Below, one piece after another: positions 1-37,713 of a stretch of 37,713 nt of DNA; the stretch's first letter is position 1, and each line of letters begins with the position of its first letter. A model generated the notes under the pieces. That model did not search any database. It was given only the letters and a program-made list of their open reading frames with translations, and was not told the origin of the DNA. The stretch is taken from contig JARLJS010000108.1 of assembly GCA_031291075.1 (NCBI GenBank), forward strand, positions 1-37,713, in the 5' to 3' direction. The translations under genes and the position numbers were made by a program. This DNA comes from Nevskia sp. (GTDB lineage: Bacteria > Pseudomonadota > Gammaproteobacteria > Nevskiales > Nevskiaceae).

Positions 1-140
1 ACAACCGGAGACGTCGCCACTCCACGCTGGGCTACTGCTCGCCGACTCAGTTCCTGCAGGACTGGATCAGCAAGCATCATCCACAAAACCTGGCGGCATG
101 AGAGCGGCCCGTTGGAAGGCGAAAAACAGGGGGCACCTCA
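1..140 (+). mobile_element. 3' end of an IS3-family insertion sequence
   Basis: The window starts inside an insertion sequence. Bases 3-101 encode the last residues of an IS3-type transposase. The following non-coding tail runs to a terminus near base 140 that reads gggggcacctca. Its reverse complement begins TGAGGTGCCCCC, which fits the TG...CA ends and C-rich inverted repeats of IS3-family elements. The left end and the target duplication lie outside the window, so the group within IS3 cannot be fixed. The exact terminus is inferred from the repeat-like end and from where the neighbouring gene's conserved sequence begins. Confidence 0.7.
3..101 (+). CDS. IS3-family transposase (OrfB), C-terminal fragment
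   Basis: Only the last 32 codons are present, ending in TGA at 99-101. The fragment reads NRRRRHSTLGYCSPTQFL followed by a short charged tail. Asn-Arg-Arg-Arg-Arg-His-Ser, Leu-Gly, then Pro-x-x-Phe is the typical C-terminal end of the DDE integrase core of IS3-family OrfB, just after the catalytic Glu helix. The gene is cut by the window edge, not by mutation as far as can be seen. In an intact element OrfB is made as a frameshift fusion with OrfA and carries out strand transfer. Confidence 0.8.
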   Translation, partial: NRRRRHSTLGYCSPTQFLQDWISKHHPQNLAA

Positions 141-1347
141 GAACTACAACCCACGCCTAATTTCATTCATCACCGATTCCGTAAGACTTAAAGGCGTGAC
201 TGCATCCGCTTATTGGGACCATGTGCAGCAACTTCTTGCGAACCCGGCTCAGACGTGGGCACACGTATTCGACTATCAACTGGATGAAAGCGGCAGGAGA
301 TTGGTGTTGCTAGTAGCTCTGAATGGAGGCGAGATTGAGGAGTCGGCTCTAAGACCGGCATTTAGACGATACAACGATGCCGCCCAAATTGTTCCTCGTG
401 CGCAATGCGATCAAGCCTACGATCGAACGATTCCGATTATCGTCAGCGCAATGTTAAATCGTACGTTTGATGCTGGCAATAAAGCTGCAACATATGACTT
501 GTTCTCTCCTTCCATAGGCGATTTCGTATTGGCTCGCGTGGCGGCCGACAGGCACGCATTGACTCTCGTATTTACCTCCCTAGCCACCAGTGAGTCTGTG
601 CAGAACTTAGGTGCGATGAAGGAGGCTGAGGTCATCAATACGTCGACATACAAAGCCGTTCTACGCGCCGCGGCCACTGAACACATGCATCTGTCGGGAT
701 CATCCGAAGCATGTGATGTCGTACTGAAAGCCGGTGAAGAACTCGTGGACGAAGGCCTATTGAATGAGGCAGATCTTGAGGCGCTTAACGCAACGTTTAA
801 AGTGATAGCCCAAGAGAATATTTACAGCGGGCGCTACGCGGCGCTCAGACTAGTAGTGAAGTTGTTGCCACACTACGTTGTTCAATGGGATGTCATATCT
901 GCCTTGATGAACCAAGAATTAGACGATAGTCCTGACCACGAGAGTCTCAGAGTGCTTGGATCAATATGTGATCATTCGCACGACGCTGTGCGAGCTGAAT
1001 GGAAGGGGCGTATTCGGCGGGCGGCTATTGAGTTTTGGGAGGATCAGCTGAACGACCGGTTGGTTGAAAATGATGTTTCTGCGGACGTCTATGACGAAGA
1101 AGCAGTGGATGACGTAGCGGATTCGGTTCACGACTACCTAAGTGATCAATTGGCAGAGCTCAAGGTCGAGTTCAACGAAGCCGATATGCAGAGGATCCTA
1201 TCGGTATTCGATCCCTATGATCATATAAGCAGCAACATTGAGCGCTCATCTAGAGAGGGTGGCCTAGACGTGGACCACTACGAGCGAACGCCGTCGGCGC
1301 CGGCAGCCGGAATGGATCCTATAGACGATCTCTTTGAGAGAGGATAG
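112..1347 (+). CDS. C-terminal remnant of an nSTAND3-type STAND NTPase, 5'-truncated by the IS
   Basis: The frame opens at a TTG inside the IS end, so its first ~10 codons are IS sequence; the native part starts about base 141. The native part begins with NPRLISFIT, then NPAQTWAHVFDYQL, LLVALNGGEIEESALRPAF and FSPSIGDFVL. These match in order and spacing the blocks I recall just after the NTPase module of nSTAND3 proteins (asparagine-proline-arginine box, W-x-H-x-F, helical L-x-x-AF segment, NPS-x-x-DF box). The rest is an acidic helical region ending near residue 411. No Walker motifs or effector nuclease domain remain, so the protein should be inactive. Base composition is clearly less GC-rich than everything downstream, which suggests a transferred defence-type gene. 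Family assignment is from memory of the motif pattern. Confidence 0.6.
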   Translation: MEGEKQGAPQNYNPRLISFITDSVRLKGVTASAYWDHVQQLLANPAQTWAHVFDYQLDESGRRLVLLVALNGGEIEESALRPAFRRYNDAAQIVPRAQCDQAYDRTIPIIVSAMLNRTFDAGNKAATYDLFSPSIGDFVLARVAADRHALTLVFTSLATSESVQNLGAMKEAEVINTSTYKAVLRAAATEHMHLSGSSEACDVVLKAGEELVDEGLLNEADLEALNATFKVIAQENIYSGRYAALRLVVKLLPHYVVQWDVISALMNQELDDSPDHESLRVLGSICDHSHDAVRAEWKGRIRRAAIEFWEDQLNDRLVENDVSADVYDEEAVDDVADSVHDYLSDQLAELKVEFNEADMQRILSVFDPYDHISSNIERSSREGGLDVDHYERTPSAPAAGMDPIDDLFERG

Positions 1348-1525
1348 TCAGTAAACGAGGAATAGGGGCGGAATAATCAGCGACAGACCACGATGCGGCG
1401 TTAACCAATTCGTAGGTGTGCGCCCAATGCCACCTTTCCCCGCGTGGTGACTTACATCCACTTTGGCTGCCGGCACCGCTTCCCGGACCACCTACTCCAT
1501 TAGGCTGAGGCCCGCCCGCCGCGCC

Positions 1526-1548
1526 GCCGTAAAGTGAAACTTTACGGC
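1526..1548. promoter_or_regulatory. Perfect 10-bp inverted repeat in the DUF1329 leader
   Basis: gccgtaaagt and actttacggc are exact reverse complements separated by three bases (gaa). The repeat ends 12 bases before the ATG at 1561 and is AT-richer at its centre than its surroundings. No T-run follows, so it does not look like a terminator. It could be an operator for a dimeric regulator or a leader hairpin. It also overlaps a possible GTG start at 1534. Confidence 0.4.
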
Positions 1549-1560
1549 TCAGAGCGCTTC

Positions 1561-2922
1561 ATGCTGCGACCTTTCCTTGTGCCATTGATGCTCGTCCTCG
1601 CCGCTGTCCCCGCGATGGCAAGGGCCGAGCCGCCCGCCGCCGCTTTGCTCGATGGCCCGCAATACACCTGCATGGGAGCGGAGCGGGCCGGGAGCGCCGA
1701 CGGCGTCGCCACCTATACCGGCAAGTACCTCGGCTCCTGGCCCGGCATGGCCGCGGACGGCGGTTACGATCCCGGTCCCTACGCCGCCGAGAAGCCGCTG
1801 TTCGTCATCACCGCGCAGAACGCGGCGCAATACGCCGCGAAGCTGACCGACGGCCAGAAGGCGTTGCTGCAGCGCGACCCGCAGGCGTTCCGCATGCCGG
1901 TGTACCCCAGCCACCGCGACTTCCGCACGCCGGACCGGGTCTGTGCCATCGTCAAGGACAACGCCGGCAAGGCCCGGCTGCGCGGCGACGGCCTCGCCAC
2001 CGTGCAGGCGCTCGGCGGCATCCCCTTCCCATTTCCGCAGAACGGCCTGGAAGCGATCTACAACACGCAGCGCCGCGCCGGGGAATGGACCGGCTCGGTG
2101 CTGTACGACACGGCGGACGTGTACCCCGGCGGCAGCATCGCCTGGGGGCGGACGAGGCTGAAGATCCTGGTGCCCTCCAACGATCCCAGGCTGCAGTCCC
2201 CGTTGCATACCCCGCCGGAAACGATTGCCGCGTATTTTTACTACGAAACCCTGCTGCCGCAGCGCGACAAGGGCGTGATCAGCGTCGGCAACGTCGTCGC
2301 CGATTTCCGCGACGGGCAGATCAACGCCTGGGCCTACAACCCCGGCCTGCGCCGCGCCAGGGAGGTGATGGAGGTCGGCTCCGACTACGAGGTGCCGCCC
2401 GGCGGCATGCACACGGTGGACGACGAATCCCTGTTCAATGGCACGCCGCAGCACTACAGCTGGAAGCTGCTGGGCAGGAAGGCCCTGTACGTGCCCTACA
2501 ACAACTTCCGCATCAACGACCCCGGCGTGAAATACAGCGAGCTGCTCAGGCCCGGCAGCATCAACCCGGACTACCAGCGCTATGAGCTTCATCGCGTATG
2601 GGTGGTGGAAGGCGACCTCAAGCCCGGCGAGCGCCATGTCTACAGCCGCCGCATGCTGTATATCGACGAGGACACCTGGGCGCCGCTATGGAGCGAAGGC
2701 TACGACCTGCGCGGCCTGCTCTGGCGCACCAGCTTCGCGGACTACTTCTATTCCCCCGCCTCACAGGCCTTCGAGCGCGGCGTGATCGTTTACCACGACC
2801 TCAGCAGCGGCGCATACGAGGCGCAGTACCTGGTGAATGAGACCAGGCAGTGGTGGCGGTTCAATGTCGACGCCTATACCCCCAACATGTTCGGGCAGAG
2901 CGCGTTGGCGAATGGGCATTGA
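1561..2922 (+). CDS. DUF1329 family secreted protein (LolA-like fold)
   Basis: This 453-residue protein has a clear Sec signal peptide: LRPFLVPLMLVLAAVPAMARA with cleavage after Ala near residue 20. I chose the ATG at 1561 because the signal peptide starts there; an in-frame GTG at 1534 would add nine residues inside an inverted repeat. The mature sequence follows the DUF1329 pattern: a GGIPFP-type motif after a charged N-terminal segment, and a C-terminal YFYSPASQAF region. DUF1329 proteins are periplasmic or outer-membrane-associated and resemble LolA. They often sit beside DUF1302 barrels and RND/MMPL exporters of hydrophobic compounds. Here no such partner is adjacent, so the gene stands alone. 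The substrate is unknown. Confidence 0.8.
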   Translation: MLRPFLVPLMLVLAAVPAMARAEPPAAALLDGPQYTCMGAERAGSADGVATYTGKYLGSWPGMAADGGYDPGPYAAEKPLFVITAQNAAQYAAKLTDGQKALLQRDPQAFRMPVYPSHRDFRTPDRVCAIVKDNAGKARLRGDGLATVQALGGIPFPFPQNGLEAIYNTQRRAGEWTGSVLYDTADVYPGGSIAWGRTRLKILVPSNDPRLQSPLHTPPETIAAYFYYETLLPQRDKGVISVGNVVADFRDGQINAWAYNPGLRRAREVMEVGSDYEVPPGGMHTVDDESLFNGTPQHYSWKLLGRKALYVPYNNFRINDPGVKYSELLRPGSINPDYQRYELHRVWVVEGDLKPGERHVYSRRMLYIDEDTWAPLWSEGYDLRGLLWRTSFADYFYSPASQAFERGVIVYHDLSSGAYEAQYLVNETRQWWRFNVDAYTPNMFGQSALANGH

Positions 2923-2942
2923 GCGTTGCGCGGACCCGCCTT

Positions 2943-2987
2943 TCGCGGAAGGCGGATTACGCTGGCGCTAATCCGCCCTACGGTCCT
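2943..2987. repeat. REP-like extragenic hairpin, copy 1
   Basis: ggcggatta (2951-2959) pairs with taatccgcc (2969-2977) around a short GC loop. A 45-base block here recurs at 4313-4357 with only two differences. It lies just after the DUF1329 stop codon. This is typical of extragenic palindromes in GC-rich gammaproteobacteria. It may stabilise transcript ends. Confidence 0.7.
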
Positions 2988-3171
2988 GGCGCCAAAAAAA
3001 ATGACGCCGCCACCCGCGTGCCTTTGCCAAAACCTGGCACGCTTGGCACGCAGGGACAAATTGCAGGAATTTCCAAAAAAAAGGAGAAAAGTCAAAAAAA
3101 AGAGCGCCAATGAGGGGCGGTTCAGACCACGATAATTGATGTGGCGTGCCCGCGCGAAGGGGCGATTTGAC

Positions 3172-4200
3172 CTATCGGTTTGCGAATTCAATCTGTACCA
3201 GGCTCTGGGCCGCAGCAACCACCGCCTCCTCGTTCGATCGTGGTTCCCAGCCGAGCAGGCGGCGGGCTTTGGCGTTGGTCCCGTTTTTGGGTTTGCCCAG
3301 TTCGGGTAGCGCAAGCTTCACTGCGGGATCGAACATGGAGGCGAGTCGAACCAGCCAGTCGGGGAGTTGCCGGGTTGGCGCCTTGCGGCCGGCGGCGCCC
3401 AGCCGTGACCTGAGCACCTGGGCGATCTGGAGCATGGACATGAAATCCCCCGCCACGGCCAGGAAGCGCTCGCCCTTGGCAGCGGGATGGACCATGGCGC
3501 GCAGGTGCAGGTCGGCGACGTCGCGCACGTCGACCACGCCGAAGTAGAGATTGGGCACGCCCGGCATGCCCTTCATCATGCGTTGCACGATGAGGATCGA
3601 GGTCGAAAGGTCGCGCGACAGCACGGGGCCGAGCACGGCCACGGGGTTGACCACGGCCAGCTCCATGCCGCGACCTTCCTTGGCCATGAAGTCCCAGGCC
3701 GCGCGTTCCGCGAGGGTCTTGGACTTCACGTAGGGGCTGACGTCGGCGCCCACGGGATCGGTCCAGTCCGTCTCGTCGTAGGGCGTGGGCTTGGGGATGT
3801 CGCGCCCGTAGCCGATGGCGGCGAAGGAGGAGGTGAGCACCACGCGCTTGACGCCGGCGTCGCGCGAGGCCCGCAGTGCGCGCAACGCGCCCTCGCGGGC
3901 CGGTACGATCAGCTCGTTTTCGTCCTTGGGAACGCCGGGGGGAAACGGCGAGGCCACGTGCAGCACGTATTCGCAGCCCGCCACGGCTTCGGCCCAGCCC
4001 TTGTCGTTCTCCAGGTCTGCGGCGAAGAAGCGCAAGCGTTCTTTGGTATCGGCGCCGGCCTTGTCGAGTACGGCGCGAACCTCGGCTTCGCGCTGCAGGT
4101 TGCGGACGGTGGTACGCACCTCGTGGCCCGCGGCCAGGAGCTGCAGGATGCAGTGACCGCCGATGAAGCCGGAGCCGCCGGTGACCAGGACTGTGCTCAT
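3172..4200 (-). CDS. NAD(P)-dependent epimerase/dehydratase family oxidoreductase (dihydroflavonol-reductase-like)
   Basis: This is an extended short-chain dehydrogenase of 342 residues. The N-terminal MSTVLVTGGSGFIGGHC holds the G-x-x-G-x-x-G dinucleotide loop. The catalytic Tyr and Lys are in YVKSK, preceded by a TSSFAAIGYG segment with the catalytic Ser. The ILQLLAAGHEVRTTVRN stretch supplies a basic residue after the second strand, which suggests NADPH preference. The start is the ATG at 4198-4200 with ggagag about six bases upstream, rather than an upstream in-frame start at 4230. Its class reduces ketones or aldehydes or acts on nucleotide sugars, and the substrate cannot be read from sequence. 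It is flanked on both sides by copies of the same extragenic hairpin and is probably monocistronic. Confidence 0.8.
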   Translation of the reverse strand: MSTVLVTGGSGFIGGHCILQLLAAGHEVRTTVRNLQREAEVRAVLDKAGADTKERLRFFAADLENDKGWAEAVAGCEYVLHVASPFPPGVPKDENELIVPAREGALRALRASRDAGVKRVVLTSSFAAIGYGRDIPKPTPYDETDWTDPVGADVSPYVKSKTLAERAAWDFMAKEGRGMELAVVNPVAVLGPVLSRDLSTSILIVQRMMKGMPGVPNLYFGVVDVRDVADLHLRAMVHPAAKGERFLAVAGDFMSMLQIAQVLRSRLGAAGRKAPTRQLPDWLVRLASMFDPAVKLALPELGKPKNGTNAKARRLLGWEPRSNEEAVVAAAQSLVQIEFANR

Positions 4201-4274
4201 CTCTAGCTCTCCATTCTTCGAAGTCCGCATGATAGTCTGAGCTTCAACGCGGCGACAGGCAGCAGCGCAGCGCC

Positions 4275-4360
4275 GTAGGGCGGGTTAGCTCCGCAGGAGC
4301 GTAACCCGCCTGTCGCGGAAGGCGGATTACGCTGACGCTAATCCGCCCTTCGGTCCTACG
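4275..4360. repeat. REP-like extragenic double hairpin, copy 2
   Basis: Two successive hairpins are visible. ggcgggtta (4279-4287) pairs with taacccgcc (4302-4310), and ggcggatta (4321-4329) pairs with taatccgcc (4339-4347). The second half is nearly identical to the copy at 2943-2987. The block fills the gap between the upstream end of the epimerase gene and the 3' end of the Anbu gene. Confidence 0.7.
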
Positions 4361-4413
4361 GTCCTGTTACGGGTCCGTGCCGGACAGGCCGGCGATGTTG
4401 CCCGCACCCGGCG

Positions 4414-5136
4414 TTACCATTCCAGCGTCGGCAATTCGTGGAAGACCTTTCGCGTGCCGGCGATCCACTCGTTCCTGAGCTTCTCGAAGTAAACGTCTCC
4501 GGCGTCGAAGCGGCGCTTCATGGTGACTTTCAGGCTGTCGCGAGCGTAGCAAAGCAGATCGATCGGCATGCCCACCGAGAGATTGCTGAGCATCGTCGAG
4601 TCGAACGAGACCAGTACGCACTTGGTCGCATCCTCGAGGCTGGCGCTCGGTGTTCCCGCGAGATCGAGGATCGGTTTGCCGTACTTGGCCTCGCCGGTCT
4701 GCAGAAAGCTGGTGTCGGGGCCCGCTTCGATGAAATTGCCTTCGGCGTAAATGCGGAAGAGCCGCATGTCCTCCCCGGCGATCTGGCCGCCAAGGATGAA
4801 AGAGGCGTTGAACTTCAGGCCGCCGCCTTCGAGAAAGGGGCCATCGCGACGCTCGATGTCGCGCATGGCGTCGGCTACCAGGTTGGCCACATCGAACATC
4901 GAGGTGACCGTCCAGATGTGGGGTGGCTTGCCGCCGGCGCGTTGGCGCAGTACGTTGATCACCGCCTGGGTGCCCGCCAGGCCGCCGGAGCTGAGCAGCA
5001 CCAGCACGCGGTCGCCGGCCTGTTCGAACACCGTCATCTTGCAGAACTTTGCATAGTTATCCACGCCTGCGTGGGTGCGCGAGTCGCTGGCAAAGATCAG
5101 TCCTTCTTCGAGCTTGACGCCCACGCAGTAGGTCAT
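4414..5136 (-). CDS. Anbu, proteasome-type peptidase (ancestral beta subunit)
   Basis: The 240-residue protein starts MTYCVGVKLEEGL and continues ASDSRTHAGVDN. After Met removal, Thr1 would be the N-terminal nucleophile. Asp17 falls exactly where proteasome beta subunits have it, and a Lys at 32 is close to the usual Lys33. This is the COG3484 predicted proteasome-type protease, now called Anbu, which assembles into HslV-like rings or spirals. It lies 53 bp downstream of a transglutaminase-like gene in the same direction, an association known for Anbu. The usual extra partners (a circularly permuted ATP-grasp protein and an alpha-E protein) are not in this window. The physiological substrate is not known. 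Confidence 0.9.
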   Translation of the reverse strand: MTYCVGVKLEEGLIFASDSRTHAGVDNYAKFCKMTVFEQAGDRVLVLLSSGGLAGTQAVINVLRQRAGGKPPHIWTVTSMFDVANLVADAMRDIERRDGPFLEGGGLKFNASFILGGQIAGEDMRLFRIYAEGNFIEAGPDTSFLQTGEAKYGKPILDLAGTPSASLEDATKCVLVSFDSTMLSNLSVGMPIDLLCYARDSLKVTMKRRFDAGDVYFEKLRNEWIAGTRKVFHELPTLEW

Positions 5137-5189
5137 GGCAGCGGCTTGCTGCCTGGCCGGTGGAGTCGATGCTGCCGGTATGCCGACAT

Positions 5190-6002
5190 TCAGGCCCCCG
5201 CGACTTCGTCGGTCCAGACCTTGAAGCTCTGGAGGCTAGCCGGGCCGAAGGTGCTGGCCAGGGCGACATCGCAGGCATCGCGGCCCCGTGCAACAAGCAC
5301 ACGGCCGATACGGGGCACGTTGTTGCGCGGATCGAAGATGTACCAGCGGTCGCCGAGATAGGCCTCGAACCAGGCCGCGAAGTCCATCGGCCCGTAGGGC
5401 GGCGCCGTCCCCATGTCGCCGAGATAGCCGGTGCAATAGCGCGCCGGTATGTTCATGCAGCGGCAGAAGGCGACCGCCAGATGAGCGTAATCGCGGCACA
5501 CGCCCCGGCGTTCATTGTAGGCCTCCCACGCGGTGCGTGTTCGCCGGGCGTGCTCGTAGCCGAACTGGATGTGCTGGTGCACGAAATCGCAGATCGCCTG
5601 CACGCGTCCCCAGCCGGTCGGACTCGAGCCGAACCGCTGCCAGGCGATCCCGGAGAGCAGATCGGTTTCGCAATAGCGGCTGCCGAGAAGGTAAACGAGC
5701 GTCGACTCCGGCAGGCGCTCGATCGGTGTCTGCGCGGTCCAGGGAGCGACGACGTCAAGCGCTCCGGTGTCGTTGACCAAGGCGTCTGTGCTGAGAACGA
5801 AGCGTCCCGGCGGCGCGACGAGGACGCTGCACCAGTTTCCGAACAGATCGCGGTAAGCGGCAATCGGTACAGACGGGTTGGTCACGAGGAGATCGGGGCG
5901 CACCAGATCGGACGCGCGTGAGTAGTGAATGCTCAATGCCAGGATCATCGGCGTCGGCTGCTCGCATTGATACGCCATTTCGAAACCCACGCGGATCTGC
6001 AT
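5190..6002 (-). CDS. Transglutaminase-like family protein, Anbu operon partner
   Basis: The 270-residue protein starts at the ATG at 6000-6002, with aggag six bases upstream; a longer start at 6035 lacks such a site. An N-terminal beta domain (about 1-110) precedes a transglutaminase core. The nucleophile Cys169 is in RRGVCRDYAHLAV and the Asp is in WYIFDPR (about 224). The usual catalytic His of the H-A-W motif is replaced by Ala209 in DFAAWFEAYLG. I recall similar DF-[AS]-AW sequences in Anbu-linked homologues, so this may be a subfamily trait. The protein could be a peptidase of altered mechanism, or a binding or amidation partner in the Anbu pathway. It is the first gene of the operon. 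Confidence 0.8.
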   Translation of the reverse strand: MQIRVGFEMAYQCEQPTPMILALSIHYSRASDLVRPDLLVTNPSVPIAAYRDLFGNWCSVLVAPPGRFVLSTDALVNDTGALDVVAPWTAQTPIERLPESTLVYLLGSRYCETDLLSGIAWQRFGSSPTGWGRVQAICDFVHQHIQFGYEHARRTRTAWEAYNERRGVCRDYAHLAVAFCRCMNIPARYCTGYLGDMGTAPPYGPMDFAAWFEAYLGDRWYIFDPRNNVPRIGRVLVARGRDACDVALASTFGPASLQSFKVWTDEVAGA

Positions 6003-6467
6003 GGCCTGCTCCTGCCTAGGGTGCACGGTTGTCACGGCATCCCCTTCATGGGCAGCCTGGGTTGTTGGTTCATGGTCATCCTGGAGTCCAGTCCATTACA
6101 CGAAGACGCCACGAAGATGCCACGAACCGCGTCTGACTTCCCGAGCATACATCCGCCGGCGGTCGGTGTCCGTGCGCCGGCGCGCTTTTCAGAAAGCCGC
6201 ACATCGGATCCCCGTGAGCCTGTCGCTGATCTGCGCCGGCTGGTTGAGCACCTGCCGCACCAAGGCCTCCGCCGGGAGCTGAGCATCGGAGCGAAGTGTC
6301 TGTAAAGCCTGCAGAATAGTCGTGTAGCCTGCATCGCGCAGAGAGCACGCTGATTGCCTTGCTTATTTACCGACCGGGGCGCATGATCGAAGCTCGCCGT
6401 TCGACCGACGATCATTTTCACCACAGAGGTTCGGCTGCGCGACGTCCTACACACTCGGGGACGATCA
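6003..6467. other. Intergenic region between divergent operons
   Basis: This 465-base stretch separates the divergent transglutaminase and PAS-kinase genes, so it should carry promoters for both. I could not assign convincing -35/-10 boxes. Two things stand out. A direct repeat of the type cgaagacgccacgaagatgccacgaa lies near 6100-6126. On the minus strand a 58-codon open stretch without an ATG start (6189-6362) has coding-like codon use (GYTTILQALQTL and ALVRQVLNQPAQISDRL) and may be a gene remnant. No RNA gene was recognised. Confidence 0.4.
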
Positions 6468-7964
6468 ATGCCAGGAAAAGTTCTCGTCGCAATCGCTGAG
6501 CTCGGCGGCGAAATTCTCTCTTTGAATCACCACTGCGAAGCCGCCATCGGGCTCTCTTCGTCCGCAGCGCTGGGTCAGCTGGTGTGGACGCTGCTGCCGA
6601 CCGCGGAATTCGTGGAGACTATGCGCGACGGCTGTCGGGCGGCCGCGGACGGAAAGGATGTGGCAGACCACAGCGGCAAGTGGCAGACCAATCATGGCGC
6701 ACGCTTCGCGGTGGATTGGGGTTACCACGGCATTCGCGGCGCAAGCGGTACCATGGGCGCCATAGTGGTGACCGGCTACGACCTGGGGGCGGTCCGTCGT
6801 GTGCAGGGCGAAGCGCGCGAGATGCTTGACCGCTACCAGTCGATTCTCGACACCGCGGTCGACGGCATTCTCACGATCGGGGAGGATGGTCTGATCAAGT
6901 CCTTCAACCGTGCCGCCGAACGCATTTTCGGATATCGGGCCGTCGAGGTGCTGGGGCGCAATGTGTCGATGTTGATGCCGCAGCCTTATCGCGCCGAGCA
7001 CGATGACTATCTTCACAACTATCTCAACAGCCGGCGTAAAAAGATCATCGGCCTCGGCCGCGAGGTGGAGGGCTTGCGCAAGGACGGCACCGTATTCCCG
7101 CTGGAGTTGTCGGTCGGCGAAGTGACGGTATCCGGCGGACACGTGTTCACCGGCATCATCCGCGACATCACCGACCGCAAGCAGGTGGAGTCGGAGGCGC
7201 GGCGCCACCAGGACGATCTGGCGCATTTGGCGCGCGTCCATTCGATGGGCGACTTGGCCGCCGGCCTGGCACATGAGATCAACCAGCCGCTGACCGCCAT
7301 TCTCGGTCACGCGCGCGCCTGGGTCAGGATGCTCGATGCAGGCAACCCGGACCTGATATCGCTGCGCGACTCCATGGAGAAGATCGCACATCAGGGTGAG
7401 CGGGCCGCGGAAGTGATCCGCCGGTTGCGCAAGTACGTCGAAAGGGGTGAGATGGAGCGCCAGCCGAGCGATCTCAGCGCCAGTGTGAGTGAAGCGCTCG
7501 ATCTGTTGCAGCACGAGCTCAAGGTTGAAGGGGTCCACGTGATGGTAAAAAGCCCGGCCGGGCAGCCGGAGATCCTGATCGACCGTGTGCAGATCGAGCA
7601 GGTATTGGTCAACCTGGTGCGCAACGCGATCCAGGCCATGACCGAAGCACACATTCCGTCGCCGGAGCTGGAGTTGGTCACGGTCGTCACGGAAACCCCT
7701 TGCGGGGTCTGCGTGAGCGTGCGGGACAATGGTCCGGGCTTTGGTGCCACCGCGCCGGACCAGTTGTTTGCGCCGTTCTTTACCACCAAGCAAGACGGCT
7801 TGGGACAGGGGCTTTCCAGCTGCCGGCGCATCGTCGATGCGCACGGTGGCCGCATCTGGGCTGAACCGAACCGGCCAAGGGGAGCGGTGTTCAGCCTGTG
7901 GCTGCCGCTGTCGCAGGCTCAGGGCGGGGGCGGTCTGCGCGAGGTTACCCGGCTAGGCGCGTAA
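6468..7964 (+). CDS. FixL-like soluble PAS sensor histidine kinase
   Basis: The 498-residue protein has no membrane segment. A degenerate PAS-like region (about 1-110) is followed by a clear FixL-type PAS (about 122-240), then HisKA and HATPase_c domains. The H-box GDLAAGLAHEINQPL puts the phospho-acceptor at His269. The N-box is LVNLVRNAIQAM and the G1 box is VRDNGPGF. The G2 box reads GLGQGLS, with Gln where Met is common. In the second PAS, His178 (AEHDDYL) and Arg198 (IIGLGREV) are 20 residues apart, matching the spacing of heme-ligand His200 and Arg220 in Bradyrhizobium FixL; the FixL Arg206 position is Asn. Heme binding and oxygen sensing are possible but unproven. The start is the ATG after gggga. 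A receiver gene follows 113 bp downstream. Confidence 0.87.
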   Translation: MPGKVLVAIAELGGEILSLNHHCEAAIGLSSSAALGQLVWTLLPTAEFVETMRDGCRAAADGKDVADHSGKWQTNHGARFAVDWGYHGIRGASGTMGAIVVTGYDLGAVRRVQGEAREMLDRYQSILDTAVDGILTIGEDGLIKSFNRAAERIFGYRAVEVLGRNVSMLMPQPYRAEHDDYLHNYLNSRRKKIIGLGREVEGLRKDGTVFPLELSVGEVTVSGGHVFTGIIRDITDRKQVESEARRHQDDLAHLARVHSMGDLAAGLAHEINQPLTAILGHARAWVRMLDAGNPDLISLRDSMEKIAHQGERAAEVIRRLRKYVERGEMERQPSDLSASVSEALDLLQHELKVEGVHVMVKSPAGQPEILIDRVQIEQVLVNLVRNAIQAMTEAHIPSPELELVTVVTETPCGVCVSVRDNGPGFGATAPDQLFAPFFTTKQDGLGQGLSSCRRIVDAHGGRIWAEPNRPRGAVFSLWLPLSQAQGGGGLREVTRLGA

Positions 7965-8077
7965 CCCGTTTCAAGCCATTCCTGGCGCCGTCGTTGACGC
8001 ATGTCATTGTTGCCTCCGCAAGGCGGCCGCCTAATGCATGTGGGGTGATTCAAAAGCAAGCCCGCTGCGTTGGACTA

Positions 8078-8455
8078 ATGCCTAGAGTGATTCATATTGT
8101 CGACGACGACGAGCCGGTGCGAACGGCCTTGAGCCTGTTGCTGCGCTCCTTCGGCTGGCAGGCAAGCGCCTTTGGGTCGGCACGGGCGTTTCTGGAGTCC
8201 TTGCGGCAAGGCGACATGCCGGACTGCTTGCTGCTCGATCTCAACATGCCCGGAATGAACGGCGCCGAATTGATGGAAGCGCTTGCTTCCATGCGCGTCT
8301 GGGTGCCCGTCATCATCATGACCGGGCAGCGCGATTCGCCCCTGGAGGCACGTGCGCGCCGTGCCGGGGCGAGGGAAGTGCTGAATAAACCGTTCGGCGA
8401 CGAAGAACTGAAAGCATCCATCGAGCGCGCGCTGGCAAACGCCGGCGGCGGCTGA
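8078..8455 (+). CDS. Single-domain response regulator (FixJ-type receiver)
   Basis: The 125-residue protein is a bare receiver domain. The acidic pair is in HIVDDDEPV, the phospho-acceptor is Asp54 in LLLDLNMPGMNG, the switch Thr is in IIMTGQ, and the conserved Lys is in LNKPF. It is closest in style to the N-terminal half of FixJ/NodW regulators, but the LuxR-type helix-turn-helix is absent and the frame stops right after the receiver. I started it at the ATG at 8078; a longer open frame begins at 7898 but would overlap the kinase gene. It probably takes phosphate from the upstream kinase and acts through protein contact or a phosphorelay. Confidence 0.85.
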   Translation: MPRVIHIVDDDEPVRTALSLLLRSFGWQASAFGSARAFLESLRQGDMPDCLLLDLNMPGMNGAELMEALASMRVWVPVIIMTGQRDSPLEARARRAGAREVLNKPFGDEELKASIERALANAGGG

Positions 8456-8499
8456 TGCGCGAGGCGCACATTCCCGCGCCATAAGGAGGGGCGGCGCGG

Positions 8500-8916
8500 T
8501 CAGGACGGCTTGGGCATCCCCAGGCGCTCGAACAGTATGTCCGGCGACACCGGGCACATCTCGTTCGTCCCGATCCGCACGGCCACCTGTACGGATTCGC
8601 CCTTGGTCAGGCGCACGCCGGTGGCATCGTCCCTCACCAGGTATTCGATCCTCAGGCAGCTTTCCCATTCGACCAGCGTGGCGCGCACCCGCACTTTCTG
8701 CCCGAACAGCGAGGGCTTGATGTAGCGCATGCGCATGTCGATCAGCGGCCACAGATAGCCGCTGGCCCGCATGCGGTCGTAGTTGTAGTCGAAACTGTCC
8801 AGCAGCGCGCAGCGCGCGATCTCGAAATACTTGGCGTAATGGCCGTGCCAGACAATGCCGACCACATCGACATCGTGGAACGGCACCAGAATCTCCACCT
8901 CGACGCTGCGTTTCAT
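8500..8916 (-). CDS. Acyl-CoA/ACP thioesterase, 4HBT hotdog family
   Basis: The 138-residue protein is a full-length single hotdog of the YbgC/4-hydroxybenzoyl-CoA thioesterase type. The segment FHDVDVVGIVWHGHYAKYFE holds the family's active-site Asp followed by the G-x-V-x-H/Y turn into the long helix. Similar small thioesterases occur in aryl polyene and related FAS/PKS clusters (ApeK), where they release or proofread acyl chains. It is the last gene in the direction of the biosynthetic cluster, separated from the outer-membrane barrel gene by 186 bp filled with repeated hairpins. It may therefore be expressed separately or by read-through. The acyl substrate cannot be told from sequence. 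Confidence 0.8.
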   Translation of the reverse strand: MKRSVEVEILVPFHDVDVVGIVWHGHYAKYFEIARCALLDSFDYNYDRMRASGYLWPLIDMRMRYIKPSLFGQKVRVRATLVEWESCLRIEYLVRDDATGVRLTKGESVQVAVRIGTNEMCPVSPDILFERLGMPKPS

Positions 8917-8967
8917 GGTATCGATGCGCCCCCTATGCGCGCCCTTGGTGCAGGCATACCGGTTGCT

Positions 8968-9073
8968 CCCCTCTCCCGCTTACGGGAGAGGGGTAGGGGA
9001 GAGGGGCTTTGAACGGGACGAACAGCCCCTCTCCCGGCCCTACGGGCCACCCTCTCCCGCAAGCGGGAGAGGG
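8968..9073. repeat. Composite extragenic palindrome block (ctctcccg family)
   Basis: Three interlocking hairpins fill the gap between the barrel and thioesterase genes. cccctctcccg (8968-8978) pairs with cgggagagggg (8983-8993). gggagaggggct (from 8997) pairs with agcccctctccc (from about 9023). ccctctcccgc (9050-9060) pairs with gcgggagaggg (9063-9073). This looks like a BIME-type cluster of REP elements. It differs in sequence from the ggcggatta hairpins elsewhere in the window. It may act as a transcript stabiliser or attenuator inside the operon. Confidence 0.75.
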
Positions 9074-9102
9074 AAAGTAGTGTGCACGTAGCGAAACATG
9101 CC

Positions 9103-10368
9103 CTAGTAGAAGTAACGTAACAGGATCTGCCAGACCGAGGACTGCGGTGCGGCGCCGAATTCGCTGGTCGAGTCGCCACAGTCGGTCTGCCATTGAATGG
9201 CCAGGTCCACCCGGTTCAGGTGATAGCGCGCTTCCGCCCATTGCAGGTGGCTGTGGTCGACCAGGTTGTAACGGGCGAACCCGCTCAGGTCCAGGTGCTG
9301 GACGAAGGCGTCGTTCCATCCCGCATAGAAGAACACGGCCTGCCTGCCGGGGAGCTCCTGCGCGTTTGCCGTGTAGAGGAAGTACTGCCCGTAGGCCTGC
9401 GGCGACTGGTGCAGCAGCGTGTCCAGGCCGGAGCGATTGAGGGCGGCGCCGTCGTACTCGTATTCGAATGTGAGGGATACGTTGCCGGACGTGGTGTAGG
9501 AGGCGCCGGTGGAGAAACGCTGGTGGAAGCGGTCCTTCTGCTCGGATCCGAGCGCCTGCATTTCCTGTGTGGGGCCCGAGCCGCCGCTCCATTCCAGGAA
9601 CGCGACGGTCGAATCGTTGAGCAGGGCGATCGTATTGAGCCCAAGCTGCGGCGGATGGGAGCCGTCGTCGAACAGCAGCGCTCCCAGGTTGACGTCCTCG
9701 CCGATGCGCTGCGCCAGCGCGATCAGCCCGCGGTTCTGGAAATTGGTGGCGCCCCAGTCCGGGCTGAACGAGGCATTGTTGTCGTGGACCGCCAGCTTGG
9801 GCGAGAACATCGCGCTGACGGAGCCGCCGTTCCACAGCATCTGCCCCCTGGCCATCGCACTGCCGAGCCGGTTCTCCTTGAGGCTGGCCGGGTCCACCGA
9901 AACGATCGAGCGGATCGCGCCCGCGCGGAAATAGTCCGTGGGGTTGTAGCCGAGCGCCACGCCGTGCAGCACGTTGATCCGCCCGAGGTCGGCGCTCCAG
10001 TCCGATCCGGCCTGCCAGCTGAGGTAGCCCTCCTTGAGGGTGTTGATGTTGGCGTGACGCTGGCCGAAGGCGGAAGGCGGCCCCTGGATGTCCCAGCGGT
10101 CGGCGAAGCTGGCGCGCAGGGAGTGCCACTGCGATGTTTCGCCCTGGACGCCGAGCGACAGACGGCGCGTGTCCACCTCGCCGCCATCCGCCCCGCGCAC
10201 GGAAACCAGCCCGACGGCGGGTTCGCCGAAAAAGCGCCAGTTGGATGCGCGCGCGGTCTCCTCCGGCGTGGTGTCGGCCAGCTTGAGCGCGTCGGTATCG
10301 GAGTCGGCCATGGCGGCGGAGCTGGCCGCCAGGGCGAGCAACAGCGGCAGGGCGGGCCCGCCTCTCAT
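9103..10368 (-). CDS. Outer-membrane beta-barrel protein of the biosynthetic cluster
   Basis: The 421-residue protein has a signal peptide (LPLLLALAASSAAMA, cleavage before DSD) and then alternating polar/aromatic beta strands such as NVSLTFEYEYDGAAL and VDLAIQWQ. It ends in LLRYFY, the C-terminal aromatic signature recognised by the Bam machinery. It resembles DUF1302-like or alginate-export-type barrels, but I cannot place it in a family with certainty. The start ATG (10366-10368) overlaps the stop of the LolA-like gene by four bases (ATGA), so the two are translationally coupled. Together with that gene and the upstream ABC transporter it suggests a dedicated route for a hydrophobic product to the outer membrane. 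A pore or a receiving platform are both possible. Confidence 0.72.
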   Translation of the reverse strand: MRGGPALPLLLALAASSAAMADSDTDALKLADTTPEETARASNWRFFGEPAVGLVSVRGADGGEVDTRRLSLGVQGETSQWHSLRASFADRWDIQGPPSAFGQRHANINTLKEGYLSWQAGSDWSADLGRINVLHGVALGYNPTDYFRAGAIRSIVSVDPASLKENRLGSAMARGQMLWNGGSVSAMFSPKLAVHDNNASFSPDWGATNFQNRGLIALAQRIGEDVNLGALLFDDGSHPPQLGLNTIALLNDSTVAFLEWSGGSGPTQEMQALGSEQKDRFHQRFSTGASYTTSGNVSLTFEYEYDGAALNRSGLDTLLHQSPQAYGQYFLYTANAQELPGRQAVFFYAGWNDAFVQHLDLSGFARYNLVDHSHLQWAEARYHLNRVDLAIQWQTDCGDSTSEFGAAPQSSVWQILLRYFY

Positions 10369-11165
10369 TCCGGCGAGAACCGGGGCAGGTAGTCCGCCTG
10401 CAGCCAGGTGTCCGGGATGTCCCGCTTGACGAAGTCCGAATAGCGCATCACCGTGACCCAGTTGGGGTTGAGGCCGTCGATGATCACCATCTCGGTGGGG
10501 CGCTGCTGTCCCAGGTTGTCCTGGAAGTGCCGGAAATACGCGCTTTTCAGGAGCCGGCCGCTCTCCGAGAAGTAGCGCGCCTTGATCGGACGGCTGGTGG
10601 CGGCGGCGATCCACATCTCGATGTGGTCGTAGGTCACGTCCGGGGCGGCGGCGGCCAGCTCGAGCTTGTAGCAGTGCTGGTTCTGCCGTTCGCCGTCCTG
10701 CACATCCTCTTCGCCGGCCAGCTTGGCGCGGTAGTCCTTGGCCAGGTTGACCGTCACCACGTCGCCGTTCGCGGCCTGTCCCAGCAGCCGCTGCTGCGGG
10801 GAAAGACGGATGGTGGACTTCCCCGTGGGGTCGTAGAACCACAGGTCGTTGCCGTTCTTCAGCATCAGCTTGTTGGCATCGCGGGGCGGTGCGACGAAGC
10901 GGATCAGGCTGCGGAACTGGCCGCTGTTCTCCGCGGCCTTCGAATACACCTGCAGCGCGGTGGAATCGGTCTGCTTGCCGTCGCGGTATTCGATCAGCGT
11001 GGTGGTGATGCTGAAGGGATACTGCGGATTGCGCACATCGTCGCTGGCGGCAAGGATGTGTTGCGCGTCGGGCGGAGCGGCGGCGGCGGCCAGCGCGAAC
11101 AGCAACGCCGCCAGGACCGTTGCCCGGCCGGCTGCCTTGCCGCGCTCAAACGTGACGTAGGGCAT
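10365..11165 (-). CDS. LolA-like periplasmic carrier (outer membrane lipoprotein-sorting protein family)
   Basis: This 266-residue protein has a signal peptide (ATVLAALLFALAAAAA) and a domain with the hallmarks of the LolA-like PF17131 family. These include SLIRFVAPPRDANKLMLKN, then DLWFYDPTGKSTIRLSPQQR, and a C-terminal VMRYSDFVKRDIPDTWL. I chose the ATG at 11165, which overlaps the permease 3' end by 20 bp. Its class carries lipoproteins or other lipids across the periplasm. Here it lies between a LolE/MacB-type permease and an outer-membrane barrel, the position expected for a carrier of the cluster's product. Which lipid it binds is inference. Confidence 0.82.
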   Translation of the reverse strand: MPYVTFERGKAAGRATVLAALLFALAAAAAPPDAQHILAASDDVRNPQYPFSITTTLIEYRDGKQTDSTALQVYSKAAENSGQFRSLIRFVAPPRDANKLMLKNGNDLWFYDPTGKSTIRLSPQQRLLGQAANGDVVTVNLAKDYRAKLAGEEDVQDGERQNQHCYKLELAAAAPDVTYDHIEMWIAAATSRPIKARYFSESGRLLKSAYFRHFQDNLGQQRPTEMVIIDGLNPNWVTVMRYSDFVKRDIPDTWLQADYLPRFSPE

Positions 11166-12567
11166 TGACGATCTCCATCTTGGCGGCACGGTGGGCGGGC
11201 CACCATGCCGAACCCATGACCAGCAGGATCAGCGTCGCGGCGATGCCCAGGATGAACAGGAGATTCTGCTTTCCGGACAGCCAGATGAAATAGAGCACCT
11301 GGTCGACACGTCCCGGCGGTACGTAGCTGAGCCCGGAGTGATTGACTACCGCGGCCAGCAGCAGGGTGATCATCACGCCGAGCACGACGCCGAGGATGCC
11401 GAGGACCAGGCCTTCGTAGATGAACAGCATCTGGATGCCCCGGCGCCGCATGCCGATGGCGCGCAGGGTGCCGATCTCCACCGTGCGCTCGACGATGGAG
11501 GTATTCATCGTGTTGCTGACGGTGAACAGCACGATCACCCCCATCAGGATGGCGATGAAGCCGAAGATGGCGTTGAAGAAGCTGATGAATTGGCCGTAGG
11601 TGGGATTGATGGTGGCGAAGTCCAGCACGTCCAGCTCCTGGCCGGGGAAGCTGGCGGCGAGAAGTTCCCGCAGCCGCGCCCTGGCCGGCGCGATCTGGCC
11701 GGTATGCTGGAGCTGCACCACGATGCCCGTGACCTGCGGCGCCGAGCGGCCGTAGATGAGCCGTTGCGCTTCCTCCAGGTGCATCATCAGGAAGACGTCG
11801 TCCAGCTCCTTGATCCCCTGGTTCCCCGCTTCGACCACGCTCAGGCTGACGACATTGGGCGCGCCGTGGGTATCGGCCGCGAGCACCTCGATGCGGGCCG
11901 CGCTGTCGTTCGCCGCGGGCTCGCCGGGTTCCCCGCGCGCTAAATCGCTGATGTCGGCGGGCGCCGCGGCCGCGTTGGCGGACTCCGGCGGCGGGGCCGG
12001 ATCCGGCGGGGCCTCCTGTTTGCAGTCGGGCACTTTCAGCTTGCGGCACAGGTGCAGTACGCGGGCCACCCCCATGCCGACCACGGCGGCGTCCGGGGCC
12101 GTGCCGGTCAGCGACAGCGGCTTGCCGTTGTTGATGGCGGGGAAGCCGTAATCGTTCCAGGCCTGCAGCTTGTTCTGGTCGTCGACGTCGATGCCGGTGC
12201 CGATGACCGTGCGGGAGACACCCGCGGCGAAATTTCCGGCGATGCCACCGAGCTGGAGCGTCGGCGTGACCACCGTGAGCATGGGGGCGAGCACCGGGTC
12301 ATGCTGCACGGCGTCGATGATCTGCTGGTAGTCGGAGATGCCGTAGGCCGCCGGATTGCCGCCGCCGTAAAGATAGTAGCCCTTGCGCTGGATCTGCAGG
12401 TGCCCGCTGCGCTTCACGAATTCCGTCTGGGTGCCGTAAATGATCCCCCTGCTGTATCCGCCGAATAACAGGATCGACTGCGTGCCGACGACGATGGCGA
12501 GCAGGGTGGACAGGGTGCGCCGGCGGTTGCGCAGCAGGTTGCGAAGGGCGAGCAGCAGGTTCCTCAC
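11146..12567 (-). CDS. ABC transporter permease, FtsX/MacB/LolE type
   Basis: The 473-residue protein has the type VII ABC layout: a basic N-terminus (ALRNLLRNRRRTLSTLLA) and first membrane helix at about 20-40, a long periplasmic domain to about 305, then three helices (about 315-340, 365-395, 430-455) and the MRRRGIQ coupling region. The C-terminus, WPAHRAAKMEIVNALR, is characteristic of the FtsX family. The periplasmic part carries a Pro/Ala-rich insertion (about 185-222) just after two cysteines, Cys174 and Cys182, that could form a disulfide. The start overlaps the ATPase stop by four bases (ATGA). Such permeases extract lipids or lipoproteins from the inner membrane or drive tripartite efflux. 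No MacA or TolC partner is present, which favours a Lol-like role. Confidence 0.87.
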   Translation of the reverse strand: MRNLLLALRNLLRNRRRTLSTLLAIVVGTQSILLFGGYSRGIIYGTQTEFVKRSGHLQIQRKGYYLYGGGNPAAYGISDYQQIIDAVQHDPVLAPMLTVVTPTLQLGGIAGNFAAGVSRTVIGTGIDVDDQNKLQAWNDYGFPAINNGKPLSLTGTAPDAAVVGMGVARVLHLCRKLKVPDCKQEAPPDPAPPPESANAAAAPADISDLARGEPGEPAANDSAARIEVLAADTHGAPNVVSLSVVEAGNQGIKELDDVFLMMHLEEAQRLIYGRSAPQVTGIVVQLQHTGQIAPARARLRELLAASFPGQELDVLDFATINPTYGQFISFFNAIFGFIAILMGVIVLFTVSNTMNTSIVERTVEIGTLRAIGMRRRGIQMLFIYEGLVLGILGVVLGVMITLLLAAVVNHSGLSYVPPGRVDQVLYFIWLSGKQNLLFILGIAATLILLVMGSAWWPAHRAAKMEIVNALRHV

Positions 12568-13268
12568 GCGCTGCCCTCCGCCGCGGCACCACGTTCCACC
12601 GAGATGATGCGACCGTCGCGGATCTGCATGCTGTCGTCCGCCTGGAGCATGACCTTGGGATCATGCGAGGAAAATATGAAAGATACGTGGTGATCGCGCT
12701 GGATGCGGCGCATCAGCGCGATGATGGCCGAGCCGGTCTCGCTGTCGAGATTGGCGGTGGGCTCGTCGGCGAAGACCACCTTGGGCTCAGGGGACAGTGC
12801 CCGGGCGATGGCGACTCTCTGGCGTTGCCCTCCGGAGAGCTGGCCGGGGCGGTGCCCGGCCTTGTCGGAAAGCCCGACCGCGTCCAGCAGCGACCGCACC
12901 CGGTCGCGGCGGACCTTCGCCGGCACCTGGGCGAGCAACAAGGGGTACTCCACGTTTTCGTAGGCGGTGAGCACCGGGAGCAGGTTGAAGTTCTGGAAGA
13001 TGAAACCCAGGTTGCGCGCCCTGAAGTCGGACAGGGCGTCGTCCGACAGGTCCTTGACCGGCTGTCCCGCGATGAGGATCTCCCCCTGGTCCGGGCGGTC
13101 CAGGCATCCCATCAGGTTGAGCAGGGTGGTCTTGCCGCTGCCGGACGGTCCCGAGATCACGGTAAAGCAGTTGCCGCGGATTTCCAGGTTGATGTCGATC
13201 AGCGCCGGGATGTCCACCGCGTCCAGCTTGTAGGTCTTGCCAACGTTCTTGAGGACGATCGGGTGCAT
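12564..13268 (-). CDS. ABC transporter ATP-binding protein, LolD/MacB type
   Basis: The 234-residue protein is a complete nucleotide-binding subunit. Walker A is GPSGSGKTT (40-48), the Q-loop is FIFQNFNLLP, the signature is LSGGQRQR (144-151), Walker B and D-loop are VVFADEPTANLD (about 164-175), and the H-loop His is in FIFSSHD. The FQNFNLLPVLTAYENVEYPL segment is typical of the LolD/MacB/FtsE subfamily. It is the first of four tightly overlapping transport genes (ATPase, permease, LolA-like, barrel). It lies 67 bp after the malonyltransferase gene, so synthesis and transport probably share a transcript. It would power extraction of the pathway product from the inner membrane. Confidence 0.92.
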   Translation of the reverse strand: MHPIVLKNVGKTYKLDAVDIPALIDINLEIRGNCFTVISGPSGSGKTTLLNLMGCLDRPDQGEILIAGQPVKDLSDDALSDFRARNLGFIFQNFNLLPVLTAYENVEYPLLLAQVPAKVRRDRVRSLLDAVGLSDKAGHRPGQLSGGQRQRVAIARALSPEPKVVFADEPTANLDSETGSAIIALMRRIQRDHHVSFIFSSHDPKVMLQADDSMQIRDGRIISVERGAAAEGSA

Positions 13269-13335
13269 GGCTGCTCGCCGGGTGCGGTGCGGTTGGGCGA
13301 CTTCTTGTCGTTGTAGTATGTATCGGTACAGCGGG

Positions 13336-14211
13336 CTATGCGACTACGGCTTTGCGGATCTCGTTCACCATGCGGATCAACGGGGTGGGGCGGGCGCCGG
13401 CCAGTTTAGGCCCCAGTTCCACAAACTCGTCCACGCCCTGCGCCGCCAGGTAGCGGATGCAGCCCACCCAGTCCACCGAGCGCGCGATCTGCGCGGCGAG
13501 GGTGGTTTCCAGCTCCCCGCCGCGATATGGCAGTGCGGTGACGTTGGAGATCACGGGGATCCGCGGGTCGCGCAGCTCGAGGCCACGCAGGAAGCTCTCG
13601 AACGCCGGCTGCTGCGCCTGCATGTACCGCGAGTGAAACGGACCGCTGACGTTGACCGGCAGGCAGTCGACGCTCTGCGCCTGGCAGGCCTGCTCCAGCC
13701 GGGCGACGTCCCCGGCGGGGCCGGACACCACGGTCTGGAGCGGAGAGTTGAAGTTGGCCAAGTCGATGCTTTCGAGGCGGTGGTCGCGCAGGAGCTGGGC
13801 CAAGTCCTCGGCGCCGATGCCGAGCACTACCAGCATCCCTCCGCCGGCAACTTCGGCCATCAGCTGGCCGCGCTTCTGCACCATGCGCAGGCCGGTTTCG
13901 AAATCGAAACACCCCGCCGCCAGCAGGGCATTGCATTCGCCGAGGCTGTGGCCGGCCAGGAAATGGGGTTGCGCGTCGGACGAAGCGCCGTCCCGCCAGG
14001 AGAAATAGCGCAGGGCATTGACGACGAACAGCGCCGGCTGGGTGTACTGGGTCAGGCGCAGGAGGTCGTCCGGATCCTCCAGGCAGAGCGTTTCGATGCA
14101 GTACCCCAGCACCGACGAAGCGAGTTCCGCCTGTTCCCGGTAGAGCGGGAACAGGTCTTTCCCCATTCCTTTGAATTGCGCTCCCTGTCCCGGGAAGAGC
14201 AAGGCCTTCAT
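13336..14211 (-). CDS. Discrete malonyl-CoA:ACP acyltransferase, trans-AT polyketide type
   Basis: The 291-residue acyltransferase has FPGQGAQFKGMG at the N-terminus, the catalytic Ser89 in AGHSLGE, Arg114 in VQKRGQLM and His193 in GPFHSRYM. The F after P in GPFHS is the malonyl-selecting arrangement. The segments LGYCIETLC and TQYTQPALFVVNALRYF are characteristic of the stand-alone acyltransferases of trans-AT polyketide systems rather than of housekeeping FabD. It would load malonyl units onto the cluster's ACP. A gap of 120 bp separates it from the diiron gene upstream and 67 bp from the ABC ATPase downstream. The trans-AT affiliation rests on motif memory and should be tested by phylogeny. 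Confidence 0.85.
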   Translation of the reverse strand: MKALLFPGQGAQFKGMGKDLFPLYREQAELASSVLGYCIETLCLEDPDDLLRLTQYTQPALFVVNALRYFSWRDGASSDAQPHFLAGHSLGECNALLAAGCFDFETGLRMVQKRGQLMAEVAGGGMLVVLGIGAEDLAQLLRDHRLESIDLANFNSPLQTVVSGPAGDVARLEQACQAQSVDCLPVNVSGPFHSRYMQAQQPAFESFLRGLELRDPRIPVISNVTALPYRGGELETTLAAQIARSVDWVGCIRYLAAQGVDEFVELGPKLAGARPTPLIRMVNEIRKAVVA

Positions 14212-14331
14212 TCCTCAGCCCCCTTGTTGCACATGGCGTCGGTCACGCGCTGCCCGCCAGTCAATGGCCGCAGGCAGGCGTAGCCGTGTGCTGGCGTGGC
14301 CGGCCCCGGTCCGACAGGCTCTATGTCCGGC

Positions 14332-15171
14332 TCAGGCGTTGGCGGGAACCGCAACAGCGCTCCTCGCCTTGCGCTTGGCAAGATGCTCGTTCTTGAATTT
14401 GATATACACGTCGTAGATATGATCAGGATCCGGGATATCGACCCCGGCCAGCTTGCTGATGCGGGACGCGATCTGCTTGCGGGTCTTCTTCCCCGCGCTG
14501 TCGCCGAGTCCATCGAGGCTGCGCACGGTCAGGAAGACCGGGTGGTTGATGAACTGGTCGGTCTGCAGGAACACCCAGGCGGACCGCAGCACGATGGACC
14601 GTTCGTAGTCCGGGTCTGCCGACGATTCGATGGTCCTGCGCGCGTAGTTCTCGAACCCCACCGAGTGGCGCATCTCGTCCTTGCCCAGCTTGAAGGTGAT
14701 GTCCTTGAGCACCGGCTCGGGCATGGTCTCCGACATCGTCATGTACATGCTGCCGGCGACGATTTCCGAGATGACGTTGAACGTCAGCATCTCTACCTTG
14801 GACTTCGTCATCGGCGTGATGATGCGTCCTTCCTTCAGGTACTTGCCGGGCAGTTGCACGCCGTTCAGGGACAGCCATTTGACCAGGGCATGCGGATGCT
14901 TGGTTTCCTCGTACAGCCACACCGCCAGCCACTGCGTGAAATCGATGTCGTCCTCGAACATGGACATGAACGACTGCGTCGCCGAATAGGTGGTCAACTC
15001 GCCGAACGCGACCTGCTTGACCATTTCGAGGAGATGGGGGGTAATCAGGGACTTGTCGATGCTGTCCCAGGCGATATCCTTCATGTACCAGCGGGCCTTT
15101 TCGGCCACGTCGAACAAAGAGTAGTAAGACAAGTCCGAAAAAACGTCATTGACCGATACCGACGCGCTCAT
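14332..15171 (-). CDS. Ferritin-fold diiron enzyme, probable oxygenase/desaturase of the cluster
   Basis: The 279-residue helical protein carries a full carboxylate-bridged diiron set: Glu58 (FGELTTY), Glu89-x-x-His92 (EETKH), Glu136 (VISEIVAG) and Glu166-x-x-His169 (KDEMRH). The order E, ExxH, E, ExxH matches acyl-ACP desaturases, AurF-type N-oxygenases and ribonucleotide reductase R2 relatives. No membrane segment or signal peptide is visible, so it should act in the cytoplasm, plausibly on ACP-bound chains. The start has aggag seven bases upstream. It sits between the ketoreductase (67 bp away) and the malonyltransferase. Whether it desaturates, hydroxylates or cleaves the chain cannot be told. 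It is the main tailoring enzyme visible in the cluster. Confidence 0.78.
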   Translation of the reverse strand: MSASVSVNDVFSDLSYYSLFDVAEKARWYMKDIAWDSIDKSLITPHLLEMVKQVAFGELTTYSATQSFMSMFEDDIDFTQWLAVWLYEETKHPHALVKWLSLNGVQLPGKYLKEGRIITPMTKSKVEMLTFNVISEIVAGSMYMTMSETMPEPVLKDITFKLGKDEMRHSVGFENYARRTIESSADPDYERSIVLRSAWVFLQTDQFINHPVFLTVRSLDGLGDSAGKKTRKQIASRISKLAGVDIPDPDHIYDVYIKFKNEHLAKRKARSAVAVPANA

Positions 15172-15238
15172 AGGACTGCTCCTGCAAAAAAGTGGATGGA
15201 ACGTAATATCCGCCCGGATTTGGTGAAGCCTGGGGCAG

Positions 15239-15976
15239 TCAGGCCATCCCTCCGTTCACTCCGACGATCTGACCGGTGATGTAGCTGGCGGCCTCCGAGG
15301 CCAGAAAGCCGACCAGGGCCGCTACTTCCTCGGTCCGCCCCGGGCGCTGCATCGGCACGATCATTTTCAGCATGGCCGGATCGAACTTGCCCTTGGCCAT
15401 GCCACCGTCGATCACCCCCGGCGCCACCACGTTGACGGTGATATTGCGGCTGGCCAGCTCGTGCGCCAGCGACTTGGTCGCGCCATGCAGGCCGGCCTTG
15501 GCGGCGGAGTAGTTGGTCTGGCCGCGGACTCCGATAACGCCGGATACCGAGGAAATATTGATGATCCGGCCCTTGCGATTGCGGATCATGGGCATCAGCA
15601 GGGGCCGGGTGACGTTGAAGAAGCCGTTCAGCGTGGTGTTGATCACGCTGTCCCAGGCATCGAACTCCATTCCGGCCATCGGGCTGTCGTCCACCGTGCC
15701 CGCGTTGTTCACCAGCACGTCGACCGGCCTGGTTTCCACCAGGCCGGACAGGACCTGCTGCGCCTGGGCCGTGTCGGTGACGTCGAAGACGATCGTCTCC
15801 GCCTTCCCGCCCGTTTCGCGGATCTGCCGCACGACCATCTCGGCCTTGTCCGGGTTCCGGTTGGCGTGCACGTAGACCATCAGGCCCTGTTTGGCCAGTT
15901 CGAGACAAATGGCGGAGCCGATGTCGCCGCTGCCGCCGGTGACCAGCGCTGTCTGCAGGGAGGCCATGGTTCCCAT
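15239..15976 (-). CDS. 3-oxoacyl-ACP reductase, FabG/ApeQ type
   Basis: This 245-residue classical short-chain dehydrogenase has TGGSGDIGSA for cofactor binding, NNAG in strand 4, Ser143 in IISSVSG-like context (NISSVSGVIG), and Tyr156-x3-Lys160 in NYSAAKAG. The C-terminal YITGQIVGVNGGMA is typical of FabG. It would reduce beta-ketoacyl-ACP with NADPH in each extension cycle. The ATG at 15974-15976 directly follows the dehydratase stop codon, with gaggag just upstream. A second in-frame ATG nine bases later is also possible. Its place between the dehydratase and the diiron enzyme supports a cluster-specific role rather than housekeeping lipid synthesis. Confidence 0.9.
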   Translation of the reverse strand: MGTMASLQTALVTGGSGDIGSAICLELAKQGLMVYVHANRNPDKAEMVVRQIRETGGKAETIVFDVTDTAQAQQVLSGLVETRPVDVLVNNAGTVDDSPMAGMEFDAWDSVINTTLNGFFNVTRPLLMPMIRNRKGRIINISSVSGVIGVRGQTNYSAAKAGLHGATKSLAHELASRNITVNVVAPGVIDGGMAKGKFDPAMLKMIVPMQRPGRTEEVAALVGFLASEAASYITGQIVGVNGGMA

Positions 15977-16459
15977 CTACTCCTCGTGCTCGTCGGTGAC
16001 CAGCGAAATGGTGCCTTCCGCGACGGTCTTGCCGTCGATCGTTCCGTCGACGTGATATTGATAGATGCGAGGCCCGATCAGCACGACCTCCGAAGTCAAC
16101 ACCAGGCGGGAGTCCGGGTGCTCGTCCAGGTAGCCCTCCTCGAAATTGAAGTTACGGGTTACCGCCAGGTAAGCCGACGACACCGGTCCCAGCCTGGCAT
16201 AGCCCAGCATCGGCTCGTTCGCCTTGATCGAGACCAGCGCGAGGTGGATGGCCGCCGCCTGGGCGCCATACTCGATCACGTGGACGTACGACATCCGGCC
16301 GTTCACCGCAAGCGGATTGTCCGCGTGTAGATGCGACACCGCGCTGCAGACGATCTTCTTGTTGTCCCATTGCTCGACCCGGTCGAGCAGCATCATGTGA
16401 CCCTGATGCGGGGTCAGCATGGTGAGCTGCTTGGCGTCGATCTGCTGCGGCATGGTCAT
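15977..16459 (-). CDS. 3-hydroxyacyl-ACP dehydratase, ApeP-like hotdog protein
   Basis: The 160-residue hotdog protein starts TMPQQIDAKQLTMLTPHQG and contains PHQGHMMLLDRV with His18, then HLHADNPLAVNGRM and VIEYGAQAAAIHLAL. This is the pattern of the COG4706 predicted hydroxyacyl-ACP dehydratases found in aryl polyene clusters (ApeP), in which an H-x-x-x-NPL box precedes the long helix. The ATG at 16457-16459 overlaps the stop of the chain-length-factor gene (ATGA). It would remove water from 3-hydroxyacyl-ACP to leave double bonds. Two dehydratases in one cluster fit a polyene or partly unsaturated product. Confidence 0.82.
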   Translation of the reverse strand: MTMPQQIDAKQLTMLTPHQGHMMLLDRVEQWDNKKIVCSAVSHLHADNPLAVNGRMSYVHVIEYGAQAAAIHLALVSIKANEPMLGYARLGPVSSAYLAVTRNFNFEEGYLDEHPDSRLVLTSEVVLIGPRIYQYHVDGTIDGKTVAEGTISLVTDEHEE

Positions 16460-17247
16460 GGCATAACCTCGACCTGCAGGAGCTGGCAGCCGGAGTAGGG
16501 CAGTGCTACCGTCGCCGGCCGTTTTTCCGCCAGGGCCATCAGCAGCGGCAAGCTGCCGGCGGCCGACGAGCGCTTGCTGACCTCCGCCAGCACCGGGTGG
16601 TCGACCGGCGTGATGTCGGTGCCGTCGCGCAGGTCGAGCTGGATCGATGCGACGCGTTGACTGGTTGTGTGCGGGTTGAACAGAAAGCCGACTGCGAAGG
16701 GATCGATCGGCTTGCTCCCCGTGTGGATCTGGAGTATCGCCGGCGCGTCGTAAGCCACGTAGAGCACTGGGATGGATTCGGTCAGCGCTGTCGTGTAGGC
16801 CTGCAGCAGGCCCACCGCCATGCTGTAGGAGGCGGCGGTGACGGTGGTGGCGCCCGCGGTGTTCTTCGTCAGGATGCCCAGGTGGCCGGCGGCCGCGTTC
16901 AGGATGACGTTGTGGAAGCGGGTGGGCGAAACCGATTTGGTTTCCTGCGTCAGCGAGCAAAAGATGTGGTGGGAGATGTTGAGATCGCCCTCCGTCGTCG
17001 CGAACACCAGCTCGACATTGTTCGGATTGACGTCCGTGCCTTCCAGCGCCTTGTCGGCGGCATAGATGGCGAGCTGCATGTGCTGGGTGGTCCGCCGTTT
17101 GATCGCCGAGGTGAGGAAAGGCGACTGCAGTGGCGTCGTCAACTCCTCGTTGTAGCGCTCCGGCGCCTGCAGCACCGGAATCGAGTCGTGCCAGCCCGGC
17201 AGCCCGGGGCCGTATAGCGAGACCGTCTCGATCTGCAGCGGTTTCAA
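16456..17247 (-). CDS. Chain-length-factor-like beta-ketoacyl synthase (PF13723 type)
   Basis: The 263-residue protein is shorter than true ketosynthases (about 400) and has the layout of the Ketoacyl-synt_2 proteins of aryl polyene clusters. The equivalent of the nucleophile elbow reads TVTAASYSMAVGLLQAY, with no Cys, so it should not condense by itself. It likely pairs with the adjacent ketosynthase and sets chain length. I start it at TTG 17245-17247, where TTGA overlaps the ketosynthase stop and gggaga lies five bases upstream. An open frame extends further upstream to 17352 but would overlap the ketosynthase by about 110 bp. The unusual start should limit its translation relative to its partner only if coupling is weak. 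Confidence 0.8.
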   Translation of the reverse strand: MKPLQIETVSLYGPGLPGWHDSIPVLQAPERYNEELTTPLQSPFLTSAIKRRTTQHMQLAIYAADKALEGTDVNPNNVELVFATTEGDLNISHHIFCSLTQETKSVSPTRFHNVILNAAAGHLGILTKNTAGATTVTAASYSMAVGLLQAYTTALTESIPVLYVAYDAPAILQIHTGSKPIDPFAVGFLFNPHTTSQRVASIQLDLRDGTDITPVDHPVLAEVSKRSSAAGSLPLLMALAEKRPATVALPYSGCQLLQVEVMP

Positions 17248-18437
17248 TTCAGTCTCCCGAAAATGAGAACGGCGTTGTTGCCGCCGAAACCCATCGAGTT
17301 GGTGAGGCCATAGCGAATTCGCCGGGTCTGATTGTCGAGCGACACATTGCACTTGAGGCCGTCGGCAATCTCGCGCGTGTTGTGAATCCCCGGCACCAGG
17401 TCGTTCTGCATGCCGAGCATCAGGATGATGGCTTCGGTGATTCCGGCCGCGCCCTGCGTGTGGCCGGTCAGGCCTTTGGTCGAGCTGACGGGGACGCGAT
17501 CACCGAAAATGCGGTGTACGGCGGCGTCCTCGGCCATGTCGTTCATCGGTGTGGCGCTGCCGTGGGCGTTGATGTAGTCGATGTCCTTTGCATCGAGCCC
17601 GGCGCGCTCGAGCGCGTGCAGCATGGCGGTCTCGATGCCCTTGCCCTCCGGATGCGGCGCGGTCATGTCATGGCCGTCGGCGGTCTCGCCGTACCCCACC
17701 AGGGCCAGGGCGTCGTCCTGCAACGGCTCCCTCTCGAGCAGGGCGAAGCCGGCGGCGGCGCCGATGCTGATGCCGTCGCGTGCGCTGTCCCACGGCCTGC
17801 ACGGTTCGGTCGACAGCACGCCGAGGGAGCGAAAGCCGTTGATCAGCGTTTCGCTGTACCCCTCGACGCCCGCGACGATGGCCGCGTCGCAGAAACCCAT
17901 CTGCAGATAGCGGTGCGCGGTCGCAAACACCTTCGCGCTGGAAGAGCAGGCGGTCCCGATGGTGGCGTAGGGTCCGGTGAAATCCAGCTTGCGCCGGACG
18001 TACTGCATGATCGCGTCCAGGCTGACGCTGTAGGCGCATTTGAGATTCAGCGGCGGAGGCCGGTCCAGTGCGACCTCGTGGTCCCGATAAAGCTCCTCGA
18101 TGACGTGGATGCCGCTGGTAATGGTGCCGAGGAAGCAGCCGATCCGGTTCTTGCCGTATCTGCTCTTGGCCCGCTCGACGGCCTCCGTGAAGCCATCCTG
18201 TTCCAGCGCCGTCTGAACGATGCGGGTGCAGTCGTTGTCGTAGGCCGCCAGCTCGCCGTTGATCGGGCGCAAGGCTTGCGAATCCACGAAGCCGAACCAT
18301 GTGCGTCCCAGATCGCCCATGGAATGCTCGCGCAGGCCGCTGGCCTTGTTCCTGATCGAATCCAGCGTGGCCGCATTACCCACGCCCAAAGCGCTCGTGA
18401 GTGTGAATGCCGTCACGTAAGTGGGTGCAATAGCCAT
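17244..18437 (-). CDS. Beta-ketoacyl-ACP synthase (condensing enzyme of the cluster)
   Basis: The 397-residue protein is a complete KAS I/II-type ketosynthase. The active-site Cys164 is in GTACSSSAK, with His292 in NAHGSAT, Lys321 in STKGLTGH and His326 in GHTQGAAG, and a C-terminal NSMGFGGNNAVLIF glycine loop. It would extend ACP-bound chains with malonyl-ACP. The start ATG at 18435-18437 has aggga seven bases upstream. It overlaps the chain-length-factor gene by four bases (TTGA), the tight pairing expected for a KS-CLF heterodimer. Its sequence style is that of aryl polyene and highly reducing type II systems rather than housekeeping FabF. Confidence 0.92.
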   Translation of the reverse strand: MAIAPTYVTAFTLTSALGVGNAATLDSIRNKASGLREHSMGDLGRTWFGFVDSQALRPINGELAAYDNDCTRIVQTALEQDGFTEAVERAKSRYGKNRIGCFLGTITSGIHVIEELYRDHEVALDRPPPLNLKCAYSVSLDAIMQYVRRKLDFTGPYATIGTACSSSAKVFATAHRYLQMGFCDAAIVAGVEGYSETLINGFRSLGVLSTEPCRPWDSARDGISIGAAAGFALLEREPLQDDALALVGYGETADGHDMTAPHPEGKGIETAMLHALERAGLDAKDIDYINAHGSATPMNDMAEDAAVHRIFGDRVPVSSTKGLTGHTQGAAGITEAIILMLGMQNDLVPGIHNTREIADGLKCNVSLDNQTRRIRYGLTNSMGFGGNNAVLIFGRLN

Positions 18438-18522
18438 GTTCGTTCCCTGTCCGCCGCCAACAAAGACCCGCGCACATCCACTCCGCCCGCCATACGGCGG
18501 GAGACTGGCACCAGACCGCGTC

Positions 18523-18864
18523 TTAGTTCGTCGTCGCTGCTGCTGCAATCGGCGCCGCGTGAAAATCTCCGGCGGCAATCTGATTGTCGTCGCAGTCGAG
18601 GCAAACGAAGCCGTAGTTGTCTCGTGCCTTGCTGTGGATCTTGACGATGAGAGTCTTGCCCGGCCTCAACACATGCAGGTTCTTCACCTTCACCATGCGC
18701 TTGAGGTACATGCCGCTCCTGAACTGCGCAAAAGCCACCCGGACATGCTCCATGATCAAGGCGCCCGGGATGATCGGGTTGCCAGGGAAATGTCCGTTCG
18801 ACGCCGGGTGGTTTTCCGCAATCGCCACTCGATATTCGAATGACGATGACGGTTCAGGCAGCAT
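18523..18864 (-). CDS. Hotdog 3-hydroxyacyl-ACP dehydratase, FabZ/ApeI-like
   Basis: This 113-residue single hotdog contains NHPASNGHFPGNPIIPGALI. The catalytic His is expected in GHFPGNP (about residue 25), as in FabA/FabZ and the dehydratase domain of ApeI. The Asp/Glu that usually sits on the following helix may be Glu39 (LIMEHVR). It is shorter than FabZ (about 150). The ATG at 18864 overlaps the ACP gene by 11 bp; a GTG at 18873 is an alternative. It is the second dehydratase of the cluster. The C-terminal tail PIAAAATTN looks disordered. An 85-bp gap separates it from the ketosynthase gene. Confidence 0.8.
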   Translation of the reverse strand: MLPEPSSSFEYRVAIAENHPASNGHFPGNPIIPGALIMEHVRVAFAQFRSGMYLKRMVKVKNLHVLRPGKTLIVKIHSKARDNYGFVCLDCDDNQIAAGDFHAAPIAAAATTN

Positions 18865-19144
18865 TGGCCTCACTCAGTTCGGGCTGCTTGCTCTGCATCT
18901 TCTCGGCGACGAAAGCATGCAGGGTGCGGATGGTCATGAACGCCCGCCGCGTGGCTTCGTCCTTGGAGTCCAGCTTGATCTTGTAACGGTCGTTGATAAC
19001 CGCGCCGATTTCCAGTGCGTCGACCGAGTTCAGGTCCAGCGGCCCGCCGAACAGCAATGTTTCCGGCGTGATCTCGACATCGGCATCCAGGTTAAGGGTT
19101 TCGACAATGAGTTCGAAGAACTCCGCTTCCGACGGTATTTTCAT
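18854..19144 (-). CDS. Acyl carrier protein of the cluster
   Basis: The 96-residue acidic protein has the ACP helix pattern. The phosphopantetheine Ser is expected at Ser40 in GGPLDLNSVDALEIGAVI, where the usual D-S-L is N-S-V-D. It would carry the growing chain for the ketosynthase, reductase and dehydratases that follow. The cluster encodes its own Sfp-type transferase immediately upstream, which fits a carrier that differs from the housekeeping AcpP. The start at 19142-19144 follows a weak aaggtag site. The 207 bp before it is the largest gap in the core and may contain the main promoter. Confidence 0.88.
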   Translation of the reverse strand: MKIPSEAEFFELIVETLNLDADVEITPETLLFGGPLDLNSVDALEIGAVINDRYKIKLDSKDEATRRAFMTIRTLHAFVAEKMQSKQPELSEANAA

Positions 19145-19351
19145 AGTGGTTTCTCGCTACCTTCAGTTGAACGGTACTGCGTCAGAACAAAATACCGATC
19201 TGATAACTGACCGATTGTTTTGTTCCACTCACCAACTTCAACTTCCTTGAGCGTGCCGCTGCAGCGAACTACTGTCTGCGGAAAGAGAGACTGATGCGGC
19301 CGAAAAACGCTAACATACGAATGTAGGCGAGGCAAGCACCCATTTCGGTTT

Positions 19352-20110
19352 TTATCGAAAAGCGAATCCCAAGTCCGCGAGTTGCAAAGTTATATCGGTA
19401 CAGACGACCTCGCGGCGCGCCTGCACCGCCACGGCAAGCCGATGAAGCGGTGTGGGCGTGCTGCTCAGGAACGTCCATTCGCAGGGTGCCGGTACTGTGA
19501 CGCAATCGCGATGCAGGGCCGGCGCGGTTTCCTCAATGCGGTCGAATGTAATTCGCTGAAGCTCGGCGCTGAAGCCTTCGCCGGTCGCCTTGGCAAAGGC
19601 TTCCTTGAGCGTCCAGATCCGGAAAAACCGTTCTACCGCCTCGCTTTCCGAGCAGAGGCCAAGGCCGGCGATCTCGCTGTCGGTGAATACCATGCGGGCG
19701 ATGGAATGGATGTTGCGGGATGGATTCACGATCTCGACGTCCACGCCGCATCCACAGTCCAGCGTGATCACGCAGGCAACCAGATTGCGCGTGTGGCTGA
19801 GGTTGAAGCAAAGCGGTGGCAGCGCCGGATCGTTGTACAGCGCGGGCTTGCCGTAAGGGCCCGCGGCAAATGCCCAGTCGGCCGGATCGACGGCGGCATA
19901 ACGCGACAGGCTCGATCTCAGCAGGGCGTGGGCCGCGAGATAATCGTGCCGGGCGACGTCGGAATGAAACCGCTCGTAGCGCGCGAGCTCCTCCGTGTTG
20001 AGCATGTGCTTGCCCGCTGCACGAAGACGCTCGCTCGCAATCGCGTCCGTCCGGGCCGTCCAGACGTGGGCCTGCGTCTCCAGCGCGGCCAGCAAGACGT
20101 TCGTCCCCAC
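19352..20110 (-). CDS. 4'-phosphopantetheinyl transferase, Sfp type
   Basis: This 252-residue transferase has the Sfp double-domain length. FNLSHTRN (about 102-109) is followed by the Mg-binding GVDVEIV (Asp124, Glu126) and WTLKEAFAKATG (Trp166, Lys169, Glu170, Lys174), the three landmark motifs. It moves phosphopantetheine from CoA to the Ser of carrier proteins, here presumably the ACP encoded next. The start is GTG at 20108-20110 with gggag six bases upstream. It is the first gene of the minus-strand cluster and faces away from the SCP2 gene, so the 252-bp gap upstream should hold divergent promoters. Confidence 0.9.
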   Translation of the reverse strand: MGTNVLLAALETQAHVWTARTDAIASERLRAAGKHMLNTEELARYERFHSDVARHDYLAAHALLRSSLSRYAAVDPADWAFAAGPYGKPALYNDPALPPLCFNLSHTRNLVACVITLDCGCGVDVEIVNPSRNIHSIARMVFTDSEIAGLGLCSESEAVERFFRIWTLKEAFAKATGEGFSAELQRITFDRIEETAPALHRDCVTVPAPCEWTFLSSTPTPLHRLAVAVQARREVVCTDITLQLADLGFAFR

Positions 20111-20362
20111 ATCGCTCCCCTTTCGTGGTGAAGCTTCCGTAGTCCGGCGATCGCGCGTATCACGGCAGCAATTCCTGGTTTCATTGTGCGCGCGGACTTG
20201 AGCACGCCGCTGAGAAGTTCGTCACGCTACGGCGTGGTCGATCGTTGACACCTCAACTCGCCGGCCGCAATAATGATTTGCGCTACCCGCAGTTTCTTCC
20301 CCGTGACGCCCCGACACGCGCGAGGCGTGTTCTCCAACGAATATCCATCGCGGAGCATCAAG

Positions 20363-20680
20363 ATGACTGCTGAAGAGATGCTGCAACATCTTCCCGCTGC
20401 GTTCAATCCGGCCGCTGCCCATGGAGTCGAGGCGGTGCTGCAGTTCAACGCCTCGAAGCCGCACTACGCCACGATCAGCAACGGCGCCTGCAGCGTCGCC
20501 GCCGGAACCGCTTCGAAGCCGGATGTCACGCTGAACATCGATGATGACAATCTGGTTAAGCTGATGAAAGGCGAGTTGAACGGCGTCACCGCGTTCCTCA
20601 CCGGCAAACTAAGGCTCAATGGCGATCTGGGCCTGGCGCAGCGGATCTCCTCCTTCTTCGACGCCTCGCGGCTTCTTTGA
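20363..20680 (+). CDS. SCP2 sterol-carrier-like lipid-binding protein
   Basis: The 105-residue protein matches a minimal SCP2 domain: MTAEEMLQHLPAAFNP, then VLQFNASKPHYATISNG, KPDVTLNIDDDNLVKLMKGEL and the C-terminal GKLRLNGDLGLAQRI. Such domains form a hydrophobic tunnel that binds fatty acyl chains or sterols. I chose the ATG at 20363; an open frame extends further upstream but the domain begins here. It is divergent from the phosphopantetheinyl transferase gene and 37 bp before a methyltransferase gene on the same strand. It may hold or present a product of the neighbouring lipid pathway, but that is inference from position. Confidence 0.82.
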   Translation: MTAEEMLQHLPAAFNPAAAHGVEAVLQFNASKPHYATISNGACSVAAGTASKPDVTLNIDDDNLVKLMKGELNGVTAFLTGKLRLNGDLGLAQRISSFFDASRLL

Positions 20681-20717
20681 ACGAGGGCGGCGCTCCGTAA
20701 GGAGCCGCTGCGTTTCC

Positions 20718-21515
20718 ATGAAGCCTATTTCGAAGACCGCGTACTACTGCTGCGGCGTCAGGATGCAGGACGCCGAGAGTCGCAATCCGGTGTGCAACGA
20801 CCGGTACGCGCGTCTGTTCATGGATGATGCCGGCCTCGAAATCTTCCGTCCTTTCAGATCGGAGAAAAAGGCCAACGCCGGCAACGTGGCGCGTGCGCGG
20901 ATCATCGACGATTACCTGCACGAGCAACTCAAGGCGAATCCCGGCCTGCTGGTGGTGACGGTAGGCGCGGGATTCGACAGCCGCCCCTACCGGCAGAAGG
21001 GCGGAAGCTGGGTGGAGGTCGACGAGCCCCAGCTTATCGCCTACAAGAATGAAAAGCTGCCGATCGCGGATTGTCCGAACCAGTTGCAGCGGATTCCGAA
21101 CGATTTCGCGACGGAATCGATCGTCGACAAACTGCGTCCCTTCGCCGGGCAGCAGCCGGTGGTCTGCGTGGTCGAAGGGGTGTTGCTCTATCTCGATCCG
21201 GCCGCGCGCCAGCAGCTGTTCCAGACCTTGCGGGAGCTGTTTCCGCATCACACGCTGATCTGCGACGTGATGCAGCCGAAGTTCCTGAACAGCTATGCCC
21301 GGCCCGTGCAAAGCCGGATCTCCGGTCTCGGCGCCTCGCTGTCCGCGATCGACAAGCCGCAGGCCGTGTTCGAGGAGAGCGGCTACCGCCTGTTGCGGGT
21401 GACCTCGATATTCCGCCGGGCGGTCGAACTGGGGCTGGTCGATATTCCGCGGCTGGTGCTGAAGTTCATGCAGACACTTTGCGATGGCTACTCCATTTAT
21501 CTGCTGGAGGCCTGA
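20718..21515 (+). CDS. SAM-dependent methyltransferase, leucine carboxyl methyltransferase (LCM/TcmP) family
   Basis: The 265-residue protein begins with AYYCCGVRMQDAESRNPVC and has the SAM-binding VTVGAGFDSRPYR, then WVEVDEPQLIAYK, and EGVLLYLDP. These are the landmarks of the LCM-like O-methyltransferases, which include leucine carboxyl methyltransferase and the polyketide methyltransferase TcmP. It could methylate a carboxyl or hydroxyl group. It follows the SCP2 gene by 37 bp and converges with the TPR-like gene. An aaggag lies about 13 bases before the ATG, rather far. Whether it tailors the product of the adjacent biosynthetic cluster is an open possibility. Confidence 0.8.
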   Translation: MKPISKTAYYCCGVRMQDAESRNPVCNDRYARLFMDDAGLEIFRPFRSEKKANAGNVARARIIDDYLHEQLKANPGLLVVTVGAGFDSRPYRQKGGSWVEVDEPQLIAYKNEKLPIADCPNQLQRIPNDFATESIVDKLRPFAGQQPVVCVVEGVLLYLDPAARQQLFQTLRELFPHHTLICDVMQPKFLNSYARPVQSRISGLGASLSAIDKPQAVFEESGYRLLRVTSIFRRAVELGLVDIPRLVLKFMQTLCDGYSIYLLEA

Positions 21516-21549
21516 AGCCTTTTCGTCACGGCATGGATTCAAAGGTTCC

Positions 21550-22251
21550 CTAACGCTGCAGCTCGCGCGCCGCTTTCATGCCCCAGTCCGAGGCCGGCGC
21601 GGCGTCACGGGCTTTTTCCAGCCAGTTTCTGCGTTGGTCCTGTTCCGACGGCGCCGACTCGAGCATTGCGAGCTGGTAGCAAGCTTCGGCGAGCAATTGC
21701 GGGTCGCCGTCCTTGCGCGTCTCCAGCGCCTGCGCAATGAAGGTGAAGTCCTGCCGGGCGATGGGCTTGCGCTCGAACAGGTCCGGCAGCAGCAGGCTGT
21801 TGGTGGCCCGCACCAGGCGGATGACGATGTTGGTGTCGTCCAGCCGCACCGCTTCGTCGATCCGGGCGATGCCGAGCCTGACCTTCTGCACCTTGGTGAG
21901 AACGTTCCAGGAATCGCGGCCGACCATGGTGGTGGCGCTACCCCTATAGGCGAGGGCAACGTGGTCCTGCGGCGCAAGTCGATTCAATTGGTCCAGGTAG
22001 TCGAGGGCTTTCTCCGATGCGCCGCTGGCGCCGAGCACCGCCAGGTTGTGATAGGCGATGCCCAGGGTGCGGAGTGCGTCCAGGTCGCCCGGTGTGGCCG
22101 CGTAGCGGCGCGCCGCCTCCCCGGCGAGTGCTTTGAGGGCATCCTGGTCCATCAGCGAATAAAGCGCTGCCGCCGACGCCGGCGGTTGTGGCGGCGGGGC
22201 GGCGGTGGCGGCGAGCGCAAGCAGGCCGAGGACGAACAATCCCCGCATCAT
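21550..22251 (-). CDS. Secreted TPR-like protein of unknown function
   Basis: The 233-residue protein begins MMRGLFVLGLLALAATAAPPP, a signal peptide followed by a Pro-rich linker. The rest is helical with TPR-like character: AALYSLMDQDALKALAGEAA, LDALRTLGIAYHNLAVLG, KALDYLDQLNRLAP, LAEACYQLAMLES. The repeats are irregular, and I do not recognise a named family. It converges with the methyltransferase gene (34 bp apart) and diverges from the FabI-like gene. The start is the first of two adjacent ATGs at 22249-22251. A role as a periplasmic scaffold is a guess. Confidence 0.65.
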   Translation of the reverse strand: MMRGLFVLGLLALAATAAPPPQPPASAAALYSLMDQDALKALAGEAARRYAATPGDLDALRTLGIAYHNLAVLGASGASEKALDYLDQLNRLAPQDHVALAYRGSATTMVGRDSWNVLTKVQKVRLGIARIDEAVRLDDTNIVIRLVRATNSLLLPDLFERKPIARQDFTFIAQALETRKDGDPQLLAEACYQLAMLESAPSEQDQRRNWLEKARDAAPASDWGMKAARELQR

Positions 22252-22439
22252 GGGTATCCGCTGCGGGCGGCGGGAGCGGGGGCTGTCATGAGTCCGTGTA
22301 CGGGGTTGAAGCGACTTCGCTCCGGGACGCAAGAATAAGTCGTGCGTGCGGCAGGAACAACATGCGTAAGGTTTGCCGCTTCGATATGATTGACCGCGAG
22401 GCGTCCCGGTTGAATTGCGCAAATCTTTGATTTTTCCGG

Positions 22440-23252
22440 ATGGCTGACATCATGACCGTCGACGAACCAAAGCTCAGGCAGTCCAAGGGATTCCTGGACG
22501 ACAAGCGGATCCTGGTCACCGGGGTGCTCACCAACAAATCCATCGCCTATGGCATCGCCGCGGCCTGCAGGCGTCAGGGTGCGCAGCTGGCGTTCACCTA
22601 TCAGGACGAGCGCATGGTCAAGCGTGTGCGCAAGGTCGCCGAGCAATTCGAAAGCGCGTTGTGCTTTCCCTGCGACGTCAGGTCGGACGAACAGATCCGA
22701 TCGGTATTCGATGGCATCGGTTCCGAGTGGGGGCGGCTGGATGGCGTCGTCCATTCGATCGGCTTCGCGCCGCCGGAGGCGATTTCCGGGAGTTTTCTGG
22801 ACGGATTGTCACGAGAGGCGTTCCACCTCGCGCACGAGGTCAGCAGCTACAGTTTTCCCGCTCTTGCGAAAGCGGCGCTGCCGTTGTTGAATCCGCGCGG
22901 ATCGCTGCTCACGCTTTCGTACATCGGCGCGGCGCGCGTGATGCCGGGCTACAACACCATGGGCTTGGCGAAGGCGAGCCTGGAAGCCTCGGTCCGCTAT
23001 CTCGCGGCGGATCTCGGCCCCAAGGGCATGCGTGCGAACGCAATCTCCGCCGCGGTGCTCCCCACCATCGCTTCGAGCGGATTGGGCGCCATCGACCTGC
23101 TCCTCGAAAACCAGAAGAAGCGCGCCCTGGTCGATCGTGACATGACCATTGACGACATCGGCAACGTGGCTGCCTTCCTGCTTTCCGATCTGTCCGGGGG
23201 GATCAATGGACAGGTGATCTACGTGGATGGCGGTTTCAGCAGCAACGGCTAG
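22440..23252 (+). CDS. FabI-family enoyl-ACP reductase, divergent paralogue
   Basis: The 270-residue protein aligns with FabI along its length: RILVTGVLTNKSIAYGIA, HSIGFAP, LLTLSYIGAARVMPGYNTMGLAKASLEA with Tyr161, Tyr171 and Lys178 in the Y-x6-K spacing, and a C-terminal IYVDGGFSSNG. It would reduce trans-2-enoyl-ACP with NADH or NADPH. A conserved loop differs: FabI normally reads ISAGPIRT, here ISAAVLPT (202-209), so substrate or cofactor binding may be changed. The N-terminus is about 15 residues longer than E. coli FabI, and a second ATG at 22452 is possible. Located close to the biosynthetic cluster, it may be pathway-specific rather than the housekeeping enzyme. Confidence 0.85.
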   Translation: MADIMTVDEPKLRQSKGFLDDKRILVTGVLTNKSIAYGIAAACRRQGAQLAFTYQDERMVKRVRKVAEQFESALCFPCDVRSDEQIRSVFDGIGSEWGRLDGVVHSIGFAPPEAISGSFLDGLSREAFHLAHEVSSYSFPALAKAALPLLNPRGSLLTLSYIGAARVMPGYNTMGLAKASLEASVRYLAADLGPKGMRANAISAAVLPTIASSGLGAIDLLLENQKKRALVDRDMTIDDIGNVAAFLLSDLSGGINGQVIYVDGGFSSNG

Positions 23253-23260
23253 CGCGGGTT

Positions 23261-23374
23261 TCTGCTGTCACGCCGGAGCCGGTGCTGGACGACATCGAAC
23301 GCGCCATCCGCCGCCGCCGGTTCCGGGTGCTGCCGGGACCGGTCACCGGAGTATTCGCAAATGGGATATGCTGA
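23261..23374 (+). pseudogene. Possible C-terminal remnant of a short-chain dehydrogenase
   Basis: Just after the FabI-like gene one frame reads VTPEPVLDDIERAIRRRRFRV, then LPGPVTG and a stop. This resembles the tail of many classical short-chain dehydrogenases, in which a helix ending in R-R-R-x-F-R-V precedes the C-terminus. No start codon, cofactor motif or active site precedes it. A further hydrophobic stretch in another frame (about 23388-23450) could be the shifted continuation. It may be a gene fragment left by deletion, or chance. Confidence 0.3.
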
Positions 23375-23470
23375 TTTCAGGGGTGGATGCCTGGTTCCAA
23401 CCTGTAATGCGGCTGCTGCGCCGCGTCGCTGCCGGGCCTGCCGGGAGCGGTCACCAAAAGGGAGAGCGTC

Positions 23471-24088
23471 ATGAGGAATTTTCTCTTGGCAGTCGGGCTG
23501 ACCGCCTCGTTCGCGGCCCATGCCACCGACTACAACTTCGGGCTGGTGCCGATAGGCACGCCGCCCGGCACTACCATCGGGTACTCCAGCCAGGCTCTGC
23601 AGGCCACATATGCGGATACCGCCACGTTCACGTTCGGCAACTGGAACGAGCCCAGCGGAGCGGTGTACGAGTACGTGGGGCCGGCGAGCATCATCGTCCA
23701 GGGTCAGAATACGTCGATCAGCAGCGGCGGTCGCGGTGCGCGTCCGTCCCGTCGCGTCACCACCATGCCGCCTCCAGGCCCGGCTCTGATGGAGGTCGAT
23801 CCGGTGACCGGAGCAATGAGAGCCGCCGTGGACACCTCCGGCAAGCTGGTCTACCTGACGTATTCGCCGGCCAGCACGCAGTTCGGCAAGGTTGATCGCT
23901 GGGTTGCATCCGGCGTCGCGTTGCCGGCCGGTACCTACAGGCTGGTCAACATGATGGGTACTTCCTGTTCCGGAGCCACCTGCCAGATCGGAGGCGGCAG
24001 CTATTGGTTTGTCTCCCTGCAGGGTACGTTCACTTACGTCGCTCCGCCGCCTCCGCCTCCCGGTGGTGGTGGCGGCAGCGACGACTAG
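23471..24088 (+). CDS. Small secreted protein with polyproline/polyglycine tail
   Basis: The 205-residue protein has a signal peptide (RNFLLAVGLTASFAAHA, cleavage before TDYN). The mature part is rich in Gly, Ser, Thr and aromatic residues and looks beta-rich (TATFTFGNWNEPSGAVYEYV, AGTYRLVNMMGTS). Two Cys in TSCSGATCQ could form a disulfide. The C-terminus is a run of prolines followed by a run of glycines and SDD. I do not recognise the family. It has gggagag before its ATG and is followed by a strong rho-independent terminator, so it is a single-gene unit. Confidence 0.75.
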   Translation: MRNFLLAVGLTASFAAHATDYNFGLVPIGTPPGTTIGYSSQALQATYADTATFTFGNWNEPSGAVYEYVGPASIIVQGQNTSISSGGRGARPSRRVTTMPPPGPALMEVDPVTGAMRAAVDTSGKLVYLTYSPASTQFGKVDRWVASGVALPAGTYRLVNMMGTSCSGATCQIGGGSYWFVSLQGTFTYVAPPPPPPGGGGGSDD

Positions 24089-24168
24089 CCGATGAAGCTT
24101 GCGGCGCCGGTGCGTGCGGAGCACCGCCGGCTCTGACTCTCAGCCAGGCTGCAGGATGAATTCTTCAG

Positions 24169-24191
24169 CGCCGCCTTCGGGTGGCGTTTTT
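24169..24191 (+). terminator. Rho-independent terminator after the secreted protein gene
   Basis: cgccgcc (24169-24175) pairs with ggtggcg (24180-24186), with one G-T pair, around a ttcg tetraloop and is followed by five T. The stable UUCG loop and T-run on the plus strand make this a convincing terminator, 80 bp after the stop at 24088. Confidence 0.85.
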
Positions 24192-24304
24192 CTTGCCCGT
24201 TCGAAACGCGCACGTCCCTGGCCGTGGCGCGGCGCTTCCCGCAGCCTGGGACGAGGCGGGACAAATGAGGTAAGGTCGCCCAAAACGCTGGAGGAATCAG
24301 TCCC

Positions 24305-27300
24305 ATGTCGCTTCCCGCCGCGCCGAATATTCCCCCGCTTCGCGAGCTGGGCAACGGCCATTACCGCGTCCGCCTCACCGAGGCCGGCGGCGGCCAGTCG
24401 CTGTTCGACTGGATCGCGGTCAGCCGCTGGGCGGGCGACGCGGTGGAGGATACGCAGGGGTTCTTCGTCTACCTGCGCGATCCCGACAGCGGGGCTTTGT
24501 GGTCGAACACCCTGCAGCCCACGCTGGCCACTCCGGACCGCTACGAGGTGACCGGCGGTACGGATGGGATCACGCTGCGGCGCGAGGACCACGGTATCGC
24601 CACGACGACCAGTGTCTCCGTTGCCGCGGCGGCGAACTACGAGACACGCAAAGTCCTGCTGCACAACCGCTCCGACCGCACCCGCCGGATCGAGCTCACC
24701 AGCTGCGTGGAGATCGCCCTGGCGCACCCGCAGGGAGATCTGGGGCATCCCGCGTTTTCCAAGCTGTTCGTGCAGACGGCGCTGGTCCGTGCGCGCGGTA
24801 CGCTGCTCGCCCAGCGCCGGCCGCGGGCCTCCGGAGAGTCCTGGCCGGTGGCGTTTCACGCGCTGCTCGGGGCACCGGTCATGCAATGGGAGACGGATCG
24901 CGTCGTCTTCGTCGGCCGCGGCCGCGCCATGCAGCGGCCGTTGCTGGGGATGCGCGGCACCGTCGGCAACGTGCTCGACCCGCTGTTCTCGCTGCGCACG
25001 CAGGTGGAGCTGGCGCCGGGCGAATCGCGCGAGCTGGCCTTCGTGCTGGGGGTGGCGCCCACGCGCAGGCAGGTCGCGCCGCTGTTGAAGAACCTGGACT
25101 GCAGGCCCGCGGCGTGGTCCGGCGCGCGTGCGGCGGCCCGGCGTGGCGGCGGCCTGCGCCATGGCTTCTCCAAGGACGGCTCGGAGTACGTCATCCGCAT
25201 GCCGTGGAACGACGGCACGCCGGCCCTGCCGCCGATGCCCTGGACCAACGTCATCGCCAGCGAGCGCTTCGGCTGCCTGGTGAGCGAGACCGGCGCGGGC
25301 TGCACCTGGAGCCGCAACAGCCAGGCCAACCGGCTCACCCCCTGGACCAACGATCCGGTGTGCGATCCGCATGGTGAAGCCCTTTATCTGCGGGACGAGG
25401 ACGCAGGCGGCTGCTGGTCGCCGCTGCCGGGGCCGGTGCCGGCAGCGGCGAAATACGTGGCGCGCCATGGCTTCGGCTACTCGGCTTTCGAGCTCGCGGC
25501 GCACGGCCTGGATTGCGTCACCACGGTGTTCGTGGCGCGGCAGGACCCGCTGAAAGTGGTCAGCCTGCGCATCGTCAACCGCTCCGGCCGCGAGCGGCGG
25601 CTGTCGCTGTATGCCTACCAGCGGCTGGTGCTCGGCACCCAGCCGCAGGCCGGCGCCGTGCGGACCTGGCAGCGGGGCGGGACGCTGTGCGCGCGCAACG
25701 AGCAGGCCGGCGATTTCGCTGGCGGGCTGGTGTTCTCGGCCGCGGTGGGAGAGGCACCGCAGGCGGGAGAGGTGTGCTGCGACCGGCGGAGCTTCATCGG
25801 TATCAACGGCAGCCCGCGCGCGCCGCAAGGACTGCGGCAGCCGGCGCTCGACGGCCGCTGCGGAGCGGACCTCGATCCCTGCTTCGCGCGGCGCATCCCC
25901 TTCGTGCTCGCCGCCGGCCAGGCGATGACCTGGAACATCCTGCTGGGCGAGACGATGGACGAGGCGGAACTGGACGCCCTGCTCGCGCGCTACCACGACA
26001 ACAGCGCCATCGCCGCCGAGCTGGATGCGGTGGTGCGGTCCTGGCGCGAGCGCCTGGACGGCATCCGCGTGCAGACGCCCTCGCCGGAGATCGACCGCAT
26101 GCTCAACGGTTGGCTGGCCTACCAGACCCTGTCCTGCCGCATCTGGGGCCGCACCGCGTTCTACCAGTCCGGTGGCGCCTACGGCTTTCGCGACCAGCTC
26201 CAGGACGCCGGCAACCTGTGCCTGCTGTGGCCGGAGCTGGCGCGGCGGCAGATCCTGCTGCACGCGGCGCACCAGTTCCCACAGGGCGACGTGCTGCACT
26301 GGTGGCATCCACAGCCGATGGAGCGTGGCGTGCGCACGCGCTTTTCCGACGACCTGCTGTGGCTGCCCTACGTGACGGGCCTCTACCTCGATCGCAGCGG
26401 CGATCATTCGATCCTCGACGAGCCGGCGCCGTACGTGGGCGCCCCGCCGCTGGCCGAAGGCCAGGAGGAGAACTATCTGAAAGTGGAGACGCTGGCGGAG
26501 CGCAGCAGCGTCTACGAGCACTGCTGCCGTGCCATCGACCGCTCGCTCACGCGCGGCGTACACGGCCTGCCGCTGATGGGCATCGGCGATTGGAACGATG
26601 GCATGAACCGCGTCGGCCGCGAGGGCCGTGGCGAGAGCGTGTGGCTGGGCTTCTTCCTGGCGGTGGTGCTGGACGCCTTCATCCCGCTGCTGCGCGAGCG
26701 CGGCGAGACGCAGCGCGCCGAGCGCTACGCCGCCTACCGCGCGAAGCTCCCGGTCGAGCTCAACACCGCCGGCTGGGACGGCGCCTGGTACCGCCGCGCC
26801 TACTACGACGACGGCACGCCGCTGGGCACGCACGAAGCGGGGGAGTGCCGCATCGACGGTCTCTCGCAGGCCTGGTCGGTACTGTCCGGCGTGGCCCCGC
26901 CGGAGCGTGCCGCGCAGGCCATGCGGGCACTGCAGGAGCAACTGGTCTCCCCGTCCGATCAGCTCATCCGCCTGCTGACGCCACCGTTCGTCGATACACC
27001 CCACGACCCCGGCTACATCAAGGGCTACGTCGCCGGCGTGCGCGAGAACGGCGGCCAGTACACCCATGCCGCATGCTGGATGATCGAAGCCGCGGCACAT
27101 CTCGGCTGGCGCGACCGCGCCGCCGCCTGGCTGGCGATGATCGGCCCCCTCTCGCATGCCCGCGACGCCCGCGCGGTGGAGCGTTACAAGGTCGAACCCT
27201 ACGTCATCGCCGCCGACATCTACGGCGCCAGGCCGCATGTCGGCCGCGGCGGCTGGACCTGGTACACCGGCTCGGCCGGGCTGGCCTACCGCGTGGGGCT

Positions 27301-27583
27301 GGAAGCGGTGCTGGGGCTGCGGGTGGAGGGCGGGCGCACGCTGCTACTACGGCCCTGCGTGCCGGACGACTGGCCGGAGTACAGCATCGAATACCGGCTT
27401 CCTTCCGGGCGGACGCAGTACCGCATCTGCGTCGGCAATCCGCAGGGCTGCGCCGAGACGGTGGTCGGCGCGACCTTGGATGGACAGTCCCTGGACGTAG
27501 CGGCGGGCACGGTCCGCGTACCGCTCGCGGACGACGGCGGGCGCCATGAAGTAGGCGTGACCCTGGGGCACGGTGTTGCGTAG
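24305..27583 (+). CDS. GH94 glycoside phosphorylase-like protein (cyclic beta-glucan / beta-1,2-oligoglucan type)
   Basis: This 1092-residue protein has an N-terminal beta-sandwich region (about 1-330), a second such region, and a C-terminal (alpha/alpha)6 barrel. Key barrel segments are SGGAYGFRDQLQDAG, GDVLHWWHPQPMERGVRTRFSD and MGIGDWNDGMNRVG, whose GDWND (761-765) holds the general acid Asp of GH94. GYVAGVRENGGQYTHAACW and RGGWTWYTGSAGLAYR are also typical. The length fits 1,2-beta-oligoglucan phosphorylases rather than the roughly 2800-residue cyclic glucan synthases (NdvB/ChvB), to whose GH94 part it is also related. No signal peptide or membrane segment is seen, so it should act in the cytosol on oligoglucans with phosphate. 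The start has ggagg nine bases upstream. Confidence 0.82.
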   Translation: MSLPAAPNIPPLRELGNGHYRVRLTEAGGGQSLFDWIAVSRWAGDAVEDTQGFFVYLRDPDSGALWSNTLQPTLATPDRYEVTGGTDGITLRREDHGIATTTSVSVAAAANYETRKVLLHNRSDRTRRIELTSCVEIALAHPQGDLGHPAFSKLFVQTALVRARGTLLAQRRPRASGESWPVAFHALLGAPVMQWETDRVVFVGRGRAMQRPLLGMRGTVGNVLDPLFSLRTQVELAPGESRELAFVLGVAPTRRQVAPLLKNLDCRPAAWSGARAAARRGGGLRHGFSKDGSEYVIRMPWNDGTPALPPMPWTNVIASERFGCLVSETGAGCTWSRNSQANRLTPWTNDPVCDPHGEALYLRDEDAGGCWSPLPGPVPAAAKYVARHGFGYSAFELAAHGLDCVTTVFVARQDPLKVVSLRIVNRSGRERRLSLYAYQRLVLGTQPQAGAVRTWQRGGTLCARNEQAGDFAGGLVFSAAVGEAPQAGEVCCDRRSFIGINGSPRAPQGLRQPALDGRCGADLDPCFARRIPFVLAAGQAMTWNILLGETMDEAELDALLARYHDNSAIAAELDAVVRSWRERLDGIRVQTPSPEIDRMLNGWLAYQTLSCRIWGRTAFYQSGGAYGFRDQLQDAGNLCLLWPELARRQILLHAAHQFPQGDVLHWWHPQPMERGVRTRFSDDLLWLPYVTGLYLDRSGDHSILDEPAPYVGAPPLAEGQEENYLKVETLAERSSVYEHCCRAIDRSLTRGVHGLPLMGIGDWNDGMNRVGREGRGESVWLGFFLAVVLDAFIPLLRERGETQRAERYAAYRAKLPVELNTAGWDGAWYRRAYYDDGTPLGTHEAGECRIDGLSQAWSVLSGVAPPERAAQAMRALQEQLVSPSDQLIRLLTPPFVDTPHDPGYIKGYVAGVRENGGQYTHAACWMIEAAAHLGWRDRAAAWLAMIGPLSHARDARAVERYKVEPYVIAADIYGARPHVGRGGWTWYTGSAGLAYRVGLEAVLGLRVEGGRTLLLRPCVPDDWPEYSIEYRLPSGRTQYRICVGNPQGCAETVVGATLDGQSLDVAAGTVRVPLADDGGRHEVGVTLGHGVA

Positions 27584-27646
27584 GGCGGGAGCCATCCCGC
27601 CGGTCGCGAAAGGCGGGATTGCTGCGCTGCTTCCGCCCTACTGTAC
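27582..27646. repeat. REP-like extragenic repeat, diverged copy 3
   Basis: The stretch begins gtagggcggga, contains ggcggga-gcca-tcccgcc, then a tcgcgaaaggcggga block and ends tccgccctac. It shares the gtagggcgg ends and the tcgcg-aaggcgg core with the copies near 2950 and 4320, but the inner sequence differs. It separates the converging GH94 and DUF2182 genes and may help terminate both transcripts. Confidence 0.55.
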
Positions 27647-28443
27647 TACCCGCCCCACAACAGGACAGCGCCGCTCCCTGCCAGCAGCAGGCCGAGGATG
27701 CGGCCGAAGCGGTCTCCGGACGGCGCCAGCTTCTCCACCAGCACCAGGAGGGTGAGGGCGGCGATCCACCCCAGGCTCATGACGCCGCCGACGAACAGCA
27801 GCAGCATCAAGGCCCAGCAGCAGCCGAGGCAGTGGATGCCGTGGCGGATGCCCATACGGACGGCGCCCGATACTCCGGGAAGCCAGTGGCGGGCGATGTA
27901 GCCGGCGGGTGAACGGCAGTGCGCGAGGCAGCCGCGCTTGAGCGGCATCCACTGGTAGGCGCCGGCGAGCACCAGCAAGGACGCCGCGGCCGTCCGCTCG
28001 CCGATGTGCATCATCGGCGTCAACATGGAAGCGCGGCCCAGCAGCAACTGCAGCGCGGTCGCCGCCACGCTGAATCCGAGCCAGGCTAGCAGGTAACCGA
28101 TGCCGAATGCGTACACCTGCCGCACCGACGTCCCGCTGCCGGGCTGGCTGCGCACGACCCGGCCATAAAGCAGGAGCGTCGGTGCCGCCGACGGCACCAT
28201 CATCGCGGTCATCATCACGAACCACATTGCGAGCAACAGCGCGGCGTAACGCGCGTCATGCGCCGGGGCCATCATCCACGCGGCCAGCCCGCGCATGTCG
28301 CCCCGCATGTCGAGCGCCGCCGGAACGACCCAGCCCCACGACAGCAGCAGCACCAGGGCCAGACCGGCGCCGATCCAGAGCCGGTCCCGCATCAACACCC
28401 GTTGCAGTTGTGATTCGAGCGGAGTGAGCGCGTCGCCGCTCAT
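27646..28443 (-). CDS. DUF2182 integral membrane protein
   Basis: The 265-residue protein has about six to seven membrane helices. The core MWFVMMTAMMVPSAAPTLLL is the DUF2182 signature (M-x-x-AMM-x-PSA-x-P). Later a Cys/His-rich stretch reads GIRHGIHCLGCCWAL, and a second His/Met cluster is in MLTPMMHIGE. These fit the predicted metal-binding membrane protein label of the family. Its ATG (28441-28443) overlaps the DUF1326 stop by four bases. DUF1326 and DUF2182 genes are repeatedly adjacent in proteobacteria, so they likely act together, perhaps in metal handling. No function has been shown as far as I know. Confidence 0.85.
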   Translation of the reverse strand: MSGDALTPLESQLQRVLMRDRLWIGAGLALVLLLSWGWVVPAALDMRGDMRGLAAWMMAPAHDARYAALLLAMWFVMMTAMMVPSAAPTLLLYGRVVRSQPGSGTSVRQVYAFGIGYLLAWLGFSVAATALQLLLGRASMLTPMMHIGERTAAASLLVLAGAYQWMPLKRGCLAHCRSPAGYIARHWLPGVSGAVRMGIRHGIHCLGCCWALMLLLFVGGVMSLGWIAALTLLVLVEKLAPSGDRFGRILGLLLAGSGAVLLWGG

Positions 28444-29075
28444 CGGACGACGCCGTGCGTGCTCCAGTGCACCTTCGCGATGTGCGCGTGCGTGTCGTTG
28501 AAATCCAGCTCGATCGGACCGGCAGACCTGGCGCTGCCGATGAGGAAATCGGCCTCGGTGTATTCGAAACCCTGCGGCAGCTTCACGCTCACCGGGTGCG
28601 GCTGTCCCGTCACGGGGTTGCGGATGCACTCTGCGCTGCCGTCCACCAGGCCATCGACGTGCACGCGCGCCGTGCGCTTCTGCATGTCGATGGTGAACTC
28701 CAGCGACTTGACCTGGGTCGGCAGCACCTTGCTCAGCGTAGTGCTGAAGATCTGCGTGATCAGCGTGCCCGGATCGGTCTCCTTGCCGCTGGCGATCGTC
28801 TCAATGGCCGTACGCTGTGCGTCACTGGCGTTGCGGTCGACCACCACCATCGCGGTGCCGTTGCCCAGGTGGATGGGGCCGGGCCAGGCGAACAGTCCAC
28901 CCCAGCGCACGCCGTCGAGCGTGACCTCGCCGAAATGCCCCCGGTCGATCTGCATGAACATGTACGCGCGGCAGTGACCGTGCGTAGGCAGGGAGTTGAA
29001 CTGGCAGGGACAGCCGATATTGCAGTTGCAGTGCGAAACTTCCGTGCCCTGCATCACCCATTCGATGAAAGCCAT
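28440..29075 (-). CDS. DUF1326 domain protein, Cys-rich N-terminus
   Basis: The 211-residue protein has no signal peptide. It begins with MQGTEVSHCNCNIGCPCQFN, giving Cys16, Cys18, Cys22 and Cys24, with another Cys at 35 (HGHCRAY). The C-x-C-x3-C-x-C pattern and following IDRGHFGEVTLDGVRWGG identify DUF1326. The C-terminal half is beta-rich. The cysteine set could bind a soft metal such as copper or zinc. It is translationally coupled to the DUF2182 membrane protein gene. The start ATG lies within a short purine-poor leader. Confidence 0.87.
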   Translation of the reverse strand: MAFIEWVMQGTEVSHCNCNIGCPCQFNSLPTHGHCRAYMFMQIDRGHFGEVTLDGVRWGGLFAWPGPIHLGNGTAMVVVDRNASDAQRTAIETIASGKETDPGTLITQIFSTTLSKVLPTQVKSLEFTIDMQKRTARVHVDGLVDGSAECIRNPVTGQPHPVSVKLPQGFEYTEADFLIGSARSAGPIELDFNDTHAHIAKVHWSTHGVVR

Positions 29076-29120
29076 GGTGTTCCCCCGGGACGAGCCGCAC
29101 GGCCAGTATATACCCGTCCT

Positions 29121-29561
29121 TCACCGGACTGCGGCCAGCCTCGCCAACAGCTGGTCGACGTTTGCCTCGATGTCGGCCAGCGCCCGTTGCGGCGGTGCCT
29201 GGTCCAGGTCGTGCACGCCCCAGTATTCGATCCGGTCGACCCATCCGGAGAAGTTGGCGGCCAGCAGCGGCCGGTGCTCCGCCTCCTTGAGCGCGATCAC
29301 CAGGTCGGCTGTGACGAGGTCGGTCTCCGTTACCTGTTGGGGGAATCGCGGCGGAGACGGGAGTGCGATGCCGCGTTGTTCGAGCCGCTGCGCGGCAAAG
29401 CGCGACAGCGGGCCGATGTTGGCGATGCCCGCTCCCAGGTTCAGCCCACGGGAATCCGCCTGCCACGGCACCGCGGCTGCGGGCGCCAGGGCGTTGAACA
29501 GCAGCTCGGCGTAGCGGCTGCGATAGTAGTTGCCGGTGCACAGGAACAGCAGCCGCTTCAT
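29121..29561 (-). CDS. Low-molecular-weight phosphotyrosine phosphatase / arsenate reductase-like protein
   Basis: The 146-residue protein starts MKRLLFLCTGNYYRSR, with the C-x5-R phosphate loop at Cys8 and Arg14. The loop has N-Y-Y-R-S rather than the common N-x-C-R-S, so the second cysteine of classical LMW phosphatases is missing. No arsenate-reductase resolving Cys pair is seen near residues 80-90, which favours a phosphatase-like activity. The expected late Asp may be in GVHDLDQAP. I used the ATG at 29559-29561; in-frame ATGs at 29573 and 29585 are possible, and none has a clear ribosome site. It is on the same strand as the DUF1326 gene, 45 bp upstream. Confidence 0.72.
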   Translation of the reverse strand: MKRLLFLCTGNYYRSRYAELLFNALAPAAAVPWQADSRGLNLGAGIANIGPLSRFAAQRLEQRGIALPSPPRFPQQVTETDLVTADLVIALKEAEHRPLLAANFSGWVDRIEYWGVHDLDQAPPQRALADIEANVDQLLARLAAVR

Positions 29562-29627
29562 CGGGAGATCCATCGCGCAAGCCATGCGGGGATTCTACAG
29601 TCCGGAAGAAGCGACTGCGGTCCGCCG

Positions 29628-31784
29628 CTACGGCTTGATCCACCCCCAGGCCATCAGCTTCATCTTGATCATCAGCACGATGAAGTGCCAGGCGGTCCTG
29701 AGCTGGTCGCCGATGGTAGGTTTGTAGCGCGCACGCTGGCGGATGTAGTGGCGCAGGGCGGTCAGGTCCTCGTCCTTCAGCTCGGGGAACGGCGGCATGC
29801 CGCGCGCCTGCAGGCCGCCGTCGCGCACGATGGCGGCGAAGGCGTCGGCGTTGAGCGGCACCTGCGAGGCGCGCAGGTCGGGCGCGTAGCCGGCGGCGAC
29901 CACGGCGGAGCCGTGGCAGATCAGGCAGCGCTGGTAGACGTACTTGCCCTTCTCCGCCAGCGCCGGGTCGAGCTTGAACTCCGGCGCCTCCAGCGGCACC
30001 GGCTGCGCCGGCGGCGGCGAGGGCGGCAGCGTGGCCTTGCCGTCGAGCACGTAGGTGAGCAGGCGGCGCGGATGGTCGCGACCCACCCAGCCGTGCTGCG
30101 CACCGAGCGAACCCAGCACCATGTGGCCGCCGGCCCAGCCGGCGAGGATACTGACGTACTGCCTGCCGCCCACCGTGTAGGTGATGGGCGGCGCCTGCGT
30201 GCCCACGCCCATGTCGGTGCTCCACAGCACCGCGCCGGTATTGTCGTCGCGGGCGATGAACCTGCCGTCGGACTGGCCCTGGAACACCAGGCCGCCGTGC
30301 GTGCTCATCACGCCGCCATTGGTGGCGCCGGGCGTGGGGATTTCCCACACCTTCTTCTGGTGCGCCGGGTCCCAGGCGAGCAGCGAGCTGCTGCCGGCGC
30401 TCTTGGGGACGTCGTCGAAGAAGCCGCGGATGCCCATCGGGCCGTCGCGGTCCATGTCGTAGGTCTTGGGGTCGATGCCGCGGTCGTTGTAGTAACCTGC
30501 CAGCTCGTGCACCGGGATATAGGTCAGGCCGGTGTCGGGGCTGTAGGACATTGGTTGCCAGTTGTGCACGCCGGCGGAGCCGGGCCAGATCAGCGCCTCG
30601 CCGTCCTCGTAGCGCGCGCCGGGCACTTCCACCGGGCGGCCGCTGGCCAGGTCGACGTGGTCGGCCCAGGTCACCTTGCCGATCTTCTCGGCCGAGATCA
30701 GCTTGCCGCTGTCGCGGTCGATGACGTAGAAGAAGCCGTTCTTGGGCGCGTGCAGGATCACCTTGCGCGGCTTGCCGTCCACCGGGATGGTGGCGAGCAC
30801 CATGTCCATGGTGGAGTTGAAGTCCCAGCTCTCGCCCGGCGAGGTCTGGTAGTGCCAGACGTATTCGCCGGTGTCGGCGTCAAGCGCCACCACCGAGCAG
30901 AGGAACAGGTTGTCGCCGCCGCCGGGGCTGCGCAGCTTGGCGTTCCAGGGGCCGCCGTTGCCGGTGCCGATGTAGACGCGGTTGTAGTCCGGGTCGTAGG
31001 TCATGGCGTTCCAGGCGGTGCCGCCACCGCCGTACTTCCACCATTCGCCGTTCCAGGTCCTGGCCGCCATCTCCATGGCCTTGTTCTCGAAGCCCTTGGC
31101 CGGGTCGCCGGGGACGATGTACCAGCGCCAGATCTGTTTGCCGGTGTCGGCGTCGTAGGCGGTGACGTAGCCGCGCACGTGGCCGAAGTCGGCGCCGCCT
31201 TGGCCGATGATCACCTTGCCGTTGAACACGCGCGGCGCGCCGGTGATATAGCGGTTGTCGCCGGCTTCCGTGGTCTGCGTTTCCCACAGCGGCTGGCCGG
31301 TCTTCGCGTCCAGCGCGAACAGGCGGCCGTCCTGCACCCCGGCGATGACCTTGCCTTTCCAGAACGAAAGGCCGCGGATGCCCCAGGCCATGCGCATCTT
31401 CTGCGGACTGACCTTGGGGTCGTAATGCCACAGCTCCTTGCCGCTTACGGCGTCCACCGCGTAGATCACGCTGAAGCCGACGGCGATGTAGATCACGCCG
31501 TCCACTTCCACCGGGGCGGAGGAGACGTTCCACACGTCCGGCAGGTCCAGCGACCAGGCCAGGCCCAGGCGCGGCACGGTCTGCCGGTTGATCTGGTCCA
31601 GCGGGCTGTAGCGCTGCTCGCTGAAGGTGCGGCCGAAGGCGCCCCAGTCGGTGCCGTCCTTTTCGTTATTCAGTGTGGCGTTGTCGACGTCGGCGCCGAC
31701 AGCCGCCGTGATCAGCGCAGCCATGGCCGCGATGCTGGCGGCCAGCACGTGACGCGTCCGCCGTCCGGTCCCTGCGTTCTGCAT
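29628..31784 (-). CDS. PQQ-dependent quinohemoprotein dehydrogenase with C-terminal cytochrome c
   Basis: The 718-residue precursor has a signal peptide (HVLAASIAAMAALITAAVGA). It then has a PQQ eight-bladed propeller with repeated W-docking motifs (LFALDAKTGQPLWE, VTAYDADTGKQIWRW, VALDADTGEYVWHY), a cytochrome c domain with CLICH (Cys620, His624) and axial Met663 in ARGMPPFP, and a hydrophobic C-terminal stretch. The catalytic Asp is in GGGDNLFL. The +2 residue is Leu, so it lacks the lanthanide-type Asp. Two departures are visible. The vicinal Cys pair of most alcohol dehydrogenases is replaced in RMAWGIRGLSFW. The Ca-ligand Glu of the GGAE-x-G motif is Asp199. The start has ggagggg five bases upstream. 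It would oxidise alcohols in the periplasm. Confidence 0.9.
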   Translation of the reverse strand: MQNAGTGRRTRHVLAASIAAMAALITAAVGADVDNATLNNEKDGTDWGAFGRTFSEQRYSPLDQINRQTVPRLGLAWSLDLPDVWNVSSAPVEVDGVIYIAVGFSVIYAVDAVSGKELWHYDPKVSPQKMRMAWGIRGLSFWKGKVIAGVQDGRLFALDAKTGQPLWETQTTEAGDNRYITGAPRVFNGKVIIGQGGADFGHVRGYVTAYDADTGKQIWRWYIVPGDPAKGFENKAMEMAARTWNGEWWKYGGGGTAWNAMTYDPDYNRVYIGTGNGGPWNAKLRSPGGGDNLFLCSVVALDADTGEYVWHYQTSPGESWDFNSTMDMVLATIPVDGKPRKVILHAPKNGFFYVIDRDSGKLISAEKIGKVTWADHVDLASGRPVEVPGARYEDGEALIWPGSAGVHNWQPMSYSPDTGLTYIPVHELAGYYNDRGIDPKTYDMDRDGPMGIRGFFDDVPKSAGSSSLLAWDPAHQKKVWEIPTPGATNGGVMSTHGGLVFQGQSDGRFIARDDNTGAVLWSTDMGVGTQAPPITYTVGGRQYVSILAGWAGGHMVLGSLGAQHGWVGRDHPRRLLTYVLDGKATLPPSPPPAQPVPLEAPEFKLDPALAEKGKYVYQRCLICHGSAVVAAGYAPDLRASQVPLNADAFAAIVRDGGLQARGMPPFPELKDEDLTALRHYIRQRARYKPTIGDQLRTAWHFIVLMIKMKLMAWGWIKP

Positions 31785-32051
31785 TCTTGCCCCTCCGTCC
31801 GCCGGCTTGGCCGGTTCGTGGTGTCCTGGCCGGCGGTCGTACCGCGGCCGGACGGCAAGCTTGGCATACAAGATCGGGCTTTGGTCTCATCCGTGTGCAG
31901 TACGGCGCCGGGTCGCTCCCATCCGCCGGCGCCGCGCCGCCGATGCTACTCTTTGCACCAAAATGGCTGCGCGGCGGCCGTCCCAGTGCCTGGCCGCGTC
32001 CGCCGCCAGCGACAAGCGCGGCACCTTGACCGGCAGACATGGAGGTGATCG

Positions 32052-32825
32052 ATGACGAGCACGAAACGCAAGCCCGCGACCGCTTCCAGCCGCGGTCCCC
32101 GCACGCTGGCGATGGATATTGGCGGCACCGGGTTGAAGGCGTCGGTGCTCGACAGCCGGGGCCGCATGGCGGTGAAGGGCGTACGCATCGCCACGCCCTA
32201 TCCCTGCCGGCCTCCCACCCTGATCCGCGCGCTCGAAATGCTGGTAGCCCCGCTGCCGGCGTTCGACCGCATCTCCATCGGCTTTCCCGGCGTGGTGCGC
32301 GACGGCCGCGTCATCACCGCCCCGCATTTCGGCACCGAGGACTGGCAGGGCTATGCGCTGGAGCAGGCGGTCGCGCGCCGGTTCGGCAAGCCGGCGCGGT
32401 TGCTCAACGACGCCGAGGTGCAGGGCCTGGGCATCATCGCGGGACGTGGCCTGGAGGTGGTGCTCACCCTCGGCACCGGCGTCGGCAGCGCGGTGTTCAG
32501 CGACGGCCGACTCACGCCGCACCTGGAACTGGCGCACCACCCGCTGCACAACGGCAAGACCTACAACGAGTACATCGGCAACGAGGCGCGCCTGTCGATC
32601 AGCGCCCGGAAGTGGAACCGGCGCGTGCTGAAGACCATCGGCGTCGTCTCCACCCTGCTCAACTACGACCTGCTCTACCTGGGCGGCGGCAACGCGGCCA
32701 ACATCGCCTTCGACCTGCCGGAGAAGGTGCGGCTGGCCTCCAATGAAACCGGTCTCACCGGCGGCATCCGCCTGTGGGACGAGGACGTATGGCACGTCGC
32801 GCGGCCTGCCCGACGCAAGCGCTGA
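32052..32825 (+). CDS. ROK-type polyphosphate glucokinase-like protein
   Basis: The 257-residue protein has the ATPase-fold phosphate-1 motif LAMDIGGTGLKASVLD, the sugar-binding ISIGFPGVVRDG and LLNDAEVQGLG, and the phosphate-2 motif LTLGTGVGSAVFSDGRL. HLELAHHPLHNGKTYNEYIG takes the place of the classic ROK zinc motif (C-x-C-G-x-x-G-C), as in polyphosphate glucokinases. The family makes glucose 6-phosphate from glucose with polyphosphate or ATP. The start is strongly supported by ggaggtgat seven bases upstream. It is divergent from the PQQ dehydrogenase gene. Confidence 0.83.
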   Translation: MTSTKRKPATASSRGPRTLAMDIGGTGLKASVLDSRGRMAVKGVRIATPYPCRPPTLIRALEMLVAPLPAFDRISIGFPGVVRDGRVITAPHFGTEDWQGYALEQAVARRFGKPARLLNDAEVQGLGIIAGRGLEVVLTLGTGVGSAVFSDGRLTPHLELAHHPLHNGKTYNEYIGNEARLSISARKWNRRVLKTIGVVSTLLNYDLLYLGGGNAANIAFDLPEKVRLASNETGLTGGIRLWDEDVWHVARPARRKR

Positions 32826-32831
32826 GAACGG

Positions 32832-32863
32832 AAAAGCCCGCGATGACTCAAGTCATCGCGGGC
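32832..32863 (-). terminator. Rho-independent terminator for the secreted lipase gene
   Basis: gcccgcgatgac (32836-32847) and gtcatcgcgggc (32852-32863) form a perfect 12-bp stem with loop tcaa. On the minus strand the stem is followed by TTTTCC (32830-32835), and the lipase gene ends 27 bases before it. On the plus strand no T-run follows, though the hairpin could still slow transcription from the glucokinase gene. Confidence 0.88.
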
Positions 32864-32889
32864 CTGGATCAGCCGAGCCTACCGCGCGC

Positions 32890-34197
32890 TCAGTTCGGCG
32901 GCAGCGTCACCGGATCGGGCGCGGGCAGGTTGTTGCAGTTGTCCGGCACCGATTGGCCGGCCAGCCGTTCCGTCAGCCAGTGCAGGGCTTCCGGTGCGCC
33001 GCTCACCGCCACCACGAAGTGGTCGCCGGGGTAGAACTCCAGCTTCACGTTGCCGCCGTTCTTGCAGTAGTACTGCGCCAGCACCCGGGAATCGGGCTCG
33101 TAGATCAGGTCGCTGACGGTGCCGCCGTAGATGAACAGCGGCGCCGTGGGAGTCGCCTTGGCCAGCGAGTCGTCGGCGATGATGGTCTGGAACTGCGGCA
33201 GGCTCAGCACGTTCTGGTACTGCGGCAGTACGTAGTCGTTGATCTTCTTGAACGGCGCGCTCAGGATCGCGCCGGTGATGCTCTCGTTGGCCACCTGCGA
33301 GATCAGCTTCTGGCCCTTGGCGTTGAGATAGGGTTTCATGTCGACGTTGTAGGCGCGCGCGATGCCGGTGACGGCCGCGAAGAACACGCCCGCGAACGGA
33401 CCGCCGTCGATCAGCCTGGCCACGTTGCCGATATTGACCGGCACGCCGCCTTCGGCGATGCCCACGATGTTGAGCTGCGGCGCGTAGCTAGGCTGCAGTT
33501 CGGCCGCCCAGGCGGTGGCCTGGGCGCCGCCGGAGTAGCCCCACATCACCACCGGCGTGGCGATGCCCTTCAACTGCGCTTCCGACAACTGCTCGGTGGC
33601 CAGGATCGCGTCCAGCGTGCTGTGCCCGGCCTGGCGGCCCGCGGTGTACTCGGCATGCAGGCCCTCGAAGTCCGGCACCACCACTTTCCAGCCCTTGGCC
33701 ATGCCCAGGCCGAACAGGGCACCCTCGATCTCCGCGCCGGTGCGCATGGCGTAGGAGGATGAGAAGTTGAGCGTGTCGCTGTCCGTTGCCGTCTGGTAGG
33801 ACAGCAACGGGCTGTCGGCGGTGGCGGTGGACGGGATCAGTACGGTGGCGATGTTCATCACCGGCTGGTTGGAGTTGTCGGTGGTGGCGTACTGGATCTG
33901 CCAGGCCTTGACCTTGGTCGGCAGCGGAATCAACGGGAACGGCGTGAACGAGCCGTCGAACTCGAAGCTCACCTCGCGGCTGCCGAGCAGCGTGCCGTGG
34001 GCGACGTGGGGCAGGGGATTGGGCTGCACGTAAAACGGATCGTCGGACGGTTTGGTGACCGTGTCCGCCTGGCTGGTCGCCGCAGCGCCGAGCAGGGCGG
34101 TGCCGAGCAGGGCTGCGGCGAACCGGAAGCGGTTGGAATGAAGACCGGAATGCCGGCCGGCCACACGCGGACTGAGCTGCGCGAAACGCCTGTTCAT
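32890..34197 (-). CDS. Secreted lipase, LIP family (PF03583-like)
   Basis: The 435-residue precursor has a long basic N-terminus and a signal peptide (FAAALLGTALLGAAATSQA, cleavage before DTV). The mature alpha/beta hydrolase has the nucleophile Ser222 in WGYSGGAQAT (G-x-S-x-G), a likely Asp in GTVSDLIYEP and a likely His in YPGDHFVV. The segments DDPFYVQP, YQTATDSD, VVVPDFEGLHAEYTAG and YYCKNGGNVKLEFY match secretory lipases of the Candida LIP type found also in actinobacteria and some proteobacteria. It would release fatty acids from acylglycerols outside the cell. gaggag lies nine bases before the ATG, and a strong terminator follows the gene. Confidence 0.85.
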   Translation of the reverse strand: MNRRFAQLSPRVAGRHSGLHSNRFRFAAALLGTALLGAAATSQADTVTKPSDDPFYVQPNPLPHVAHGTLLGSREVSFEFDGSFTPFPLIPLPTKVKAWQIQYATTDNSNQPVMNIATVLIPSTATADSPLLSYQTATDSDTLNFSSSYAMRTGAEIEGALFGLGMAKGWKVVVPDFEGLHAEYTAGRQAGHSTLDAILATEQLSEAQLKGIATPVVMWGYSGGAQATAWAAELQPSYAPQLNIVGIAEGGVPVNIGNVARLIDGGPFAGVFFAAVTGIARAYNVDMKPYLNAKGQKLISQVANESITGAILSAPFKKINDYVLPQYQNVLSLPQFQTIIADDSLAKATPTAPLFIYGGTVSDLIYEPDSRVLAQYYCKNGGNVKLEFYPGDHFVVAVSGAPEALHWLTERLAGQSVPDNCNNLPAPDPVTLPPN

Positions 34198-34591
34198 CGA
34201 ATGAATCTCCTCTGCAAAGCTTGCGCTTTTTTTAATTTGGAATTGCCCTGGCGGGAATGGGCCAGCGGCCGTTCATCATCTGACGAAAGCGGCGGTGCCG
34301 AGGAGGTTAAAGCGGGCCAAAACGCTTAACACTAAAGGCCAAACGGTGTTCCGCAGGCGCCATGGTGCGATCGATCCCTGACTTATTTCACCCCCTCAGC
34401 CGGTTCCCGGGGCGTGCCGTGCGCAACTATCGGGGCGCCGCGGATGGAGGTTGCGGGCGCGTCCCCCGAAACAACGACTTGTCCATCGGGCGGGTGCGGA
34501 CGAGACCCCGCCGTTCCGGTCGGCGCTCGACCGGAACGGCGGTGGAACAGGGCTGGGCGGAGGCGGCGTGGCGGACTACAGCCGCTGCGCC
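34198..34591. other. Intergenic region with promoter and hairpin
   Basis: This 394-base region lies upstream of the lipase gene and downstream of a His-rich protein gene, both on the minus strand. The part next to the lipase is AT-rich, with a run of T (about 34229-34235), and should hold its promoter. A large perfect inverted repeat lies at 34508-34542. No convincing coding sequence was found on either strand. Confidence 0.4.
34508..34542. terminator. Perfect 14-bp hairpin downstream of the His-rich protein gene
   Basis: ccgccgttccggtc (34508-34521) and gaccggaacggcgg (34529-34542) form a perfect 14-bp stem with a 7-base loop. It is 50 bp past the stop of the minus-strand His-rich gene. Neither side has a T-run, so it may be a factor-dependent terminator, a transcript-end stabiliser or a protein site. 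Confidence 0.45.
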
Positions 34592-35038
34592 TCAGTGATC
34601 GTGGTCATGCTCATGTTCATGCTCATGCTCATGGCCATGTTCGTAGCCGCGTCCCTCGTCGTGGTCGTGGCGATACCCTTCGTCGTGACGGTCGCCCTCG
34701 TGGTGATAGTGAGGCACGTACACGTTGTTGTACCAGTCGTCCCGCACGAAGTAGACCGGGCGGCCGCAGGCGTTGTACTGGGCGCAATGGTGAGACCAGT
34801 GCCTCTCGTAGCCTGGTGGCACGTGCAGGTAGACGGGCGGGCCGACGTATTGCGGCGCCGGCTGGATCACCACCGGCTGCGCATACACCACCTGCGGTGG
34901 CTGCGGCACGTCGCCGATGTTGATCTGGCCATAGAAGCCGGGCTGGCCGACGCTGACCGACACGCCCACCTGGGCGGCCGCGAGGCCCGGCAGGGCACAG
35001 GCGGCCAGCGCTGCCGCGGCGAAAAGAATTTTCTTCAT
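34592..35038 (-). CDS. Secreted His-rich protein (metal-binding candidate)
   Basis: The 148-residue protein has a signal peptide (KKILFAAAALAACALPGLAAA, cleavage before QVGV). SVSVGQPGFYGQINIG is followed by a Pro/Val repeat zone (QVVYAQPVVIQPAPQYVG) and a conserved core VPPGYERHWSHHCAQYNACG with two Cys. The C-terminus is extremely His/Glu/Asp-rich and ends in a HE/HD alternation, encoded by tandem catgct-like hexamers near 34596-34635. The core family is common in Burkholderiales and Xanthomonadales and has no known function. The tail suggests binding of nickel, copper or zinc in the periplasm. It is divergent from another His-rich gene. Confidence 0.8.
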   Translation of the reverse strand: MKKILFAAAALAACALPGLAAAQVGVSVSVGQPGFYGQINIGDVPQPPQVVYAQPVVIQPAPQYVGPPVYLHVPPGYERHWSHHCAQYNACGRPVYFVRDDWYNNVYVPHYHHEGDRHDEGYRHDHDEGRGYEHGHEHEHEHEHDHDH

Positions 35039-35277
35039 GTAGCGCGTTCCTTGTTTGTGGAAGGTGGCAGGAGGCTATGCGCCAGGCACTGAACTGAACC
35101 TGAACGGCGAGCGCCCGGGTTCCGAGTATCCGGGCAGGCACGGCATGCGGCAAGGCCGCGCTCCTCCGGACGGCGCGGCGCCGCGCTGGTGGCCGCCGCA
35201 GCGCCGTTAACGTTTCGTTCAGGCAGCCCGGCGTATAAAGTCCGGAAGCGCCCGCATCCGGGCATTGGAGTCGCACC

Positions 35278-35688
35278 ATGAAACGCTTGCTGGGCTGTGC
35301 TGCACTGGGCTTTGCCCTGATCCTGCCGAACGTGTCGCAGGCCCACGATTTTCACCATGGCGGCCACGGTTACGACCACCACGGCTGGGGGCACGACGAC
35401 CACTATTACGGGCGCGGCTACGACCACGACGGTCCCGGCCTGGTCGGCGGCGTGATCGCGTTGCCGTTCGTGGCCGCTGCCGCGGTGGTGGGCGCCGCGG
35501 CCACCTTGGCGGCGGCGCCGTTCCAGGCGGCGGCGGGCTATGCGCCCGCTCCGGCTCCTGCCTACTACCCGCCGCCGGCGTACTATGCCCCGGCGCCCCG
35601 TGTGTACTACGCGCCGCCGGCACCGGTCTACTACGCCCCGCAGCCGGGCTACCCCGCCTACTACGGTCAGCCGCCGTCGGGCTATTGA
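35278..35688 (+). CDS. Secreted His-rich, Pro/Tyr-repeat protein
   Basis: The 136-residue protein has a signal peptide (KRLLGCAALGFALILPNVSQA). A short His/Gly/Asp-rich stretch follows (HDFHHGGHGYDHHGWGHDDH), then a hydrophobic helix (VGGVIALPFVAAAAVVGAAA) that could be a membrane or glycine-zipper-like segment. The rest is a low-complexity tail of P-A-P-x-Y-Y repeats. The His block suggests metal binding. The tail resembles surface- or wall-associated sequences. I cannot name the family. It diverges from the other His-rich gene across a 239-bp region that should hold both promoters, and ggag precedes the ATG. Confidence 0.75.
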   Translation: MKRLLGCAALGFALILPNVSQAHDFHHGGHGYDHHGWGHDDHYYGRGYDHDGPGLVGGVIALPFVAAAAVVGAAATLAAAPFQAAAGYAPAPAPAYYPPPAYYAPAPRVYYAPPAPVYYAPQPGYPAYYGQPPSGY

Positions 35689-35900
35689 CGATCGGCGCCG
35701 CCCATGTTTCGGGGCTGGCTGTGGGGCCGCCCCGACGCGGTCGCCGTTCGTCGGATCGGCATCCATGTAACGCGCTTAGGAGTATCCTCCTGCGCGCCCG
35801 ATGAAGAATTCGGGTAGCGTGCACGAAGCCGCGCAGGCTTCGGCCGTTGCCGCGCATGCTGGCATTCGTCTTGCGCGGTTTGCTTCACCGTCACCGACCC

Positions 35901-36398
35901 ATGAAGGAAAACGCGTTGTCCAAGGCAAGCAATCCGTCTCCCGCCCGCACCCCGGCCACCCAGCACATCCTCACCGAGCAGGAGATCCGCGCCCAGCCGT
36001 CATCGGAATACATGAGCGACGCGCAACTGGATTTCTTCCGCCGGCGCCTGCTAGAAATGCGGGTGGAAATCCTGGCGCGCGAACACGCCACCAAGGAGCG
36101 GCTGTACCACAACGAAAGCCATGCCGATCCCGCCGACCGCGCCACCGCGGAAGAGGAGCATTTCCTCGACTTGCGCCTGCGTGAACGCGAGATGACGCTG
36201 CTGCGCAAGATCGGGGAGTCGCTGCGCCTGATCGATTCCAGGGAATACGGTTATTGCAGCAAGACCGGCGAGCCGATCGGCATTTCGCGCCTGCTGGCGC
36301 GCCCCACCGCCACGGTCTGCGTCGACGTCAAGGACCGCGACGAGCGGCGGGTGACGCACTACAACGAGCGCCCCAACACGGACCGGCGCGAATTCTGA
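35901..36398 (+). CDS. DksA/TraR-family regulator with degenerate zinc finger (DksA2-like)
   Basis: The 165-residue protein has a disordered N-terminus (1-38) and the DksA coiled-coil. DPADRA (76-81) gives the two tip Asp residues (D-x-x-D-x-A) needed in the RNA polymerase secondary channel. A globular domain reads YGYCSKTGEPIGISRLLARP. Canonical DksA has four zinc cysteines; here the positions are Cys119, Thr122, Cys140 and Val143, so only two remain. This resembles Pseudomonas DksA2, which works without zinc. It should act with ppGpp on transcription, perhaps when zinc is scarce or under oxidation. I used the ATG at 35901; no clear ribosome site is seen, and the frame is open further upstream to 35847. 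Confidence 0.85.
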   Translation: MKENALSKASNPSPARTPATQHILTEQEIRAQPSSEYMSDAQLDFFRRRLLEMRVEILAREHATKERLYHNESHADPADRATAEEEHFLDLRLREREMTLLRKIGESLRLIDSREYGYCSKTGEPIGISRLLARPTATVCVDVKDRDERRVTHYNERPNTDRREF

Positions 36399-36423
36399 TC
36401 CGTTCGCGCCGGTCCGGCAGTGG

Positions 36424-36849
36424 TCAGGCGATCTTGAGGCGCACCGGCACGTTGCCCCGCGTGGCGTTTGAGTACGGGCACACCTGGTGTGCTTTCTCCA
36501 CCAGGGCTTCGGCCTGGGCGTGGTCCAGGCCGGGCAGCGATACCTGCAGCTCGATGTCGAGGCCGAAGCCGCCTTCCGAGCGTGGGCCGATGCCCACCGT
36601 GGCGGTGACGCTGGTGTCCGCCGGCACCTTGGGACCGCCTTGCGAGGCGACGAACTTCATCGCCCCGATGAAGCAGGCCGCATAGCCGCAGGCGAAGAGT
36701 TGTTCCGGATTGTTGCCGGCTCCACCGCCGCCGCCGAGTTCCTTGGGCGTGGTCAGCCTTACTTCAAGGCTGCCGTCGAGGGTGGCGGCGCGGCCGTCGC
36801 GGCCGCCGGTGGCTTTGGCGCTGGTCTTGTACAGGACGTTCACGGGCAT
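36424..36849 (-). CDS. ohr: Organic hydroperoxide resistance protein, Ohr/OsmC family
   Basis: The 141-residue protein has the Ohr layout. It has VLYKTSAKATGGRDGRA with the substrate-positioning Arg near 20, NNPEQLFACGYAACFIGAM with the peroxidatic Cys at 59 (and another at 54), and HQVCPYSNATRGN with the resolving Cys at 124. Ohr reduces organic and lipid hydroperoxides using lipoylated proteins. The start ATG has aaggag six bases upstream. No MarR-type OhrR gene lies beside it in this window. It diverges from the conserved hypothetical gene that begins 120 bp away, and converges on the DksA-like gene. Confidence 0.93.
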   Translation of the reverse strand: MPVNVLYKTSAKATGGRDGRAATLDGSLEVRLTTPKELGGGGGAGNNPEQLFACGYAACFIGAMKFVASQGGPKVPADTSVTATVGIGPRSEGGFGLDIELQVSLPGLDHAQAEALVEKAHQVCPYSNATRGNVPVRLKIA

Positions 36850-36969
36850 GGGGGGCTCCTTCGAAACCAGTGGATTGGACCGGCATCGCAGCCGCCGCGG
36901 GGGGCGGGACAATCCGCGCCGACGCCGGGGGTACAGCATACGCCTGTTCCCGCGCCCTACAATTCGGCC

Positions 36970-37536
36970 ATGGAAGACTGGGTGATCCGTGCGATGGCGC
37001 GCTGGCCGGATGTGCCGGCGCTGTTCGGCTGGTTGGGCCTGGACCGGCGCGGCCGCTGGCTGATCCGTGGCGAGCCGATCACACGGCCGCAGATCGTCGA
37101 AACGATCAACCGCAATTATGCGGCGGACGAATACGGCCGCTGGTATTTCCAGAACGGTCCACAGCGCGGTTACATGCGGCTGGAGTATGCCCCACTGGTC
37201 TTGCACACGGCCGGCGACGGCCTCCTGGCGCATACCGGCGCCTGCGTCGGACAGGTGCTCAACGTCTTCCTCGACGAGGAAGGATCGGTCCTGCTGCTGA
37301 CCGACCTGGGGCCGGGCCTGCTGGCGGACGTTGACCTCGACTGGGCGCTGTCCCGGCTCGAGGGTGAGGGTGGCCAGGTGCCGAACGAGGCGGCGTTGTC
37401 GCAGGCGCTGGCGCTGCCCTCGGGCGCGCCGACGGGTCTGCGCCTGCGCCTCGGCGCGCTGCGCCTGCCGGTGTTCAGGCTCGATGGCGCACTGGCGCCC
37501 GAGGTGCTCGGCTTCGTGCGGAACCCGCAGGCCTAG
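36970..37536 (+). CDS. Conserved hypothetical protein (DUF2946-like, name from memory)
   Basis: The 188-residue protein has no signal peptide. The N-terminal VIRAMARWPDVPALFGWLGL and the core INRNYAADEYGRWYFQNGPQ followed by RGYMRLEYAP match a widespread proteobacterial family with a W-P-x-V-P, N-Y-x-x-D-E-x-G-x-W-Y/F-F-Q-N-G-P-Q-R signature. I recall it annotated as DUF2946, but have not verified the number. The second half has beta-rich segments, including GACVGQVLNVFLDEEGSVLLL. Function is unknown. It diverges from ohr. Confidence 0.72.
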   Translation: MEDWVIRAMARWPDVPALFGWLGLDRRGRWLIRGEPITRPQIVETINRNYAADEYGRWYFQNGPQRGYMRLEYAPLVLHTAGDGLLAHTGACVGQVLNVFLDEEGSVLLLTDLGPGLLADVDLDWALSRLEGEGGQVPNEAALSQALALPSGAPTGLRLRLGALRLPVFRLDGALAPEVLGFVRNPQA

Positions 37537-37555
37537 ACAAAACCGGCGGGAAGAA

Positions 37556-37580
37556 GCCCCGCCCGCAATGCGGACGGGGC
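37556..37580 (-). terminator. Terminator-like hairpin after the Ala/Pro-rich gene
   Basis: gccccgcccgca (37556-37567) and tgcggacggggc (37569-37580) can form a long GC stem with one G-T pair. On the minus strand it is followed by cttctt, a short pyrimidine run. It lies between two converging genes and could end either transcript. Confidence 0.6.
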
Positions 37581-37605
37581 GAACTTTACCGATCTTTACC
37601 GCAGC

Positions 37606-37713
37606 TTATTTCGGGGCCGAGCCGGCATCGGGAGCCGGTGCCGACGCCGCGCCCGCATCCGCGGCCGGTGCCGCCGGCGCCGTTCCGGCATCCGGAGCAG
37701 CGGCGGGTGCCGC
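37606..37713 (-). CDS. C-terminal part of an Ala/Pro-rich protein
   Basis: The last 35 codons and TAA stop of a minus-strand gene are present, and the rest lies beyond the window. The visible tail is almost only Ala, Pro, Gly and Asp, with repeated APDAG units, and ends GSAPK. Such low-complexity tails occur on secreted or envelope proteins and on some translation factors, so no function can be assigned. A terminator-like hairpin follows within 30 bp, which supports a real gene end. Confidence 0.6.
   Translation of the reverse strand, partial: AAPAAAPDAGTAPAAPAADAGAASAPAPDAGSAPK

Follow-up and report, generated by a model that had tools for sequence, protein, structure and literature searches.

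The window, that is, the whole stretch of 37,713 nucleotides analysed here, contains fourteen open reading frames at positions 8500–20110, all of them intact and all on the minus strand. A preliminary description had read them as fourteen same-strand genes of a type II synthase cluster resembling aryl polyene (APE) loci and having its own delivery system, and the functions given to them there are upheld by family matches. In a coding score trained on the codon usage of five further genes of the window, each of the 14 frames exceeds the other five frames, with margins that are small in absolute terms for DH1 (0.11) and the PPTase (0.09). The features of the locus are as follows.

19352–20110, minus strand: Sfp-type phosphopantetheinyl transferase (PPTase; PF01648, PF22624)
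18854–19144, minus strand: acyl carrier protein (ACP; PRK09184, below cut-off; 29–46% to APE ACPs)
18523–18864, minus strand: dehydratase 1 (DH1; hotdog, FabA/Z-like; PF07977, just above the Pfam cut-off)
17244–18437, minus strand: ApeO-type ketosynthase (KS; PRK09185, 405.7 against a cut-off of 407)
16456–17247, minus strand: ApeC-type chain length factor (CLF; TTG start; PF13723)
15977–16453, minus strand: dehydratase 2 (DH2; hotdog; weak FabZ match in NCBIfam)
15239–15976, minus strand: ketoreductase (KR), FabG type (55–59% to the KRs of six APE-type loci)
14332–15171, minus strand: diiron, acyl-ACP-desaturase-like protein (ligand residues; family profile)
13336–14211, minus strand: discrete FabD-type malonyl-ACP transferase (TIGR00128, above cut-off)
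12564–13268, minus strand: LolD-like ABC ATPase (PF00005; best match LolD, TIGR02211, below cut-off)
11146–12567, minus strand: LolE/MacB-like FtsX permease (PF02687; best match LolCE, TIGR02212, below cut-off)
10365–11165, minus strand: LolA-like periplasmic carrier (PF17131, LolA_like, 128.8 bits, above cut-off)
9103–10368, minus strand: outer-membrane barrel-type protein (E 3.7e-7 with a profile built from six barrels of the module)
8968–9073, no strand: REP-like palindromes between the barrel and thioesterase genes, inside the 186-base gap
8500–8916, minus strand: 4HBT thioesterase (PF13279)
20363–20680, plus strand: SCP2 lipid-binding protein (PF02036 on the frame 20273–20680; start placed by eye; linked by position)
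20718–21515, plus strand: LCM/TIGR00027-type methyltransferase (PF04072; TIGR00027 below cut-off; linked by position)
21550–22251, minus strand: fifth module gene, coding for a small exported product that looks TPR-like by eye (39.4 bits, E 1.5e-10, with a profile built from three genes of the module)
22440–23252, plus strand: second, divergent FabI-type enoyl-ACP reductase (PF13561 and score ranking; linked by position)

The spacing of the 14 genes is operon-like, with five overlaps of 4–20 bases and gaps otherwise of 0–120 bases; only two gaps are larger, one of 207 bases preceding the ACP and one of 186 preceding the thioesterase. Consensus scans of the region found no excess of promoter-like sites (2 against 2.8 in shuffles) or terminator-like sites (14 against 11.3), and a search for tRNAs and RNA families found none. 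The end of the cluster had been placed at 20110; this boundary did not hold, and the locus runs on to approximately 23.25 kb through the fifth module gene and the second FabI, to a total of about 18 genes. The SCP2 protein and methyltransferase genes stand between the 14-gene block and the fifth gene and FabI. When positions 20200–37713 were compared with 18 same-genus genomes in a search for insertion boundaries, the matches among those listed were scattered, and two GH94 neighbourhoods shared no further gene with the window; the ends of the locus are therefore left undefined.

The core of the synthase follows the order ACP-DH1-KS-CLF-DH2-KR found in APE loci, as had been proposed. DH1 is homologous to the dehydratase preceding the KS in those loci, and DH2, which has no Pfam match, to the one following the CLF. 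The top PDB matches of the KS are 6qsp_A and 7f28_B, the sole PDB matches of the CLF are 6qsp_B and 7f28_A, and the KS falls inside the APE KS clade in a tree (SH-aLRT 97, no bootstrap). With ApeO and ApeC as the best matches of the KS and CLF, these comparisons indicate a core of APE ancestry. At the position aligned with AbApeO His257, a residue conserved as His in 34 of 34 APE-type KSs, the window KS carries Asp257, and the CLF has lost five of the 21 columns invariant in the other CLFs compared, including a His and a Tyr; the long branches of both proteins may reflect drift. The CLF had also been described as lacking Cys, and the stretch covering the KS active-site region indeed contains none; two Cys are present elsewhere in the protein, and the joint KS–CLF alignment does not place the CLF reliably, so that the statement is limited to that region. 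For Lysobacter ORF16, a conserved Gln of the CLF has been reported (PMC3691225); it was considered as a marker and rejected because none of the columns conserved at 85% across 35 CLFs corresponds to it.

The APE and xanthomonadin clusters (E. coli apeA-R; Lysobacter ORF1-17) share with the locus the ACP, two hotdog dehydratases, the ApeO-type KS, the short CLF, the FabG-type KR, the thioesterase, the core order and a LolA-like step. They differ from it in two respects: the window has no match to an AMP ligase, acyltransferase, GT2 or MMPL protein, and it adds a malonyltransferase, a PPTase, a diiron protein, a five-gene export module and a neighbouring FabI. The cluster had been reported to lack an aryl starter ligase, an acyl/glycosyltransferase and an MMPL exporter, and no match to any of these appeared in the 37.7-kb window when the genome's own versions, which belong to an APE cluster on another contig (C263), served as queries. 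Among 37 KS+CLF loci compared, the ligase occurs in 34, the acyltransferase in 32, MMPL in 29 and GT2 in 27, and none of the 37 has a window-type diiron, malonyltransferase, permease, LolA-like or barrel protein. L110 and L111 are KS–CLF pairs that lack most APE genes nearby; the absence of APE partners from a stretch is thus not unique by itself.

Because the same genome carries the APE cluster on contig C263, the missing functions could be borrowed, and the locus might be a second, diverged APE cluster that takes its aryl starter, its anchoring enzymes and perhaps ApeR from C263 and uses the ABC module in place of MMPL export. The APE-type core and gene order, the identity of the KR to APE KRs (55–59%), the presence of ligase, acyltransferase, GT2 and MMPL on C263 and the split KS–CLF pairs known elsewhere (L110, L111) are consistent with such a cluster. 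So is the thioesterase, which is 79% identical to the APE thioesterase of the same genome and nests beside it in comparison; it is a duplicate derived from the local APE lineage, an origin that favours APE-like chemistry and counts against a non-aryl lipid. The Asp257 of the KS and the lost CLF invariants argue the other way, as do the malonyltransferase, PPTase, diiron protein and neighbouring FabI, which are foreign to the 37 loci compared; the E. coli APE gene list given in PMC8253772 likewise includes no malonyltransferase, PPTase, diiron protein or FabI. On balance, a diverged APE cluster is considered rather unlikely.

The accessory enzymes set the locus further apart. The malonyltransferase is 36% identical to the genome's other FabD-like protein. 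In the diiron protein, the ligands E58, E89, H92, E136, E166 and H169 are invariant in 14 aligned sequences (the window protein and 13 relatives) and correspond to the E, ExxH, E, ExxH set of acyl-ACP desaturases. The family profile retrieves DesA2 (1za0) at 1.3e-13, and 10 of the 14 aligned members match FA_desaturase_2 at E 0.01 or better, while 8 also match AurF and 8 EncFtn-like proteins. On sequence grounds the family resembles acyl-ACP desaturases (the plant enzymes and M. tuberculosis DesA2; FA_desaturase_2), with which it has in common the six ligands, the profile match and an ACP-pathway setting; in contrast to them, the window protein alone falls under the Pfam cut-off (17.8 bits against 22.7, E 0.0016), and its reaction is a predicted one. 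A fold model from the single sequence reached a pLDDT of only 39, too low for a fold assignment. Next to a Methylibium match to the diiron protein lie a crotonase and another iron enzyme, with no synthase, and the stretch surrounding a Burkholderia match carries no annotation.

An ABC ATPase, an FtsX permease, a PF17131 carrier and a barrel stand side by side in the window and make up an ABC-LolA-like-barrel module. Of 13 permease neighbourhoods fetched, all 13 contained the LolA-like gene, 12 the ATPase and only 3 the fifth gene; a related permease is present in 15 of 273 other sampled genomes of the class. Neither the window barrel nor the fifth protein matches any Pfam or NCBIfam model. Single barrels compared pairwise with the window barrel did not rise above shuffles, and the profile of six barrel-type frames from the same module elsewhere alone succeeded (25.4 bits; best of 200 shuffles, 4.4). 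The recurrence of the module, the barrel profile and the homology of the fifth gene support the earlier proposal of a dedicated envelope-delivery system.

The module shares a LolD-like ATPase, a LolE-like permease and a LolA-like carrier with the LolCDE-LolA lipoprotein route; it differs in having just one permease, in being accompanied by a small exported protein and a barrel, and in an ABC pair that misses the Lol equivalog cut-offs (LolD, 217.1 against 307.75; LolC/E, 65.7 against 362.45). A match of the ATPase to the DevA model likewise stays under the cut-off. A precedent for lipid export of this kind is DevBCA-TolC, in which a MacB-type ABC transporter is dedicated to the export of an envelope glycolipid of heterocysts (PMC5985334), whereas the window has no recognised adaptor or TolC and instead has the LolA-like carrier and barrel. 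The synthase and export genes could be mere neighbours, the module sorting lipoproteins or other envelope cargo, given that the ABC pair has Lol proteins as its closest named relatives and that several modules elsewhere adjoin regulators or genes of unrelated kinds (L147, L149, L155). This is regarded as improbable in view of the unbroken minus-strand operon with its 67-base gap and overlapping genes, the scores of every ABC match below Lol cut-offs, and the occurrence of modules near PKS or acyl-activating genes: genes for a PKS, a thioester reductase, an AMP ligase or a wax synthase lie near five of them (picked by eye). Near several other modules no lipid gene was recognised, which counts against a general role in lipid export.

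Together, these observations suggest, with confidence evenly balanced, a type II synthase derived from the APE type, whose product would be a non-aryl acyl lipid that leaves by a Lol-like route; the starter, saturation, diiron reaction, cargo, headgroup and location are given here as we infer them. The PPTase would activate the single ACP, the discrete malonyltransferase would load malonyl, and the ApeO/ApeC-type KS–CLF would elongate a non-aryl starter, either acetyl/malonyl or an acyl-ACP of primary metabolism, each cycle being processed by the KR and the two dehydratases and some cycles possibly being saturated by the neighbouring FabI. The diiron protein might then desaturate or hydroxylate the acyl-ACP with oxygen, and the thioesterase would aid release of an acyl product that could remain free, be methylated or be joined to a headgroup by enzymes encoded elsewhere. 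At the outer leaflet of the inner membrane, the product would be extracted by the LolD/LolE-like pair and carried by the LolA-like protein to the barrel, which, assisted by the fifth, TPR-like protein, may deliver it into or through the outer membrane. No acyl- or glycosyltransferase was recognised in the locus, and the final lipid is for this reason unexplained. The product may be a polyene or a partly saturated chain; a polyene is in doubt because a divergent FabI adjoins the cluster and because residues that are invariant among the APE relatives compared have been lost from the KS and CLF. The earlier proposal of a new class of outer-membrane product is thus supported in part: the placement in the outer membrane is a prediction, and the locus may be a rebuilt APE pathway instead of a new class.

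This FabI is the second of the genome, is without a close relative in the family and scores below the NCBIfam FabI equivalog cut-offs (best PRK06997, 374.7 against 440); like the SCP2 protein and the methyltransferase, it lies on the opposite strand and is tied to the locus by position only. In the kalimantacin system, a FabI copy serves as resistance. The place of the second FabI beside the cluster could accordingly mean that the locus makes a released acyl compound inhibiting FabI, with this FabI as a self-resistance copy and the ABC module as an efflux or sorting system. However, FabI also suits a chain-reductase role, its catalytic residues look ordinary by eye, and the LolA-like carrier and barrel indicate the envelope; an inhibitor is judged very improbable. 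A fuller version of the acyl-lipid proposal, put forward tentatively and with less than even confidence, is that of a self-contained secondary fatty-acid synthase of APE origin, whose new modified surface lipid would be shipped by a five-part Lol-like exporter with relatives serving PKS-type lipids in other bacteria.

Such a locus, a natural variant with starter, anchor and export parts all swapped, would reveal which components of the APE core are transferable, and it supplies specific genes with which the export of acyl products through an ABC-LolA-like-barrel module can be tested. If the proposal is true, a further dedicated acyl-lipid route to the outer membrane would exist beside MMPL/RND and DevBCA-TolC. 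The fifth module gene, the second FabI, the origin of the thioesterase and the KS/CLF residue losses are new in this analysis. The cluster probably makes and exports a surface lipid not described before, and the gene set itself, already presented as undescribed, found no matching set in the searches carried out. No relatives of the diiron protein were found in phages. Exact-peptide scans of genome contigs, which can miss relatives, yielded no close orthologue of the diiron protein and one KS locus at 47%, in an APE-like cluster. Plasmid records contained four diiron matches at 28–30%, six CLF matches and 332 KS matches, all below 60%, the best among the matches listed being 44.5%.

All fourteen same-strand genes of the preliminary description were found, intact and on the minus strand. 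Start codons were chosen from the appearance of the ribosome sites and from the neighbouring genes, as follows:

start 20110, minus: PPTase
start 19144, minus: ACP
start 18864, minus: dehydratase DH1
start 18437, minus: ketosynthase (KS)
start 17247 (TTG), minus: chain length factor (CLF)
start 16453, minus: dehydratase DH2
start 15976, minus: ketoreductase (KR)
start 15171, minus: diiron protein
start 14211, minus: malonyl-ACP transferase (MAT)
start 13268, minus: ABC ATPase
start 12567, minus: permease
start 11165, minus: LolA-like carrier
start 10368, minus: barrel
start 8916, minus: thioesterase

Five gene pairs within the cluster overlap, and two large gaps are present, one of 207 bases before the ACP gene and one of 186 bases, containing palindromes, before the thioesterase gene. 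The palindromes are REP-like and lie at 8968-9073, between the barrel and thioesterase genes; the thioesterase may form a unit of its own. Promoter- and terminator-like sites were no more frequent in the window than in shuffled sequences. The contig fits the genome (stated completeness 96.86%, contamination 3), since its PQQ-dehydrogenase gene is 76–89% identical at the DNA level to the counterpart in six same-genus genomes.

Among PDB entries, the KS matched Xenorhabdus ApeO (6qsp_A, 1.9e-58) and Acinetobacter ApeO (7f28_B, 8.3e-56) ahead of any FabF, and the CLF matched only the partner chains of 6qsp and 7f28; we take both entries to be ApeO-ApeC pairs, in line with PMC8358021. In a tree of 47 rows (short search, no bootstrap), the KS groups with the KSs of aryl polyene (APE) clusters (SH-aLRT 97), on a long branch (1.57) lacking a supported sister; the CLF branch, in a tree of 36 rows, is longer still (2.39). 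The order ACP-DH1-KS-CLF-DH2 is common among APE loci, the KS-CLF-DH2-KR block recurs in four comparison loci (L089, L109, L112 and L114), and the KR is 55–59% identical to the KRs of these four and of L115 and L116. The earlier claim of an APE-like core is thus borne out by the ApeO/ApeC matches and the shared gene order. Judged from its sequence, the core is APE-type and APE-derived, and the cluster probably works like an APE cluster up to chain release.

For comparison, 39 stretches were fetched (L030, L158 and L089-L125), from which L108 and L120 were dropped because KS and CLF matches were not both present, leaving 37 loci. APE parts were searched for with queries taken from the APE cluster of the window's own genome. 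The AMP ligase was matched in 34 of the 37 loci, the small membrane protein in 33, the LPLAT-type acyltransferase in 32, MMPL in 29 and GT2 in 27. At 1e-3, nothing in the window matched any of these five, which upholds the previously claimed absence of the aryl ligase, acyl- and glycosyltransferase and MMPL. Conversely, the window diiron, MAT, permease, LolA-like and barrel proteins were matched in 0/37 loci at 1e-4, the ABC ATPase in two and the PPTase in one. All counts over the 37 loci, in both directions, are lower limits, as some stretches end at contig edges (shortest 5.4 kb). The reference for the losses was the E. coli APE gene list, as given in PMC8253772, which includes LolA-like ApeL, LolB-like ApeN and the RND transporter ApeM; the E. 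coli cluster, like the window, thus has a LolA-like component of its own. Two features that define APE clusters were looked for here without success, so the cluster is not filed as an APE cluster. Three KS-CLF loci of the same phylum (L117-L119, family code f211) are divergent, and both ligase and MMPL are matched in them; their identity to the window is 35–38% for KS and 26–29% for CLF.

The KS keeps the ACSSS, HGSATP and KGLTGH motifs and deviates at 21 of the 98 columns conserved at ≥97% among 34 APE-type KSs. One of the 21 is Asp257, which aligns with AbApeO His257, a position occupied by His in 34/34 of these KSs and treated as conserved in PMC8358021. Relative to 35 other CLFs, the CLF retains 35 of the 56 columns conserved at ≥85%; among the 21 invariant columns, five are lost (V to I, H to L, Y to H, E to Q and L to I). 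These substitutions are consistent with a different starter or chain; drift is a possible alternative reading.

The thioesterase is a local copy. It shares 79% identity with its counterpart in the APE cluster that the genome carries on contig C263, and groups with it in a five-member clade (98/96) that also includes two copies from the same genus and a long-branched row from another genus; one more same-genus copy (L092) lies outside. The window and C263 KSs share only 44% identity. A young APE part was thus added to a core that is old and divergent. C263 (L030, 18306 bases) carries an APE/xanthomonadin-like cluster comprising KS2, MMPL, GT2, ACP, ligase, a lipid-A-type acyltransferase and a halogenase-like FAD gene, along with KR, TE, DHs, KS and CLF; the final ORF at the contig end is transposase-like by eye.

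In an alignment of 14 diiron sequences, E58, E88, E89, H92, E136, D165, E166 and H169 are invariant. The family profile matched DesA2 of M. tuberculosis best (1.3e-13), followed by a designed helix bundle (1e-11) and then by plant acyl-ACP desaturases and further entries, none better than 1.3e-4. Alone, the window protein scores below the Pfam cut-off (17.8 vs 22.7), and certain relatives hit AurF, EncFtn-like or rubrerythrin models as well. Relatives occur in 2/84 other genomes of the order (26–29% identity), 17/368 of the class and 22/397 of the phylum, these samples partly overlapping, with none above 35%; no KS or CLF match was found in 15 fetched neighbourhoods (9.8–19 kb).

KS matches at 1e-45 were found in 27/85 order genomes (own included; 38–48%), and CLF matches at 1e-8 in 22/398 phylum genomes (own included; others 25–33%). 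Two exact-peptide scans of the 84,980-species genome collection, a method that can miss relatives, returned no diiron relative and one KS relative (47%), within an APE-like cluster that lacks the new genes. The gene set did not turn up a second time in the sequences searched, and no description of it was recognised in titles and abstract openings among the open-licence literature matches listed.

The export genes recur elsewhere as a module. A related permease was identified in 15/273 other class genomes; in the 13 neighbourhoods fetched, a LolA-like gene was present in all and an ABC ATPase in 12. An ORF of 403–441 aa follows LolA in six of seven single-permease modules, the seventh (L156) stopping at a contig edge. 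A profile of these six ORFs matched the window barrel at E 3.7e-7 (25.4 bits, against a maximum of 4.4 among 200 shuffles); in 4/6 two-permease modules it also picked up weaker relatives (10.9–22.4 bits). One of the six matches the Pfam model for the capsule barrel Wzi (6.6e-5); no Pfam model matched the window barrel, pairwise barrel comparisons were no better than shuffles, and the profile gave no match of note in the PDB. Within the order, a LolA-like relative at 1e-12 was found in only 1/84 other genomes (G045), beside an ABC ATPase and permease. Genes near modules, selected by eye, comprise those for a PKS, a thioester reductase and a sulfotransferase in L145, a KS-AT PKS (L150), AMP ligases (L146 and L153, the latter also with a thioester reductase) and an AMP ligase with a wax synthase (L208). 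At L145 194-14963, the module lies on the same strand as the PKS genes (DH-PPTase, AT-KR), thioester reductase and sulfotransferase; the region may be a locus for a sulfated PKS lipid that uses this exporter too. According to PMC5985334, MacB-family ABC proteins perform periplasmic work and do not carry substrates through the inner membrane, so an additional step that flips the lipid to the outer leaflet has to be assumed; no gene for such a step was seen.

In L147, L149 and L155, the ABC ATPase gene is preceded by one for a small exported protein, whose window homologue lies at 21550-22251 (minus). Searched against all ORFs in the set, this homologue retrieved the three genes first (1.6e-6, 9.6e-5 and 0.0075; next 0.27), and their profile matched it in return at E 1.5e-10 (39.4 bits); the profile hit no second window ORF and 0/500 shuffles at E 0.5 or better, and found the gene in 0/10 of the remaining module neighbourhoods. 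The product belongs to the family accompanying the module in those three loci and matches no Pfam or NCBIfam model; we read it as TPR-like and exported. With this fifth module gene, the locus extends to 22.25 kb or beyond. An SCP2 protein and an LCM/TIGR00027 methyltransferase are encoded between the PPTase gene and the fifth gene, and a second FabI (22440-23252) adjoins the fifth gene; it is 51% identical to the genome's other FabI, with no other relative above 53% among 58 family genomes (46/58 match at 1e-60, own included). FabI, SCP2 and the methyltransferase are tied to the pathway by position only.

On the other side, at a distance of 5.6 kb from the thioesterase gene, a DUF1329 protein (1534-2922, plus; PF07044, plus a sub-threshold match to LolA_like) is predicted to be a further LolA-related envelope protein. 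A proteasome-like protein (below cut-off; 4414-5136, minus) and a transglutaminase-core protein (5190-6035, minus) are encoded next to each other.
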